Source: Actinomycetes bacterium (lineage in GTDB: Bacteria > Actinomycetota > Acidimicrobiia > Acidimicrobiales > Acidimicrobiaceae). From it: a stretch of 64,000 nt of DNA. The DNA is taken from NCBI GenBank assembly GCA_021803345.1, contig JAJZLS010000052.1, positions 40,713-104,712 on the forward strand, in the 5' to 3' direction. Both the position numbers and the translations under genes were made by a program. This document shows, piece after piece, positions 1 through 64,000 of this stretch. The notes below the pieces were generated by a model. The model searched no databases. It saw only the letters and a program-made list of their open reading frames with translations, and had not been told where the DNA came from. Numbering within the stretch: the stretch's first letter is position 1; each line of letters opens with the position of its first letter.

Positions 1-94
1 GATCGCGTTAGGTTTGGCCAACCTACTAATCATGGTAAGGAGGTGGAATAGATGGCTGGTTTTGATGCCCTCAAAGGATTCAAGGTTACCTTGA
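1..94 (+). CDS. nuoH: Probable 3' end of nuoH (partial)
   Basis: The first bases precede nuoI, where nuoH normally lies. The frame beginning at base 2 reads a hydrophobic stretch (IALGLANLLIMV) followed by basic residues and stops at 92-94, overlapping the nuoI start. A second frame stops at 49-51, directly before the nuoI ATG, but encodes a hydrophilic peptide. Assignment to NuoH rests on position and hydrophobicity only, so frame and end are uncertain. Confidence 0.35.
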   Translation, partial: IALGLANLLIMVRRWNRWLVLMPSKDSRLP

Positions 95-732
95 ATGAAA
101 TGGTTCAGCCTAGAGTGACCAAGCAGTATCCGGAACAGAAGAGGAAAAAGCCGCCAAGGTTTCATGGGCGCCATGTATTGAATCGTTATGAGGATGGGTC
201 CGAAAAGTGCATAGGCTGTGAGCTCTGTGCCGGGGTTTGTCCAGCGGGATGCATATACGTTCGGGGCAAGGATAACCCACCCGATGCGCCAGTTTCTCCT
301 GGTGAAAGATATGGCTACGTTTACGAGATCAATTTTCTTCGGTGTATCCACTGTGACCTGTGTGTAGAGGCATGCCCAACCGAGGCCATAACTGAATCGA
401 AAATGTTTGAATTTTCCTTTACCTCGCGCCGGGAAGCAATTTACACCAAGGATGAACTGGTGGTAAACGATGACGGTTCTCCAAAGAGGCTTCCTTGGGA
501 GGATTGGAGAGTTGGTGATGATGAGCTTACCTCAGGCTGGATGCGTGCCACTTCACCTTCAGGTGCCAAAACATATGAAGGAAAAGTCCACTGGTCAGAA
601 GAGTTGGGCAAAGGGGTGCGAAAACCGGAGGCCGGTCAGTCGGATCTTCCTAGTGCAGAAGCTGCACCAAGGTACATGATTCGGACCATTGAACGGGATC
701 GCATCATGAAACGTCATGGGGGCACTGTTTGA
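52..732 (+). CDS. nuoI: NADH-quinone oxidoreductase subunit I (two 4Fe-4S clusters)
   Basis: Peripheral-arm ferredoxin subunit of complex I that passes electrons through clusters N6a and N6b toward N2 and quinone. The 226-residue protein has two CxxCxxCxxxCP motifs: C53, C56, C59, C63 and C98, C101, C104, C108. The ATG at 52 follows AAGGAGGTGG at an ideal distance. The stop overlaps the nuoJ start (ATGA, 729-732), which indicates translational coupling in the nuo operon. The C-terminal part after residue 120 is longer and more charged than in E. coli NuoI, as is usual in actinobacteria. Confidence 0.97.
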   Translation: MAGFDALKGFKVTLNEMVQPRVTKQYPEQKRKKPPRFHGRHVLNRYEDGSEKCIGCELCAGVCPAGCIYVRGKDNPPDAPVSPGERYGYVYEINFLRCIHCDLCVEACPTEAITESKMFEFSFTSRREAIYTKDELVVNDDGSPKRLPWEDWRVGDDELTSGWMRATSPSGAKTYEGKVHWSEELGKGVRKPEAGQSDLPSAEAAPRYMIRTIERDRIMKRHGGTV

Positions 733-1340
733 TGATTGACTTACTGGCAACCCAGATAGCGCTGCCCGATTTGATTACCTTTGTGGTATCGGCAATTGCT
801 ATTGTCTTAGGGGCTCTCGGGGTGATATTAATGCGAAATCCGGTGCATTCAGCCCTGATGATGATTCTTACCTTATTTGCAGTGGCAGTTTTGTTTGTAG
901 AACAGAATGCTCAGTTTCTTGCTGCCGTGCAAGTTATTGTTTATGCCGGTGCGATCGTGGTTCTTTTTCTTTTCGTTATCATGCTCTTGGGAGTCGACAA
1001 GAAGGAGGACCTTAGAAAGGAAAAATTACGGGGACAACGTCCGCTTGCAATCTTTGCCGTCGTTGTAATCTTTGCGGAAATCCTTACACTTTCAAGAGGG
1101 ACCTGGGCAACTGGAGCTCATGGCACAGTCCTTTCCACGACTTCCCATAGCTCAAATGTGGTTCAGTTGGCTCAATCGATTTTCACAACCTATCTGCTCC
1201 CTTTTGAAGCTACCTCTGTTCTTCTTATCATTGCCGTAATTGGAGCAGTTGTGCTGGTGAGGCAGTCCGACCAAAAGCCTTTGGAAAAGGATGCTGCAGT
1301 GTTTCAGACGGAGCTTACTTCGGAAAGTGAGGCAAAATGA
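729..1340 (+). CDS. nuoJ: NADH-quinone oxidoreductase subunit J
   Basis: Membrane subunit of complex I at the junction between the peripheral arm and the antiporter-like subunits. The 203-residue protein has about five hydrophobic segments. It contains the family signature MRNPVHSALMMILTL near residue 35 and a small-residue TM3 (VIVYAGAIVVLFLF) that corresponds to the pi-bulge helix of NuoJ. It overlaps nuoI by ATGA and nuoK by 4 nt (1337-1340), consistent with coupled translation. Confidence 0.95.
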   Translation: MMIDLLATQIALPDLITFVVSAIAIVLGALGVILMRNPVHSALMMILTLFAVAVLFVEQNAQFLAAVQVIVYAGAIVVLFLFVIMLLGVDKKEDLRKEKLRGQRPLAIFAVVVIFAEILTLSRGTWATGAHGTVLSTTSHSSNVVQLAQSIFTTYLLPFEATSVLLIIAVIGAVVLVRQSDQKPLEKDAAVFQTELTSESEAK

Positions 1341-1642
1341 CAGTACCGGGCAGTTGGTATCTGGTTTTAGCGGCGCTTCTCTTTTCACTGGGCGCGCTGG
1401 GGTTTTTCGTCAGAAAAAATATCTTGATCATGTTCATGAGCGTTGAACTGATGCTCAATGCAGTGAATCTTACTTTTGTCACTTTCTCAAGGATGCTTGG
1501 TGATATTGGTGGCCAAACGCTGGTCTTTTTTGTTTTGGTGGTTGCAGCAGCCGAAGTCGTGGTTGGTCTAGGAATAATAGTTGCCATATTTCGGCGGAAA
1601 AGTTCCACTACAGCTGACGATCTCTCGATATTTAGGGGTTGA
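1337..1642 (+). CDS. nuoK: NADH-quinone oxidoreductase subunit K
   Basis: Small MrpC-like membrane subunit of complex I, 101 residues with three transmembrane helices. The two membrane glutamates needed for proton pumping are present at E37 (in SVELMLNAVNL) and E73 (in AAAEVVVGLGI), matching E36 and E72 of E. coli. The start overlaps the nuoJ stop by ATGA. The nuoK stop (TGA 1640-1642) overlaps the TTG start of nuoL. Confidence 0.96.
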   Translation: MTVPGSWYLVLAALLFSLGALGFFVRKNILIMFMSVELMLNAVNLTFVTFSRMLGDIGGQTLVFFVLVVAAAEVVVGLGIIVAIFRRKSSTTADDLSIFRG

Positions 1643-3522
1643 GATTGAGTATCACACTGGTTTTTATACTGTTGGGTCTTCCGCTAGTTGGTGCAGTATT
1701 TAACATTGCTTTTGGCAAACGGTTAAAACGTCCTTATGCCGGGGTAATGGCTAGCCTTTTTGTGCTGGGTTCGTTTGTTTTGGCGGTGGTGACTTGGCTT
1801 CAGATGATGAAGCTCCCCTCATCACAAAGAGTTGCAAACTATACTCTCTTCAACTGGATATCAGTTGGGAGCCTTCACATAAATGTCGGGGCATATGTAG
1901 ACCCTCTCTCTGTGACAATGATTCTTTTTGTCACTGGCATAGCGATGCTGATTCATTTCTATTCCATCGGGTACATGAGCCATGATAAGCGATTCAGTAC
2001 GTTTTTCATTTATCTGAATCTGTTCGTATTCGCGATGCTGGTGCTGGTTCTTTCTAATAATTTTGTATTCACGTTCTTAGGTTGGGAAGGGGTCGGAGCC
2101 GCATCTTATTGGTTGATTGCGTTTTGGTTTGAGCGACCATCAGCCGCGGCGGCAGGTAAGAAAGCATTCATAATCAATAGAATCGGGGATTTCGGCTATC
2201 TCTCAGCGGTGTTTCTCATATTTAGCTATTTGGGATCGCTTAGTTACTCACATGTATTTGGTTCAGTTGGGCACCTCAGTACAGAGACCATTACTGCCAT
2301 TGCGCTCCTGTTCTTCGTCGGCGCTGTAGGTAAGTCAGCTCAGCTACCGCTGTTTGTTTGGCTGGTGGATGCCATGGAAGGTCCTACACCAGTATCGGCA
2401 CTTATCCATGCTGCCACTATGGTGACAGCGGGTGTCTATCTGATGGCAAGGATTTCCCCAATACTTCATCTTGCTCCAGGCGTGGGATTATTTATCGCTT
2501 ATGTGGGAGTGATAACGGCATTTATAGCAGCCATGGCAGCCACTTCCCAAAACGATATAAAAAAGGTGCTGGCTTACTCCACGGTGTCCCAACTGGGTTA
2601 CATGATGCTTGGAATTGGAACAGGCCAGTATATCGCCGCAATATTCCTGATGGTTACCCATGCTTTTTATAAAGCCCTTCTTTTCTTGGGAGCAGGTTCG
2701 GTAATCCACGGTTTGAACGATGAGCAAAATATCAAAAAGATGGGTGCGCTCAGAAAGCTGATGCCGATCACCTCATTTACTTTTATCATTGCCTGGCTTT
2801 CTATCGCAGGTCTGCCACCGTTTTCAGGATTTTGGTCCAAAGGGGATGTTTTAGCAGGTGCATATCAGAGTTCGGTGATTTTGTGGGCAATAGGAGCGCT
2901 TACTGCGGTCCTGACAGCCTATTACATGGGTCGAGAAGTTTACCTGGTGTTTTATGGGGGTCAAAGATTCGACTCTTCTACTCATGTGCACGAATCGCCT
3001 AAAATCATGACAGTTCCACTGGTAATTCTGGCAGTATTGGCTACATTCGGGGGGGCCCTTGATCTGCCGATTTCCAACAAGTACCGCTTTTTGGAAAACT
3101 GGCTTTCTCCTGTATTTGGGCATGCATTGACAGCTTCAACTATTTCAAGCAGTCTAAGGTTTACCCTGGGTGCCTTAGATGCAGTTTTTGCTCTGATAGG
3201 GATTGGATTGGCCACTTCATTGTGGCGGAAATCGGCTGAGAATCCTTCGGCTGAACCTGCTTTATTGAGAGCTGGATGGGGGATTGACCGATTTTATGAC
3301 CGGGCAATTGCCAGGCCATCAACCCAGCTATCTGCCACCTTTACCGATGTGATTGAGGTCAAGGTGATAGACGGAACTGTCATGTCGCTAGGGGGTCTGG
3401 TGATGGCGGTGGCCAAAATAGTCAGAAAGATCCAGACCGGATATATTCGCAATTACGCGCTTTATATAAGCGTGGGCGCCTTAGTAATCCTGGGTTATTT
3501 CGTTACTAGGGCTGGAGTCTGA
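1639..3522 (+). CDS. nuoL: NADH-quinone oxidoreductase subunit L
   Basis: Distal antiporter-like proton-pumping subunit of complex I, 627 residues, polytopic. The channel glutamate lies in GWEGVGAASYWLIAFW (E150). The conserved VGKSAQLPLFVWLVDAMEGP segment and the C-terminal extension expected for the lateral helix HL are present. The start is a TTG at 1639 overlapping the nuoK stop. No ATG is available near the expected N-terminus, and the spacing supports TTG. Confidence 0.96.
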   Translation: MRLSITLVFILLGLPLVGAVFNIAFGKRLKRPYAGVMASLFVLGSFVLAVVTWLQMMKLPSSQRVANYTLFNWISVGSLHINVGAYVDPLSVTMILFVTGIAMLIHFYSIGYMSHDKRFSTFFIYLNLFVFAMLVLVLSNNFVFTFLGWEGVGAASYWLIAFWFERPSAAAAGKKAFIINRIGDFGYLSAVFLIFSYLGSLSYSHVFGSVGHLSTETITAIALLFFVGAVGKSAQLPLFVWLVDAMEGPTPVSALIHAATMVTAGVYLMARISPILHLAPGVGLFIAYVGVITAFIAAMAATSQNDIKKVLAYSTVSQLGYMMLGIGTGQYIAAIFLMVTHAFYKALLFLGAGSVIHGLNDEQNIKKMGALRKLMPITSFTFIIAWLSIAGLPPFSGFWSKGDVLAGAYQSSVILWAIGALTAVLTAYYMGREVYLVFYGGQRFDSSTHVHESPKIMTVPLVILAVLATFGGALDLPISNKYRFLENWLSPVFGHALTASTISSSLRFTLGALDAVFALIGIGLATSLWRKSAENPSAEPALLRAGWGIDRFYDRAIARPSTQLSATFTDVIEVKVIDGTVMSLGGLVMAVAKIVRKIQTGYIRNYALYISVGALVILGYFVTRAGV

Positions 3523-3554
3523 ACAATGGCTGAGAACTCGATAACTGTATTCAA

Positions 3555-5090
3555 ATGGAAGGCGCAGTCTTGAGCACACTACTAAATCTGATTGTTATTT
3601 TTCCTGCGATTGGAGCGATCGCTGTTGCGCTGATCAGGAATGACAAAGTGTCGTCACATCTTGCCAAGGCAGTAGCTGTTATTGAATTTATTTTGACCGT
3701 CGTGGTACTGATACAGTTCAATACCCACACGGGTGGGTTCCAAGGGGTATCCAGTATTTCATGGATCCCTTCACTCGGGATTTCGTGGAAAGTTGGAATC
3801 GACGGCATTTCCTTATTCCTAGTGCTTCTGACTTCACTTTTATTTCCAATTGCTCTTTATAGCTCCCATGAGAAGAAAGCAGCTTCCTCATATGCAGGAT
3901 GGATGCTTTTGCTCGAAGCTTCGCTAATGGGGAGCTTCCTGTCACTGGATCTGTTTAGTTTCTTCGTTCTTTTTGAGTTGACTCTTATACCGTCGTATTT
4001 CCTTATAGCAAGATGGGGATATGCACGCTCGGCTTTTGCCGCAGTCAAGTTCTTTGTATATACATTTTTTGGTTCGGCGTTTTTGCTGGTGGGGATATTA
4101 GCCGTAGTGTTTATTCATCAATCTCAGACGGGTGTAACCACCTTTGATCTAGTTACCTTGGCAAATTCTACCCATATTTCCAACTCTTTGCAGGAATGGC
4201 TGCTTGTTGCGTTTACAGTAGCTTTTGCTATCAAAGCCCCTCTGTTCCCCTTGCACACCTGGTCGCCTGACACATATAGCGAATCGCCGCTAGGGCCGGT
4301 GGTGATCATAGCTTCGGTGATGGCCAAGCTTGGCATCTATGGCATGATCCGATTTGATTTAGAGCTGTTCCCCAAGGCAGCCCACCTGCTTGCACCGTTA
4401 CTTCTTACACTGGGAGTGGTGGGGATAATCTATGGTTCCATAGTGGCAGCTTCGTCTGCTAATATGAGGCGGTTCGTAGCTTTTTCCTCGCTCTCCCACA
4501 TCGGGTTTATAGTACTTGGGTTATTTGCCCTAAGTCCACAGGGATTGTCGGGGGCAGTAATCCAGATGTTCAATCATGGTATTTACACCGCCGCGCTTCT
4601 TTTACTGATCGGGTTTATTTATAAGCGCAGAGCCTCCCTGGGCTTTGATGGTTTAGGTGGTATTCAAAAATATGCTCCCATCATGGCCGGAATGGCAACC
4701 ATTGTCGTGATGGCCTCGCTTGGATTACCAGGAACTAATGGGTTCGTGGGGGAGTTTTTGATTCTCGTTGGCACCTTCTTGACGCATAGGTGGTGGGCGG
4801 TAGTTGCCACCACGGGTGTAATTCTTTCTGCCGTTTATCTTTTGTGGGCCTATCAGAAGATCTTTCATGGCAAGCCGTCACAGTCGATTGAAAAAGAGGG
4901 ATTTAGCGAGATCACTAAAAAGGAATTGGCTCTGATTATTCCTTTGGTCGCATTGATTATCTTTTTGGGAGTGTATCCGAAGCCGATGCTTGATCGAGTA
5001 AATCCAACCGTTACAGCCCTGGTAACCAGGGTGACACATGCACCAAGCTATCCTTCATCCGCAAACTACAGCGCACAGTCAAAGGGTTAG
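3555..5090 (+). CDS. nuoM: NADH-quinone oxidoreductase subunit M
   Basis: Antiporter-like proton-pumping subunit of complex I, 511 residues with about 14 transmembrane helices. Channel glutamate E141 is in VLFELTLIPSYFL, and the motif APLFPLHTWSPDTYSESPLG is characteristic of NuoM. It starts 32 nt after nuoL at an ATG. An alternative TTG lies five codons downstream. It ends four bases before the preferred nuoN start. Confidence 0.96.
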   Translation: MEGAVLSTLLNLIVIFPAIGAIAVALIRNDKVSSHLAKAVAVIEFILTVVVLIQFNTHTGGFQGVSSISWIPSLGISWKVGIDGISLFLVLLTSLLFPIALYSSHEKKAASSYAGWMLLLEASLMGSFLSLDLFSFFVLFELTLIPSYFLIARWGYARSAFAAVKFFVYTFFGSAFLLVGILAVVFIHQSQTGVTTFDLVTLANSTHISNSLQEWLLVAFTVAFAIKAPLFPLHTWSPDTYSESPLGPVVIIASVMAKLGIYGMIRFDLELFPKAAHLLAPLLLTLGVVGIIYGSIVAASSANMRRFVAFSSLSHIGFIVLGLFALSPQGLSGAVIQMFNHGIYTAALLLLIGFIYKRRASLGFDGLGGIQKYAPIMAGMATIVVMASLGLPGTNGFVGEFLILVGTFLTHRWWAVVATTGVILSAVYLLWAYQKIFHGKPSQSIEKEGFSEITKKELALIIPLVALIIFLGVYPKPMLDRVNPTVTALVTRVTHAPSYPSSANYSAQSKG

Positions 5091-5094
5091 GTCA

Positions 5095-6681
5095 ATGTCG
5101 TTTCTCATTGCTCAGGTTGCTTCTTCTACGCCTCTAAAACTGCCTTCGATTCAGTATTCTGCGATTGGTCCCGAGCTGATAATGATCTGCGGCGGTCTCA
5201 TCGTTCTATTAATCAGCTCTTTAGTGGCTAAGCATTTGTCAAAGGCCGTTTCGGTGACACTTGGGGTAATTGTTGGGCTGGCAAGCTTGGTCGATTCGAT
5301 CTACCTCGGGTTTCATTCGACTTCTGCCGGAGCAAATAAGGCTGTTTTGTCGGGAGCTATTGCAATAGATAAGTTCGCAATATTCTTTTATGCCTTATTT
5401 TCCATTGTTGCGGTAATGACGATTTTAGTTGGGCTTGACCAAATGAATTTGAACAGGGGAAGAACCCCTGAGTTCGTCACGCTGATACTTCTTTCAACCT
5501 CCGGTGCAATGTTGATGGCGGCTGCTGTGGACCTGATTGTTTTATTCCTTGGGCTTGAGATTCTTTCGATTGCACTTTATGTGCTTGTGGCAATAGAGTC
5601 AAACCAACCTTTAGGAAAAGAATCAGCCATAAAGTATTTCATGCTGGGTGGGTTTGCCTCAGCTATATTCCTCTATGGAATTGCTTTAGTTTATGGTGCC
5701 ACTGGATCAACTAACCTGGGCCAGATTGTCACGTTTCTGTCGAACAATCTGCTTAGGTCAAACGGGGTTCTGTTCGCTGGAATGGCGTTGATGTTGGTAG
5801 GACTGGGTTTCAAAATATCAGCGGCTCCGTTTCATTTCTGGACTCCGGACGTATATCAAGGTGCTCCAAGTCCGGTGACTGGGTATATGGCTGCTACAGC
5901 TAAAGCAGCCGGTTTTGCCGGTTTGTTAAGGGTTTTTTACTCCGGGTTCCTGAACTACCGTAGCGACTGGATTCCAGCGGTTGGGGCTTTAGCGGTGGTA
6001 ACACTCCTGGTTGGAGCCGTGCTGGCCGTGGTGCAAACAGACGTCAAGAGAACTTTGGCCTATTCATCTATAAACCAGGCTGGATTTATCCTTTTAGGTT
6101 TGTATGCGGCCACCAGTAAAGGTTTGGGAGCTTCACTTTACTACTTGGCGATCTATTCGGTAATTATCGTGGGTGCTTTTGCCACGATTGGGGCGATTCA
6201 GCGTGAGTTGGGTAAAGAACAGATTGTTATGAATGATTTGCGGGGGCTTTATCGCCGCTCTCCATTTCTTGCCTTTGCCTTTGCTGTTCTAATGTTTGCT
6301 CAGGCAGGAGCTCCCCTGACGACTGGTTTTCTAGCGAAATTTAACGTGGTTCTTTCAATCGTTGACTCTGGCCATTATCCGGTTGCCTTGGTTGCAATGA
6401 TTTCAGCGGCAATAGCCGTATTCTTCTATCTACGCTTGGCAATACTTGTATACAGGCCAGCCGGGGATGAAATATCTGATGCAACTTCCGACAGTGAATT
6501 GGTGGGGGCGATGATAGGAGGAGGGGGCTCCGCTTTGGCGGTTGATACCACCACCAAGACCTCAGCTAAGGTTTACGTTTCTACCTGGGTTATCGGATTT
6601 TCGCTAGTTGCTACAGTGGTATTAGGTATTGTAGCGAGCCCTCTGATAGACCTGGCCAACAGGGCACTTCCATTTTTCTAG
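5095..6681 (+). CDS. nuoN: NADH-quinone oxidoreductase subunit N
   Basis: Third antiporter-like membrane subunit of complex I, 528 residues. It carries the family segment SAAPFHFWTPDVYQGAPSPV and the channel glutamate in LFLGLEILSIALYVL. An in-frame ATG at 5038 would overlap nuoM by 53 nt. The ATG at 5095 has a purine-rich AAAGGGTTAGG upstream and gives a hydrophobic N-terminus, so I prefer it. This is the last gene of the nuo operon; a convergent gene begins 21 nt downstream. Confidence 0.93.
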   Translation: MSFLIAQVASSTPLKLPSIQYSAIGPELIMICGGLIVLLISSLVAKHLSKAVSVTLGVIVGLASLVDSIYLGFHSTSAGANKAVLSGAIAIDKFAIFFYALFSIVAVMTILVGLDQMNLNRGRTPEFVTLILLSTSGAMLMAAAVDLIVLFLGLEILSIALYVLVAIESNQPLGKESAIKYFMLGGFASAIFLYGIALVYGATGSTNLGQIVTFLSNNLLRSNGVLFAGMALMLVGLGFKISAAPFHFWTPDVYQGAPSPVTGYMAATAKAAGFAGLLRVFYSGFLNYRSDWIPAVGALAVVTLLVGAVLAVVQTDVKRTLAYSSINQAGFILLGLYAATSKGLGASLYYLAIYSVIIVGAFATIGAIQRELGKEQIVMNDLRGLYRRSPFLAFAFAVLMFAQAGAPLTTGFLAKFNVVLSIVDSGHYPVALVAMISAAIAVFFYLRLAILVYRPAGDEISDATSDSELVGAMIGGGGSALAVDTTTKTSAKVYVSTWVIGFSLVATVVLGIVASPLIDLANRALPFF

Positions 6682-6702
6682 ATAAATTTGACATTTATTC
6701 CC

Positions 6703-9700
6703 TTAGTCCGAAGCGTTACTAGGTACAAGGAACCTGCCAATAATCGGTAGCTCCCAAAATGCTTCTGCCCGGGCTATTGCTACAGCGATAGCGGGGGCAT
6801 GCTCGATATTGTCATAAACAACATAGCGAGGACGCCAAGTTGGATTAAATTTGGAGTTGAATCTCCATAAGCTTTCAATTTGCATGGAGCCGCTCATCCG
6901 CATTAGCAGCCACTTCTCAACTCTTTGCGGCAGTGAATCCATCTCCCCTGAAAGTACAGCTCTCATGGTTGCAAAATTCAGGCTGAGATGGGAATACCCC
7001 AAATCTCTGAGATATTCAATTGTTGCTACGATCATGAAATCTGTAAGTCCGTTGGGATGCTGTCCCAGGTCTCTCCTCATCAGATCGAGCGAATAACCAT
7101 TTATTCCAGTTGCAGGCACCCACTGGCAAAATCCGACTACTTTGCCAGTGGCGTCCTTGCACACGGTGAGAAGCAGACCTTCGTCGTGGGGATCCAGTAT
7201 GCGCCCAAGCGTCATCGAGAATCCCCGTTCCGCGTCGCCTCTTCTGCTTTGGCCCATTATGCTTCGGATCTGAAACGCTAAGTCTTCATCAATAGTGCTG
7301 GGATCGTAAAAATGAGCTGAATATCCGTACTTCCTAATTCTTCCAGCAGCTTGACGTAATCCTTTATTTTTCTTTCCCTCAAGATGGAATTCGTTCAATG
7401 CAACGATCGCTTCGTCACCTACATAGATTGCGTGCATTGAGGTTTTCCGGTAGATATTCAGCCAATCCTGATCTGCACCCAGTACTGCCACAACCCAGCC
7501 TTTTGAATTTGCAAAAGATAGAAATTCCTGCCATGCCTGCGTCCGTGTTGTCACCGGGCCAACTGGGTCTGGGGAGACTAAAGCCACCGCTCCGTAATTG
7601 GCATAAGCCACGACGCTGCCATGGGCGAAGAAATACTTCTTGTCGTCTCGTAAGGCAAAGTAATCCAGAGTGCCGGTTGAATGGTTTCTGATGATATTAC
7701 GGGCCTTTTCTCTATCGGTTTTGGAGCCGAATCGAACCACTAGGCCTTTTGAGCGATCGACCACTGGCCGAAAAATCAAAAAGAGCGAGATCGCTGCAAG
7801 TGCTATCCCGCTCAACTCTAATGCGGGAGTTGCAAACCTGTTGATATAGTTGGGCAGCGGCATAGTTGTATAGCCAGCAAGTCTTTCGGTCACAGCTATC
7901 AATGAATTGGTAAAGGTTATGGTGAAGTGCCTGCTAAACAAGGAAATGAAGCCGTAAATGATCGCTGTACTGAATATGACGACTGTAAATATCCCGGTTA
8001 CCAGAGTTCTTATCCCCCTGGCCAGTGAAGGTTTATCCATCGGTGCAGTAAAGCTTTTTCGAATTGCCAGCAAATAAAGGGTTAGTACAACCAGGGTGAG
8101 TGCTTCTTCGAAGTCTCCCCCTTTGACAATATTCAGCGTGGCTGCACCCAGAGAAATGATAAGAGTGAGCATCCATGCTGTCCTCTGTCCCCGGCGAACT
8201 CCTCCGGCCAAAAAAATGAGTGCGATAGAACCGATGGCCACTAGGGCATCAGCGGTTTTTGAAACTGAGATTGGAATAAATTTCTCAATCAGGTGCAAGC
8301 GTGATCTTATTGGTGGGGTAAGAGCGGATGCAAGGTTGAGCGCTCCAACCAAAAAAATGGCAAGCGAAGCTCGTCTTCTGTGCATTCGCTGCTTTAGAAC
8401 TGGAGATTTCTGTTCCAGGTAGTCATTTCCGTCCGGATAGGAAGCGATTTGACCCCTGTTTTGGCTTTTTACCTCGGCCCTCGAGATTAATATCTTTTCG
8501 ATTAGTGACCCAGGTTTTTGATATTGGCTGTGATCCATGAGCCTTACATGGATATTTGCACCCGCCTCAATTTCAATCCATGTCGCCTGTAATTTAGGTC
8601 TAAAAACCGATGGGAGTCCGAATATCGATGAGTTTTCGCTATAGATGAGTGACACTGATCCAGCACAGGAATAGAAACCGTTTCCAAGCTTGGAAAGTTC
8701 CGGTGTCATAAAATGGCCAACTATTACTCCTCGGTATCCTTGTTCGATTAATTTTGCCGCGCCAAGCCGACTGGCACGATTAAGATCAGGATTTGCCGTG
8801 TAACCCGATTCGAGAGTGACGAAGTGGGAATATGAGTGTCTAATAATCATCAGCACTGCTATCAGCATCAATACTGCATCCGCCAGAGTTGTGATCGTTA
8901 TCAGGCGCAGCAGCCCTCCAATTGCAAACGTGTGGTGTTTTATATGACTGACGATTGGGAGGGACAGAACCAAAGGTATCCGGATTAATAAGGTTATGAG
9001 AAGCGGAATCAGGGCCCAAGGTAGATATTTTTTAATAGCTTTTCGGTAGGTAAGTCTGGATAACAGGAATCGAGCGGAGGCGCTTGGATCTCTGAGCCTT
9101 TCCACCCCCTTGAGCCAATCTTTACTTTTCGAGGACCTGTATCTGGGCCAGAAATCTTTTAGGAGGTGGGCTGCCCAAGGCGATTCATTTGGGGAATAGA
9201 GGTCTGCAGCTGCTGCTAAAGGGTCAAATTCTCTTCCGGAACTTATCTGCACTTTGTCAAAACCGCTGATATTGGCAATCCTGAGTTCCAGCCTGAGTCC
9301 AAGTTCAAACGGAAAAGCCTCGCGCAAAGAATGGATTAGAAGACGGTCGTAAGCAAGCTGGGAATCTCTAAAGCCTGGAATTAAAAAGATTCGTACTTCT
9401 GCCCGGCGTGTAAGCGAGCGGAATGCACCGAAAAGTGGAGATTCAAACTTAGGAGCAGGTGAAGTTATGCTTTCGTCGGTTGGGCCAGCAGACAACAGGT
9501 CGAGCAAATTCCCAGCTACGACTATAACGCCTGGGCCATCCCACTGCTCTAGGGCCTCAATAAATGGCCCCAACTCTAGGGTCGAAGCTGAACGGTCGTA
9601 AGGTTTTATTAGAAAATCAGAGACTACAACAACTTTTTCACCTATACCAATTTCGATGGTTCTAATTGGCGGGCATTCCAGAGAGCTTGGGACTACGTCC

Positions 9701-9750
9701 GGCTCATATGGCTGAATATGATTTCCCAAGTCAAACGAATCATGGCTCAT
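6703..9750 (-). CDS. Metallophosphatase-like / DUF2156 (MprF-type) membrane fusion protein
   Basis: A 1015-residue multidomain membrane protein. Residues about 30-360 resemble a calcineurin-like phosphoesterase interrupted by two membrane helices (about 245-303). However, the metal-binding blocks are altered: SDF at 44-46, GNLLDL at 80-85, GFRD at 126-129 and GHF at 345-347 stand where SDxH, GDxxD, GNHD and GHTH are expected. A block of about six helices follows (about 455-665). The C-terminal 330 residues form a DUF2156 aminoacyl-transferase domain of the MprF/LysX type (e.g. GKVVGFCQWVPATGINGYSL), the family that attaches amino acids from aminoacyl-tRNA to phosphatidylglycerol. Lipid aminoacylation is inferred; the substrate is unknown. 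Convergent with nuoN. Confidence 0.75.
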   Translation of the reverse strand: MSHDSFDLGNHIQPYEPDVVPSSLECPPIRTIEIGIGEKVVVVSDFLIKPYDRSASTLELGPFIEALEQWDGPGVIVVAGNLLDLLSAGPTDESITSPAPKFESPLFGAFRSLTRRAEVRIFLIPGFRDSQLAYDRLLIHSLREAFPFELGLRLELRIANISGFDKVQISSGREFDPLAAAADLYSPNESPWAAHLLKDFWPRYRSSKSKDWLKGVERLRDPSASARFLLSRLTYRKAIKKYLPWALIPLLITLLIRIPLVLSLPIVSHIKHHTFAIGGLLRLITITTLADAVLMLIAVLMIIRHSYSHFVTLESGYTANPDLNRASRLGAAKLIEQGYRGVIVGHFMTPELSKLGNGFYSCAGSVSLIYSENSSIFGLPSVFRPKLQATWIEIEAGANIHVRLMDHSQYQKPGSLIEKILISRAEVKSQNRGQIASYPDGNDYLEQKSPVLKQRMHRRRASLAIFLVGALNLASALTPPIRSRLHLIEKFIPISVSKTADALVAIGSIALIFLAGGVRRGQRTAWMLTLIISLGAATLNIVKGGDFEEALTLVVLTLYLLAIRKSFTAPMDKPSLARGIRTLVTGIFTVVIFSTAIIYGFISLFSRHFTITFTNSLIAVTERLAGYTTMPLPNYINRFATPALELSGIALAAISLFLIFRPVVDRSKGLVVRFGSKTDREKARNIIRNHSTGTLDYFALRDDKKYFFAHGSVVAYANYGAVALVSPDPVGPVTTRTQAWQEFLSFANSKGWVVAVLGADQDWLNIYRKTSMHAIYVGDEAIVALNEFHLEGKKNKGLRQAAGRIRKYGYSAHFYDPSTIDEDLAFQIRSIMGQSRRGDAERGFSMTLGRILDPHDEGLLLTVCKDATGKVVGFCQWVPATGINGYSLDLMRRDLGQHPNGLTDFMIVATIEYLRDLGYSHLSLNFATMRAVLSGEMDSLPQRVEKWLLMRMSGSMQIESLWRFNSKFNPTWRPRYVVYDNIEHAPAIAVAIARAEAFWELPIIGRFLVPSNASD

Positions 9751-9853
9751 TTCAAGATGTAACTACGATGTTGAACATTTGCCGTCCATATTCTTTAGAT
9801 ACTTTAAAGCTAGCCCCAAATAGATGACGTTGATTGTTGAGTAACATCTAAGT

Positions 9854-10384
9854 ATGGATATACGGGAAAAACTGCGTTCGCACTGGTACGCGGCAGATTC
9901 AAGAGAAGGGAACAGTTTCGATTGGGATCGGCCGGCGGTGATATTTGATATCGATGGTGTCCTTTCCGATGCAGCCGGAAGACAGCATTTTATTGAAAAG
10001 GGTGCCAAGAGAGATTGGGACAAGTTCTTCAGTTCCTGCGGAGAAGACCCGATCATCGAAGAAGTCGTCAAACTGCTCTCTCTGCTGGATGAGAACCTAT
10101 TGATAGTACTGCTCACTGGCCGTCCGCTTTCGGTTCGAGAACAAACGCTTTCGTGGTTGAGGCGCTACTCACTTAGATGGGATTTGTTGATCATGAGGAA
10201 TTTTGGCGACCATAGCGCAGCAAAAGAATTTAAATCGATTTCAGTCGACCAACTCCGTTCTAGCGGAATAGATCCTGTACTGGCATTTGAGGATGACAAG
10301 AGAAACGTGGAGATGTTCAGGGAAAAAGGAATTCCATGCCTATATATCCATTCAGGCTATTACGACAATCTTCTGCCTTCTTGA
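9854..10384 (+). CDS. HAD-superfamily phosphatase (polynucleotide-kinase-phosphatase-like)
   Basis: A 176-residue single-domain HAD hydrolase. Motif I is FDIDGVLSD with nucleophile D32 and acid D34, motif II is LLTGRP with T88, the probable motif III lysine lies around K124-K127, and motif IV is FEDDKRN with D147 and D148. Length and the LLTGRP form resemble phosphatase domains of bacterial polynucleotide kinases, but substrate cannot be assigned. Divergent from the DUF2156 gene with 103 nt between them, and convergent with yajQ (8 nt gap). Confidence 0.75.
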   Translation: MDIREKLRSHWYAADSREGNSFDWDRPAVIFDIDGVLSDAAGRQHFIEKGAKRDWDKFFSSCGEDPIIEEVVKLLSLLDENLLIVLLTGRPLSVREQTLSWLRRYSLRWDLLIMRNFGDHSAAKEFKSISVDQLRSSGIDPVLAFEDDKRNVEMFREKGIPCLYIHSGYYDNLLPS

Positions 10385-10392
10385 AGCATTGC

Positions 10393-10881
10393 CTAGTCTC
10401 TGAAATTATTGAATTGCAAAGGTATGTTGAAATCATGTTCTTTCAGACCGGCAATGACAGCCTGGAGATCATCCCGTTTTTTCCCTGACACCCGAACCGA
10501 ATCGCCCTGAATAGACCCATTCACCCCTTTTAGCCCGAGGTCTTTGATATATCTATTAATTTCTTTGGCCTTATCTGAAGATATCCCAGCCACTATTTTT
10601 ATAGTTCTCCTGGCTGATCCCCTCGATCCTTCCACTATCGATTGACGCTCCAGAGACTTGAGGGATACTCCTCTTTTTACCAACTTTTCTTCCAAAACTT
10701 GTTCTAATGCTTTCAGTCTGTCTTCACTTGATGAGGTGAGGTGAAGTTCTTGGTCCGAAATCTCAATATTTGACCCGGTATCCTTGAAATCAAACCTAGT
10801 ATTTGCTTCACGGTTTGCCTGGTCAACGGCATTTTTTACTTCTTGCATATTGACTTCTGATACAACATCGAAGGTAGGCAT
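10393..10881 (-). CDS. yajQ: YajQ-family nucleotide-binding protein
   Basis: A 162-residue YajQ/DUF520 protein. It starts with the family hallmark MPTFDVVSEVNMQEVKNAVD and has TRFDFK followed by the basic Lys/Arg-rich centre and KKRDDLQ near the C-terminus. Members in other bacteria bind cyclic-di-GMP or RNA; the role here is unproven. It is read away from tRNA-Tyr, whose gene begins 28 nt upstream on the opposite strand. Confidence 0.93.
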   Translation of the reverse strand: MPTFDVVSEVNMQEVKNAVDQANREANTRFDFKDTGSNIEISDQELHLTSSSEDRLKALEQVLEEKLVKRGVSLKSLERQSIVEGSRGSARRTIKIVAGISSDKAKEINRYIKDLGLKGVNGSIQGDSVRVSGKKRDDLQAVIAGLKEHDFNIPLQFNNFRD

Positions 10882-10908
10882 GGTTTAATAGGCTATCCTG
10901 TTTTTTGC

Positions 10909-10990
10909 GGGTCGGTGTCCGAGTGGCCAAAGGAAGCAGACTGTAAATCTGCCGGCTCAGCCTACGGGGGTTCGAATCCCTCCCGGCCCA
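10909..10990 (+). tRNA. tRNA-Tyr (GTA)
   Basis: Class II tRNA of 82 nt with the long variable arm typical of bacterial tRNA-Tyr. Acceptor GGGTCGG pairs with CCGGCCC (one G-T pair), the anticodon loop CTGTAAA gives GTA, the T-arm is GGGGGTTCGAATCCCTC, and the discriminator is A. CCA is not encoded. Confidence 0.95.
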
Positions 10991-11264
10991 CGCCAGGTTT
11001 TTGTAAAGTTAACCTGATCTAAGACGAAAGTCGCACCCTCTGAAGAGCCAATATTCGAAGAGGGTGCGGCGCAAATTGTCTGAAGCAGCGCGATTGCAGG
11101 TCGATTCAGGTCCTGCAATGGTGACTTCGGCAGGTCTGTGTATAGCTGGCCTGGCCTTTTAAAAGTCTCAGAATTTCCACAGGTTAATTGGGCAATTTTC
11201 TCTGCTTTTTCTTAGTTTGCCGCTATAGCCTTGATAATCATCCCGCTTTTTTGGGTGGTATCGA
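10991..11264 (+). other. Non-coding gap with two perfect hairpins
   Basis: 274 nt without a gene. Two perfect inverted repeats are visible: GCACCCTCT at 11033-11041 with AGAGGGTGC at 11059-11067, and ATTGCAGG at 11093-11100 with CCTGCAAT at 11112-11119. Neither is followed by a T-run, so simple terminators are not indicated. They may be part of the leader of the downstream mannosyltransferase or of a small RNA. Confidence 0.4.
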
Positions 11265-12848
11265 TTGTTTGGACAATACCGGCACAGGACTGAAGATTTG
11301 AATGCACTAACAATTATCAGAGGGACGGCTGAATCTGAGGAAAGCCTTGAATCTTTGCGATCGAGGCCAACTGTATCGAATGTTTATGCCCACTTTAAAG
11401 GCTACCTGTGGGTGGGATTTTTGTCTTCTTTGATGGTTGCTCTCGGAAGTTTGCAGCAAAGATCGCCTTTTACTTCCAAGGTTGTTGGTTCGTGGTGGCT
11501 GGGCATAGCTTCTCCACAAAGTGTGCCTTCAAACCATTTCCGGTTATTGGCGGAAGTGGCAGTCGTGGTGGGACTTGTATTGGGGTGTATTGCATGGCTG
11601 GCCCTGCTTCAGAAAGTTAGAAAGAATCCAGGCATTCCAGTCCGAGCATTTTGGTATATTGCCGCAGCATGGGTAGTGCCACTGGCTATCGCTGGACCCC
11701 TGTTTTCAAAGGACATATATTCCTATGCCGCTTTAGGGGAGATGGTTTCGCACCATATCTCTCCCTACAACTATGGGCCAAACGTCTTGGGAGGAACGCC
11801 TTACCTGACGACAGTTGACCCATTTTGGGGAAATGCTAAGACTCCCTACGGGCCGTTTTTCCTGGGGATTTCTTGGTTGATAACCACGCTTACTTTGCAC
11901 CACGCATTTGCGACCATGATTGGCCTCCGAGTGTTGGCATTGGTAAGTGGAATAGTAATAGCAATTTACATTCCCCGATTGGCAGGGTTATTTGGCTTTG
12001 ACAAAGGCGTAGCATTCACTCTGGCGGTACTGAGCCCGGTTACGATTTATCATTTGATTTCAGCCGGCCATAACGATGTATTGATGTTAGCACTACTCTT
12101 GGCGGGGCTTTATTATGCCAAGCTATCGCGACCGATATTGGGAATCGTTCTTGTCACTTTGGCTGCACTGGTAAAGGTTCCTGCTGAAATTGGTGTTCTC
12201 TATATTGGTTGGACATGGCTTGGAGATCAGAAGAGTTTCAAGGACAGGATTAGACCAGTTGTCAGCGGGTTTGTAATATCTGCAATTGTGATGGAGCTGG
12301 TTGCAAAGATTACGGGATTAGGCTGGGGTTGGATTCTAGCTCTTTCCACACCTGGGCAGGTCAGATCCCCGGCTGTGCCCACTACTGCTTTGGCATCAGG
12401 GATTAATAGCATTACAGGTTTGTTGGGTTTTCCTATACATATGTCCCTGCTGCTCTCGATTACACGTGTTCTGGGTTTTGCTATTTCAGGTATCGGATGT
12501 CTGTATTTTCTATTTCGATATAAGCATTTTGGTGCTCTGAAAGCGATTGCCTACAGTTTTTTGGTTGTCACCTTATTTGCTCCGGTCATCCAGCCTTGGT
12601 ACATCGCCTGGGGGCTCATAATTCTGGCAGCAGTTCCAAGCCCGAGGATAATTTGGGGAATTGTATATGTGTCTTTTGCCGCCATGATACTTGGACTTCC
12701 TGGTGGACCTCCAATAATCGCTTGGATGGGATATATAGCATTGATAGTTGGAGCTGCGCTTTATTTGGCGGTTAAATTTAACTTGGTACCAAAAGAACGG
12801 GTTCTGTCTATCTTTGAGCGGGTCAGCTCGGCCACTACGGCGATATAA
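11265..12848 (+). CDS. Polyprenol-phosphate-mannose-dependent mannosyltransferase, MptB-like
   Basis: Integral-membrane GT-C glycosyltransferase of 527 residues with about 11-13 predicted helices. The loop SKDIYSYAALGEMV (D150) followed by SPYNYGP is characteristic of MptA/MptB alpha-1,6-mannosyltransferases, which extend lipomannan-type cores using polyprenyl-phosphomannose outside the membrane. Start is uncertain: TTG at 11265 is used here, and the first 40 residues are hydrophilic and could be partly upstream of the true start. The glycan made in this organism is unknown. Confidence 0.75.
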   Translation: MFGQYRHRTEDLNALTIIRGTAESEESLESLRSRPTVSNVYAHFKGYLWVGFLSSLMVALGSLQQRSPFTSKVVGSWWLGIASPQSVPSNHFRLLAEVAVVVGLVLGCIAWLALLQKVRKNPGIPVRAFWYIAAAWVVPLAIAGPLFSKDIYSYAALGEMVSHHISPYNYGPNVLGGTPYLTTVDPFWGNAKTPYGPFFLGISWLITTLTLHHAFATMIGLRVLALVSGIVIAIYIPRLAGLFGFDKGVAFTLAVLSPVTIYHLISAGHNDVLMLALLLAGLYYAKLSRPILGIVLVTLAALVKVPAEIGVLYIGWTWLGDQKSFKDRIRPVVSGFVISAIVMELVAKITGLGWGWILALSTPGQVRSPAVPTTALASGINSITGLLGFPIHMSLLLSITRVLGFAISGIGCLYFLFRYKHFGALKAIAYSFLVVTLFAPVIQPWYIAWGLIILAAVPSPRIIWGIVYVSFAAMILGLPGGPPIIAWMGYIALIVGAALYLAVKFNLVPKERVLSIFERVSSATTAI

Positions 12849-12865
12849 GTAGTTCGTGCGAGGCA

Positions 12866-13561
12866 GTGGAGTTGGAAGATCACAGTCTTAAACTTAGCGT
12901 TGATGAAGGACTTCTCTGGTTGTGCCAAAGCGACCAGGTAATTGCCTATTTGGCTTCGAAGTATGGCACTCCGACGCTGTCACGAGCTTCTCTATCTGAC
13001 TTTGGCTACGACCCCGGTCTTCCAGGGTTGTCTCTGGAGCAGCGTTTTTATGGAGATTTAGTCGACATTGTAATTCATCAGCAGCTTGCCGGAAAGGCAG
13101 CTGAGGCTATCTCCAGTAGGCTCAGACATGTGGCAGGCGGGATCCTTTCCCCGGATGCGATTCTCAAAGCTGATCCAATCCTTCTCAGATCAGCTGGTCT
13201 TTCTCAAGCTAAGATCAGGGCGATAACTGAGCTCTCGAGTGCAGTGGAATCCGGGTCACTTAGATTGACTTCATTCGTGGCAATGTCTGACGAAGAGGTA
13301 ACTCTTAATTTGGGTAGATATCGAGGATTTGGACCGTGGTCCTCACAGATGTTTCTGATGTTCTCACTTGGGCGGCTCGATATCTGGCCGGTAGGGGATC
13401 TGGGGGTACGAAAAGGTTTCCGTCACAGCTTCCGGCTCGAAAAGCTTCCGACTCCAAAACAGATGATCGATCATGGCGATAGATTTAAGCCATTTAGATC
13501 CCTGGTGGCCTGGTACATGTGGAAGTCCTTAGCAGAAGAATTGCCCGACCATCTTTTCTAA
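12866..13561 (+). CDS. DNA-3-methyladenine glycosylase II / HhH-GPD family glycosylase
   Basis: Base-excision-repair glycosylase of the AlkA type, 231 residues. The helix-hairpin-helix is YRGFGPWSSQMFLMF (about 152-166) and the catalytic aspartate is D178 in WPVGDLGVRKG. The upstream helix IHQQLAGKAAEAI matches the family. The predicted reaction is hydrolytic removal of alkylated purines. Start is GTG at 12866, 17 nt after the preceding gene, so the two are probably cotranscribed. Confidence 0.85.
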   Translation: MELEDHSLKLSVDEGLLWLCQSDQVIAYLASKYGTPTLSRASLSDFGYDPGLPGLSLEQRFYGDLVDIVIHQQLAGKAAEAISSRLRHVAGGILSPDAILKADPILLRSAGLSQAKIRAITELSSAVESGSLRLTSFVAMSDEEVTLNLGRYRGFGPWSSQMFLMFSLGRLDIWPVGDLGVRKGFRHSFRLEKLPTPKQMIDHGDRFKPFRSLVAWYMWKSLAEELPDHLF

Positions 13562-13636
13562 GACAGGTAATAGCTGGTTGTGCCTAGATTCCGTCAGTTC
13601 CCATTTCTAACGCGCCACTGAAACTGATTAAGGACC

Positions 13637-14122
13637 TTAGAGCATCTTCTGCAGCAACGCCATGTCTAGCCATTTCCCAAATTTTCGCCCCACTTCTTTT
13701 TCGATTCCCACAAGCTCGAATCCACACGATTGATGAAGTGCTAACGAGGCCTGGTGGCTCGCCATTACTCTGGCCATGCAGGAATGGAATCCATGTTGGG
13801 AAGCAAGGGACAATATCGAGACCAAAAGAGCCTTTCCAACCCCCTGTTTTCGATAATTGGCGTCCACGTAAATTGAGTCTTCGACAGTTGTGGAGTATCC
13901 AGGGCGGGGTCGGTAGGGAGAAAGGCTTGCGAATCCGCAAACGTTTCCGTTAATTTCGGCGACAATTGCTGGGTAGATCCCGGAGTGTTCAGCTATCCAG
14001 TGCCTCTGTTCCGCTTCTGATCGTGGTGTCAGATCGAGAGTTACTAACGAATTGAGTACCTCATTGTTGTAGATTGCGCGAATTATTTCAGCGTCGTCAA
14101 GTTCGGCTTTTCGGATCTCCAC
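13637..14122 (-). CDS. GNAT N-acetyltransferase, phosphinothricin-acetyltransferase-like
   Basis: A 161-residue GNAT-fold enzyme. The N-terminus IRKAELDDAEIIRAIYNNEV and the VEDSIYVDANYRKQGVGKALL block are typical of the Pat/Bar-like subgroup. The latter holds the acetyl-CoA pyrophosphate-binding RxxGxG motif. These enzymes often acetylate amino acid analogues such as methionine sulfoximine, but substrate is not established here. Start is GTG at 14122. Convergent with the glycosylase gene. Confidence 0.85.
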   Translation of the reverse strand: MEIRKAELDDAEIIRAIYNNEVLNSLVTLDLTPRSEAEQRHWIAEHSGIYPAIVAEINGNVCGFASLSPYRPRPGYSTTVEDSIYVDANYRKQGVGKALLVSILSLASQHGFHSCMARVMASHQASLALHQSCGFELVGIEKEVGRKFGKWLDMALLQKML

Positions 14123-14255
14123 TCACTAAAGCATAGGCTAGGTGGGGTTTTGGGGCATTGATTTGAAGCAGATGAATTATTAATTAATTTGAAAAACCTT
14201 GTTGTTAATGCTTAAGTTCAAAATTTTCACCTAGAATCTTTACGCTAGTAATTTT

Positions 14256-14328
14256 GCCCCCTTAGCTCAGACGGCAGAGCACAGCCATGGTAAGGCTGGG
14301 GTCGTCGGTTCGATTCCGACAGGGGGCT
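14256..14328 (+). tRNA. tRNA-Thr (GGT)
   Basis: 73-nt cloverleaf. Acceptor GCCCCCT pairs with AGGGGGC, the anticodon stem is CAGCC/GGCTG with loop ATGGTAA giving GGT, the T-arm is GTCGGTTCGATTCCGAC, and the discriminator is T. tRNA-Met begins five bases downstream, so the pair is probably one transcript that continues to rpmG. Confidence 0.95.
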
Positions 14329-14332
14329 CGAT

Positions 14333-14406
14333 GGCGGCGTAGCTCAGCTGGTTAGAGCGCACGGCTCATAATCGTGAGGTCGTCGGTTCGAGCCCGACCG
14401 CCGCTA
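14333..14406 (+). tRNA. tRNA-Met (CAT, elongator type)
   Basis: 74-nt cloverleaf with acceptor GGCGGCG/CGCCGCT (terminal G-T pair), anticodon stem CACGG/TCGTG, loop CTCATAA giving CAT, and T-arm GTCGGTTCGAGCCCGAC. It lacks the mismatched first pair and three GC pairs in the anticodon stem expected of an initiator. A CAT tRNA could also be the lysidine-modified Ile2 type, but its sequence resembles actinobacterial elongator tRNA-Met. The Thr-Met-rpmG order is common in actinobacteria. Confidence 0.93.
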
Positions 14407-14523
14407 CATATATTTATTTGTGCATGGATTGAATTTACTTAGGTATGGATCTCGATTAGGGAAACTAGGCTGGTTGTCTATCTCTAAGCTGAGGTTTGAA
14501 GCAGCGCTTCAGAAGGAATTGAA

Positions 14524-14688
14524 ATGGCAAAGAACGAAAAACGTGTAAAAGTAACTCTCGCTTGCGAGCAGTGTAAGCGAAGAAATTACATTACAACAAA
14601 GAACCGGCAGAATGACCGTGAGCGGATAGAGATGCAAAAATACTGCAAATGGGATCGTTCTCACACTCTTCACAAAGAAACGCGTTAG
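14524..14688 (+). CDS. rpmG: 50S ribosomal protein bL33
   Basis: 54-residue bL33, beginning [18 protein letters not shown] and ending HTLHKETR. The first zinc-ribbon pair is present (C14, C17), but the second pair is C41 and D44 (YCKWD) where CxxC is usual. Metal binding may therefore be altered. It lies 117 nt downstream of tRNA-Met and 64 nt upstream of the sigma factor gene, in the classical rpmG-secE-nusG neighbourhood. Confidence 0.93.
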
Positions 14689-14752
14689 GTAAGCGGTTTA
14701 TAATCGTTGATAACGGTCTGCATCTGACCGTGGAAGGTATTGCAGACAAATT

Positions 14753-15352
14753 ATGGGTTGGGATCTATCAAAGCTAGTGGAGCGGGCGAAAGAAGGGGAT
14801 GTTACTGCCTTCGATGAACTCGTGAAGAGCACCTATAAATCCACCTATCATCTGGCGCTCAAATTGACCGGAAATGTCGATGATGCGTTTGACGTACTTC
14901 AGGAGACTTATTTAAGAGCATTTCGGTCCCTGAAAAAGTTCAAGGCAGACTCTTCGTTTCCGACATGGCTTTATAGGATTACCTCCAATTGTGCCAGCAC
15001 GCTGCTGGCCTCTGGAAAGGCAAGGAGTCACGATCAGCTCGAAAGAGCGGATAACGTTGCCGACACCTCCAGGGAAGCGGATATAGAAGAAATTGCAAGT
15101 CAGGCGGAGGAGCGGGAAACCATCAGGACTGCATTGCTGAAGCTTCCAAACCGGCTCCAAGTAGTAGTTTTATTGCGTGATGTTTATGGATTTGCCCATA
15201 AGGAGATCGCTGATAGGCTTGGCATATCTGAGGCTGCCACCAAGGTCAGATTGCATAGGGGTCGTTTAAAGCTAAAGGAAGAATTGGGTAAGCTTGGCAA
15301 GAGTCACTATGATGGCAGCGGGCCCGATGCCGAACTTCCAAAGGCTGTTTGA
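14753..15352 (+). CDS. ECF-type RNA polymerase sigma factor
   Basis: 199-residue extracytoplasmic-function sigma factor. Region 2 covers about residues 15-80, including DDAFDVLQETYLRAFRSL. Region 4 covers about 128-180, with helix-turn-helix AHKEIADRLGISEAATKVRLHRG. There is no anti-sigma gene next to it. It sits between rpmG and tRNA-Trp/secE, where many actinobacteria carry dehydratase genes. Target promoters cannot be deduced. Confidence 0.92.
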   Translation: MGWDLSKLVERAKEGDVTAFDELVKSTYKSTYHLALKLTGNVDDAFDVLQETYLRAFRSLKKFKADSSFPTWLYRITSNCASTLLASGKARSHDQLERADNVADTSREADIEEIASQAEERETIRTALLKLPNRLQVVVLLRDVYGFAHKEIADRLGISEAATKVRLHRGRLKLKEELGKLGKSHYDGSGPDAELPKAV

Positions 15353-15380
15353 AATGAGTAATAGGCATAACCCATGTGCT

Positions 15381-15410
15381 TTGAACTTAAATCGTGCTAT
15401 TACCTACTAT
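15381..15410 (+). promoter_or_regulatory. Probable promoter of tRNA-Trp-secE-nusG
   Basis: A -35-like TTGAAC (15381-15386) is separated by 18 nt from a -10-like TACTAT (15405-15410), 16 nt before the mature tRNA-Trp 5' end. Both boxes fit housekeeping sigma-70-type consensus well. The transcript likely continues through secE and nusG. Confidence 0.55.
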
Positions 15411-15426
15411 GCTCGAAGTTCGCTTT

Positions 15427-15499
15427 AGGGTAGTAGCTCAATTGGTAGAGCACCGGTCTCCAAAACCGGGGGTTGGGGGTTCGAGTCCCTCCTGCCCTG
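15427..15499 (+). tRNA. tRNA-Trp (CCA)
   Basis: 73-nt cloverleaf: acceptor AGGGTAG/CTGCCCT, anticodon stem CCGGT/ACCGG with loop CTCCAAA giving CCA, T-arm GGGGGTTCGAGTCCCTC, discriminator G. Its location just before secE is conserved across many bacteria. Confidence 0.96.
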
Positions 15500-15527
15500 C
15501 TCAGTTGTATATCTGCGAGGGAAATTC

Positions 15528-15824
15528 GTGAATCGTCAGACCAAGAGAATGATGGAGCGCCAGCAAGGCGCATCGGAGTCGGTGTCGGCTGCAGCAGCGG
15601 CGCGTCAACAAGTAGCCTCACGAAACAGTAAGGCTGATAAGAGATTGACCTTTCGGGGTTATTTGAGTGAAGTGAAGTCTGAGCTTAAAAAGGTGATATG
15701 GCCTAAAAGAGCTCAGGTGGTGAATTACTCGACTGTAGTTTTTGTTACTCTGGTACTCTTGATTGTCGTGATTTTTGTCCTTAATTTTGCCTTTTCCAAG
15801 GCCGTACTGTTCCTTTATAAGTAG
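15528..15824 (+). CDS. secE: Preprotein translocase subunit SecE
   Basis: 98-residue single-span SecE that clamps SecY in the translocon. The conserved amphipathic element is YLSEVKSELKKVIWPKR (about 45-61), followed by one membrane helix (about 66-92). The roughly 40-residue Ala/Gln-rich N-terminal extension is typical of actinobacterial SecE. GTG start at 15528. The stop is immediately followed by the nusG ATG. Confidence 0.95.
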   Translation: MNRQTKRMMERQQGASESVSAAAAARQQVASRNSKADKRLTFRGYLSEVKSELKKVIWPKRAQVVNYSTVVFVTLVLLIVVIFVLNFAFSKAVLFLYK

Positions 15825-16508
15825 ATGCCTGAATACGAACCTGAAGAAGTTGATAATGAAAGCGCCCAGAGCAAAGAGGGCTTTGTGAGTGAATCTGAGG
15901 ATCTCGCCGAAGCTTTGGATGAGATTTTAAGCGAAAGCGATGAGCCGGTAGTCCAGAGTCCTTATGACCGTCCTGGTGAATGGTATGTAGTCCATTCCTA
16001 CGCGGGTTATGAGAATAAAGTAAAGACAAATCTTGAAAGTCGTATTTCGTCCATGAATATTGAGGACGAGATATTTGAGGTGGTAATCCCGGTCGAAGAC
16101 GTTGTGGAAGTGAAAAACGGGAAAAAAGTTACAGTTCAGAAAAAGGTTTTCCCTGGGTACCTTCTGGTTAGATGTTATATGAGTGACGAATCCTGGTCCG
16201 TGATTAGAAATACTCCCGGAGTGACAGGTTTCGTTGGACTTGGCACCAAGCCGACTCCATTGTCAAGGAAAGAAATCGAAGGCATTCTTTCCGTACCACT
16301 CGAAAGTGGCAAGGAAGTTAAAAAAGCCAAGCCAATGCTCGAGTTTGAGGTTGGTGAAACGGTCAGGGTCAAAGAGGGTCCCTTTGCGGACTTTTCGGGG
16401 CAGATTGCTGAGATCAACGAAGACCACCTCAAGTTGAAAGTACTGGTAAATATATTTGGACGAGAGACCCCAGTGGAACTGGAGTTTTCCCAGGTCTCGA
16501 AGCTCTAA
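15825..16508 (+). CDS. nusG: Transcription termination/antitermination protein NusG
   Basis: 227-residue NusG. An acidic N-terminal extension (about 1-48) precedes the NGN domain, which begins at [20 protein letters not shown] and contacts RNA polymerase. The C-terminal KOW domain starts near [17 protein letters not shown]. It modulates pausing and links RNA polymerase to Rho or to ribosomal S10. It starts one base after the secE stop codon. Confidence 0.97.
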
Positions 16509-16538
16509 TTTAAGATAAACGGAAGCGAGTCTAGCAAA

Positions 16539-16967
16539 ATGGCAAAGCGCCGAGTAACAGCAGTAGTAAAAATTCAGCTACCCGCAGGGGGTGCCACTCC
16601 GGCTCCTCCGGTGGGTACAGCTTTGGGACCTCATGGAATCCAGACAATGGAATTCTGTAAGCAGTATAATGCTGCTACTGAGGCACAGAGAGGAACGGTA
16701 ATCCCTGTCGAAGTCACCATCTTTGACGATCGATCGTTCAGCTTTGTGTTGAAAACCCCTCCGACCCCAGTCCTGCTAAGGCAGGCTGCAGGGATCGAAA
16801 AGGGTTCATCTACGAATGCAAAAGTAACTGCAGGAACAGTTACCGATGCACAAGTAACTGAAATCGCACGAACCAAGATGCCGGATCTCAATGCCAATGA
16901 TATTGAATCAGCGAAGCGCCAGATTGAAGGCACTGCTCGCTCGATGGGTATCAAGGTAGCGGACTAG
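16539..16967 (+). CDS. rplK: 50S ribosomal protein uL11
   Basis: 142-residue uL11 of the GTPase-associated centre, binding 23S rRNA helices 43-44. The N-terminal [20 protein letters not shown] motif is canonical, including the prolines that thiopeptides contact. The C-terminal RNA-binding domain ends [17 protein letters not shown]. First gene of the L11-L1 pair, 30 nt after nusG. Confidence 0.97.
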
Positions 16968-16998
16968 CCGGCCTTAGCCTCTAATTGGGAGATTTACA

Positions 16999-17727
16999 GT
17001 GGGAAAAGGAAAGCGGTATACAGCTGCAGCTACAGAGTTTGACAGAAACAAGCTTTACAGCCCAGCCGAAGCTATCGAATTAGTAAAAAAGAGTGCCAAA
17101 GCCAAGTTTGACGAAACCGTTGAGTTTGCTACCCGGCTGGGGGTAGACCCTCGTAAAGCCGATCAGATTCTCAGGGGAACAGTATCACTTCCCGCTGGAA
17201 GCGGACGGACGGTTCGGATTGCAGTTTTCGCTGCTGGAGAAGCCGCACAGGCCGCCAGGGACGCCGGTGCAGACATTGTAGGTGCTGATGACCTGATCAA
17301 CAGATGTCTCAATGAAGGTTTTGTTGAGTTTGATGTCGCAATTGCCACTCCGGACATCATGGGTCAGGTTGGTCGATTGGGAAGGGTGCTTGGTCCACGT
17401 GGGCTTATGCCAAACCCCAAGACTGGTACCGTTACAACCGACATTGCAAAGGCGGTTACCGAGTTCAAAGGCGGACGAATAGAGTACCGGACCGATAAGG
17501 TCGGAAATGTCCAAATTCCAATGGGGAAAGTATCTTTTGAAACAAAGGCATTGCTTGAAAACTTCCGTGCCATTGTCGAGGAGCTTTCGCGGGCGAAGCC
17601 GGCATCCGCAAAGGGTAAGTATATTCGAACGGTGACCTTGTCATCGACGATGGGTCCAGGAGTCAAGGTTGACACTAACCTTCTGCGGATTACAGATGAA
17701 ATACTAAGTGAGATTTCAGCCGCCTAA
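16999..17727 (+). CDS. rplA: 50S ribosomal protein uL1
   Basis: 242-residue uL1 of the L1 stalk. Signature [20 protein letters not shown] is present, as is the C-terminal S-T-M-G-P-G-V element. GTG start at 16999. In many bacteria L1 represses its own operon through an rRNA-like mRNA site; no such site was resolved here. A structured rplJ leader follows. Confidence 0.97.
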
Positions 17728-17740
17728 GCGGTAAAATTTT

Positions 17741-17797
17741 ATCCCTGCAGCAACTTGCGGCAGGGATGCTACAATTTGTGTTCTGTGTTTCGCACAG
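17741..17797 (+). terminator. Hairpins after rplA
   Basis: ATCCCTGC (17741-17748) pairs with GCAGGGAT (17760-17767), and CTGTG (17783-17787) pairs with CACAG (17793-17797). No long T-run follows the first stem. The pair may attenuate or process transcripts between the rplKA and rplJL parts of the operon. Confidence 0.4.
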
Positions 17798-17814
17798 CGA
17801 AGCAAAAAATTTAT

Positions 17815-17930
17815 GCAGTCACCAGAGAGATCAGGTGTCAGGATTATATTTTGTCCAGACATAATGGTTTTCCGCCTGAGGAGGTGGCATATGTAAGGCC
17901 TTACGGTCTCTCTGACTGCAGTTATGCATT
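17815..17930 (+). promoter_or_regulatory. L10 leader-like structured mRNA
   Basis: The 5' strand GCAGTCACCAGAGAGA (from 17815) pairs with TCTCTCTGACTGC (17907-17919) apart from a small bulge, enclosing about 80 nt of internal structure. Position directly before rplJ and a long closing stem match the L10 leader, in which L10(L12)4 binds its own mRNA to repress translation. Assignment is by architecture and position. Confidence 0.6.
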
Positions 17931-17945
17931 ATGTCAGGAGAGAGT

Positions 17946-18596
17946 ATGGAAAGAGACCCAAGGCCCGAGAAAGTGGCAATAGTGGATGAACTGAAGCAGC
18001 GCTTCGAGTCATCCACAGCAGTAGTCCTGACTGAGTATCGCGGTCTTTCAGTAGCGGAACTCGAGTCACTGCGACGTCGCTTGAGGGAATCCGGCAGCGA
18101 GTACAAAATTTTTAAAAATACTTTTGTCCGATTTGCCGCTAATGACAGAGGGCTATCTGAATTGGTTCCCCTGCTCGAAGGTCCGACCGGGCTTGCCTTC
18201 GTAAGTGGCGACGCCGTGGAAGTCGCCAAGGCAATCAAAGATTTTGCCAGGGAAAATCCCGAACTGATTGTCAAGGGTGGAGTGCTGGGCGAGGCCATAA
18301 TTTCCGCTAAAGATATCATTTCGCTAGCCGATCTTCCATCGCGCGAGGTGCTGCTTGCCAAAATTGCCGGTGGCTTGGCTGCGCCAATGCAGAAATTTGC
18401 CGGACTCCTTCAGGCGCTACCGCAAAACTTCGCGTATGCTCTGTCTGCTCTGATTGCCAAAGGTGGCGCAGCTGGAGCAGGCGTAGAAGCTGCGGCACAA
18501 GAGTCTTCTACAGAAGCAGTAGTGGAAGATGGCGTAAACGAAGCGGAGACTGCTGAGGAGGCTGCGCCGGAAGTTGCTGAAGCTGAGGCAGAGTAA
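17946..18596 (+). CDS. rplJ: 50S ribosomal protein uL10
   Basis: uL10 of the ribosomal stalk base, 216 residues from the ATG at 17946. That ATG is preceded by AGGAGAG; an in-frame ATG at 17931 would add five residues. Canonical segments include TEYRGLSVAELESLRRRLR and KNTFVRFA. The last 40 or so residues form an Ala/Glu-rich acidic tail beyond the usual end of about 175 residues. Likely feedback-regulated through the upstream leader. Confidence 0.95.
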   Translation: MERDPRPEKVAIVDELKQRFESSTAVVLTEYRGLSVAELESLRRRLRESGSEYKIFKNTFVRFAANDRGLSELVPLLEGPTGLAFVSGDAVEVAKAIKDFARENPELIVKGGVLGEAIISAKDIISLADLPSREVLLAKIAGGLAAPMQKFAGLLQALPQNFAYALSALIAKGGAAGAGVEAAAQESSTEAVVEDGVNEAETAEEAAPEVAEAEAE

Positions 18597-18694
18597 AGAG
18601 TAAAAGGTCGATCATCTAAACCAGGTGACGTGAGAGCCTGATTGGCTCTGAAGATGTAAATGTGAGTTCATAGAAATAAGGAGCAACAGAGATA

Positions 18695-19078
18695 ATGGCA
18701 ACAAAGACTGAGATTCTCGATGCAATTGCGTCAATGACGGTACTTGAGCTTTCAGAACTTCTCAAGGAGTTCGAAGAGAAGTTTGGCGTAACCGCAGCTG
18801 CCCCAGTGGCAGCCGTAGCAGCAGCACCTGCAGCCGCCGGTGGCGCAGAAAGTGCCGCTGTAGAGCAGGATGAGTTTGATGTGATTCTCACCGGTGCCGG
18901 TGACAAGAAGATTCAGGTCATCAAAGAGGTGCGCACTCTAACCAACCTAGGGCTCAAGGAAGCCAAGGACCTGGTCGATGGCGCCCCTAAGACCGTTCTT
19001 GAGAAGGTTTCCAAGGAAGATGCAGAAAAGGCCAAGGCTCAACTTGAGGCCGCAGGCGCTGCCGTAGAGTTGAAGTAG
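18695..19078 (+). CDS. rplL: 50S ribosomal protein bL12 (L7/L12)
   Basis: 127-residue stalk protein that recruits translational GTPases. The N-terminal dimerisation region is followed by an Ala/Pro hinge (about 37-52) and the C-terminal domain with [29 protein letters not shown] lies upstream of the ATG. It is separated from rplJ by 98 nt. Confidence 0.97.
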
Positions 19079-19309
19079 CTCGTCTATAATATTTATTTAC
19101 AGGGGTGCCTATGTGGGTGCCTCTGTATTGGTGTTTAATATTTTATGGATTAGCCCTAATTTTGGGCTGTAGGGTGTTAACAAAGTAATTATGCTGGTTA
19201 AAGCCGTCCCTAAATGCTATTTAGTTCGACCATGGTTGCGTATCAGCGCGCCATGTGATCTATGCGAGTTCCAGCAATAAATCGGTGCACACAAGCGAGG
19301 AGTAAGCCG
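19079..19309 (+). other. rplL-rpoB intergenic region
   Basis: 231 nt without a gene. A small stem AGCCC (19152-19156)/GGGCT (19164-19168) is visible, and a GGGTGCC direct repeat occurs near 19105-19120. In many bacteria this gap holds an attenuator or RNase III site between rplL and rpoB; no strong terminator is seen here. Confidence 0.3.
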
Positions 19310-22300
19310 TTGAGCTCTCGTTCCCAGTCTCCGGAACGTTTTTCATTCGCCAATTTGGAAGAGGCGCTGCCACTCCCAGACCTTATAGCGATCCAGCGGG
19401 ATTCTTTCCGATGGTTCCTAGAGAAAGGATTGGCAGAGACTTTCCAAGATATATCCCCTATAGAGGATTTCACTGGACAACTCAGGTTAGAACTTGATTT
19501 TGATCCAGATGATCCTGACTTGAGGCCACCGCCCAAGTATTCGATTGAAGAGTGCAAAGAGAAGGACATGACCTACTCTGCTCCGATCTTTGTGCGCGCC
19601 CGGTTTATGAATGCCGGCACCGGAGAGATTAAGGAGCAGACGGTTTTCATGGGAGATTTCCCAATGATGACCGAGAAGGGCACCTTTATCGTAAATGGCA
19701 CGGAGCGGGTGGTTGTGTCGCAACTTGTTCGTTCGCCGGGTGTCATATTTCAACCTGGGCGTGATCCTAAGATAATTGTCGCAGGAACTATCCACCCTTA
19801 TCGTGGTGAGTGGATCGAATTTGACGTTGAGGCTAAGCCAGGCCGAGACATCACTGCCGGAACCAGGGTGGCCCGTAAAAGGCGGGTAAGCCTATTCACG
19901 CTTCTTCGCGCCCTCGGTTATGAGGATCCAGATCTTTTGCAGAGGTTTGTCCGCCACTTTGACTTTCTTGAAGGTCAGTGGGAAAAGGACAAGGACTCGG
20001 TAGCAACCAGAGAAGACGCCTTGGTGGAAATCTACAAGCGGGCGAGGCCAGGTGAACCTCCAACAGTTGAGTCAGCCAGAAGTTACTTTGAGAATGCTTT
20101 CTTTTCGCCTAAGCGATATGACTTGACCCGAGTTGGACGTTACAAGTTAGATCGTAAGCTAGGTCCTGAGATCGACAAGATGAGCGAAATACTTGGCGTT
20201 GATCTTGGGCGTCCAGCTCCGGATCAAGGCGTGTTGTCTCCATCTGAGATGCTGGCCACTGCCACATATATGCTTCACCTTGCCAACGGTGAAAGTGGTT
20301 ATCGTCTTGATGATCAGGACCACTTTGCTAATAGAAGAATCAGAAGCGTAGGTGAGCTGATCCAGAATCAGCTGCGGTTGGGATTGTCACGTCTGGAGCG
20401 TCTGGTTCGCGAACGAATGACCACCCAGGATGTGGAAGCCATAACCCCGCAGACTCTTATCAATATACGGCCAGTGGTTGCTGCGATTAAAGAGTTCTTT
20501 GGAACCAGCCAGTTGAGCCAGTTTATGGACCAGAACAATCCATTGTCCGGCCTTGCCCACAAGCGTCGTCTTTCCGCGCTTGGGCCTGGAGGACTTTCCA
20601 GAGAACGGGCTGGGTTCGAAGTTCGAGACGTTCACACTTCCCACTATGGGAGAATGTGCCCAATCGAGACCCCCGAAGGCCCAAACATCGGTCTTATTGG
20701 CGCCTTGGCAAGTTATGCACGGGTAAATGACTTTGGATTTATAGAGACTCCCTATCGTAAGGTTGTAAATGGCAAAGTCACTAATGAAATCGTCTACTTT
20801 GCAGCCGACGAGGAAGAGCAGTATGTTATAGCGCAGGCAAATGCACCTCTTGCTGAAGATGGATCTTTCCTTGAAGGAAAGGTGTTAGTGCGTCGTGGAC
20901 CTCAGGGGGCTGGGGTCAGAGTTGGTGCTACTGCGACTTCATACGGTTCGACTTCTGAGATTGACTTCGTCGATCCCTCCGAAATAGACCTGATGGATGT
21001 TTCTCCTAAGCAAATCGTATCCGTGTCTACTTCACTGATTCCATTCATTGAACATGATGATGCCAACAGGGCATTGATGGGTGCCAACATGCAGAAGCAG
21101 GCGGTCCCACTGGTTGTTCCAGAGGCGCCGTATGTAGGTACCGGAGTGGAAGGAAGAGCCGCCAAAGATGCAGGCGATGTGATTTTGGCTGAAGGTTCCG
21201 GCGTGATAAGTGAGGTATCGGGAGAGTCGATTGTAGTTGAATACAGCCCTGGTCAGGCGGACCGCCTTGGTCGGCCGCTCGGCAGAAAAGTCTATCGGCT
21301 TTCAAAATTCCAAAGATCCAACCAGAACACATGTATCAACCAGAAGGTGGTAGTTGATCCGGGACAGAGCGTCGAAATGGGAGACCTGTTGGCTGATGGT
21401 CCGGCTACCAATAACGGTGAGCTGGCTCTGGGTAAGAACCTGCTGGTAGCGTTCATGCCTTGGGAAGGCTATAACTACGAGGATGCGATCATTCTTTCTG
21501 AGCGATTGGTGCGGGATGATGTTCTCACGTCAATCCATATCGAAGAGCATGAAATCGACGCCAGAGACACCAAGCTTGGAGCTGAGGAAATCACCAGGGA
21601 TATTCCGAATCTCTCGGAGGAAATTCTCTCTGATCTCGATGAACGGGGTATTATCCGCATTGGAGCTGAAGTCAGCCCAGGAGATATTCTGGTTGGCAAG
21701 GTCACGCCCAAAGGTGAGACTGAATTAACACCCGAAGAGCGTTTGCTTCGGGCCATCTTCGGTGAGAAGTCCCGTGAAGTGAGAGACACCTCTCTGAAGG
21801 TGCCGCATGGTGAATCTGGGAAGGTAATTGACGTCAAGGTTTTCACCCGTGAGGATTCTGCAGAGTTGGCTCCTGGAGTCAATCAGCTTGTACGGGTCTA
21901 CATTGGGCAAAAGCGAAAAATCACCGAAGGTGACAAGCTGGCAGGACGTCACGGTAACAAAGGTGTGATTTCAAAGATTCTTCCAGTTGAGGATATGCCT
22001 TATCTTGAAGACGGAACGCCTGTTGATATCATCTTGAATCCGCTTGGTGTGCCTTCCCGAATGAATGTCGGTCAGGTACTCGAGTCGCACCTTGGCTATG
22101 CAGCTCGATGGGGATGGGAAGGCAACCCTGTTGCTACCGAACCAATCAGGGGCACAGAAACCAAGACCAGGCCCCGCACCGAGCCTTCAACCTGGATATC
22201 AACTCCGGTTTTTGACGGAGCGCACTGGGATGAAGAGGATAAAGCTGGGAAGCATCCCACGATGCAACATATCTTTGAGACTCTGACCCCTGAGTCAGTT

Positions 22301-22873
22301 GATGGCAAGCGACTGATTGGAAGAAATGGTAAGGCGACTCTTTACAACGGTAGAACCGGACTTCCTTACGATAATCCAATTTCGGTGGGTTATGTGTATA
22401 TCTTGAAGCTTGCCCACCTGGTGGACGACAAGATTCACGCACGTTCCACCGGTCCGTACTCAATGATCACTCAGCAGCCTCTTGGAGGTAAAGCTCAGTT
22501 TGGTGGCCAGAGATTTGGCGAGATGGAGGTGTGGGCGCTCGAGGCTTATGGTGCCGCTTACGCCTTGCAGGAGCTATTGACCATCAAATCTGATGACGTT
22601 TTAGGTAGGGTCAAGGTGTATGAGGCCATAGTCAAGGGTGAGAACATACCGGAACCGGGTATACCTGAAAGTTTTAAGGTTCTAATTAAAGAGATGCAGT
22701 CGTTGTGTCTAAATGTCGAAGTTCTATCTGATTCTGGAGAAGAGATTCAGATCAAAGAGCTTGATGAGGACATATTTCGGACTGCAGAAGAGCTGGGCAT
22801 CGACATCTCAAGACCTGAGCGTGGATCAGAAGATGAAGATCTAAGGCGCGTCAGAGGAGAGGAGAGTCTTTAG
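19310..22873 (+). CDS. rpoB: DNA-directed RNA polymerase subunit beta
   Basis: About 1187 residues. The rifampicin region (about 20494-20600) reads [17 protein letters not shown] then [17 protein letters not shown], with the D, H and S positions of sensitive enzymes. The [13 protein letters not shown] motif is present. Start: GAGGAG at 19297-19302 favours TTG at 19310 over the ATG at 19262, which lacks a Shine-Dalgarno sequence. The stop overlaps the rpoC GTG by one base. Confidence 0.97.
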
Positions 22874-25800
22874 TGTTAGATGTAAATAACTTCGACCAAC
22901 TCCGGATCGGTCTCGCCACTGCCGATGCGATCAGATATTGGTCCCATGGGGAAGTAAAAAAGCCGGAGACCATCAACTACAGAACATTGAGGCCTGAAAA
23001 AGAAGGTCTGTTCTGTGAAAAGATCTTTGGCCCAACCCGTGATTGGGAATGTTACTGCGGTAAGTATAAAAGAGTTAGGTTCAAGGGGATTATCTGTGAA
23101 CGCTGTGGAGTCGAGGTAACTCGCTCCAAAGTGCGACGTGAACGAATGGGCCACATTGAGTTGGCAGCTCCGGTAGTTCACATATGGTATCTCCGTGGGA
23201 CACGTTCTTGGTTGGCCTATCTGCTGATGGGCACCACTGCCAAGGAAGAGCTTAAAGCAAAGCAGCTGGAAAAGGTGATTTATTTCGCCGCCAACTTGGT
23301 TACCTGGGTGGATGAGGAGAAAAGGCATCAGGATCTTCCTTCACTTGAAGCCGAGCTTCTTGAGGAGCTTTCCGAGATAAATTCAGCGAGGGACGTTGAG
23401 CTGGACCGAAGGTTCAAAGAGCTTGAAGATGAGCTGGCACAACTGGAAGCTGGCGGCGCAAAAGAATCTGAAATTCGGGCCCGTCAACGCACTGGCGAGA
23501 AAGAGATCGCTTCCATAAGGGAAAGATTTGCCTACGAGGCGGAGCTGGCTCAGCGTGGTTTTGATGAGTTTAAAGAGCTCCATTCCCGTAAGATAATCGA
23601 AGATGAAATCCTTTGGCGGGAGCTGCGGGATCGCTTTGGTTCGTATTTCGAAGGTGGAATGGGAGCGGAAGCAATTGGGAAGCTTATCAACAGGTTAGAT
23701 CTGGACGAAGAAGAACAAAAGCTTCGTGAGTCGATTGAGCCGGAAGATGGCCGTCGGCCGCTTTCTACTCAGCGTCGTCAGAAGGCGATCAAACGGCTAA
23801 AGATTGTTTCTGCTTTCAATACCAGAGGCAGTGACGGCAGTAGGATCAACGATCCAAGGGCTATGATCCTGGATGCGGTTCCTGTAATCCCGCCCGACCT
23901 GCGTCCTATGGTTCAGCTGGACGGAGGTCGGTTTGCGACTTCTGACCTCAATGATCTGTACCGCAGGGTTATAAACAGGAACAACCGTCTCAAGAGACTG
24001 TTGGATCTTGGTGCTCCTGAGATAATTGTCAATAACGAAAAGCGTATGCTGCAAGAGGCAGTCGACGCTCTATTCGACAATGGGCGAAGGGGACGACCTG
24101 TAACCGGTCCTGGAAACCGACCACTGAAGAGTCTTTCTGACATGCTAAAAGGCAAGCAGGGACGTTTCCGTCAGAATCTCCTGGGTAAGCGTGTTGACTA
24201 CTCTGGACGTTCTGTGATCGTGGTTGGCCCGACCTTGAAGCTGCACCAGTGTGGACTTCCCAAGCAAATGGCCCTAGAGCTGTTCAAGCCGTTTGTAATG
24301 AAGCGACTGGTGGACTTGGAGTATGCCCAGAATATAAAGAGCGCAAAGCGGATGGTCGAAAGGCGCAGGCCTCAGGTTTGGGACGTGCTGGAAGATGTCA
24401 TCAAGGAACACCCTGTTCTTTTGAACCGTGCCCCCACCCTTCACAGGCTGGGAATCCAGGCATTTGAACCAGTATTGGTTGACGGGAAGGCGATCCAAAT
24501 CCATCCTTTGGTTTGCACGGCGTTCAATGCTGACTTCGATGGGGACCAGATGGCTGTGCACCTTCCATTGTCAACTGAAGCTCAGGCTGAAGCAAGAATA
24601 TTGATGCTGTCCGCAAACAATATTCTTTCACCAGCTACGGGAAGGCCTATTACGGTTCCTAGCCAGGACATGGTATTTGGTATCTATTACCTGACCATGG
24701 CGGTAGATGGCGCTAAAGGTGAAGGCAATGTTTACAGGCATCTCTACGAAGTCGAAATGGCCTATGAGTCCGGTGACGTTGCACTGCATGCTATGGTCAA
24801 GATTCGTCGCCCGAGTGTGGATGAAAGCGGTGAGATCACCTATCAGGAACTGGAGACTACTCCAGGTAGGTTGATCTTCAATAATGCCCTCCCTGAGGGT
24901 TTTCGCTATGTCAACACCTTGATAGGCAAGCGCTACACCACTATCGGTTCAATAGTCGAAGAGATAGCTACCAACTATCCGAAGATAGACGTGGCCCAGG
25001 CGCTGGACAAGATCAAAGCTCTTGGGTTTAGATATGCGGCTCAGTCTGGTCTGACTATTTCTATTGATGACGTGAAAACTCCACCTGAAAAGGCGGAGAT
25101 TCTTGATCGCTACGAAAAAGAGGCAGACAAGGCCGAAGCTCAGTTCAAGCGTGGAATCATTACAGACGACGAACGCCGCCAGAAGGAGATCGAGATCTGG
25201 ACCAGCGCTAACTCGGACATCGGTAAAGCGATGGAGTCAATGCTTTCTGCAATCACCTTTAACCCACTTGACATGATGGTGGATTCTGGAGCCCGTGGAA
25301 ATGCTCAGCAGATTCGACAGATCTCCGGAATGAAGGGATTGGTATCCAACCCTCGAGGTGAAATGATTCCCCGTCCGATCAAATCGTCCTTCCGGGAAGG
25401 CTTGTCGGTGTTGGAATACTTTATCTCCACCCACGGCGCCAGGAAGGGACTTGCCGATACCGCATTGCGTACCGCTGACTCAGGTTATTTGACCAGGCGT
25501 CTGGTTGACGTAGCACAGGAACTTATTGTACGTTCGGAAGATTGTGGCACCACACGAGGTATCTGGCTGGAAGACATACGTCCTGATGAAGCTGGTAAGC
25601 GCTATTACATTGAAACCAGAGCTTACGGAAGGGTGCTAGCCGATGATGTAGCACTCTCTAGTGGCGAAGTTATTCCTGCCGGGACATTGTTGGAAGAACA
25701 CGTTATGTTCAAAATTCGTGACGATGCGGCTGTCAATAGAATCCGAGTCCGCTCGGTTCTTACCTGCGATGCGTCTCACGGAGTATGTGTAGTCTGCTAT

Positions 25801-26841
25801 GGTAAGGCACTTGCCTCTTCGAGGTTGATCGAATTGGGTGAAGCTGTAGGAGTAATAGCGGCCCAGTCCATTGGTGAGCCTGGAACTCAGTTGACAATGC
25901 GTACCTTCCACCAGGGTGGTATTGCCGGAGAGGACATCACTCACGGTTTGCCGAGAGTGGTTGAACTTTTTGAAGCAAGAACTCCTAAGGGTGCGGCTCT
26001 TCTTTCTCGAATTAGTGGAGCTGTCCGGGTTGAAGAAGATGAGGCAGGTCGAACCGTAACCGTTGTTGGTGAGAACGGTGAGGAAGAGACCCACATCCTT
26101 TCGTACAGGTCTCATTTGGAAGTTACCGACGGGCAGGAGATTTCTGCTGGTGACCCAATTGTTGAAGGCCCAAGAGATCCCAAGGAGCTTCTGGAGATCA
26201 AGGGAATCCGTGAAACCCAGCAGTATCTGGTTGAGGAAGTGCAGAAGGTCTATCGTGATCAGGGTGTATCGATTCACGATAAGCACATTGAACTGATTGT
26301 CCGTCAGATGTTGAAGCGTGTTACCGTGGCAGAGCCTGGTGATTCGCAGTTCCTTCCAGGAGAACGGGTTGACACCAAGCTTTACTCAGATGTCAACAGG
26401 GCGCTTGTGCTTGAAGGAAAGCGGTCGGCTGAAGGTCGACCGGAGTTGATGGGAATCACCAAAGCTTCTCTGGCTACTGATTCGTGGCTTTCGGCAGCGT
26501 CGTTCCAAGAGACCACACGAGTGCTAACTGAGGCAGCCATTGAAGGCAAGAGCGATTCGCTGTTAGGTCTAAAAGAGAATATCATTATTGGTAAGCTCAT
26601 TCCAGCAGGTACCGGACTTGGGCTTTATCGGTCAGTCAAGGTTGAGGCTCCCGATGCTCAGAGGATGTCTTTCTGGTCATCAGATGATCTTGAGGGTTTT
26701 GGCGATTTTGACTTTGATGAACCTGAATTTGGAGATCTGGCGAAAATTGAAGCTGGTGATGAGGAGTTTGTAGAATTCTCCATCGGTGATGTAGACCCAG
26801 ATGATGAAGGTCCGAAGGAGCTTGATCAAGGGGCATCCTAA
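22873..26841 (+). CDS. rpoC: DNA-directed RNA polymerase subunit beta'
   Basis: 1322 residues. The N-terminal zinc site is C60, C62, C75, C78 (CYCGKYK and CERCG). The catalytic Mg site NADFDGDQM has D554, D556 and D558. The second zinc cluster [13 protein letters not shown] is present near residue 962. Start is GTG at 22873, overlapping the rpoB stop. The C-terminus ends in a strongly acidic tail. Confidence 0.98.
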
Positions 26842-26860
26842 GGCTTGATTTGTAATTGAA

Positions 26861-26899
26861 TAAGATTGGCACCCTCTTAACCGGAAGGTGCCAATCTTA
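26861..26899 (+). terminator. Perfect 13-bp hairpin after rpoC
   Basis: TAAGATTGGCACC (26861-26873) and GGTGCCAATCTTA (26887-26899) form a perfect stem with a 13-nt loop, 20 nt after the rpoC stop. No T-tract follows. It could be a terminator of a type not needing U-run, a 3'-end stabiliser or a processing site between rpoBC and the str operon. Confidence 0.55.
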
Positions 26900-27031
26900 A
26901 AGCCTCTATAGTGTAAGACTGGCATAGTGTGCACTTGACACACTGAAGTTTTCTGCCGTGAGCAAAGTAACCTTGAATCGGTTGAGCTAGCTTATGTCAG
27001 GTTGATAATTGAATAGTTGGAGAGGTTTGGC

Positions 27032-27403
27032 GTGCCTACGATAGCACAGCTCGTCCGAAGCGGACGTGAATCGAAACAATCTAAGACCAAGACACCAGCG
27101 TTGAAGGGTGCTCCACAGCGTCGTGGTGTATGTACAAGGGTTTACACCACTACCCCTAAGAAGCCGAACTCGGCGCTTAGGAAGGTTGCCCGCGTGCGCC
27201 TGACTAGTGGGGTAGAGGTAACCGCCTATATCCCTGGTGTAGGACACAATTTGCAAGAGCACTCAATTGTTCTTGTTCGAGGTGGAAGAGTCAAGGACCT
27301 TCCTGGTGTTCGTTACAAGATTGTTCGGGGGACTCTTGACACATCCGGCGTCAAGAACCGTAAGCAAGCCAGAAGTCGCTACGGCGCTAAGAAGGAGAAA
27401 TAG
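27032..27403 (+). CDS. rpsL: 30S ribosomal protein uS12
   Basis: 123-residue decoding-centre protein, starting (GTG) with the canonical [11 protein letters not shown]. The TTG at 27017 is part of the Shine-Dalgarno region (GGAGAGG), so GTG at 27032 is preferred. The streptomycin-relevant loop [12 protein letters not shown] has the wild-type lysine, and [10 protein letters not shown] is conserved. First gene of the str operon (rpsL-rpsG-fusA-tuf). Confidence 0.96.
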
Positions 27404-27407
27404 TTAG

Positions 27408-27878
27408 ATGCCCCGTAAAGGACCAGCGGCCCGTAGAGAGATTCATCCGGACCCGATTTTTCATTCGATTTTGGTATCCCAGCTTGTGAACAAAGTGCTT
27501 TCAAGGGGAAAGAAAAGCCTGGCTGAACGTATTGTCTACCAGGCAATGGACATTATCCAGGAGAAAAATGGCGGCGACGCTCTCGGGATACTAAAGAAGG
27601 CCATTGAGAATACCAAGCCGGAGCTGGAAGTTCGTTCCCGTCGTGTAGGTGGAGCAACCTACCAGGTACCGGTTGAAGTAAAGGGCCGCAGGGCCACCAC
27701 TCTCTCAATTAGGTGGATTGTCAGTTTCTCACGCAAGCGGAGAGAGAAGACGATGTCAGAGCGCCTAGCTAACGAGCTGATGGATGCAGCCAATGGTGTT
27801 GGCGCCTCGGTCAAGCGACGTGAGGATCTTCACAAGATGGCGGAGTCAAATAAGGCATTTGCTCACTACCGCTGGTAG
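27408..27878 (+). CDS. rpsG: 30S ribosomal protein uS7
   Basis: 156-residue primary 16S rRNA-binding protein of the 30S head. It starts [20 protein letters not shown] and contains [20 protein letters not shown] and the C-terminal [15 protein letters not shown]. It follows rpsL after 4 nt. uS7 is the translational repressor of the str operon in E. coli; conservation here is not tested. Confidence 0.97.
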
Positions 27879-28012
27879 AAGCATTTAGGCTCTGAGCAAC
27901 TGAAAGTCAAGAGGTAAGGAAAATATCCAGCTCTTGTTCAAATGTTAGGTTACAGCAAGCTGTGTGTTGATGCAGCAATGTTTTTGAGTGTCTAAAAAGA
28001 GGCAATAAAATT

Positions 28013-30094
28013 ATGGCAGGTAGGGAATATCCCTTAGAGAAATATCGCAATATTGGCATCATGGCGCACATCGATGCTGGTAAAACCACAACTACGGAGC
28101 GAATTCTTTATTACACCGGGAAAAATTACAAAATTGGAGAGGTCCACGAGGGTGCAGCGACCATGGACTGGATGGTCCAGGAGCAGGAGCGCGGAATAAC
28201 TATCACCTCGGCGGCTACTACCTGCTATTGGAAGGACTGCCGAATCAATATTATCGACACTCCAGGGCACGTCGATTTTACAGTAGAAGTAGAGCGTTCA
28301 CTCAGGGTTCTTGATGGGGCCGTAGCGGTATTCGATGCAGTGGCCGGCGTTGAGCCTCAAACTGAGACCGTATGGCGCCAGGCAAACAAGTACAACGTAC
28401 CGCGTATGTGCTTTGTAAACAAAATGGACCGGACCGGGGCAGACTTTTATCGTTGTGTCGACATGATACGGGACCGTCTTGACGCAAATGGCGTCGTGGT
28501 TCAGCTTCCAATTGGCGCCGAGTCTGACTTTATCGGGGTCGTCGACATCATTGAGATGACGGCCTTGGTGTATGAAGACGTTCTTGGAGAAAAATACGAC
28601 GTAGTTGAGATTCCCGAGAATCTGATTGAGCTAGCCAAGAAGTATCACCATGATCTGATGGAGAATATTACCAACTTCGATGATAACTTGATGGAGAAGT
28701 ATCTCTCCGATGAACCGATAAGTCCGCAGGAGCTGAGAAATTCACTTCGAGCCTCTACTGTGGCAGGTTTTACTGTCCCGATTTTATGTGGGTCGGCTTT
28801 CAAGAATAAGGGTGTGCAACCGATGTTGGATGCAGTGGTGGACTATTTGCCATCACCGCTGGATCTTCCTTCATCAGCTGGTACTGATTTCAAGGGTGAA
28901 GAGATAACAAGGGAAGTCTCTGACAGCGCCCCGTTTGCAGCACTTGCTTTCAAGATCATGAGTGACCCTTACGTCGGGAAGTTGACGTATTTCAGGGTTT
29001 ATTCCGGTACTTTGGAAAAGGGTTCTACGGTACTCAATTCTACCAAAGACCGCAAAGAAAGAATCGGCCGCTTGTTATTGATGCACGCCAACACTCGGGA
29101 GGATATCGACCGAATTTCAACCGGTGATATTGTTGCTGCAGTTGGTTTGAAGAATACCACTACTGGAGACACCCTCTGTGACCCTGACAAGCCGATCATT
29201 CTGGAGTCTTTGGAATTCCCAGAGCCGGTCATCCATGTAGCGGTAGAACCGAAAACAAAAGTGGACCAGGACAAGCTTGGCAAGGCGCTGTATGCACTTT
29301 CTGAGGAAGACCCGACGTTCCGGGTTCATACCGACGAGGAAACCGGCCAAACCGTAATTTCGGGTATGGGTGAGCTCCACCTGGAGGTGCTGGTGGACCG
29401 GATGCTCAGGGAATTCAAAGTCGATGCTAACGTGGGTAAGCCACAGGTTGCCTATCGGGAAACGATTCGCAAGAGCGTTGAAAAAGTTGAGATGAAATAT
29501 ATTCGCCAAAGCGGTGGTAGGGGACAATATGGTCACGTGGTGATCAACATGGAGCCGACCGGTCCCGGCGGCGGTTATGAGTTCATCGATAAAATTACTG
29601 GTGGAGTGATTCCTAAAGAATACATTCCCGCAGTGGATGCTGGAATTCAAGAAGCATTGGGTTCCGGTGTGTTGGCTGGGTATCCAACAGTGGATGTAAG
29701 AGTTACCTTGGTTTACGGCTCTTACCACGATGTGGACTCATCCGAAATGGCATTCAAAATTGCTGGTTCGATGGCTTTCAAGGAAGCAGCTCGAAAGGCA
29801 TCTCCGGTACTTTTGGAGCCAATAATGTCAGTAGAGGTAGTTACCCCTGAGGACTACATGGGAGATGTCATTGGAGATCTCTCGTCCAGAAGAGGAAAAG
29901 TCGAGGGAATGGATCAAAGAGGAGCGAATCACGTTATTCGTGCTCAGGTCCCCCTTTCTGAGATGTTCGGCTATGCTACTGATTTAAGGTCGCGAACTCA
30001 AGGTCGCGCGACCTATACTATGCAGTTCAACTCTTATCAGGAAGTTCCGGAGTCAATCTCGAAAGAGATTGTCGCCAGGGTCCGGGGAGAGTAG
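28013..30094 (+). CDS. fusA: Elongation factor G
   Basis: 693-residue GTPase catalysing ribosomal translocation. G1 is AHIDAGKTT (18-26), the switch region has [10 protein letters not shown]3 is DTPGHVDF and G4 is NKMDR. Domain IV includes [11 protein letters not shown]. Separated from rpsG by 134 nt, long enough for an internal promoter, though none is clear. Confidence 0.98.
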
Positions 30095-30168
30095 TCTGTA
30101 ATGGTTCTATGTTCGTATCGCCGGCGCTTAGATAGCGTCGCTCTCACTAAACGGAGCAGTTTTTAATT

Positions 30169-31356
30169 ATGGCCAAGCAGAAGTTTGAGCGCTCTAAGCC
30201 TCACATCAATGTGGGTACAATGGGCCACATCGACCACGGAAAGACCACGCTCACAGCGGCCATCACAAAGACGCTGGCCGGCGTGAACCCACACGTGAAG
30301 TTTACTCCGTTCGATCAGATCGATAAGGCACCAGAAGAAAGGGCACGTGGAATAACAATTTCCATTGCCCACGTAGAATATGAAACTGATCGCCGACACT
30401 ACGCTCACGTAGACATGCCGGGTCACGCCGACTACATCAAGAACATGATCACCGGTGCCGCACAGGTGGATGGTGCGATTCTTGTTGTGTCAGCAGCTGA
30501 TGGTCCCATGCCTCAAACTCGTGAGCACGTGCTTCTTGCACGTCAGGTGGGTGTTCCTTACATTGTCGTGGCTCTCAACAAAGCCGACATGGTTGATGAT
30601 GAGGAACTGCTGGACCTGGTGGAGTTGGAAGTTCGCGAACTACTCAACGAGTACGAGTTTCCTGGTGACGACACACCGATTGTAAGGGTATCAGCTCTAA
30701 AGGCGCTCGAGGGAGACGAAGAATGGGCTTCCAAGATCGTCGAGCTAATGGCGGCTGTTGATGATTACATTCCGGAGCCGGAGCGTGATATCGACAAGCC
30801 ATTCCTTATGCCTATTGAGGACGTATTCACCATCCAGGGTCGAGGAACAGTCGTCACTGGAAAGGTAGAATCGGGTATCCTTAAGGTCGGGGATGAAATC
30901 GAAATCGTTGGACTTCGCGATACCCAGAAGACGGTTTGTACCGGTGTTGAAATGTTCAATAAGTTGCTCGATGAAGGACGCGCAGGTGATAACATCGGTG
31001 CTCTTCTACGTGGAACTAAGAAGACTGATGTAGAGCGTGGTCAGGTTTTGTGTAAGCCAGGCAGCATCACTCCTCACACCAATTTCGAGGCAAACGTGTA
31101 CGTGTTGTCGAAAGAGGAAGGTGGACGTCACAAGCCATTCTTCAATAACTACCGTCCACAGTTTTACTTCCGTACCACTGATGTGACTGGAACCATCACT
31201 CTCCCAGAGGGGACAGAGATGGTTCTACCTGGTGACAACGTTACCATGACTGTTGAGCTTGGAAAGCCGATCGCTATGGATGAGGGTCTTCGCTTCGCTA
31301 TTCGTGAAGGTGGACGTACTGTAGGCGCTGGTCGAGTAACCAAGATTCTCAAGTAA
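30169..31356 (+). CDS. tuf: Elongation factor Tu
   Basis: 395-residue GTPase delivering aminoacyl-tRNA. G1 is GHIDHGKTT (19-27), with [25 protein letters not shown] and NKADM following. Domains II and III are complete through [13 protein letters not shown]. The only tuf copy seen in the window, in the conserved position after fusA. Confidence 0.98.
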
Positions 31357-31372
31357 CAAATTAGTTGTATAA

Positions 31373-31410
31373 GGGCATGGGCTTGCCGGATGACCCGGCG
31401 GCCTGTGCCC
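31373..31410 (+). terminator. Imperfect hairpin after tuf
   Basis: GGGCA at 31373 pairs with TGCCC ending at 31410, around an inner GCCGG/CCGGC stem. No T-run follows, so it may be a weak terminator or processing site between the str and S10 operons. Confidence 0.4.
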
Positions 31411-31435
31411 TGGTTCAAATCACGTATTATGTTTG

Positions 31436-31458
31436 ATGCAATCCAAATTGGGTTGCAT
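31436..31458 (+). promoter_or_regulatory. Hairpin in rpsJ leader
   Basis: ATGCAATCC (31436-31444) pairs with GGGTTGCAT (31450-31458) over nine positions with one G-T pair and a 5-nt loop, ending 26 nt before the S10 start codon. Could influence rpsJ translation. Confidence 0.4.
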
Positions 31459-31484
31459 TGGTACAGCTGGCACTAAGGATAGCG

Positions 31485-31811
31485 ATGGCTGATAGCAGCA
31501 AACAAAGAATTAGAATCCGCTTGAAGGCTTACGATCATGAGCTAATTGACAATTCAACTAAGAAGATTGTCGATACGGTTTTGCGTACCTCGGCAAAGGT
31601 GCAGGGGCCAGTGCCTCTGCCTACCGAGAAGCATCGCTACACAGTGATTCGTTCGCCGCACAAGTACAAGGATTCGAGAGAGCACTTTGAGATGAGAGTC
31701 CATAAGAGGCTTCTCGATATAGTAGATCACACTCCGAAGACTGTGGATTCATTGCAAAGACTGGATTTGCCGGCTGGGGTGGATATAGAGATCAAGATTC
31801 AAAACGCCTAG
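31485..31811 (+). CDS. rpsJ: 30S ribosomal protein uS10
   Basis: 108 residues from the ATG at 31485 (preceded by AAGGAT). An upstream in-frame GTG at 31458 would add nine non-conserved residues. Core [16 protein letters not shown] and [16 protein letters not shown] are canonical. S10 is also the NusE antitermination factor. Unusually for the S10 operon, almost 200 nt separate it from rplC. Confidence 0.96.
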
Positions 31812-31824
31812 TTTGGGTATAGCT

Positions 31825-31987
31825 CCCGAACTGATAGGTGAAGTTTCCGTCTATACTTATTTGAACTTCCGTTGAGTATGACGTCCAGGTTGGCCCGGTT
31901 TAGTTCGGGTACCGCTTGGCAAAACAGATCGAAGCTCCGTCGGCTATGCCTGCGGAGCGTTTGTGTGTGATTGATCACACAGTTTTT
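31825..31987 (+). promoter_or_regulatory. Structured leader between rpsJ and rplC with terminator-like hairpin
   Basis: Three nested elements are visible. CCCGAACT (31825-31832) is complementary to AGTTCGGG (31902-31909). GCTCCG (31934-31939) pairs with CGGAGC (31953-31958). TGTGTGA (31964-31970) pairs with TCACACA (31975-31981), followed by G and five Ts. The last element looks like an intrinsic terminator 20 nt before rplC, suggesting attenuation of the L3-onward part of the S10 operon, perhaps by a ribosomal protein such as L4. Confidence 0.5.
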
Positions 31988-32007
31988 AAGAGACGAAGGA
32001 TTTTACG

Positions 32008-32649
32008 ATGGCAACAAAGGCGATCGTCGGCGAAAAGGTCGGCATGACTCAGATCTGGGATGACCAGAATCGTGCAGTCGCTGTGACTGTTATTAAGATC
32101 GCCCCGGTACGGGTCGTTCAGGCTAAAACGCCTGAAACCGACGGTTATTCCGCTCTGCAGATAACCTATGGCTTTAAGAAAGAGTCAAAGTTATCTAAGC
32201 CGCTCGCGGGTCATTATCGTTCGGCCGGGGTAGAGCCAGGTAAGAGGCTCGTGGAGATACGCGTCGATGACACCAACGGGATGGTTCCCGGTACGGAAAT
32301 CACGGCAGAGCAGTTGGTAGCTGGTGAGCTGGTTGACGTGACTGCGATATCCAAGGGACATGGTTTTTCCGGTGGAATGAAGAGGCATAATTTCAAGGGT
32401 CAGGGCGGTTCGCACGGTAACCACAAGCATCACCGGGCCCCAGGTTCTATAGGGGCCTGCGCTACTCCTGCGCGTGTTTTCAAGGGCACCCGTATGGCGG
32501 GACAATATGGTAGCGAAAAGGTGACAACTCAAAACTTGCTGGTTATGCGATCAGACCCGGACCGCCAGATTGTACTTATAAAAGGCGCGGTACCTGGACC
32601 CAGAGGTGGTTTGGTAGTTCTTCGCAATGCTGTGAAAGGTGGTAATTAG
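32008..32649 (+). CDS. rplC: 50S ribosomal protein uL3
   Basis: 213-residue primary assembly protein. It starts MATKAIVGEKVGMTQIWDDQ, with the loop MKRHNFKGQGGSHGNHKHHR reaching the peptidyl transferase centre. The glutamine target for PrmB methylation is in this loop. Preceded by a structured leader. Confidence 0.97.
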   Translation: MATKAIVGEKVGMTQIWDDQNRAVAVTVIKIAPVRVVQAKTPETDGYSALQITYGFKKESKLSKPLAGHYRSAGVEPGKRLVEIRVDDTNGMVPGTEITAEQLVAGELVDVTAISKGHGFSGGMKRHNFKGQGGSHGNHKHHRAPGSIGACATPARVFKGTRMAGQYGSEKVTTQNLLVMRSDPDRQIVLIKGAVPGPRGGLVVLRNAVKGGN

Positions 32650-32651
32650 TC

Positions 32652-33362
32652 ATGGCGTTCGCTCAAGCGGAGAGAGAGCTGGTGCAGGTTAGCGTCACCA
32701 AGCGAAATCAAAAGGGCGAAGATCTGGGTCAGATTGATCTCGATCCGATGATCTTTGGACATCAGCCCAACATTGCCCTATTGCATCAGGTCGTAACTGC
32801 TCAGCTAGCGGCTGCAAGGGCGGGTACTCAGAGTACCAAGACTCGGGCCGAAGTTTCCGGAGGTGGAGCGAAGCCTTTTCGTCAGAAAGGTACTGGTCGG
32901 GCCAGGCAGGGTTCTACCAGGTCTCCGCAGTGGGCTGGCGGAGGAGTTGCTCTCGGGCCAAAGCCACGTAAATATACCCAGAAGACTCCTAAGAAGATGA
33001 TACGTCTGGCTTTACTGCAGGCATTGTCGGACCGGGCACAGTCGGGAGCAATTGTAGTTCTCGATGGATGGGATTTCCCAACTATTAAGACCAAGGACGC
33101 GATAGCCGCCCTCAAGGCTTTGAATCTTTCAGGCAGAATTCTGTTGGTTGTGGATCCTTATGACTACAACACTGTTAGAAGCTTTGGCAACATTCCCGAG
33201 GTTCAACTTTTAGATATTGAAGAGCTCAATGCATATGACATCTTAAAGAGCGACGTTGTTGTTTTTAGCGAGAACGTTCTCCCTGGAGCCGGTGAGGATG
33301 AAGAAGGTACAACTGTCGAAGTGCGCTTTGATGCATCGGAGTCAGAGGGAGGTGTTCAGTGA
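32652..33362 (+). CDS. rplD: 50S ribosomal protein uL4
   Basis: 236-residue protein lining the exit tunnel. The tunnel loop KTRAEVSGGGAKPFRQKGTG and GSTRSPQWAGGG are conserved. The C-terminus carries an acidic extension. In E. coli L4 represses the S10 operon by attenuation and translation; the leader upstream of rplC is a candidate target. It overlaps rplW. Confidence 0.97.
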   Translation: MAFAQAERELVQVSVTKRNQKGEDLGQIDLDPMIFGHQPNIALLHQVVTAQLAAARAGTQSTKTRAEVSGGGAKPFRQKGTGRARQGSTRSPQWAGGGVALGPKPRKYTQKTPKKMIRLALLQALSDRAQSGAIVVLDGWDFPTIKTKDAIAALKALNLSGRILLVVDPYDYNTVRSFGNIPEVQLLDIEELNAYDILKSDVVVFSENVLPGAGEDEEGTTVEVRFDASESEGGVQ

Positions 33363-33652
33363 TGGAAAATCCACACTCAATTATTTTGAAACCGGTGGTA
33401 TCGGAGAAGTCTTACCGCTCAATGGATGAAAATTTCTACACGTTTATTGTTTCTCCCCGGGCAAACAAGATCGAGATCCGCAAGGCGATTGAGCAGATCT
33501 TTGATGTCAAAGTACTAAAGGTTAACACATTGAACCGTAAGGGGAAGAGGCAACGTAACCGTCGTACTGGGGAATACAACTCACGGCCCGATACTAAGAG
33601 GGCAATTGTAAAGTTGGCTGCGGACGATCGCATTGAATTGTTCGATAAGTAG
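33362..33652 (+). CDS. rplW: 50S ribosomal protein uL23
   Basis: 96 residues from ATG 33362; GTG at 33359 would add one Met. It overlaps the rplD stop codon. uL23 lies at the tunnel exit and docks trigger factor and SRP. Signature [17 protein letters not shown] and the flexible basic loop [13 protein letters not shown] are present. Confidence 0.96.
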
Positions 33653-33666
33653 ACGAAGAGCAAATT

Positions 33667-34503
33667 ATGGCAATTAGGAAGAGAAAACCAACAAGCGCAG
33701 GGCGAAGATTCCAGACGGTTTCCGATTTTGCGGAAATCACTAAATCAACGCCGGAGCGTTCGCTGCTAGCACCGCAGAAGAGATCTGGCGGCCGCAACAG
33801 CTACGGACGCAAGACCGCAAGGCACCGCGGTGGTGGTCACAAGCAGCAGTACCGTATCATTGATTTCAAGCGGACTAAAGACGGCGTGCCGGCAAAGGTT
33901 GCAGCGATTGAATATGATCCAAACCGCAACGCTCGCATTGTGCTTCTTCACTATTTCGACGGTGAGAAGCGCTATATCCTTGCTCCAGCAAAGTTGAATG
34001 TGGGTGATATTGTTGAGAGTGGACCAGATGCCGACATCAAGGTCGGTTGCGCTCTTCCTTTGCGCAATATTCCGGTTGGTACGGTAGTCCATAATGTTGA
34101 ATTACGACCTGGTCAAGGTGGAAAACTTGCCCGCGGAGCTGGTATGAGTATTCAGCTGGTCGCCAAAGAGGGTGACTTCGCAACTCTGAGACTTCCTTCG
34201 ACTGAAATGCGTAAAGTGCCGATTGATTGCAGGGCAACTGTCGGTGAGGTAGGAAACTCTGAGCACGAACTGATTTCCATTGGCAAGGCGGGACGAAATC
34301 GATGGAAAGGTGTTAGGCCTCAGACCCGGGGTGTGGCTATGAACCCGGTTGATCACCCTCTTGGTGGTGGTGAAGGCAAGACCTCCGGTGGACGGCACCC
34401 GGTATCGCCTTGGGGCAAGCCAGAAGGTCGTACCAGAGCTTTGAGAAAAGATTCAGACAGTTTGATAATCAGAAGGCGTCGTGGACGCGGCGCCAGGCGA
34501 TAG
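33667..34503 (+). CDS. rplB: 50S ribosomal protein uL2
   Basis: 278-residue protein needed for subunit association and peptidyl transferase integrity. It contains [17 protein letters not shown], and the C-terminal [18 protein letters not shown] with the functionally important histidine. Located 14 nt after rplW. Confidence 0.98.
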
Positions 34504-34515
34504 GAAGTAGTTACT

Positions 34516-34794
34516 ATGCCACGTAGTTTGAAAAAAGGTCCATTCGTGGATGATCACCTACTCAAGAAGGTTGATGCTCAGAACGCAGCCAATGACAAGA
34601 AGGTTATAAAGACCTGGTCCCGACGTTCCACCATCATCCCGGATATGGTTGGGCACACAATAGCGGTTCATGATGGGCGCAAGCATGTGCCGGTTTATGT
34701 TACCGAGTCGATGGTCGGACACAAGTTGGGGGAATTTGCACCAACTCGTACCTTCCGTTATCACGCAGGTCAAGAGAGGGCTGGGAGGCGATAA
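34516..34794 (+). CDS. rpsS: 30S ribosomal protein uS19
   Basis: 92-residue protein of the 30S head, starting [18 protein letters not shown] and containing [20 protein letters not shown] and [12 protein letters not shown]. The stop TAATG overlaps the rplV start by one base. Confidence 0.98.
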
Positions 34795-35510
34795 TGGCTG
34801 GGACTAAAACCAACGAACGCCCCGGTACCCGGGCAGTGCTCAGCTCCTACAGAGCCTCTGCGTATAAGTTTAGAGAGGTTCTTGATCTAATTCGGGGTCT
34901 TGATGTCAAAACAGCCAGGGAAATCTTGTCTGGTTTGGATCGCGACGTCGCTGCAGTTATTGGGAAGCTTCTCGATTCCGCCGTGGCAAATGCCGTGAAC
35001 AACGACTCGATCCCCGCTGACGAACTATTCGTAGCTTCTTGTTTTGCCGATGAGGGCCCCACTATGAAGAGGTTCCGGGCTCGCGCCAGAGGCAGGGCCG
35101 GAGCGATTAGGAAGCGTACGGCTCATGTCACCATCATTGTCGCTCGTCTTTCAGATGAGCGTCTTCAGGTGGTCAGATCCAAGAGGGCCGCAGAAGATGC
35201 AAATAGACGGGCTCGTCGTGTAGCCCGTACTCGAGGCGGCGCCACAGAGAGGCCGAAGGCTTCGTCAGTTGGTACCGAATCTCCCGAGACTTCGTTTAGT
35301 GCCACCCCTCTAGTCGATGAGGTTTCCTCTTCGGCAACTGAGAGTAATGCACCCGTTGATACTGAGTTGGAAAGTGAAGCAGTGGTGGAGGCTGTGGCAG
35401 AGGCGAGTGCCGTGGAGTCGTCACAGGCTGAAGAGATCAGCGAGTCAGTGGAGTCGGAGATAGTTGATGAAGGTTCCGACTCTTCAGAGCCTGAAACAGA
35501 GGAGAAGTAG
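34794..35510 (+). CDS. rplV: 50S ribosomal protein uL22 with long acidic C-terminal tail
   Basis: Residues 1-120 are a normal uL22, including RASAYKFREVLDLIRG and the tunnel loop ending MKRFRARARGRAGAIRKRT. About 118 more residues follow, first basic (SKRAAEDANRRARRVARTRG) and then Ser/Glu/Val/Ala-rich. The usual length is about 110-130, so this is close to double. No frameshift is seen, and the next gene begins directly after the stop, so the tail is genuine coding sequence. Confidence 0.95.
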   Translation: MAGTKTNERPGTRAVLSSYRASAYKFREVLDLIRGLDVKTAREILSGLDRDVAAVIGKLLDSAVANAVNNDSIPADELFVASCFADEGPTMKRFRARARGRAGAIRKRTAHVTIIVARLSDERLQVVRSKRAAEDANRRARRVARTRGGATERPKASSVGTESPETSFSATPLVDEVSSSATESNAPVDTELESEAVVEAVAEASAVESSQAEEISESVESEIVDEGSDSSEPETEEK

Positions 35511-36455
35511 ATGGGTCAGAAGGTAAATCCCTATGGATTCCGCCTGGGTGTAACCACCGACTGGAAGTCAAAATGGTTTGATGACCGCACGTATCAGGAC
35601 TCGGTTATAGAGGATTGGCGAATTAGAGATTTTCTTTCCACCGATCTAGAGTCTGCCGCAGTTTCTAGGATCGAGGTCGAGCGTACCCGTGACAGATTGA
35701 AAGTTGACATTCACACCGCTCGTCCAGGAATTGTGATAGGCCGTAAGGGAGCCGAGGCAGAGAGATTGCGGGCCAAGCTGGTGGAGATCACCGGGAATTC
35801 GAAGATTCAGCTCAACATCCAAGAGATTAAGCAACCTGAATTGGATGCCGCTTTGGTGGCTCAGGGAATTGCTGACCAGCTCTCTAGGCGGGTTAGTTTT
35901 CGGCGAGCGATGAAGCGAGCCATACAGTCAGTTGAAAAAGCTGGCGGGTTGGGTGTGAAGGTTCAGTGTTCAGGGCGTCTCGGTGGAGCAGAGATGTCCC
36001 GAAAGGAGCAGTACAGAGAGGGTCGAGTTCCTCTCCATACGCTGCGAGCCGATATTGATTACGGGTTTCGTGAAGCTCGTACCACTTTTGGTCGCATCGG
36101 GGTGAAAGTGTGGATTTACAAAGGGGATATTCTTCCCTACAAAGTTTCTTCCAGTGAGCAAGGCGCTAAAGAGATTCCAATCACTGAGCCATCCAACCGG
36201 CCAAAAAGGGTAGTTAGCGCCGGTGGTGGTCGAAGGCGACCAGGTCTGGGAGACCCGGGTTCGAATCCTGAGACTGCTTCAACCGCGATTGGCCAGGAGG
36301 TGGAGCCCGAGGAAATAACTGAGGTGACTCCCGTTGTTATAGCTGGGCCAGTAAACGATGATCTTGAGAAGTTGCTAGCTGAAGAGGAAGACATTGAGCG
36401 CCGTACCCGCGACGGCCACCATGAAACTCCTCACTTCAAGCGGGAGGTTGACTAA
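35511..36455 (+). CDS. rpsC: 30S ribosomal protein uS3
   Basis: 314 residues, with the usual KH domain ([19 protein letters not shown]) and C-terminal [20 protein letters not shown]. After about residue 215 it carries roughly 100 extra residues, rich in acidic and Pro/Gly positions. uS3 lines the mRNA entry channel and has helicase activity with uS4 and uS5. Confidence 0.96.
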
Positions 36456-36457
36456 CA

Positions 36458-36892
36458 ATGTTGATGCCAAGAAAAGTTAAACACCGCAAGGTGCAGCGAG
36501 GACGTCGGTCAGGTCTGTCAAAAGGCGGCAACGAGCTCAATTTTGGAATTTACGGTATTCAGGCACTTGAGGCGTGTTGGTTAACCGCAAGACAAATCGA
36601 GGCTGCACGTGTCGCTATGACCCGGCACGTACGTCGTGGTGGAAAGGTGTGGATTCGGGTGTTCCCGGATAAGCCTGTGACTCAGAAGCCTGCGGAAACC
36701 CGCATGGGTTCCGGTAAGGGTAACCCAGAGTTTTGGGTTGCTGTGGTCAAGCCGGGAAGAATTTTGTTTGAGTTGGACGGAGTTTCAGAAGAGTTGGCCC
36801 GAGCCGCCATGGAAAGAGCAATTCAGAAGCTCCCGATTAAGGCTCGGTTCATAGTCAAAGAATTCGCCAAGGTGAGCGGAGGTGAGAAGTAA
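36458..36892 (+). CDS. rplP: 50S ribosomal protein uL16
   Basis: 144 residues starting [19 protein letters not shown]. It organises the A-site region, and the [19 protein letters not shown] segment is conserved. Its stop overlaps the rpmC start (TAATG). Confidence 0.97.
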
Positions 36893-37104
36893 TGGCAAGG
36901 GTTGCTGAACTTAGGGGTCTATCAGAGGATGAATTGACCACAAAGCTGGTCGAGAATCAGTCAGAGCTTTTCAATCTTCGTTTTCAGGTTGCAACTGCCC
37001 AGTTGGCAAATGTAGCTCGAATTCGCACTTTGAAGCGTGAGATTGCAAGAATCTCCACCTTGTTGCGTGAGCGGGAGCTTGGACTCACAAAGGGCGGGGA
37101 ATAG
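36892..37104 (+). CDS. rpmC: 50S ribosomal protein uL29
   Basis: 70-residue helical hairpin protein near the tunnel exit. The [20 protein letters not shown] motif and [18 protein letters not shown] are canonical. Overlaps rplP by one base. Confidence 0.96.
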
Positions 37105-37107
37105 ATT

Positions 37108-37398
37108 ATGAGCGATATAGAAAGCACCCAGATGGAAGAAACTAGTCGTATCAATCGTCGTAAGTTTCGTGAAGGGACGGTAATTTCCGCCTCGATGGAC
37201 AAGACCTTGGTGGTTGCGGTGATAGAGAGAGTTCGTCACCAGCGTTACAAGAAGACAGTTCAACGAACGAAGAAGCTTTATGTACACGACGCCAATAATG
37301 AGGCGGGTATTGGTGACAGCGTCCGCGTAGCAGAGACTCGACCCCTGTCGAAGCTTAAGCGTTGGAGGCTTGTGGAAGTTCTGGAGCGTGCAAAGTGA
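37108..37398 (+). CDS. rpsQ: 30S ribosomal protein uS17
   Basis: 96-residue OB-fold protein. After a roughly 17-residue N-terminal extension the core reads [20 protein letters not shown] and [18 protein letters not shown]. Its stop overlaps the GTG start of rplN (GTGA). Confidence 0.96.
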
Positions 37399-37763
37399 TT
37401 CAGCAAGAGACAAGACTCAAAGTGGCAGACAACTCCGGCGCCCGCGAGGTGTTATGCATTAAGGTTCTTGGTGGTTCACGACGTCGATATGCCTCTATTG
37501 GCGACGTCTTCGTAGCTGCCGTAAAGGACGCGATTCCAGGGGCTGCAGTTAAAAAAGGTGACGTTGTCAAGTGCGTGGTTGTCCGGACCACCAAAGAGCG
37601 TCGTCGTAGTGATGGCTCCTACATTCGTTTCGATGAGAATGCTGCTGTTTTGATCAATGATCAAAAGCAACCCCGAGGAACCCGTATCTTTGGTCCAGTT
37701 GGGCGTGAACTTAGGGACAAGCAATTCATGAGGATCGTTTCTCTTGCACCGGAGGTGATTTAG
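37395..37763 (+). CDS. rplN: 50S ribosomal protein uL14
   Basis: 122 residues with GTG start at 37395, giving the canonical beginning [20 protein letters not shown] longer reading from 37362 only shadows rpsQ. uL14 forms an intersubunit bridge and is the docking site of RsfS. Confidence 0.96.
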
Positions 37764-38069
37764 TTGAGGCTGCACAAAGGTGACAAGGTAAAGGTTCTTA
37801 GTGGTAAAGACGCAGGTAAAGAGGGTGAGATAATCACTGTGTTGCCTAAAGACGGCAAGGTGATTGTCGAAGGCGTGAATTCTGTGCGTAAGCATCAGCG
37901 CCCGACAAAGGCGATGCAAAATGGTGGGATTTTAGACAAGTTGATGCCTATCCAGGCTTCAAACGTGGCCATCGTCTGCTCTAAATGCGGAGTAACTCGA
38001 ATTGCCTACAATATCGAGGAGTCTGGTGTTAAAAACAGAGTCTGTCGTAAGTGTGGAGGTGATTTGTAA
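37764..38069 (+). CDS. rplX: 50S ribosomal protein uL24
   Basis: 101-residue KOW protein that initiates 50S assembly. [20 protein letters not shown] is the KOW motif. The C-terminal C74/C77 and C97/C100 pairs (CSKCG and CRKCG) suggest a zinc-stabilised tail. TTG start directly after the rplN stop. Confidence 0.95.
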
Positions 38070-38635
38070 TGGCGCAAGGGACTATTGAACGTCCACGTCT
38101 AAAAGCACGTTATGACGCAGAACTTCGTGTACAGCTAAAAGAGTCGCTCGGCTTGGCGAATATTATGCAGGTGCCAAGGTTGGAAAAGATTGTTCTCAAC
38201 ATTGGAGTAGGTCGAGCACTGCAACAGGCTTCCCAGTTGGAAGGTGCTTTGAGGGACCTGGAGATTGTGACTGGCCAGAAGGCTGTTTCTACCCGGGCTC
38301 GTAAATCTGTGGCTGGTTTTAAGCTTCGAGAAGGCAATGCCATTGGCGCCAAGGTCACTTTGAGAGGTGACAGGATGTGGGAGTTTTTCGATCGCCTTGT
38401 CAGCATCTCGATTCCGAGGATCAGGGACTTTAGAGGATTGAACCCTAAAGCTTTCGATGGCAAAGGAAACTACACATTTGGTGTAACCGAACAGCTCATC
38501 TTCCCTGAGATCGAATACGACAAGGTTGATACGGTAAGAGGTATGGACATAACAATTGTGACTTCAGCACTGAACGACGATGAGGGTCGTGCGCTGTTGA
38601 GCGCATTTGGTTTCCCATTCAAGCGGGAAGGGTAA
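38069..38635 (+). CDS. rplE: 50S ribosomal protein uL5
   Basis: 188-residue 5S rRNA-binding protein of the central protuberance. Conserved segments are [36 protein letters not shown] and [20 protein letters not shown]. It overlaps rplX by one base. Confidence 0.97.
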
Positions 38636-38645
38636 CGGGAGCATC

Positions 38646-38831
38646 ATGGCCAAGAAGGCATTGATTAATAAGCAGCAGGCAACCCCTAAGTTCAAGGTGC
38701 GTGCGTATACCAGATGTAGGCGTTGTGGCCGACCTCATTCGGTTTTTCGTAAGTTTGGGCTTTGTAGGATTTGTTTGCGAACGATGGTTCACCAGGGTGA
38801 AATCCCTGGCGTGACCAAGTCGAGCTGGTAG
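38646..38831 (+). CDS. rpsN: 30S ribosomal protein uS14, zinc-binding type
   Basis: 61-residue type-Z S14 with the zinc site C24, C27, C40, C43 (CRRCGRP and LCRICLR). The ATG at 38646 gives the canonical [11 protein letters not shown]; an upstream in-frame start would overlap rplE. The short zinc form is typical of Gram-positives and actinobacteria. Confidence 0.96.
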
Positions 38832-38845
38832 AAGGAGGGAAAAGC

Positions 38846-39250
38846 ATGACAATGACAGATCCGATAGCGGACATGCTGACCCGTATTCGTAACGGGAATG
38901 TGGCTATGCATGACTCAATTCGCATGCCAGGCTCGAATCTGCGAGAGGCATTGGCTGCCATTTTGGCTCGCGAGGGTTTTATCTCAGGATATGAAGTGGT
39001 AGAGGTACCAGGAAAGCCTGGCAGGGTACTCCAGATAAACATGAAGTATTCCAACGACAGGGCGAGGACTATCTCAGGTATTCAGAGAGTTTCAAAGCCA
39101 GGACTTAGAGTGTATTCCCGAGCTGATTCTATTCCAAGAGTTTTGGGTGGTTTAGGGGTAGCAGTGCTGTCTACCTCAAAGGGTTTGATGACAGATGCAG
39201 AGGCTCGTCGTAACAAAGTTGGCGGCGAAGTTCTTTGTTATGTCTGGTAA
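38846..39250 (+). CDS. rpsH: 30S ribosomal protein uS8
   Basis: 134-residue protein, starting MTMTDPIADMLTRIRNGN and ending GGEVLCYVW. RBS GAAGGAGGG lies just upstream. It is the translational repressor of the spc operon in E. coli through an rplE mRNA site. Confidence 0.97.
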   Translation: MTMTDPIADMLTRIRNGNVAMHDSIRMPGSNLREALAAILAREGFISGYEVVEVPGKPGRVLQINMKYSNDRARTISGIQRVSKPGLRVYSRADSIPRVLGGLGVAVLSTSKGLMTDAEARRNKVGGEVLCYVW

Positions 39251-39275
39251 CAGGCGATAAGACAAAGGAAAGTGT

Positions 39276-39815
39276 ATGTCTCGTATAGGAAGAGTGCCGG
39301 TTCAGGTTCCTTCAGGGGTAAACGTTGAGATCTCTGGAAACTATGTTAAGGTGCAGGGACCAAAGGGTGTTTTAGAGCGAAATATGCCTTCTGAGATTTC
39401 CATCAAGAAGGAGGGTGAGTCGATTGTGGTCGAACGCCCAAATGATGAAAGGCGTAATCGCGCTCTGCATGGCCTATCTCGTACTTTGCTCAACAACATG
39501 GTTATTGGAGTGACAAATGGTTTCAATAAGGAACTAGAGATCGTAGGAGTTGGTTATCGAGCTAGTGCGAAGTCTCCCACTCAACTTGAGTTGGCTCTGG
39601 GATTTTCGCATCCAGTAATCGTAGCGGCTCCCAACGGAATCACATTTGAGACTCCGGTTCCTACCAGAATAAATGTTGTAGGAATTGATAAAGAGCTTGT
39701 AGGTCAGGTCGCTGCAAATATACGGAAGATTCGTAAGCCTGAGCCATATAAGGGTAAGGGTGTTCGCTATCTCGGAGAGAAAGTTCTTCGAAAGGCTGGA
39801 AAGGCTGGCAAGTAA
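39276..39815 (+). CDS. rplF: 50S ribosomal protein uL6
   Basis: 179-residue two-domain protein near the sarcin-ricin loop. [15 protein letters not shown] at the start and [20 protein letters not shown] at the end are canonical. Confidence 0.97.
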
Positions 39816-39888
39816 TCAGATTGACCTAGGTGAGTTAACCAGTCAATTCAAATGTCTTGTCCAAAAGGTATTGGAAGGAAAGTTTTAG

Positions 39889-40254
39889 ATGTCATCGAGA
39901 ACGCATAGCTCGCAGGCGCTTCGGCAAAAGCGCCACTCCAGAGTTCGGCGGTTAGTCGCGGGTTCTACTGAGCGTCCGCGTTTGGCCGTATTTCGATCCA
40001 ACAGGCATATAGTTGCCCAGGTGATTGATGATTCATCAGGTAGGACCATTGCAGCTGCCTCTACGGTCGAGAGTCAGTTCAAAGGTAGTGCTACAGGTAA
40101 TGCCGAAGCGGCCCGAAAGGTTGGAGAATTGGTGGCATCAAGAGCTAAGGAAAAGGGAGTCTCGGCTGTGGTATTCGACCGGGGTGGGTTTAAATATCAC
40201 GGTAGGGTTGCTGCATTAGCTGATGCTGCCCGCGCAGGCGGATTGGAGTTCTAG
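39889..40254 (+). CDS. rplR: 50S ribosomal protein uL18
   Basis: 121-residue 5S rRNA-binding protein. [20 protein letters not shown] and the C-terminal [20 protein letters not shown] are canonical. RBS GGAAGGAAAG lies 8 nt before the ATG. The rpsE start lies two bases after its stop. Confidence 0.96.
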
Positions 40255-40255
40255 A

Positions 40256-40804
40256 ATGGCTGATTCGGGTTACGAAGAGCGTACTATCAAGGTAAACCGC
40301 GTTGCCAAGGTAGTCAAGGGTGGTAGGCGTTTCTCATTTACTGCCTTGATGGTGATTGGTGACGGCAATGGCAAGGTGGGACTTGGTTATGGTAAAGCCA
40401 AGGAAGCCGGACTCGCGGTCCAAAAAGGAATTGAAGAGGCAAAGAAGAATTTATTCGATGTTCCTCTTGCGGGTTCCACCATTACACATCCCACAATTGG
40501 AGAGGCTGGGGCCGGAAGAGTATTGCTAAAGCCAGCAGCTCCTGGTACCGGTGTGATTGCAGGTGGAGCGGCTCGTGCAATTTTGGAAATGGCTGGCATT
40601 CATGACATCCTTGCCAAGAGCCTTGGGTCCTCTAACGGCATCAATGTTGCTCACGCCACCATAGCTGGTCTTAAGGGCCTGAAAAGGCCTGATGAGATTG
40701 CTGAGTTGCGGGGAAAGCCTGCTGATGAGATCATTCCCAAAGGAATCTTGAACGCATATAACGAGTCCAAGAGGACTCGAGCTCACGGAGGTGAGGCGTC
40801 GTAA
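40256..40804 (+). CDS. rpsE: 30S ribosomal protein uS5
   Basis: 182 residues from ATG 40256; an ATG at 40223 would overlap rplR. Signature [34 protein letters not shown] and [19 protein letters not shown] are conserved. uS5 acts in decoding fidelity and mRNA entry. Confidence 0.97.
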
Positions 40805-40995
40805 TGGCTGAGAAGCAACTGGTAGTCAGACAGATTAGATCTTCTATAGGTACTAAGCCTAAGCACCGGGGCACTCTAAAAGCTCTTGGGCTTGGAAGGA
40901 TTGGCAAGGAGCGATTGCACGCCGATCGTCCAGAGATTCGTGGGATGATCGCTAAAGTCAGTCATCTTGTCTCGATAGAGGAAAAAGAGGCTTAG
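40804..40995 (+). CDS. rpmD: 50S ribosomal protein uL30
   Basis: 63-residue protein: VVRQIRSSIGTKPKHRGTLK and LGLGRIGKERLHADRPEIRG are canonical. Overlaps the rpsE stop (TAATG). Confidence 0.96.
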   Translation: MAEKQLVVRQIRSSIGTKPKHRGTLKALGLGRIGKERLHADRPEIRGMIAKVSHLVSIEEKEA

Positions 40996-40998
40996 GAA

Positions 40999-41499
40999 AT
41001 GATTAAATTACACGATTTGGCACCTGCAGCTGGTGCAACGAAGCGATCCAAGAGAGTCGGTAGAGGAACCGCTGGCCGTGGAGGTAAGACCGCTGGCCGT
41101 GGTACCAAGGGCCAAGGCGCCAGAGACACGATTCCAGCAGGCTTTGAAGGAGGCCAGCTTCCTTTGGTTCTTCGAATCCCTAAGCTGAAGGGCTTTAAGA
41201 ACCCATTTTCAGTAAAGTACAACGTCGTCAACCTTGACGATATTTCGACTCTTGCTGGTAATGGCGATTTAGTTATAGATCCTGAGATGTTGAAGTCTTA
41301 TGGGTTGGTTTCGAAGAACGGTCTTGTCAAGATATTGGGGGACGGAGAACTGAATGCGGGAGTGACGGTATCTGCGCATGCATTCTCAGCCTCAGCTCGT
41401 GCTGCTATCGAATCTAAGGGAGGTTCTGCCATTAAGCTAGATCTTCCATTTGGTAATGGCAGGCCACCAGCTAAAGGTAATGCTCTTACAAACAGGTAA
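40999..41499 (+). CDS. rplO: 50S ribosomal protein uL15
   Basis: 166 residues. The N-terminal Gly/Lys/Arg-rich extension KRVGRGTAGRGGKTAGRGTK penetrates 23S rRNA, and the globular domain ends RAAIESKGGSAIKLDLPFG. Last gene before a strong terminator. Confidence 0.97.
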   Translation: MIKLHDLAPAAGATKRSKRVGRGTAGRGGKTAGRGTKGQGARDTIPAGFEGGQLPLVLRIPKLKGFKNPFSVKYNVVNLDDISTLAGNGDLVIDPEMLKSYGLVSKNGLVKILGDGELNAGVTVSAHAFSASARAAIESKGGSAIKLDLPFGNGRPPAKGNALTNR

Positions 41500-41517
41500 A
41501 ACGGTTTATGTAAGCGA

Positions 41518-41554
41518 ACAGGTGGTCGGTTGCGTGCCGGCCACCTGTTTTTTT
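41518..41554 (+). terminator. Intrinsic terminator after rplO
   Basis: ACAGGTGG (41518-41525) pairs with CCACCTGT (41541-41548), extended by CGG/CCG around a short loop and followed by a run of seven Ts. This is the clearest Rho-independent terminator of the window and separates the ribosomal part of the spc operon from secY. Confidence 0.9.
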
Positions 41555-41685
41555 ATTGTAAATCAGTGGCAATAACCAGAAGTGTTAGTTGGCTACACTA
41601 TTGTGAACAAAGGTTTTGTAGTAATTGGGTATTTGGGATTGGTTCTCAAATAGCGCCCTTCGGTTGATGAACTGGCGGTAAAGAA

Positions 41686-42981
41686 TTGTTTGGATCATTT
41701 GGTAATATCTTCAAGGTTCGGGAGCTGAGAAATAAGGTACTTTTTACCTTTTTGGTAATTGCCATTTATCAGCTTGGTGCCAACGTTCCGGTGCCTGGAA
41801 TTGACTTCAATGCAGTTCGTCAACTCGAAAGCGGAGGCACAGGAACAGGCGTGCTTGGCTTCTTAAACCTGTTCTCCGGGGGAGCACTTACCAGATTTGC
41901 GATCTTCGGCCTTGGCATCATGCCGTATATAACTGCTTCGATTATTATCCAGCTGCTGACTTCTGTAATTCCAAAGTTGACTCAGTGGAGAGATGAGGGA
42001 GCTATTGGTCAAAAGAAAATCACTCAAACCACGCGATACTTTACGGTTGCTCTTGCAGTTATGCAGTCAACGGGCCTGGCTTTCGTTTTCCATAATGGTG
42101 GCGCAGGTATCTTGCCCAACGGGAAGAATGTCGACTTGATTCCTCAATTCACAGTGCCGAGGGTTTTATTCATAGTTGTGACCATGACCGCGGGAACAGC
42201 TTTCGTCATGTGGCTGGCCGAGTTGATAACCATTAGAGGTATTGGCCAGGGGATGTCGATTTTGATTTTCGCAAGCGTGGTCGCAGGTATCCCGGGAGGC
42301 GGTCGGATCATTTACGAACAGGCAGGTCCGATTAAGTTCGCCGTAATATGCGCGTTGGCACTTGTGATTCTTGTATCAATTGTTTTTGTCGAGCAAGGTC
42401 AGAGACGTATTCCTGTTACATTCCCGAGAAGGATGGTTGGCAGGCAAATGTACGGCGGTGAGAACACGCATATTCCTCTGAAGGTCAACCAGGCAGGTGT
42501 AGTCCCAATCATATTCGCTTCGTCGATTCTTTATTTTCCAGTACTACTGACCAACATTATTCCTGGAGTTGGTTATAGGAATTTTGTGAATAATCATTTA
42601 GTCTCGCCGACAAGTTTTGTGTATATAGGCATTTATGGTGTCTTGATCATTCTGTTTACTTTCTTCTATGTCCAAGTATCCTTTGATCCCTATCAGCAAG
42701 CGGATATCTTGCGAAAGCAAGGTGGATACATACCGGGAATAAGACCAGGGGCAGCTACCGAACGTTATTTGTCCAAGATCCTCTCACGTATCACGTTGCC
42801 AGGCTCACTCTTTCTGGCAGTGGTGGCTATATTGCCGGCAATTGCTCTGGCACTCTGGCATGTGACTGGTTATCCATTTGCGGGCACCACCTTACTAATT
42901 GCAGTTGTTGTCGCCCTTGAAACAATGAAGCAGGTCGACTCGCAGTTGACCATGCGTAACTATGACGGATTTCTTCACTAA
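41686..42981 (+). CDS. secY: Preprotein translocase subunit SecY
   Basis: 431-residue channel subunit with ten membrane helices. Conserved segments are VPVPGIDFNAV (plug region follows), FGLGIMPYITASIIIQLL, VNQAGVVPIIFASSIL and GGYIPGIRPG. TTG start at 41686. It lies 131 nt after the rplO terminator, so secY-adk-map likely has its own promoter. Confidence 0.97.
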   Translation: MFGSFGNIFKVRELRNKVLFTFLVIAIYQLGANVPVPGIDFNAVRQLESGGTGTGVLGFLNLFSGGALTRFAIFGLGIMPYITASIIIQLLTSVIPKLTQWRDEGAIGQKKITQTTRYFTVALAVMQSTGLAFVFHNGGAGILPNGKNVDLIPQFTVPRVLFIVVTMTAGTAFVMWLAELITIRGIGQGMSILIFASVVAGIPGGGRIIYEQAGPIKFAVICALALVILVSIVFVEQGQRRIPVTFPRRMVGRQMYGGENTHIPLKVNQAGVVPIIFASSILYFPVLLTNIIPGVGYRNFVNNHLVSPTSFVYIGIYGVLIILFTFFYVQVSFDPYQQADILRKQGGYIPGIRPGAATERYLSKILSRITLPGSLFLAVVAILPAIALALWHVTGYPFAGTTLLIAVVVALETMKQVDSQLTMRNYDGFLH

Positions 42982-43014
42982 TCTAAAGTACGAGGACTAT
43001 CGGGAGGCTAATTA

Positions 43015-43686
43015 GTGGCAAGTGGCGCAAGGCTTGTGATCCTTGGTAAGCAGGGTGCAGGTAAGGGGACTCAAAGCGTGCGCTTATCCCACTACCTTGC
43101 AGTGCCGCATATATCGACTGGGGACATGCTTCGGGCAGCAGTGAAGGCTGGAACTGAATTTGGCCAACTCGCGAAATCATACATGGACAGTGGTGAGTTG
43201 ATCCCTGACGATGTTATTATGGGCATCGTCGAAGATCGCTTAGCTGAGCCCGATGCGTCACGTGGATTTCTCCTCGATGGTTTTCCAAGGACCGCAATTC
43301 AGGCGGAAGCTCTTGATGAGATGATAAAACCTCATTTAATAGACCTTGCAATTGACTTGGATGTTCCGACTGAGCTTGTTCTAAAAAGACTTTCTTCCAG
43401 GAGAGTATGCCAGACCTGTGGAGCAAACTATTCCTTGGAAGCTCCTCCCAAGTTGAACTGGACCTGCGATCTATGTGGTGGTGAGGTAGTGCAGAGACCT
43501 GACGATACCGAGGTAGCGATTCGGCGACGGCTGGATCTGTACGATAAAGCCACCGCTCCCTTGATTGAGTTCTATTCACAGCGCAATTTGCTAGTCTCTG
43601 TGGATGGGGTTGGTACTCCGGACGAGGTAATGGAGAGATTGGTAGCCGTCGTAAATAAAGCCAGATACTCGAGGAGTGCCCAGTAG
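43015..43686 (+). CDS. adk: Adenylate kinase (long type with zinc-type lid)
   Basis: 223 residues catalysing ATP + AMP to 2 ADP. P-loop is GKQGAGKGTQ (near residue 9), the AMP site DGFPRT is present, and the LID has four cysteines (CQTCG and CDLCG), predicting structural zinc as in Gram-positive enzymes. GTG start at 43015. Confidence 0.96.
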   Translation: MASGARLVILGKQGAGKGTQSVRLSHYLAVPHISTGDMLRAAVKAGTEFGQLAKSYMDSGELIPDDVIMGIVEDRLAEPDASRGFLLDGFPRTAIQAEALDEMIKPHLIDLAIDLDVPTELVLKRLSSRRVCQTCGANYSLEAPPKLNWTCDLCGGEVVQRPDDTEVAIRRRLDLYDKATAPLIEFYSQRNLLVSVDGVGTPDEVMERLVAVVNKARYSRSAQ

Positions 43687-43719
43687 GCACGCCAAGGTTG
43701 GGATTGTATAGGGGAACCA

Positions 43720-44457
43720 GTGAGGCGCAATAGTACCGAGATCGCCAAAATGCGCAAAGCAGGAAAGGTGGTCGTTGAGATCAAGGAAAGAACTCGTGAG
43801 GCCGTGCGCCCTGGTATCACCACTCTGGAGCTAGATAAAATAGCCAGGGAAGTAATAGAGAAGCGCGGGGCCAAGTCGAACTTTTTGAATTATCATGGTT
43901 TTCCGGCGACTATTTGCACCTCTCCCAATTCAATGATCGTCCATGGTATCCCAGGCAGCTACCGCTTAGAAGAAGGGGATGTAATTTCCATCGATTGCGG
44001 AGCGATTGTGGAGGGTTATCATGGTGACTCAGCTTACACAATGGGTGTGGGAGAAATATCCAAGCAAGCCCAACATCTGATTGAGGTTACGGAACAATCT
44101 CTTGTGGCCGCGATAGGTGTGATGGTCGAGGGTAATCGGCTTCATGAGATAGGCAGAGTGGTGCAGAAAATAGTCGAAGCCGAAGGGATGAGCGTAGTCA
44201 GGGAATATGTTGGGCACGGGATTGGTACCGCAATGCACGAATCTCCCAGTGTTCCTAACTATTGGCCAGGTAATTCAGGGCCGAAATTGCAAATAGGTAA
44301 TGTCTTGGCAGTGGAACCAATGGTCAATTTGGGTGGTCCGGAGACGCTAACCCTGGAGGATGGATGGAGTGTAGTCACAAAAGACGGTTCACTGTCCGCC
44401 CACTTTGAACACACTATTGCAATTCTAGAAAACGGTCCTGAAGTGTTGACTCAGTAA
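43720..44457 (+). CDS. map: Methionine aminopeptidase, type I
   Basis: 245 residues removing N-terminal Met. The substrate histidine is in NYHGFPATICTSPNSMIVHG, the first metal ligands in IDCGAIVEGYHGDSAYT, then VGHGIGTAMHESPSV and the Glu ligands in VEPMVN and FEHTIAI. GTG start at 43720, 33 nt after adk. Confidence 0.96.
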   Translation: MRRNSTEIAKMRKAGKVVVEIKERTREAVRPGITTLELDKIAREVIEKRGAKSNFLNYHGFPATICTSPNSMIVHGIPGSYRLEEGDVISIDCGAIVEGYHGDSAYTMGVGEISKQAQHLIEVTEQSLVAAIGVMVEGNRLHEIGRVVQKIVEAEGMSVVREYVGHGIGTAMHESPSVPNYWPGNSGPKLQIGNVLAVEPMVNLGGPETLTLEDGWSVVTKDGSLSAHFEHTIAILENGPEVLTQ

Positions 44458-44733
44458 GGAATTAACCTATAAACGGGTAAATTCTAGATTTGAGCGGTTT
44501 GAAAAGCTTATGATGGCAGGCTTAGTCGGTTTGAGCAACTAATATAATGTTTCCTCGGATCTTTGGTAGAGCCTTGCCTTAACGACATTGTCAGTGCGGT
44601 TCGGCTAGACCGGGTTCAAGAAAAGGTGAAGCCGGGTGGTTCACTATGTATTTATGGTGTCTTGCCCGCAAGGTTTAAATTCAATATCGATTAGTTCCGC
44701 AGAAATGTGGATTGTAGTGTTTAGGAGGGTGAG
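44458..44733 (+). promoter_or_regulatory. map-infA intergenic region with -10-like box and infA Shine-Dalgarno
   Basis: 276 nt with no gene. TATAAT occurs at 44543-44548, but no good -35 is visible at 17 nt, so a promoter is tentative. The stretch ends in AGGAGGG (44723-44729), four bases before the CTG assigned as infA start. Confidence 0.4.
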
Positions 44734-44958
44734 CTGACCAAGCCAAAGGAAGATGCGATAGTAATGGAAGGGACGGTAGTCGAGCCCTTGCCTAATGCAA
44801 TGTTCCGTGTCGAGCTGGAGAACGGGCACAAAGTGCTTGCACACAGCTCGGGGAAGATGAGAATGCACCGCATTCGAATCTTACCTGGCGATAAGGTTCA
44901 GGTCGAATTGACTCCGTATGACCTCACTAGAGGGCGCATTACATATCGGTATAAGTAA
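44734..44958 (+). CDS. infA: Translation initiation factor IF-1, probable CTG start
   Basis: S1-fold factor, 74 residues if started at CTG 44734. The reading from CTG gives [19 protein letters not shown], aligning with the usual N-terminus (KKEDAIEVEGTVVEALP). The first in-frame ATG (44764) would delete ten conserved residues and lacks a Shine-Dalgarno, whereas AGGAGGG lies four bases before CTG. An in-frame TAG at 44722 excludes earlier starts. Core [17 protein letters not shown] and [13 protein letters not shown] are canonical. The rare start may enable initiation-factor-dependent autoregulation. Confidence 0.85.
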
Positions 44959-45019
44959 GTAAAGATCCTAGAACCCAACTGGGTTCCTATGGAAAGTCCC
45001 GATCGAGCAGGGGAATAAT

Positions 45020-45133
45020 TTGAAGGTAAGAGCTAGCGTAAAGACGATTTGCGAAAAATGCAAGGTAATCCGTCGTCACGGGCGGGTTCAGGTCATTTGC
45101 GAAAATCCACGACACAAACAACGGCAGGGTTGA
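45020..45133 (+). CDS. rpmJ: 50S ribosomal protein bL36
   Basis: 37-residue zinc protein, beginning (TTG) [20 protein letters not shown] and ending NPRHKQRQG. Ligands C11, C14, C27 and H32 form the zinc site. GGGGA lies upstream. Small and easily missed by length-filtered gene callers. It is four bases from rpsM. Confidence 0.95.
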
Positions 45134-45136
45134 TTA

Positions 45137-45514
45137 ATGGCACGTATAGCCGGAGTAGACATTCCAAGGGAGAAGCGTCTAGAGATCGCTTTGACATATA
45201 TCTTTGGAGTTGGTTTGACCACCTCGCAGAAAATCTGCGAAGAAACCGGTGTGGATCCTAACACAAGAGTAAGGGATCTTACCGACGATGAGGTTTTAAA
45301 GCTTAGGACTTGGATAGATGCAAACCTTAAGGTTGAAGGAGACCTGAGGCGGGACGTCGCCCAGGACATCAAGCGAAAGATGGAAATTGCCTCCTACCAA
45401 GGACTACGCCATCGAAAAGGGCTGCCGGTTCGGGGTCAACGAACCCATACAAATGCTAGAACGCGTAAGGGTCCGAAGAAGACTGTTGCTGGTAAGAAGA
45501 AGGTTCGTAAGTAA
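45137..45514 (+). CDS. rpsM: 30S ribosomal protein uS13
   Basis: 125 residues. [20 protein letters not shown] and [20 protein letters not shown] are canonical. It contacts the P-site tRNA and 50S through its C-terminal tail. Confidence 0.97.
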
Positions 45515-45565
45515 TGATGGCAAGTAGTGATGGTGCACTCAAGGTAGTGCTGCGTAGGAGTTTGA

Positions 45566-45964
45566 ATGGCTAAGACCAAGCCGGGCGGCCGGCGACCAAG
45601 AAGACGTGATCGTAAAAATATTGCATATGGCGTAGCTCATATACACTCGTCTTTCAATAACACTATTGTTTCAATTACTGATCAAGAAGGTAATGTGCTG
45701 GCCTGGGCAAGTGCTGGCAATGTAGGCTTCAAGGGATCTAGAAAATCCACACCGTTTGCAGCCCAACTGGCTGCGGAAGCTTGCGCCAAGCGTGCAATGG
45801 AGCACGGTGTTCGACACGTTGATGTGCTACTTAAAGGGCCTGGCTCTGGGAGAGATACAGCACATCGTGCTTTAGCAAACTCCGGTATCGAGATTAAGTC
45901 GATCAAGGATGTTACCCCAGTACCGCATAACGGTTGCCGTCCTAAAAAGCGCCGTAGAGTTTAA
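45566..45964 (+). CDS. rpsK: 30S ribosomal protein uS11
   Basis: 132 residues. [39 protein letters not shown] and [14 protein letters not shown] are canonical platform-protein segments. Confidence 0.97.
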
Positions 45965-45982
45965 GCCCGAGAAAGGAACCAA

Positions 45983-46609
45983 GTGGCTCGTTATACCGGA
46001 CCAGTATGTCGACTGTGTCGAAGAGAAAAGATGAAGCTGTACTTGAAGGGTCCAAAGTGTGACTCATCAAAATGTCCTATGGAATCAAGGCCTTTCCCGC
46101 CAGGTGTTCATGGGCGTGAGAGAACCCGTCAGGGTTCAGAATATTCCACTCAGTTGCGTGAGAAGCAGAAGGCCCGTCGAATCTATGGGGTGCTTGAGAA
46201 GCAATTCGTTAACACCTATAAAGAGGCTAACCGCCAGCATGGTATCACCGGTGAAAATCTGTTGACAATGCTGGAGCTGCGTCTCGACAACATTGTCTTT
46301 AGGGCTGGATGGGCGGCCTCTCGTTCTCAGGCTCGTCAATTTGTTCGTCACGGACTTGTTTTGGTGAATGGACGCCGAGTGACGATTCCTTCACTTAAGG
46401 TTCGCAAGGGCGATCTGGTTACACTAAAGGAGAAGGCCCGCCAGTTTATTGTTGTGGTTCACAACAGGGATACCATCAGCCGACAGGTTCCAGGTTGGCT
46501 TGAGCTGACTTCTGATGGATTTGGGGTAAATGTACTAAATCCGCCAATGCGGGAGCATATTGACGTTCCCGTTCGCGAGCAGCTCATCGTTGAGTTGTAC
46601 TCGAAGTAG
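45983..46609 (+). CDS. rpsD: 30S ribosomal protein uS4, zinc-binding type
   Basis: 208 residues with GTG start. The N-terminal Cys set C9, C12, C26, C31 marks the zinc-containing C+ form. The S4 RNA-binding domain is in FRAGWAASRSQARQFVRHG. uS4 nucleates 30S assembly and represses the alpha operon in E. coli. Confidence 0.97.
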   Translation: MARYTGPVCRLCRREKMKLYLKGPKCDSSKCPMESRPFPPGVHGRERTRQGSEYSTQLREKQKARRIYGVLEKQFVNTYKEANRQHGITGENLLTMLELRLDNIVFRAGWAASRSQARQFVRHGLVLVNGRRVTIPSLKVRKGDLVTLKEKARQFIVVVHNRDTISRQVPGWLELTSDGFGVNVLNPPMREHIDVPVREQLIVELYSK

Positions 46610-46627
46610 ACGATCTAAGGAGATACG

Positions 46628-47566
46628 TTGCTCTTCATTCAGAGACCTTCCGTTGAGGAATTGGGAGAACAAATTGGCAATAGGCAGAAGTTTTCTATTG
46701 GTCCATTAGAGCCAGGATTTGGCTATACAATAGGTAACTCACTGCGTCGAGCTCTTCTGTCTTCAATACCAGGAGCTGCATTGACTCAGGTGCGATTTGA
46801 CGAAGCTTTGCACGAGTTCACGACGCTGCCTGGGGTGAAAGAAGATGTCACTGACATCATTCTCAACCTGAAGGATATTGTCTTTAGGAGCTATTCCGAT
46901 GAGCCAGTTACAATCCGACTTGACGTGAGGGGACCTGGAGTAGTCCGAGCCGGCGATTTTCAGTTGTCTTCAGACGTCGAGATTGTTAACCCGGATCTTC
47001 ATTTGGCTACCCTGTCAGCTAAAGGCCGCCTTGCTCTCGAAGCCACTGTTGACAAAGGCCGTGGATACGTATCGGCGGACAAGAACAAGACTTCATCCAC
47101 GATTGGAATCATTCCGATTGATTCAATCTTTTCACCAATCCGCAGGGTTACGGTTTCGGTGGAGCCGGTGCGTGTCGAACAGTCAAATGACTTTGATCAG
47201 TTGATTGTTGACATTGAGAGCGACGGCTCTATCACTCCGATCGAGGCAATTGCCTCGGCCGGCGACACTTTGAGGACTCTTTTCGGGGTAATTGCTGATA
47301 TGAGCGAGAATCCACTTGGTCTTGAGCTTTCAGAGATTATCGAGGAGGAGGAGATTTCTCCAGATCTCAACTTGCCAATAGAAGAGCTTGATTTGACTGA
47401 GAGACCTCGCAACTGTCTCAAGCGGGCGCAAATCAACACTATTGGAGAACTGATTTTGCGCACTGCCGACGATTTATTGTCCATTACTAACTTTGGTCAG
47501 AAATCGCTTGATGAAGTAACCTCTCGTTTGCAAGAGCGAGGGCTTTTACTAAAGAGTAAGGATTAG
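46628..47566 (+). CDS. rpoA: DNA-directed RNA polymerase subunit alpha
   Basis: 312 residues. The N-terminal assembly domain has GYTIGNSLRRALLSSIPGAA, and the C-terminal domain has LTERPRNCLKRAQINTIGEL with the UP-element/activator contact surface. TTG start at 46628 behind AAGGAG. Confidence 0.97.
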   Translation: MLFIQRPSVEELGEQIGNRQKFSIGPLEPGFGYTIGNSLRRALLSSIPGAALTQVRFDEALHEFTTLPGVKEDVTDIILNLKDIVFRSYSDEPVTIRLDVRGPGVVRAGDFQLSSDVEIVNPDLHLATLSAKGRLALEATVDKGRGYVSADKNKTSSTIGIIPIDSIFSPIRRVTVSVEPVRVEQSNDFDQLIVDIESDGSITPIEAIASAGDTLRTLFGVIADMSENPLGLELSEIIEEEEISPDLNLPIEELDLTERPRNCLKRAQINTIGELILRTADDLLSITNFGQKSLDEVTSRLQERGLLLKSKD

Positions 47567-47569
47567 GAA

Positions 47570-47923
47570 ATGCCAGGACGTCCAAAGAAGGGCCGCCGTT
47601 TTGGTGGCGACTCACAACACCAAAAAGCTATGATGGCCAACTTGGCTGCTTCCCTTTTTGCAGCAGAGTCCATCGTGACCACTGAGGCTAAAGCCAAGGC
47701 TCTGAGGCCCGTAGCCGAGAAGCTGATAACTAAGGCCAAGCACGGGGGACTGCATAACCATCGCCTGGTTATGTCGTTTCTGCGGGACAAAGATATGGCC
47801 CATAAGCTATTTGAAGAGATTGGCCCACGATACGAGGGTCGTCCGGGTGGGTATACACGGGTGCTCAAACTTGGTACCCGTCATGGTGACAATGCAGATA
47901 TGGCCGTAATTGAACTAGTGTGA
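47570..47923 (+). CDS. rplQ: 50S ribosomal protein bL17
   Basis: 117 residues. It contains [20 protein letters not shown] and ITTEAKAKA-like [20 protein letters not shown]. Its stop overlaps the GTG start of truA (GTGA). Confidence 0.96.
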
Positions 47924-48765
47924 CTCTAGATAAACAAGAATTGCGAGGGATCCGGAGTGACATCTCGATGTCCAGAACGGATCCCTTTGTGTTTAATCCA
48001 TTTAACGTGGGTGCAGTGATTTCCTATGTTGGGAGTGGTTTTTCCGGCTTTGCTTTTCAGAAAGGCCAAAGAACCATTGCCGGCGAGTTAATGCGCTCGA
48101 TGGAAGTGTGTCTAAGTGAGTCGCCCAGCCTGATAGTTGCCGGAAGGACTGACCGGGGTGTGCATGCCAGAGGTCAGGTCATTTCTTTCCGAGTTTCCGG
48201 CTTAAGGGAGTTCGACCCTGACCGGTTTGTAAAATCGATGAATTCCTTGCTGGACCCGGGCATTTCAGTGCGCACAGCCTGGATAGCCGACGCAGACTTT
48301 AGTGCCCGATTTTCCGCCCGGTATCGGACTTACAGATATAGCTATCGCTATGGCAATACCCCTGATCCTTTTGTTGATCCATTCAGTTGGCGCGTTATCG
48401 ATCGGCTGGATCTTGATCTCGTGAGTACTGCGTCTCAGTGTTTAGTCGGAGAGCATGATTTTTCCAGTTTTTGTCGAAAGGATCCCAATGGAGCGTCTCT
48501 TAAGCGAAGGGTGGACTGGATCCGGTTGGAAGAGAAAACCGAGGGGGTTGATTTGTGGATTTCAGCCTCCTCTTTCTGTCACCAGATGGTTCGTTCGATT
48601 GCTGGTTTGTTATATCAGGTTGGCTGCCGCAAGATTTCGCCGACGTATGTTAGTGATGCGCTCGAGGGGTGTGACAGGAAGTGGGTGAAGTTGTTGGCAC
48701 CCCCGTCAGGTCTGGTACTTTGGGAGGTTGGCTATGACGCCGGGGTTATTCCAGAATGGAGTTAA
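47920..48765 (+). CDS. truA: tRNA pseudouridine(38-40) synthase TruA
   Basis: 281 residues from GTG 47920. The catalytic aspartate is in [14 protein letters not shown], and [14 protein letters not shown] is conserved. The first 30 or so residues precede the normal TruA start, so an in-frame ATG at 47968 with GGAG upstream is a plausible alternative. Translationally coupled to rplQ. Confidence 0.92.
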
Positions 48766-48808
48766 CTAATAAATATGGTCTATAGCGGTGCTGTATCGGG
48801 GTAGAACC

Positions 48809-48826
48809 CGGTATTATTGAATACCG
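48809..48826 (+). promoter_or_regulatory. Hairpin in rplM leader
   Basis: CGGTAT (48809-48814) pairs with ATACCG (48821-48826) in the 140-nt gap before rplM. Leaders of rplM in other bacteria carry L13-responsive hairpins; correspondence is not shown. Confidence 0.35.
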
Positions 48827-48905
48827 TGTCGAATTTCCGCTATTGATGGGGAAATCTGGGGATATTCCCTTCGACAAAGTTTCCAGTTTTGCATGCGAGG
48901 AATTA

Positions 48906-49355
48906 ATGCGTACCTATTCGACGAAGCCAGCGGACATCAAACGTACCTGGCATGTCATTGATGCAGAGAATTTAGTTTTGGGACGTTTGAGCACAGTTGC
49001 AGCTACCTTGTTAAGAGGAAAGCATAAGGCGATATTTGCTCCACATTTGGATACAGGTGATTTCGTAATTGTAATCAATGCATCCAAGGTGGTTATGAGT
49101 TCCAATAAGGCAGAAAAGAAGTTTGATTACCGGCACTCAGGTTATCCTGGTGCCCTTACTGCCACAAGCTACTCTGATTTACTGTCGAAGAAGCCGGAAT
49201 TCGTGGTGGAGAAGTCGATTAAAGGCATGTTGCCCCACAACCGTCTTGGCAGAGCGATGGCCAAGAAGCTAAAAGTTTATGCTGGTCCAGAGCATCCACA
49301 TTCTGCTCAGTCTCCAGTCCCATACGTCATTTCCAATGCCCGCAGGGTTTCATAA
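48906..49355 (+). CDS. rplM: 50S ribosomal protein uL13
   Basis: 149 residues from ATG 48906 (GAGGAA upstream), giving canonical [20 protein letters not shown]. An ATG at 48843 would add 21 non-conserved residues. [20 protein letters not shown] is conserved. Forms the usual pair with rpsI. Confidence 0.96.
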
Positions 49356-49368
49356 GGATATATAAATA

Positions 49369-49761
49369 ATGCCAAAGCCATTATCACAGTCAACAGGACG
49401 CCGCAAAGAGGCAATTGCACGGGTGCGCTTGCGTCCGGGAACTGGTGTCATAACAGTAAATAAGAGGCCTATAGAACAGTACTTCCCATCATTGGCTCAA
49501 AGGAATATGGCCACAGAACCACTTAGGGTAGCAAATGCGGCAGGCAACTACGATGTGGACGCAACTATCGATGGTGGAGGTTTATCCGGTCAAGCAGGAG
49601 CATTGCGCCTAGGTATTGCTCGAGGGCTTATCGAAGTATCGCCTGAACTTCGACCGGCTCTAAAGCGGGTTGGGTTTCTTACGCGCGATGCGCGCGAGAA
49701 GGAATCGAAGAAGTATGGCTTGAAGAAGGCACGAAAGGCTCCTCAGTACTCGAAGAGATAG
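49369..49761 (+). CDS. rpsI: 30S ribosomal protein uS9
   Basis: 130 residues: [20 protein letters not shown] at the start and the tRNA-contacting tail [12 protein letters not shown] at the end. It follows rplM by 13 nt. Confidence 0.97.
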
Positions 49762-49768
49762 TTCATAC

Positions 49769-51085
49769 ATGCTCGAATTTGGTACAGACGGTGTAAGGGG
49801 AAGGGCGAACCAGGAGTTGACTCCTGAGTTCGCTCTTTCTTTTGGAAGAGCTCTAGCTGATGTGTTTCAGCCTACTTCAGTTGTAATTGGACGCGATACC
49901 AGAGTTTCCGGAGCAATGCTCCAAAGCGCGCTGTCCAGTGGACTCAGTTCGTGTGGCGTGAATGTGGTGGATGTTGGAGTGATTCCTACTCCTGGGATAG
50001 CCTACATATCGGCTGCACGTCAGATGGTGGGCGTGGTAATTTCGGCATCTCATAATCCGTATCAGGACAATGGAATCAAGGTGTTTGGCCCGGGAGGCAT
50101 CAAGCTTGAAGATGAGTTTGAGCAGAGGCTGCACTCACTGATTCTCTCCGGAAATTTCACCACGGCAGGATCTGATGTGGGCGAGATATTAACTGATTTT
50201 TCGGCTATCGATGAATACACCTCCTTTTTGCTCTCGAATTGTCAAATGTCTGGCTCGAGAAGATTGAAAGTAGTTCTTGATTGTTCAAATGGGGCTGCAG
50301 TTGCAATTGCTCCAGGGCTGTTCTCCTCTTTAGACGTCGATTTGCAACTGATCGGGGCTGCTCCGAATGGGAAGAATATAAATGACGGGTGTGGATCCGT
50401 CAATCCTGAGATGCTTATTCATACTGTATTACAAAGCGGAGCAGATTTGGGAATAGCACTCGATGGCGACGCTGATCGGATGTTGGCTGTTGACGGTGAC
50501 GGAAATCTGATCGATGGCGATCAGATTTTGGCTATGTTTGCACTTGACCTGAAATCCAAAGGCCAGCTAAAAGACAATTCTGTGGTTGTCACCGTTATGT
50601 CGAACCAAGGGTTTCGCAATGCTATGTCGAGAAACGGCATAAAAGTACATGAAACTCAAGTTGGCGACAGGTATGTGCTGCAAGCATTGGAGCAAAATAG
50701 ATTTGTGCTGGGCGGAGAGCAGTCTGGGCACATAATATTTCGGAATATTGCTACAACTGGTGATGGGCTTCTAAGTTCTATGAAGTTACTCGAGCTACTG
50801 AACGCCAGTGACAAAGATCTTTCCGAGCTAGCACGAGTGTCGATGACTAAATTGCCACAGTCGATGATTTCTATGGAGTTTGCAGATCCTAAGCGGATAG
50901 AGGAAATTATTGGCTTATGGGAGATGGTATCAAGGTTGTCTGATGAACTTGGGGACTCCGGAAGGATACTGGTGCGGCCGAGTGGCACTGAACCCAAGGT
51001 TCGAGTCATGGCGGAAGCGCCGGATCGAGAGACGGCAGATAACATCGTTCAGGAGATTTGTGACTATCTCGTTGACTTTCGATAA
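49769..51085 (+). CDS. glmM: Phosphoglucosamine mutase
   Basis: 438 residues converting glucosamine-6-phosphate to glucosamine-1-phosphate for peptidoglycan precursor synthesis. The phosphoserine loop is GVVISASHNPYQDNGIKVFG, the metal loop DGDADRM, the sugar loop GEQSGH, and the phosphate loop RPSGTEPKVRV. It is eight bases after rpsI and directly upstream of glmS. Confidence 0.96.
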   Translation: MLEFGTDGVRGRANQELTPEFALSFGRALADVFQPTSVVIGRDTRVSGAMLQSALSSGLSSCGVNVVDVGVIPTPGIAYISAARQMVGVVISASHNPYQDNGIKVFGPGGIKLEDEFEQRLHSLILSGNFTTAGSDVGEILTDFSAIDEYTSFLLSNCQMSGSRRLKVVLDCSNGAAVAIAPGLFSSLDVDLQLIGAAPNGKNINDGCGSVNPEMLIHTVLQSGADLGIALDGDADRMLAVDGDGNLIDGDQILAMFALDLKSKGQLKDNSVVVTVMSNQGFRNAMSRNGIKVHETQVGDRYVLQALEQNRFVLGGEQSGHIIFRNIATTGDGLLSSMKLLELLNASDKDLSELARVSMTKLPQSMISMEFADPKRIEEIIGLWEMVSRLSDELGDSGRILVRPSGTEPKVRVMAEAPDRETADNIVQEICDYLVDFR

Positions 51086-51166
51086 TGATCACACTTTGAC
51101 TCGATTGTTTGTAACGCCACGATGAGATTGCCTCGTATCCATGGAAGAAAACCCTAGACTCTAGCC

Positions 51167-53011
51167 ATGTGCGGAATTATTGGTTCAACAGGCAAAAAGG
51201 CATCGCTTATCGACCTAATCGAAGGCCTGGGTCGACTGGAGTACAGAGGTTATGATTCCGCTGGAATCGCGGTGATCTCAGACCTTTCGAAACTGGAGCG
51301 TCTTCGGGCTGTTGATGGTACAGCTTCACTTGCATTACTCGATGAGCTGTCTAAAGGAATAAACGGAGTTTATAGCGCAGGAATAGGCCATACCCGGTGG
51401 GCAACCCATGGCAGGGTCACCACCGAGAATGCCCATCCGCATTTTGACTGTACTGGAAATATCGCAATCGTCCACAATGGGATAGTTGAGAATTTTAGAG
51501 AACTAAAGGAAGAGCTTGCCAACGCCGGGCATGTCTTTACTTCACAGACTGACACCGAGGTGATTGCCCATCTTCTAGAGAACTATCTCAAAGAGGGCGC
51601 AAACCTTACTAGTGCAGTATCTTTGGCCATGACTCAGTTGCGTGGGGCTATGGCAATAGTGGCCATAGATGTCAACGATCCGCAAACCATAGTGGCATGC
51701 AAGAGGATGGCACCTCTAATCGTCGGATCAGGGAACGAAGTTAACTTTGTAGCTTCTGATGTACCAGCTATTTTAGGCAAAGCAGATACTTTCTATCAGG
51801 TTGGTGACAATCAGGTGGTAGTTGTTTCACCGGAAGAGATTTCACTTTACGATTTGTCTGGCAACCAGCTGGAGCTGTCAAAGATTGATGTGGAATGGGA
51901 TCTTGATGCTGCGGTCAGAGGAGGATTTCATGATTTCATGTCTAAGGAGATTTTTGAACAGTCGAACTCGGTACGGGATACCCTTCTTGGTCGTATGAAT
52001 CCGGATGGCGAAATTATATTAGACGAGATGCGGCTAAAGATCGACGATCTCCAAGAAATAAACAAGATCTTTATCGTAGGTTGTGGTACTTCATATCATG
52101 CAGGTATGGTCGCAAAGTATGCAATTGAGCATTGGACCCGGCTTCCGGTCGAGCTTGATATATCTTCGGAGTTCAGATACCGCGATCCTGTCGTCGATAG
52201 TCAGACTTTGGTGATTGGCGTGAGTCAATCCGGCGAGACGTTGGACACGATGGCCGCTATGCATGAAGCATCTTTATTGGGAGCCAAGACGTTGGTTGTT
52301 TCCAATGTCATGGGATCTTCGATGGCTAGGGCCGCTGATGCCGTTTTATACACCAGAGCCGGTCCAGAAATTGGGGTGGCGGCAACCAAGACGCACACTT
52401 CTCAAATCGTGGCGTTGCTATTGTTGGCACTTTACTTAGCTCAAGTTCGTCATAATCTCCAGTTGTCTGAAGTTGGAGAGATTTTTAGCGAGTTACAGCT
52501 TTTGCCCCCGAAAATTGACCAAATCCTTGAAACCAATGACAAAATTGCTTCAGTGGCACAGTCGATGGTGGATGTGAAGAGGTTTTACTTCATCGGCCGT
52601 CAAATTGGCTATCCCGTAGCATTGGAGGGTGCCCTGAAGTTGAAGGAGATCAGTTATTTGCCGGCAGAAGGTTATCCGGCAGGTGAGCTTAAGCACGGAC
52701 CAATCGCAATGATTGATGCCGATGCCGTTGTTTTTGGTATAGCCACTCGCACCCGATTATGGGAAAAGACTATCTCTAACATCGAAGAGGTGAAGGTGAG
52801 GGGGGCAAAGGTTGTGATGATAGTCAATTCGGGAGATGACGCTTCCAGCAGCCTGGGAGACCTGGCTTTTGAGGTTCCGCAAACGCATCCCCTCCTTGCG
52901 GGAGTTTTGGATGTGATACCGCTGCAATTATTTGCGTATCATCTGTCGATTGCACTGGGAAATGACGTCGACCGACCTAGAAATCTAGCTAAGACTGTTA
53001 CAGTTGAGTAG
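51167..53011 (+). CDS. glmS: Glutamine-fructose-6-phosphate aminotransferase (isomerizing)
   Basis: 614 residues making glucosamine-6-phosphate from fructose-6-phosphate and glutamine. The class II amidotransferase nucleophile is C2 (MCGIIGSTGK), with GHTRWATHG. Two SIS domains follow (GCGTSYHAG; VSQSGETLDT) and the C-terminus ends DRPRNLAKTVTVE. The 81-nt gap before it shows no glmS ribozyme. Its 3' end overlaps the convergent glycosyltransferase by 27 nt. Confidence 0.97.
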   Translation: MCGIIGSTGKKASLIDLIEGLGRLEYRGYDSAGIAVISDLSKLERLRAVDGTASLALLDELSKGINGVYSAGIGHTRWATHGRVTTENAHPHFDCTGNIAIVHNGIVENFRELKEELANAGHVFTSQTDTEVIAHLLENYLKEGANLTSAVSLAMTQLRGAMAIVAIDVNDPQTIVACKRMAPLIVGSGNEVNFVASDVPAILGKADTFYQVGDNQVVVVSPEEISLYDLSGNQLELSKIDVEWDLDAAVRGGFHDFMSKEIFEQSNSVRDTLLGRMNPDGEIILDEMRLKIDDLQEINKIFIVGCGTSYHAGMVAKYAIEHWTRLPVELDISSEFRYRDPVVDSQTLVIGVSQSGETLDTMAAMHEASLLGAKTLVVSNVMGSSMARAADAVLYTRAGPEIGVAATKTHTSQIVALLLLALYLAQVRHNLQLSEVGEIFSELQLLPPKIDQILETNDKIASVAQSMVDVKRFYFIGRQIGYPVALEGALKLKEISYLPAEGYPAGELKHGPIAMIDADAVVFGIATRTRLWEKTISNIEEVKVRGAKVVMIVNSGDDASSSLGDLAFEVPQTHPLLAGVLDVIPLQLFAYHLSIALGNDVDRPRNLAKTVTVE

Positions 53012-54046
53012 AATCCTGATCTGATCTAATAAGTTTTTGGTAGAAATTTCTGGGCTAAATCGTTTCTTGACAGCGTCGCTGATTTCGGCTCTAGTCTTTG
53101 GATCGATCCTGGAAACGGCTTCTATGGCTTCAACAAACGCTTTTTCAGCATAAGGCTCAATTGCCAGGTTGGGAGCAAAAACTGACTCTTTTAGGCCTCC
53201 TAAATTTGTGGTTACAACTGGTAAACCCAATGCTTGTGCCTCAATCGGTATAAGTCCAAGACCTTCAGCTTTAATGGATGGGGTAATCACGACATCATGA
53301 TCTAAATAAAGAGAGATTAGTGATTCAATTGAAACTTGCTTTTCCACAACTTGTACGAATGGTTTGGATGCTGCCAGATCGAGGAGCTGAGTATGCTCTT
53401 GGGTCTGAAAATCCCAAGGAGAGATGTTTCGAACTACTGTTAGCCGATCAAGATGGTTTAGATTGTGCTCGAACGCTTGGATTACCCATCTAAGCCCTTT
53501 TTTCTCCAGTGTTCGGTTAGGGAAAAGAACCTTGATCGGTTTATGAAGGTTCTTAGGTTGGACGCTAACTTGTTTCTCGATGAATGGCCTACCGATAAAG
53601 GGGTACATGACCTTGGTGTTTGCAGAAGTGTAAGTCTGATTTACGTGGTCCGCGAGTGCTTGGCTGACTGCGAAGTTGTGGCATTTTGATAGTGTCTCAG
53701 TGATTTCTCGGTTACTGGTAGTTGCAGGAATCATCCAGGCGTCAGGATAGTTGTGAAAGATATTTATCTTTACAAACGTTCCAGATAATTTCCACATAGG
53801 CCTGTTGTTAGAGATTGTTACGTCAGGCTTAATTGAATCTAACTGCGAATTGAGATCTGCTAAGTTTGAGAAATGAAGTAGGTTTTGGGGGTCCACGGAT
53901 ATTCTCTTGGCAGGAGGAATTGACAGCAGACACACATTGACACCTTGTTGTCTGAGTTCTTCCGCCCACCCCAAGCAAAGTTTTTCCAGAGCTCCGACTG
54001 AGCCGTCCATATATCCAAGATCCGTACCAATTATGGCTATTTTCAA
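52985..54046 (-). CDS. GT4-family glycosyltransferase
   Basis: 353-residue GT-B retaining glycosyltransferase. The C-terminal nucleotide-sugar domain contains KVLFPNRTLEKKGLRWVIQA and the EX7E-type motif EGLGLIPIEAQALGLPVVTT. Donor and acceptor are unknown. The tail-to-tail overlap with glmS and the minus orientation separate it from the upstream cluster. Confidence 0.82.
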   Translation of the reverse strand: MKIAIIGTDLGYMDGSVGALEKLCLGWAEELRQQGVNVCLLSIPPAKRISVDPQNLLHFSNLADLNSQLDSIKPDVTISNNRPMWKLSGTFVKINIFHNYPDAWMIPATTSNREITETLSKCHNFAVSQALADHVNQTYTSANTKVMYPFIGRPFIEKQVSVQPKNLHKPIKVLFPNRTLEKKGLRWVIQAFEHNLNHLDRLTVVRNISPWDFQTQEHTQLLDLAASKPFVQVVEKQVSIESLISLYLDHDVVITPSIKAEGLGLIPIEAQALGLPVVTTNLGGLKESVFAPNLAIEPYAEKAFVEAIEAVSRIDPKTRAEISDAVKKRFSPEISTKNLLDQIRILLNCNSLS

Positions 54047-54088
54047 AATTAAGTTCTCGCAGCTATTCTGACTTGCAAAGACGACTAT

Positions 54089-54778
54089 CTAACGTTTAAG
54101 CAGTACCCATCCCCGGCAAAAATAAGTTGCGTAGAAGAGCGTTGATTGTTCGAAGCCACTATCTTCGAGTAGTTTCGAAAGTGTCCCCTGAGTTACAAGT
54201 GGCAAAGTTTTCACTTGATTTGCTTCAGCCTCAGAATTAATTGTCAGGATTCCATTTGATTTATCCAGAGTCATTTTCCAAGCGTCAAGCTGTCGGTCAA
54301 ACTCTGGTTCTGCACGATCCCCCGTCAGAGTGACCAGGACAAATGGGGAACCTGGCTTGAGATGTGAACTTATTGACTTGAGTAGCTTAAGTTTTGTCTC
54401 GTTATCAAGAAAGTGCAGCAGCAGGTTACAAAATGCCCCGTCGTATAGTTGGTCGATTGAATCGTCTAGCAAAAGCGAGGAAAGTCCGCTCACCGAGAAT
54501 TGATCTGGCCGATTAGAAGACTCATTTTGGCTAGTTGCTGCATCGTCCGGCTGGTATACGGCCATTTGCCAAGTTGGATTGGAGGTCTGGAGCGCCTTTG
54601 TTTCGTTAAGTCCACCGCTATTGGCAATCAAGATAGTTTTCGAGGTCCCGAGATGGGAACTGAGAAAAGTGTGGACTAGTTCATATAGATGGGCTGCCGT
54701 GGGTAAGGACATAACAAGCTGTTCAGTATCAGCCGAGCTATAAAGAGGGTTATATCTGTGTTTGATAGTTGGTGCCAA
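54089..54778 (-). CDS. Class I SAM-dependent methyltransferase-like protein
   Basis: 229 residues. The middle part (LYDGAFCNLLLHFLDNETKL then ISSHLKPGSPFVLVTLTGD) matches motifs II-IV of UbiE/CmoA-like methyltransferases. The usual glycine-rich motif I is degenerate (ILIANSGGLNETKAL), so binding of SAM is uncertain. Probably cotranscribed with the downstream glycosyltransferase, 42 nt away. Confidence 0.6.
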   Translation of the reverse strand: MAPTIKHRYNPLYSSADTEQLVMSLPTAAHLYELVHTFLSSHLGTSKTILIANSGGLNETKALQTSNPTWQMAVYQPDDAATSQNESSNRPDQFSVSGLSSLLLDDSIDQLYDGAFCNLLLHFLDNETKLKLLKSISSHLKPGSPFVLVTLTGDRAEPEFDRQLDAWKMTLDKSNGILTINSEAEANQVKTLPLVTQGTLSKLLEDSGFEQSTLFYATYFCRGWVLLKR

Positions 54779-55065
54779 TGCTCCCTCAAATCTTGATGTT
54801 TAGGTTTGGCCATAGTCGAATTGTACGATAATTTTAGCCATGTCGGATTATTGTCCTGGTTAATTTATGACCTTCTTCGGAAAACGGATAAGACCTTTTA
54901 CTGGTTGCTTTTCTGTAGAGTAACGATTTAATAAGCAAGAAAGCTGATTTCAAATTTTCTAGAATCTGGATAGTCTCAATATTCAGATTTATTGGTTCAT
55001 ACTGTAGGCGTGAGGAAATTACTCGAGGTCCGGCTTTTACTTTTACGGAGTAAACTGACAAATCT
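54779..55065. other. Gap between methyltransferase and tRNA-Arg
   Basis: 287 nt, AT-rich. Only a weak minus-strand reading frame of 75 codons is present, and its sequence resembles no family I know. It should contain the tRNA-Arg promoter; TAAACT at 55051-55056 is a possible -10. Confidence 0.3.
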
Positions 55066-55138
55066 GCGCTCGTAGCTCAACGGATAGAGCATCTGACTTC
55101 GGATCAGAGGGTTGGGGGTTCGAGTCCCTCCGAGCGCG
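55066..55138 (+). tRNA. tRNA-Arg (TCG), integration hotspot
   Basis: 73-nt cloverleaf. Acceptor GCGCTCG pairs with CGAGCGC, the anticodon stem TCTGA/TCAGA encloses loop CTTCGGA (anticodon TCG, reads CGA), the T-arm is GGGGGTTCGAGTCCCTC, and the discriminator is G. Five copies of its 3' portion, starting at the anticodon loop, recur downstream at the ends of toxin-antitoxin cassettes. This marks it as the attachment site of an integrative element family. Confidence 0.96.
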
Positions 55139-55349
55139 CTACATAAGTGCAGGTCACAGATATTAGCAATCTCGGGCTATTGTACGTGGTAAGATAAACC
55201 CAACAATTAACGGCTCTTCGGATATTTACGGTGTCAGCCAGCCCTAGGTGAAACTTTTAGGTAACCACGATTGAGTCAAGAACTCTTCAATTGGGTATTC
55301 CGGCATACGACAGCGCTATGATTCTATAGTTCCGGTAATTGGTATACGC

Positions 55350-55793
55350 ATGAGAACTCTGCATTTAAGTAACGCTCCGGCCTCAATCTCAGAATCTCGG
55401 GTTGCCCGTTCGAACCTTGCCGGGCTTCTAGCGTGGATGGCGATCCTCGGTTTCGGCGTTGGCAGCTTTTCTGCCGCGATGCCCGCAGTTATCCTGGCTG
55501 TTACGCCAAAAAGTGAGACATCTAGCGCCATGAGTGTTAACCAGGTAGTGCGCAGTGTTGGGTTATCTTTTGGAAGCGCTGTTGGGGGTCTAGTGCTAGC
55601 TGCAGGTACGGCCACCGCCCATCTCTTTCCGACCGATGGTGCCCGCACAGTAGCCGCATTAATCGACAGCGCGGCAATGGTGGTCACAGCGATGACGAGC
55701 ATCGTTCTCTCCTACCAACATGGACCCTTGATGGAAGCGACGGCGAGTACGACTATTATGCAATCTGAGGAACAGGGCGAATCGAGCCAATGA
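55350..55793 (+). pseudogene. Truncated MFS transporter (C-terminal part)
   Basis: 147 residues resembling only the last third of a 14-helix DHA2-type drug transporter: GFGVGSFSAAMPAVILAVTP and SAMSVNQVVRSVGLSFGSAV match the penultimate helices. Full proteins are about 450-500 residues. Upstream sequence to the tRNA is only 210 nt and does not supply the missing part. Probably a remnant carried or truncated by integration. Confidence 0.65.
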
Positions 55794-55918
55794 CTGTCGC
55801 CCTCAGCCAAATCGTGCCCATCGTGGTCCAACCTTCAAGATCCAAAGCGCCAATAACTACACACTTACGTGTGGCAGTCTTCGGAAGAACTCGTGGCATG
55901 TTTGATAGGAATAGTCAG

Positions 55919-56101
55919 CTACGGATAAGAAGTTTTCGAGAGTCTTGAGATTGTAAGGAAAAGGTACACCTCTGCACTTTTGTCGCCATGTGCCAAAAGT
56001 GCATTTAGTTTTTCGCTCATATCTTCTCTTAAGTTATGTGACCTAATAACAAGGAGTTTCCTTTCCCCTACAGGGATCACCTTTTCTACCTCGGTGATCA
56101 A
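55919..56101 (-). pseudogene. Small ORF, possible gene remnant
   Basis: 60 codons from a TTG (56101). The same frame stays open further upstream to a stop at about 56211 without any ATG or GTG. The peptide is compositionally protein-like (EKVIPVGERKLLVIRSHNL, then LNALLAHGDKSAEVYLFLTI) but unrecognised. It may be the decayed C-terminus of an older cargo gene; it overlaps the hicBA promoter region. Confidence 0.3.
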
Positions 56102-56169
56102 GGTATTTCTGCTTAACTCTTCTTCGGATATTGTCCAGGGCCTGATTACAAAATGGCGGGTTTTGGTTG

Positions 56170-56213
56170 GATATCTGGAACAGTTTACATTCTGGTATTC
56201 TGATATCTATGAT
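56170..56213 (+). promoter_or_regulatory. Probable hicBA promoter and operator
   Basis: TTTACA (56184-56189), an 18-nt spacer and TATGAT (56208-56213) form a plausible promoter. Direct repeats GATATCT at 56170-56176 and 56202-56208, 32 bp apart, bracket it and could be operator half-sites for the HicB antitoxin. Confidence 0.45.
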
Positions 56214-56266
56214 GACGTTTTGGTGTCTCAGCATTTGTTTTTACTGGGCGTGATGAGTCAGGAGCC

Positions 56267-56476
56267 ATGATGCAGTTAACTGCCGTACTGATGCGTGCAG
56301 ACGAGGGTGGATTTGTTGCACTTAACCCTGAGACTGGTACTACAACTCAGGGGGACACGCTTGACGAAGCCATCCAGAATCTCCAAGAAGCGACCGGTTT
56401 GTATCTCGAAGAGTTCGGTCTGACTCCTCACGATGCACCGCTGGTTACGACCTTCACTGTTCCAGCAAGTGCCTAA
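56267..56476 (+). CDS. hicB: HicB-family antitoxin
   Basis: 69-residue short HicB. It contains ADEGGFVALNPETGTTTQGDTLDEAI..NLQEA, the degenerate RNase H-like fold of the antitoxin. No extra DNA-binding domain is visible. AGGAG at 56260-56264 may serve this ATG or the adjacent ATG at 56270. It precedes and overlaps hicA, the less common antitoxin-first order. Confidence 0.85.
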   Translation: MMQLTAVLMRADEGGFVALNPETGTTTQGDTLDEAIQNLQEATGLYLEEFGLTPHDAPLVTTFTVPASA

Positions 56477-56687
56477 ACTACCGAAAGTTTCTGGAACTCA
56501 AGCGATTAGAGCTTTAGAAAGTCTTGGATTTGTTGTTGTAAGACAACGTGGAAGTCATGTGGTGATGCGAAAGGGTTCGACCGGATGCGTGATACCAAAC
56601 CACAAAGAGATCAAGAGCGGCACTTTGGCGGGCGTACTTCGTCAGGCCGGAGTGCCGCTAGAAGAATTCCTTCGAGCGCTTCATTGA
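56469..56687 (+). CDS. hicA: HicA-family mRNA interferase toxin
   Basis: 72 residues from GTG 56469, overlapping hicB by 8 nt. A reading from ATG 56433 would add 12 residues. The double-stranded-RNA-binding-like fold and catalytic histidine are seen in LGFVVVRQRGSHVVMRKG (H30). It cleaves mRNA in family members. Intact in length. Confidence 0.87.
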   Translation: MPKLPKVSGTQAIRALESLGFVVVRQRGSHVVMRKGSTGCVIPNHKEIKSGTLAGVLRQAGVPLEEFLRALH

Positions 56688-56780
56688 TGAACTAATGACA
56701 CTGGACGTTGTTTGACAAGTATCTGGTTGGTTTCATGGGTGGCGGTAATGACTGATCAGTTATGAATTTGCTCTACTCAA

Positions 56781-56990
56781 AACCCAACAAAAACCCAACA
56801 AAAACCCAACAAAAACCCAACAATGGCATTTCACGGCGTACCATTTGATTACATATTGCTGCAGCTACCCAAAACAAAGAACGAATAGAGCAGCCTATAT
56901 GCAATAATCTGATGCTAAGAGATGTCATTTGAAACGAGTTCTATCTATCTTGGGATCAGAGGGTGGGGGTTCGAGTCTTTCCGGGCGAGT
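56781..56990 (+). repeat. Cassette-end repeat R1 (iterons + core + degenerate tRNA-Arg fragment)
   Basis: Four AACCCAACA iterons at exact 11-bp spacing (56781, 56792, 56803, 56814), a core AACGAATAGAGCAGCCTATA starting at 56880, and a tRNA-Arg 3' fragment at 56949-56990 with several changes, including loss of a base in GGGTTGGGGG. The iteron-to-fragment distance (56803 to 56949) is 146 bp, as in the other copies. The fragment is the most diverged of the five. Confidence 0.85.
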
Positions 56991-57243
56991 TATATAAGTG
57001 CGGTTCATAGGCCATATTAGAACTTTTTGGTATCTCGGTAAATCTGTTTTGGTAGGTAGTTGGTATACGGTTTGAAAAATTTTTCGATGGTAGTCAGATC
57101 AGCGCTTGGGAGTTCTTTGGGGAACGTCGCCAGCTTGGACTGAGCTATGGATGGGCACTTACAGGTAATTTTTTGACAGCTACCGACCAGACGTGTAGGA
57201 CGAGGTAAACACGTCGAGATTCAAACGCAGATGTGCCTACACA

Positions 57244-57265
57244 TGTAATACACATAAGCATTACA
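57244..57265 (+). promoter_or_regulatory. Operator-like inverted repeat upstream of relB-like gene
   Basis: TGTAAT (57244-57249) and ATTACA (57260-57265) are exact inverted repeats with a 10-bp spacer, ten bases before the antitoxin ATG. A further ATTACA occurs at 57287-57292. Typical placement for autoregulation by an RHH antitoxin. Confidence 0.5.
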
Positions 57266-57274
57266 ATAGATTAT

Positions 57275-57553
57275 ATGTCTAAGAACATTACAATGAATAT
57301 CAGACTCGATGAAGATACTCGCCGAGAACTAAGGGACTTCGCTGCTGAAATTGGGATACCGGCAACGACGCTGGTAAACGCCAGTATCAAGCAGATGTTA
57401 CGCACTCGCGAAGTTACATTTAGAGCCGCGCTGGAACCCACTGCTAGCCTAGAAGAAGCTATTAGAGAAGCAGAGCTTGACTACAAAACCAAAAGTAATA
57501 TCACTATCACTGAAACTGACGAAGAGACGCTGGCGCATCTCCGTTCACTATGA
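57275..57553 (+). CDS. RelB/DinJ-family antitoxin
   Basis: 92 residues from ATG 57275. An upstream in-frame ATG at 57233 would run through the operator. N-terminal RHH: ITMNIRLDEDTRRELRDFAA and IPATTLVNASIKQMLR. The acidic C-terminus would wrap the toxin. The stop overlaps the toxin ATG by 4 nt. Confidence 0.85.
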   Translation: MSKNITMNIRLDEDTRRELRDFAAEIGIPATTLVNASIKQMLRTREVTFRAALEPTASLEEAIREAELDYKTKSNITITETDEETLAHLRSL

Positions 57554-57810
57554 GAATCATATTTCATAAGAAGTTCGACAAACAGTATGCGAAATTACCT
57601 GAAGCACAGAAAAAGCGGTTCGAGAATGCGATAGTCCTTTTTAGGAGCGATCCTTACCACCACGATTTATACAATCACCCACTTGGTGGCCAATGGAAGG
57701 ATCATCGCTCAATTAGTTTTGGGGGCGATTGGAGAGCGCACTACATAATCATAAATAAAGACGAGGTATTATTTGTGGCCATTGGCACCCATAGTCAACT
57801 ATACAAGTAG
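57550..57810 (+). CDS. RelE/YafQ-family mRNA interferase toxin
   Basis: 86 residues of the YafQ-like RelE superfamily. It starts MRIIFHKKFDKQYAKLP, includes DHRSISFGGDWRAHYII and ends LFVAIGTHSQLYK with the conserved C-terminal histidine. Predicted ribosome-dependent mRNA cleavage. ATGA overlap with the antitoxin. Confidence 0.87.
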   Translation: MRIIFHKKFDKQYAKLPEAQKKRFENAIVLFRSDPYHHDLYNHPLGGQWKDHRSISFGGDWRAHYIIINKDEVLFVAIGTHSQLYK

Positions 57811-58110
57811 TGCCAATCCGCGGGGAGAATGTCAAAAGGGATAAATACTATCTACTGCCGGGTCCATTGGAAGCCAGGGGACATTTGAAATACCTTGGAA
57901 TAATTTCGGGGATAATGACGGGAGTTGCTCGTCCTAGCTTACACAAGTCCAGTATAGTTTGAGATCTCTGGGCTGATTTGTGTTCTCCTGGTACACCGTC
58001 GCCCGTTACCGCAGTATCTTCGTCATATAAGGTACCCTTGAATTAGGCGGTCCCAGAATATCTTAGAGAAGCAGCAATTAGGTAAGACGTCGGGAAAGAA
58101 GGTCCCGCAG
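57811..58110. other. Intergenic stretch in cassette C2
   Basis: 300 nt without a convincing gene, RNA or strong hairpin. It separates the toxin from the exported-protein gene and could hold the latter's promoter. Confidence 0.3.
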
Positions 58111-58926
58111 ATGAAATTGGAGATCTCCTCCTTCAGAAGCTGGCGGCTATCACGGTCGATTGGTCTGATCTTGATGGGTCTTATTATGGGGGGGAGCATA
58201 GTTAGATCTGAACAAAATTCGGCAGTAGGCCACTGGCTCACTGTACTTCCTGAATTTCCTGGAGCCGAGAAGACGAGTATGCCAGATCCTGGTGCGTCGG
58301 AAATGTTGCCTCGGTCGCCTTCTCTCCGGACTGCCTCGGCGGAATATATAGTTCCAGTAAATACCACTCAGTCCGAAAAGTGGTACCAGAACGAATTTTC
58401 GCGTATTCATTGGAACAGCTCAGGTCTAGGAACTTCTTATTCAAATGGCGTTGCAATTCAGTCGGAAGAAGAGTTCGCAACGCCCTCGCATCCGCTCATA
58501 ACAATTCAGCTAAGTTTCAAGGCATTATCGGAAAATAAGACATTGGTACATGTATTGGTAACCGATTTAGAAATTCCAAGGTCTGCAGCTACTCTGCTTT
58601 CGACTGAATTCAATCGTGCAAAAGTAACAATTTATTCGACAGCAGATAACAACAAGCGAACACTTCGGTCCTATGTCGTTAGTAATTCCTCCGTGGTACA
58701 CGATTGGATCTCAGTTTTTAATTCTTTGCCAATCGCACCCAAGCCTGGAGCGATGACCTGCGCACAGACAGCGCTATCTGCCAAGATTTTATTTTCCGCA
58801 ATCGGCACTTCTCATCAATCACAGGTCACGCTCAATCCGGGCTGCGGAATTGCCGACTTGAATCGTTCAATTATTTTATTGGATATAAAGGGAAAATTTT
58901 GGCAAAGTGTTGATGGTTATTCATGA
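58111..58926 (+). CDS. Hypothetical membrane-anchored extracytoplasmic protein
   Basis: 271 residues. A basic N-terminus (KLEISSFRSWRLSR) precedes one hydrophobic helix (about 16-33), consistent with a signal anchor or signal peptide. A mid region around 75-160 has QSEKWYQNEFSRIHWNSSG and alternating strand-like segments. No family assigned. It is the only apparent non-TA intact cargo in the cassette array. A Shine-Dalgarno sequence is weak. Confidence 0.55.
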   Translation: MKLEISSFRSWRLSRSIGLILMGLIMGGSIVRSEQNSAVGHWLTVLPEFPGAEKTSMPDPGASEMLPRSPSLRTASAEYIVPVNTTQSEKWYQNEFSRIHWNSSGLGTSYSNGVAIQSEEEFATPSHPLITIQLSFKALSENKTLVHVLVTDLEIPRSAATLLSTEFNRAKVTIYSTADNNKRTLRSYVVSNSSVVHDWISVFNSLPIAPKPGAMTCAQTALSAKILFSAIGTSHQSQVTLNPGCGIADLNRSIILLDIKGKFWQSVDGYS

Positions 58927-59163
58927 AGTTAAGTGCTAGTTGTTCGAGATTGACGTGCGAAGGACTGTGTTGTATTCAAAAGGAATAAGGCGTTGCTTGA
59001 AGTTGAGCAGAAATGTCACGCATGGTCTATGAAACTTGTCGATCAGATGTGTTTTTTGAAGTGCAAGGTTACGAGCAATGAGTCGATAATACCTGACGAG
59101 ACAGTCGTATCCACGGACAAATTCAATTGCGAATTCTACAAATTTTCAAATCGATTTGTTGAA
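58927..59163. other. Non-coding tail of cassette C2
   Basis: A 60-codon open frame (58993-59175) runs into the iterons and has no family resemblance, so I do not call it a gene. No other structure is visible before R2. Confidence 0.3.
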
Positions 59164-59353
59164 AACCCAACATAAACCCAACAAAGTCGTTTCAATTAGA
59201 ATCCAATTGTTGCCAATGGTTGCAGTCTCCGTCTAGAAAAAACGAATAGAGCAGCCTATATGCAATAATCTGATGCTAAGAGATGCCATTTGAAACGAGG
59301 TCTATCCATCTTCGGATCAGAGGGTTGGGGGTTCGAGTCCCTCCGAGCGCGCT
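59164..59353 (+). repeat. Cassette-end repeat R2
   Basis: Iterons AACCCAACA at 59164 and 59175, core AACGAATAGAGCAGCCTATA from 59241, and a tRNA-Arg fragment at 59310-59353 identical over 44 nt to 55097-55140. Distances iteron-fragment 146 bp and core-fragment 69 bp. Confidence 0.88.
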
Positions 59354-59543
59354 ATAGGTGCACTCATAATTATAGGGAATAGGCTTGCTTTTCCACTGGC
59401 TGAGCTGCCAATCTGGATTGTATAACGAATCTTATGATGTATCTCGTAAATTAACAGACGGTTGCTCAATTGCTCTCGGTGTAATTTGGTTTTCTATTTT
59501 TGGATGTTTTGCTTGGAGCGAATGGGTGCTATTCTTTACAAGT

Positions 59544-59786
59544 ATGGAGAAAGTAAAGAATCAGGGTCGGAGCACGAAAATTAGTGTGAAGCACCAGGTA
59601 ACCATTCCGATTGATGCGATGCGCATTGCGGGTCTGGAAGCCGGTGAGCGAGTGATGGCGCGGGCTGAAGGCCCAGGACGGGTGGTACTTGAACGCCAAG
59701 ACGACGTTCTGGAGCGGTTCTCTGGATCCCTGACGGGAGTATTCGATCAGAGAATTCTTGATCAACTGCGCAATGAATGGGACTGA
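59544..59786 (+). CDS. AbrB/SpoVT-type antitoxin (VapB-like)
   Basis: 80 residues from ATG 59544; the in-frame TTG upstream at 59385 would add 53 non-conserved residues. Swapped-hairpin DNA-binding motif: TKISVKHQVTIPIDAMRIAG and LEAGERVMARAEGPGRVVLE. The C-terminal part should bind the PIN toxin. Overlaps it by 10 nt. Confidence 0.85.
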   Translation: MEKVKNQGRSTKISVKHQVTIPIDAMRIAGLEAGERVMARAEGPGRVVLERQDDVLERFSGSLTGVFDQRILDQLRNEWD

Positions 59787-60193
59787 CTCTAGTCGACGCT
59801 GGCATTCTAATTGCCTTTCTTGATGAGGACGATGCGCATCATAGTGGGGCAAAGCGAGAACTCGTAAGTGCACAACAACGTGGCGACCGAATCGCCCTGC
59901 CAGCATCGGCCTTTGCTGAGTCGCTCGTGTCTCCGGCGCGTAGGGGTGAATCTTCAGTCGCGGCCATATGTGAATTTATTGAACGGTTACCATTATTGAT
60001 TGTGGAACTTGATTCAGAGATTGCCGTTGAGGCAGCGAAACTTCGGGCTCGTCATGGCCAAAAACTTAAGCTTCCCGATGCCCTAGTCGTGGCGACCGCT
60101 ATTCAAAGAGGGGCTGATGTACTCGTTACCACTGACCGAGGCTGGCCCACAAAGAGCAAATTGGGTTATCGGGGAAACCTCATCATACTTTGA
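59777..60193 (+). CDS. vapC: PIN-domain ribonuclease toxin (VapC)
   Basis: 138 residues. The acidic metal-binding set is complete: D7 (LTLVDAGILIAFL), E48 (SAFAESLVSP), D101 (LKLPDALVVATA) and D120 (LVTTDRGW). Predicted Mg-dependent endoribonuclease, probably acting on tRNA or rRNA as in known VapCs. Overlaps the antitoxin by 10 nt. Confidence 0.9.
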   Translation: MGLTLVDAGILIAFLDEDDAHHSGAKRELVSAQQRGDRIALPASAFAESLVSPARRGESSVAAICEFIERLPLLIVELDSEIAVEAAKLRARHGQKLKLPDALVVATAIQRGADVLVTTDRGWPTKSKLGYRGNLIIL

Positions 60194-60420
60194 ACCTTCT
60201 CGTATTACGTTGCTCTTGACCGTGTGCTACGCTGTCAGAACCAAATGTGGTCGGTGATAGTTCAACTCCTTGGTTGAGCCACTTTAACTCGGTATTCCAT
60301 GATTGCGCATTCTGTCAATTTCGCCGACTCGGCTTCATCTGCCGGTAGAAAGTAGTGAGTGAAATAGTGGTTGGGTGAAAGTAAGCTAGCGGGTTTTTAC
60401 CAAAATAACGCCCCAAAGCA
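60194..60420. other. Non-coding tail of cassette C3
   Basis: 227 nt between vapC and R3 with no recognisable gene or RNA. Confidence 0.3.
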
Positions 60421-60608
60421 GACCCAACAAAAACCCAACATTTTCGGATCATCTGGCGCCGAATGGTCGCACCTTGTTACAGCCTCCTTGCGCAAACAAC
60501 GATTAGACCAGCCTATATGGAATAATTTGACGCCACAAGGCGCCATTTGAAACGAATTTATCTGACTTCGGATCAGAGGGTTGGGGGTTCGAGTCCCTCC
60601 GAGCGCGC
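60421..60608 (+). repeat. Cassette-end repeat R3
   Basis: Iterons GACCCAACA (60421) and AACCCAACA (60432), core AACGATTAGACCAGCCTATA from 60498, and a tRNA fragment 60560-60608 identical over 49 nt to 55091-55139. It alone also keeps the 5' anticodon stem ATCTGA. Iteron-fragment distance 145 bp. Confidence 0.88.
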
Positions 60609-60716
60609 GGTATAAGTATTCTATTAACCATTCAAGTTGTTGAATAATAATGGGTGAGAGAATTAGCGACCCGATAAAAGCTGAAGAGCCATATTTCAGT
60701 GGTTTGTTTGATCTTT

Positions 60717-61067
60717 TTATAGGTCCAGAATAAATCGAAGTGCCTGACTGATTTTGTGAACTTCATCTTGAGCAGCTTCGCCCAGCCGAATGGACAGGCG
60801 GCGTGTTGATATTGTACGAATTTGGTCACAACGGGCGTATGAAACATGATCGAGACCCGAAGTTCCAGGCTCCAACTCAACATGACTCCGCAGGCCGTAG
60901 AACTTAGACGATATGGGAACCACCGCGACAAGTTCTCCTGGTCCGTTATTGATAATGTCCACAGAAACGACAACCGCTGGTCGCGTTAATCCTGGCTCGT
61001 GACCTATAGGTTGCCCCAAATTGACATCGTAAATAGCTCCACTCCAAATCAAGCCAGTGAGTCCCAT
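60717..61067 (-). CDS. mazF: MazF/PemK-family endoribonuclease toxin
   Basis: 116 residues. It starts LTGLIWSGAIYDVNLGQPIG, with GHEPGLTRPAVVVSVDIIN containing the catalytic arginine region, VAVVPISS and HVELEPGTSGLDHVSYARCD, all typical of MazF. Sequence-specific mRNA cleavage is expected. Overlaps the upstream antitoxin by 19 nt. Confidence 0.88.
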   Translation of the reverse strand: MGLTGLIWSGAIYDVNLGQPIGHEPGLTRPAVVVSVDIINNGPGELVAVVPISSKFYGLRSHVELEPGTSGLDHVSYARCDQIRTISTRRLSIRLGEAAQDEVHKISQALRFILDL

Positions 61068-61285
61068 TCATCACGATCCGCCCAGTACTCCTTCCAGAGA
61101 TCTGGATCCTCGCGTAAGCGTCGGTAATCGTTATTCAAACCGCTTAGGAACTCTTGACGTTCCAAAGCTTCTATTGCTGTGTGAACAATCTCAACAACAG
61201 TAGTTTGCCTACTCTTTGCTAAGGATTGTAGTCGTTCAGAGTCGGGGCGCCGAACCCGAACTGTTGTGGTATCTGATGATGTCAT
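61049..61285 (-). CDS. Ribbon-helix-helix antitoxin (MazE-like)
   Basis: 78 residues. N-terminal RHH: TTTVRVRRPDSERLQSLAKS and TTVVEIVHTAIEALERQ. The acidic/aromatic C-terminus (LWKEYWADRDEWDSLA) is the expected MazF-binding tail. Direct repeats lie just upstream. Confidence 0.85.
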   Translation of the reverse strand: MTSSDTTTVRVRRPDSERLQSLAKSRQTTVVEIVHTAIEALERQEFLSGLNNDYRRLREDPDLWKEYWADRDEWDSLA

Positions 61286-61292
61286 GATCCTA

Positions 61293-61311
61293 TTGTAGAT
61301 GATTTGTAGAT
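61293..61311 (-). promoter_or_regulatory. Direct-repeat operator of the mazEF-like pair
   Basis: TTGTAGAT occurs at 61293-61300 and 61304-61311 (plus-strand reading), 11 bp apart, eight bases upstream of the antitoxin start. The one-turn spacing suits cooperative RHH dimers. Confidence 0.45.
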
Positions 61312-61471
61312 TGATTGTGATGGTAGACGGATATTGATATTGGAGATTTTCAAATTCGCCAATGTAGCTTCTATCTTGTCGTCTTGCTTAGTTTTATTCC
61401 TCAACATTTGCTTTGTCGTTCCAGACTGGCTATTTCTATACACAATTCCACGGGGTATTTACCACTTTGAA

Positions 61472-61661
61472 ATCCCAACAGAAACCCAACAAAGTCGTTT
61501 CAAGTAGAACCCAATTGTTGCACGTGGTTGCAGTCTTAGTGTAGAAAAAACGAATAGAGCAGCCTATATGCAATAACGTGACGTCATAAGGCACCACTTG
61601 AAACGAGTTCTATCTATCTTCGGATCAGAGGGTTGGGGGTTCGAGTCCCTTCGAGCGCGCT
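61472..61661 (+). repeat. Cassette-end repeat R4
   Basis: Iterons ATCCCAACA (61472) and AACCCAACA (61483), core AACGAATAGAGCAGCCTATA from 61549, and a tRNA fragment 61618-61661 with one substitution (CCCTTCGAG for CCCTCCGAG) over 44 nt. Iteron-fragment distance 146 bp. Confidence 0.88.
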
Positions 61662-61724
61662 GCTACATGAGTGGTGGCTCTTCGGATATTCGCGGTCGTC
61701 TAGCGGCTTTTTTAGGTGTGACAT

Positions 61725-62000
61725 CTAGTCCCTGTAGGCGTCGCTTCTGTGGCGGATCGCGGTGACTTTAACTGCACGAGAGGTCTCATCGATAAGATAC
61801 AACACGCGGTATTCACCTCGGTGAGCCGACCAAGTCGGAGCAAGTGGTGGCTGAAGTTGCTTACCGACCCTTTGCGGATTGTCCAGCAATGGACCAGTGA
61901 TGAAGGAATATGCCGCGGCTGCGATTTTTGGAGGCAGTGCTTCAGCTAGTGCGCGAGCGGCTGGACCGGCAATTTGAAGGCTATAGCTGCTTTCATTCAT
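61725..62000 (-). CDS. relE: RelE/ParE-superfamily toxin
   Basis: 91 residues of the actinobacterial RelE type. It contains LEALPP-like LAEALPPKIAAAAYSFITGP, then GEYRVLYLIDETSRAVKVTA and the C-terminal IRHRSDAYRD, where catalytic His/Arg/Tyr residues lie. Begins immediately after the antitoxin stop. Confidence 0.87.
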   Translation of the reverse strand: MNESSYSLQIAGPAARALAEALPPKIAAAAYSFITGPLLDNPQRVGKQLQPPLAPTWSAHRGEYRVLYLIDETSRAVKVTAIRHRSDAYRD

Positions 62001-62273
62001 TTAGTCTGCATAATGCATAAGGCGGGCGAGTTCTTTAGCGTCTACATAGTCACCTTCTGCTATAGCAGCTAGACCCTTTACGTGTTCGACTAAGAGTTCC
62101 GAGTCAGACAAAACAGCTATAGTCTCGCGTAGAGAGTCGTAGTCGTCAACGCCTAGAAGCACAGCAGCACGTATACCGTTGCGTGTGATTTCAAACCGTT
62201 CATGAGTAGATGCAGCTTCGTCAATCAATTTTGAAAAGTGAGCTCGAGCATCGGCGACCGGAAGAGTTGTCAT
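62001..62273 (-). CDS. Phd/YefM-family antitoxin
   Basis: 90 residues from ATG 62273; ATG 62279 would add two. It starts TTLPVADARAHFSKLIDEAA and continues TRNGIRAAVLLGVDDYDSL, canonical Phd/YefM. A TATAAT (complement of 62281-62286) lies so close that the mRNA may be leaderless. Confidence 0.87.
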   Translation of the reverse strand: MTTLPVADARAHFSKLIDEAASTHERFEITRNGIRAAVLLGVDDYDSLRETIAVLSDSELLVEHVKGLAAIAEGDYVDAKELARLMHYAD

Positions 62274-62280
62274 GTACATA

Positions 62281-62286
62281 ATTATA
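62281..62286 (-). promoter_or_regulatory. -10 box of the phd-relE pair
   Basis: TATAAT on the minus strand, about eight bases before ATG 62273; a CTGAAA about 17 nt further upstream could be the -35. Predicts a leaderless antitoxin mRNA. Confidence 0.5.
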
Positions 62287-62583
62287 GCGTATTGTATTCG
62301 AACTTTCAGCTTCCGAGCGGTTCGATTTATCAATGTCCGCGAACACTATGTATATCGAGGTGTCTTAAAGTGGTTTGCCAGGTCTAATACTTAGCGAGGC
62401 AATTGTGTCGGCCTATAAAAGCCACTAGGAGTGTGGGATTCTGCAAGAGGGCGCCGTGGTTTTGATTGACAGTCATTTCTATGGGCTATTGCCGTTTTAG
62501 GACTCCCACTTCCCCTGGAATTGCTCGGGCCACCACTCAAGAAGTAAACTGTTGTCTGAAATAGATAACTACGTGTCTAGGCA
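62287..62583. other. Non-coding tail of cassette C5
   Basis: About 300 nt between the phd promoter and R5. No gene, RNA or strong hairpin recognised. Confidence 0.3.
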
Positions 62584-62770
62584 AACCCAACATAAACCCA
62601 ACAAAGCCGTTTCAGTTAATACCGAATTGTTGCACGGTGTTGCAACTCACGTGCAGAAATAACGATTAGACCAGCCTGTATGCAATAATCTGATGACGCA
62701 AGGCACTATTTGAAACGAGATATTTCTATTTCGGATCAGAGGGTTGGGGGTTCGAGCCCCTCCGAGTGAG
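62584..62770 (+). repeat. Cassette-end repeat R5
   Basis: Iterons AACCCAACA at 62584 and 62595, core AACGATTAGACCAGCCTGTA from 62661, and a tRNA fragment from 62730 with a T-to-C change in the T-arm and a diverged end (CCGAGTGAG). Iteron-fragment distance 145 bp. Confidence 0.86.
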
Positions 62771-62872
62771 CAAATCATAAAATCATATTTTGAATAATGA
62801 AGATCTGGCTCTTCGAAAGATTTGTGTTTCCACTGGCGGAGCTAGTCAAGAGCTTCTGCTGAGACGATTAAG

Positions 62873-63199
62873 TTAGGACGCTTTTCCTTGGGAAAGGTGT
62901 CGTTGAAGTTGATTGACGTCCTTGACCAAGGAATCCAATATGGCATCGACATCCGATCCGTGCTTTTCATTAGTAAGTCCTTGCAATACCCAATCGCGTA
63001 CCAGTGCCGATGGTGGAATATCGGCAGCATTCGCGACATGCTGTATTTCATTGATTTGTTCGGGAGTAAGCCGAACGGAGTAGATCACTGACTTGGTCCT
63101 GCTTTTACGCACGGCCTTATCTGATACGGGGACATCGTGTGCCAACTCAGATGCCTCTGTCTCTTGGTTTATAAGTTGTTCAAGGTTTTTATTATTCAT
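62873..63199 (-). CDS. Ribbon-helix-helix protein, probable antitoxin
   Basis: 108 residues from ATG 63199, which has GGAGGAGAG just upstream. RHH region: VIYSVRLTPEQINEIQHVAN and IPPSALVRDWVLQGL. Long, charged N-terminal and C-terminal arms. It follows and slightly overlaps the toxin frame (toxin-first order). Probably DNA-binding repressor and antitoxin. Confidence 0.7.
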   Translation of the reverse strand: MNNKNLEQLINQETEASELAHDVPVSDKAVRKSRTKSVIYSVRLTPEQINEIQHVANAADIPPSALVRDWVLQGLTNEKHGSDVDAILDSLVKDVNQLQRHLSQGKAS

Positions 63200-63501
63200 G
63201 ATCTCTCCTCCAATAACGGCGGGCCTGAGTTTCGTTTGCCTTCCATGCATTTACTCCAATCTTCTCGTCTCGTAAGTAAATTACGACAATTACGATACGT
63301 GCAGTCTTCGAGTAACCGATAAGTCGATCGGTTCCCGCCATATTTGGAAGCAGGGTCAGGCCACTCGATTAGAGCGTCGTCATCGGGAAACGCCTCGTTT
63401 GCCCAGTCAGGTTCGATATCTTTATCACTAGGACGTCTAAACGATCGACTTCGTATGTACTCTGCCCGATATTTCCAGTCTAAGACATCTGTATCTCTCA
63501 C
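63192..63501 (-). pseudogene. Frameshifted toxin-like gene
   Basis: GTG start at 63501. The first about 60 codons encode AEYIRSRSFRRPSDKDIEPD and WPDPASKYGGNRS, matching the start of a small actinobacterial toxin-like family paired with RHH genes. The rest of that family appears in another frame: LIGYSKTARIVIVVIYLRDE then VNAWKANETQARRYWRRD, stopping at 63192. A one-base insertion (or two-base loss) near 63324-63330 explains the break. Family recognition is from memory and unnamed. Confidence 0.65.
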
Positions 63502-63537
63502 CTATCTAGTGTAGCACGAACGTATTACACTAGATAG
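63502..63537 (-). promoter_or_regulatory. Perfect 12-bp palindromic operator
   Basis: CTATCTAGTGTA (63502-63513) and TACACTAGATAG (63526-63537) are exact inverted repeats around a 12-bp spacer, abutting the GTG of the toxin gene. Most likely the autoregulatory operator of the C6 module. Confidence 0.65.
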
Positions 63538-64000
63538 AGAATTCGGAATTTTCTGTTGGCCTCCTATTCGAAGTACCGAAGGAAAGAAAAATCGAGGCAC
63601 CTCAAAGAACTGCAGAGCCAAGTTGGGGTATCAGTTACCCAAGGTGCATCAGAAATGCCGTGGGAGTAATTTAGCATTTCTATCCCCTGAGGCTGAATTA
63701 GAGTTCGCTCAAATTATCTCGATGGTTCCTGTGTCAAATGGATATACATATGGGTCAGTCAACACAACATCGACTCCGTTGCCGCTCGCAAAATCCACGC
63801 CTATATAGCGGTGCTGTGTCGGTGCGACATTTCGCAGCGAACCAGTGTTACCATTCACCACCCCTGATCTATCCATGAATGCAACTGACCGGTTACCGAG
63901 TCAGTAATGACGATAAAACATGCTCTGACATGGTGATTCGCGAAGTGGTTTCAAATGTGCTGAACTGTTTGTTATGGAACACATCCAAAAGCGGTCTCAA
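63538..64000. other. Unassigned end of window
   Basis: 463 nt. A 61-codon plus-strand frame (63623-63808) has no family resemblance and no Shine-Dalgarno. No iterons or tRNA fragment are present. Confidence 0.3.

Follow-up and report, generated by a model that had tools for sequence, protein, structure and literature searches.

Chromosomal integrons are arrays of small cassettes, in which toxin-antitoxin (TA) cassettes stabilize the array. Besides these arrays, of which the V. cholerae superintegron is mentioned in PMC12548467, tandem stacks of elements at the end of a single gene have been described. In the accounts given for S. salivarius, cis-mobilizable elements (CIMEs), units that are bounded by att sites and lack genes for integration and transfer, form stacks behind the 3' end of a single gene, and an arriving element is presumed to mobilize them in cis (PMC7563491; reviewed in PMC5704250). 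In Streptomyces, stacks at tRNA-Arg were reported to contain between one and three AICEs or defective AICEs (DAICEs), cis-mobilization was proposed, and a remnant without traB was noted (PMC9513070), while in Dehalococcoides many tandem islands were described at one RNA gene, ssrA, 15 of them without an integration module (PMC3146451). A survey of AICEs in 2011 reported none in the Acidimicrobidae, even when the search was widened (PMC3218068).

The array described here lies in a 64 kb window from a bacterium with acidophilic actinobacteria as relatives; by window we mean the whole stretch of DNA that was analyzed. Its units resemble the CIMEs reported in PMC7563491 in being att-bounded, free of integration and transfer genes, and arranged in tandem behind a single gene's 3' end. 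However, that source reports two- and three-element composites, together with classical CIMEs that are 1.2-13 kb in size and diverse in cargo, and microCIMEs that contain no genes, whereas the present array comprises six units, five of them complete and 1.05-2.4 kb long, with one TA locus each and the left arm lost, and units of this kind are shared between genera. The Streptomyces DAICEs, as described in PMC9513070, retain traB, in contrast to the array units, which carry no recognizable int, rep or tra and are mostly ~1 kb in length. The Dehalococcoides islands differ in their serine recombinases and metabolic cargo (rdhA), and the parts of PMC3146451 that deal with them do not describe an arm asymmetry. 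With chromosomal integrons the array shares its organization in small cassettes, including TA cassettes; however, there is no integrase at its head (no PF00589 on its contig, C35), its sites are tRNA-derived with a long right arm, and the recombinase that matches them is part of an AICE. That AICEs and CIMEs accrete at tRNA-Arg is already known; what is probably new is a TA-only, one-armed array shared between genera, in what are probably Acidimicrobiia, and we found no description of TA-only tRNA arrays of this kind in the open-access literature.

Results

An intact tRNA-Arg(TCG) gene (55066-55139, + strand), called by both ARAGORN and Rfam, represents the integration site (attB), and a repeat search of the window found its 3' half repeated five times downstream in direct orientation, the repeated core starting at the anticodon loop (55097) and reaching as far as the 3' end of the gene. 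Each core copy is preceded by an arm of ~150 bp, and the six units (C1-C6) each contain a different TA locus. The five direct copies and a common module on all five ends had been read from the sequence in an earlier note, and both were confirmed. The five arm and core copies gave profile E values of 1e-55 to 3e-62, which do not constitute an independent test because the profile was built from the same five copies together with two on contig C32 of the same genome.

On the + strand, unit C1 (55140-56948) contains an AICE left-end remnant with a left-arm segment (55189-55211) that includes one complete ACCCAACA (55198-55205), an MFS fragment as extra cargo, a HicB-like antitoxin (56267-56476) and a HicA toxin (56433-56687), together spanning 56267-56687, and the right arm (56801-56948), followed by core copy 1 (56949-56990), the most degenerate copy. 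Unit C2 (56991-59309, +) carries a RelB-like/YafQ pair (57233-57810), as extra cargo a 271-aa ORF of no clear family (58111-58926), and the right arm (59160-59309), and is followed by core copy 2 (59310-59352, +); unit C3 (59353-60565, +) carries an AbrB/MazE-like protein (59547-59786), a PIN/VapC protein (59777-60193) and the right arm (60418-60565), followed by core copy 3 (60566-60608, +). In unit C4 (60609-61617) MazF/PemK (60717-61067) and its partner (61049-61285) are on the - strand and the right arm (61468-61617) on the + strand, with core copy 4 at 61618-61660 (+), and unit C5 (61661-62728) is likewise composed of ParE (61725-62000, -), Phd (62001-62333, -) and the right arm (62580-62728, +), with core copy 5 at 62729-62771 (+). 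Unit C6 (62772-64000) encodes a ribbon-helix-helix protein (62873-63250, -), and its toxin-like gene (63196-63501, -) is broken; the unit is cut by the contig end, at which the window stops exactly, and its distal end is therefore out of view. A repeat common to contigs C30, C11 and C56 starts near 63844 in this unit. A search with a marker gene, which is present in two of 43 genomes (E<=1e-40), did not recover the distal flank of the array in its own genome. Assembly artefact as the source of the array is argued against by the occurrence of modules and cassettes in several genomes, including those of genus g5 with a flank of their own.

The assignment of a different TA type to each cassette was upheld by Pfam for HicA, YafQ/ParE, PIN (VapC), PemK (MazF) and Phd with ParE. 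DUF7387 was the sole family above cut-off for the HicB-like protein, the RelB and AbrB/MazE matches were under cut-off, and the C6 ribbon-helix-helix protein had a NikA-like match just under it. The MazF partner in C4 had no Pfam match. The toxin-like gene of C6 is represented in genome G034 by an intact 102-aa frame with a weak BrnT match (E 0.049). Values of dN/dS were 0.07-0.25 in 11 of 12 comparisons of TA genes, which are partly non-independent, and the TA genes are thus mostly evolving under constraint.

On its + strand the window contains 12 copies of the octamer ACCCAACA, all inside the array, and on its - strand three, one of them inside the array. The motif ACCCAACA-N(2-4)-ACCCAACA was found eight times in the genome, on a single strand, with six copies in the array and two on contig C32, and the reversed control had no match in 43 genomes. 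Although the earlier note was correct that the array encodes no recombinase, this does not extend to the genome, since the tyrosine recombinase that it had suggested searching for beside the same module was found on contig C32. This contig carries a larger conjugative element, a pSAM2-type AICE, in which a tyrosine Int (99-1256) next to one att site is accompanied by an Xis-like HTH_17 protein (1292-1507), RepSA (E 6e-127), an FtsK-type Tra protein and a right arm (7925-8074) 90% identical to that of unit C4. Its right core corresponds to the 3' half of tRNA-Arg(TCT), with the tRNA itself off the contig, and a HicBA unit with its own arm follows. Related integrases were detected in 33 of 43 family genomes (E<=1e-20), while the top-ranked phage matches of Int were only ~24% identical.

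The two arms differ in their retention. At least one exact ACCCAACA was present at all 19 integrase-bearing left ends tested, with an exact pair in 15, whereas only one of 16 integrase-less left ends, that of the truncated unit C1, had the octamer; of 17 right ends, 15 had kept the right arm. Only two intact integrase-bearing elements were visible at both ends, the one on contig C32, whose left core is off the contig, and G041 C165; in a third two-ended element (G015 C7) int is broken and the arm weak. The 43 genomes contain 68 ACCCAACA pairs (six of them from G039 contig C34, which is probably cross-binned), 47 with 12-bp and 21 with 11-bp spacing. Of the former, 27 are upstream of a listed int and 20 have no listed int nearby, while none of the latter is upstream of a listed int and all 21 are in arms; conversely, an exact pair is missing upstream of 11 of the 37 closer Int matches. 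The pair was rejected as a general integrase arm, because among 80 loci fetched from at least 120 IMG/VR stretches with the pattern none had an int-like gene within 500 bp. The left remnant of C1 shares the same 23 bases, at the same 49 bp from the tRNA end, with the AICE on G039 C214, after which the sequences diverge.

In other species and genera, tRNA-Arg is followed by single copies of units C2 (left part), C3, C4, C5 or C6, or by C5 and C6 as a block. In G034 the stretch from the tRNA through C5 is 96.6% identical to the window and C6 is also present; dS was 0.01 for Phd, 0.06 for ParE and 0.10 for the C6 ribbon-helix-helix gene, while it was saturated for glmS (70% DNA identity), situated on the same contig as C5 at a distance of 1.2 kb from the tRNA. 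G023 has tRNA, C6 and arm at 93.5% and G022 the tRNA with the left 0.85 kb of C2 at 85%, and in these two genomes of genus g5 the 5-kb upstream flank has no alignable match to the window flank. C3 was found at 91% in G011 (genus g3) and tRNA, C4 and arm at 83% in G041. Judged by sequence divergence, this pattern requires transfer between species and genera. The occurrence of C6 in G023, C5-C6 in G034 and C1-C6 in the window forms a nested series. Contig C34 of G039, 99.97% identical to the window array, was not counted as a relative, because a separate tRNA-Arg locus of G039 lies on C214, beside a 69%-identical glmS, which makes cross-binning of C34 probable. An occupied/empty pair, G041 C164 and G038 C10, whose shared flank is 99.5% identical over 4,009 bp and breaks off within the tRNA, was not used as cassette evidence, as no arm of the array family was detected in the inserted element.

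The arm model matched six of 397 genomes of the order, a lower bound due to strict filters, of which five (including the present one) belong to this family and one weak match lies outside. Neither of the patterns that the earlier note had set against mobility was seen in the searched genomes: cassettes differ among relatives, and module copies away from tRNA-Arg(TCG) are at tRNA-Arg(TCT) and tRNA-Gln and not at unrelated sites with transposase ends. Some integrase-less units have no recognized TA or restriction-modification locus, among them an arm unit without recognized genes at tRNA-Gln in G028. Restriction-modification genes were observed in G035. The array had no near match among phages, and the one plasmid matching the arm did so over the tRNA core only.

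Discussion

With a probability of about two in three, we consider the array to be a stack of AICE-derived CIMEs at tRNA-Arg(TCG) that were picked up in cis, each unit being reduced to the core, one addiction module and a right-hand attachment arm. The tyrosine integrase of the C32 AICE family would recombine in the anticodon loop of the tRNA, using the ACCCAACA pair with 12-bp spacing just upstream of int as left arm and the pair with 11-bp spacing inside the ~190-bp module as right arm. An AICE arriving at the tRNA would displace the resident units distally and could excise alone or with any number of downstream units, giving a composite with the left arm of the AICE and the right arm of the most distal unit included; once transferred, the AICE would leave or decay and the cassettes would stay. 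A unit would therefore need nothing beyond the right arm for pick-up and the addiction module, the presumed reason for its retention. In the window no AICE lies between tRNA and array. As expected for CIMEs, integration and transfer genes are absent. Of the attL and attR sites that a CIME retains, the units have kept cores and right arms, but the left arm is missing at 15 of 16 integrase-less left ends. Descent by deletion is visible in C1, which retains an AICE left end, and untraceable in C2-C6; since tblastn found no Int, Xis, Rep or FtsK remnants in the array (best E 0.57), AICE descent is directly visible only in C1, and the other units may have had the same origin.

An integron-like process, in which units are excised and integrated singly in trans by an Int encoded elsewhere, appears unlikely. 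The position of C6 in G023, C2 in G022 and C4 in G041 directly behind tRNA-Arg with the boundaries of the window, the wide distribution of related integrases and the gene-less unit of G028 are in line with such a process, but the loss of the left-arm repeat from nearly all integrase-less units and its presence in all 19 integrase-bearing elements favor one-armed CIMEs mobilized in cis, and the C5-C6 order common to this genome (G000) and G034, where adjacency is presumed, is expected for block transfer. Of the minimal cassettes moved in trans that the earlier note had proposed, the non-autonomous, integrative and mobile character is supported; one-by-one movement and the likeness to an integron are not supported in the form given there, the arm asymmetry pointing to position-dependent cis-mobilization with an AICE. 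Less probable still is uptake of foreign DNA followed by homologous recombination between tRNA and arm repeats, with the integrase no longer involved. The repeats do offer homology on either side, and arms have also been exchanged by ordinary recombination, since the C4 arm is only 71-72% identical to its G039 and G041 counterparts, yet closer to that of the C32 AICE; the C2 arm is 89% identical to the C6 arm of G023. However, without alignable upstream DNA in genus g5, only the ~75-bp tRNA and a single arm would provide homology, and the unit boundaries lie at the anticodon-loop core. That successive AICEs landed and decayed independently, leaving unlosable TA genes and no present movement, is very improbable, for although the broken AICE left end in C1, the degenerate core copy 1 and C6 toxin-like gene and the lack of an AICE at this tRNA would suit it, integrase-less C2-C6 occur elsewhere with matching left ends at 83-97%, far above host background, and must have moved after int loss, which largely refutes this view for C2-C6, while it could still fit the stack as it now stands in this genome.

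Going beyond the CIME stack carried by AICEs, we tentatively suggest, at somewhat less than an even chance, that these units form a separate class of mobile DNA, ~1 kb one-armed hitchhikers with a right arm and an addiction (TA or restriction-modification) module, which would be maintained and spread across genera by their position only, each time an AICE inserts between the tRNA and the cassettes and takes them along; the array would then be integron-like without an integrase of its own. The element on contig C32 extends AICEs to a class that is probably Acidimicrobiia/Acidimicrobidae. The array provides natural presence/absence alleles at a single site across genera, and the asymmetry of left and right arms makes the question of cis versus trans mobilization of CIMEs directly testable. 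It thereby offers a testable design for the spread of genes without mobility genes, in which one arm is kept, an addiction module is carried and a helper is awaited.

Organization and cargo of the units

Behind a tRNA-Arg(TCG) gene (55066-55139), its 3' half is repeated five times in direct orientation (the cores), each repeat being preceded by the same conserved stretch (the arm); the cores match the tRNA from the anticodon loop, or close to it, onward. The distances from core to core are 1,852, 2,361, 1,256, 1,052 and 1,112 bp, and six toxin-antitoxin (TA) cassettes, from tRNA-proximal C1 to distal C6, are stacked in this way. Pfam searches confirmed a toxin in every one of the five complete units; the antitoxins were mostly weak or below the cut-off, with the exception of Phd. 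C6 is truncated by the end of its contig, which coincides exactly with that of the window (G000:C35:40713-104712), the window holds a broken version of its toxin-like gene, and its arm is visible only in G023, another genome of the family. The last ~157 bp (63844-64000) recur at 95-97% identity on three other contigs of this genome (C30, C11 and C56) and perhaps represent an IS end responsible for truncating C6 and breaking the assembly. A near-tRNA score (27.3 bits, gathering 29) was obtained for the end of the C3 arm and its core (60540-60607). Contig C23 of the same genome (92000-101000, local 3862-4521) carries another RelB/YafQ pair that matches the C2 pair at 91% identity, and neither arm nor core was found beside it.

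The TA genes gave dN/dS values of 0.07-0.25 in 11 of 12 comparisons, several of which match one gene against two genomes, while the twelfth (Phd against G034) comprises only four differences. In G039 and G035, a unit preceding an arm holds a type II restriction-modification (RM) pair, which is another kind of addiction module; the G035 unit (contig C3, local 906-3520) also matches candidate defence families PDC-M63A/B and PDC-S19. Units lacking a recognised TA or RM locus are the first unit of G011, a unit at tRNA-Gln in G028 that has an arm and no recognised genes, and the first unit on G023 contig C48, which holds an integrase remnant.

Integrase-bearing elements and arm asymmetry

Two further copies of the array arm are present in the same genome, both on contig C32. 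This contig starts with a left arm, whose offset suggests that it begins just after a core, followed by a 385-aa tyrosine recombinase, an HTH_17 protein, RepSA (E 6e-127), an FtsK-type protein, an arm and a core made of the tRNA-Arg(TCT) 3' half; beyond this core lies a HicBA unit that has an arm of its own. Judged by its gene content, the element appears to be a pSAM2-type AICE (an actinomycete integrative conjugative element) carrying the end module of the cassettes. A second element, G041 C165, likewise lies on one contig with both its ends and comprises tRNA-Arg(TCT), Int, an AAA ATPase, a HigBA-like Gp49/HTH pair next to the right end, arm and core; it is a plausible intermediate that combines an integrase with a TA locus adjoining the arm. 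A third such element (G015 C7) has a weak arm, and its integrase gene is split in two. At 19 loci encoding relatives of the C32 Int (46-70% identity), a tRNA scan placed a tRNA (Arg, Val, Lys, Met or Thr) just upstream of the integrase in 18 cases; at the remaining locus the contig ends there.

At least one exact copy of ACCCAACA occurs in all 19 integrase-bearing left ends (18 tRNA-linked loci plus C32, some of whose integrase genes contain stops), 36-71 bp after the core and just before the integrase: 15 have an exact pair with 12-bp spacing, three a second copy with one mismatch, and one a single copy. Within the first 200 bp of integrase-less units it was found in one of 16 (C1, single copy), these 16 repeating the same cassettes across genomes and representing ~8 or 9 independent types. 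The motif is present once or more in 15 of 17 right ends, a set that also comprises integrase-bearing elements, the exceptions being an intron-split arm in G034 and a diverged arm in G015. In the closer group of Int hits, an exact pair precedes the gene by no more than 400 bp in 26 of 37 cases and is missing from that stretch in 11. Pairs with 12-bp spacing lie upstream of a listed integrase in 27 of 47 cases (20 do not), and those with 11-bp spacing in 0 of 21. Since C1 shares the same 23 bases with the left end of the G039 AICE, at equal distance from the tRNA end and as far as the middle of the pair, where divergence sets in, it looks from its sequence like a broken AICE. A ~120-bp sequence starting GGCTCTTC lies at the left of C1 (55211-55332) and, in tandem copies, adjoins a tRNA-SeC gene in G035 (C235, local 7608-7847); this start resembles ISL3-type ends.

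Cassettes in other genomes

A search of 43 family genomes with the array, complemented by local comparisons, revealed single cassettes in several of them. G034, of the same genus as the window, has the tRNA and C5, then C6, with a group II intron interrupting the arm between them; contig C141 stops with the 5' end of the intron and C201 starts with its domain V (RF00029), from which we infer that these contigs are adjacent. The intron ends (local 8293-8368 and 5225-5266) fall within the ACCCAACA pair of the arm, and a transposase lies beyond C6 on C201. Identity between G034 and the window is 96.6% for C5 and 70% for glmS, which lies on the same contig as C5, 1.2 kb before the tRNA; synonymous divergence is 0.01 for Phd, 0.06 for ParE and 0.10 for the C6 RHH gene, and is saturated for glmS. 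In genus g5, G023 carries tRNA-C6-arm at 93.5%, its contig stopping just after, and G022 the tRNA with the left 0.85 kb of C2 (85%). Because the 5 kb upstream of the tRNA are shared by G022, G023 and G025 (70-78% identity), and an alignable match to the window's flank was not found, binning errors are argued against for these cassettes; in G025 the array search found neither C6 nor C2. G041 has tRNA-C4-arm (83%). In genus g3, the tRNA of G011 is followed by a short unit, then by a degenerate core and C3 (91%), and G004 has a relative of C4 (74%) at tRNA-Arg(TCT). G041 C164 and G038 C10, 99.5% identical over 4 kb of flank, are an occupied/empty pair for another element family, inserted inside tRNA-Arg(TCG) in one of them.

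Proposed mobilization, relation to known systems and novelty

The arrangement points to composite excision, in which the tRNA core would recombine with any distal core, the left arm being supplied by the tRNA-proximal element and the right arm by the last unit. Since the left arm would come from that element, a cassette with only a right arm, one arm short for solo movement, could be carried by an AICE landing upstream. The nested series C6 (G023), C5-C6 (G034) and C1-C6 (window) is consistent with stacking in which the newest unit adjoins the tRNA, and the solitary C4 of G041 shows that units also become separated. Arms are reshuffled by ordinary recombination as well: the C4 arm shares 90% identity with that of its own genome's AICE and 71-72% with the C4 arms of G039 and G041, and outside the arm C4 is 83-84% identical to its counterparts there.

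Published accounts already describe accretion of cis-mobilizable elements (PMC5704250, PMC7563491), AICEs and DAICEs accreting at tRNA-Arg genes of Streptomyces (PMC9513070) and tandem islands of Dehalococcoides that lack an integrase (PMC3146451), and a 2011 AICE survey lists none in Acidimicrobidae, its widened search included (PMC3218068). The closest species-named match of the window is Acidithrix ferrooxidans (class Acidimicrobiia; 60% over glmS), and since the matches that are closer than this are MAGs whose names stop at class or phylum level, this class is no more than probable for the host. New are the six-unit array, in which every unit consists of an arm and one TA locus (the C6 arm being seen only in G023), the asymmetry between left and right arms, and the exchange, across genera, of units that closely resemble each other.
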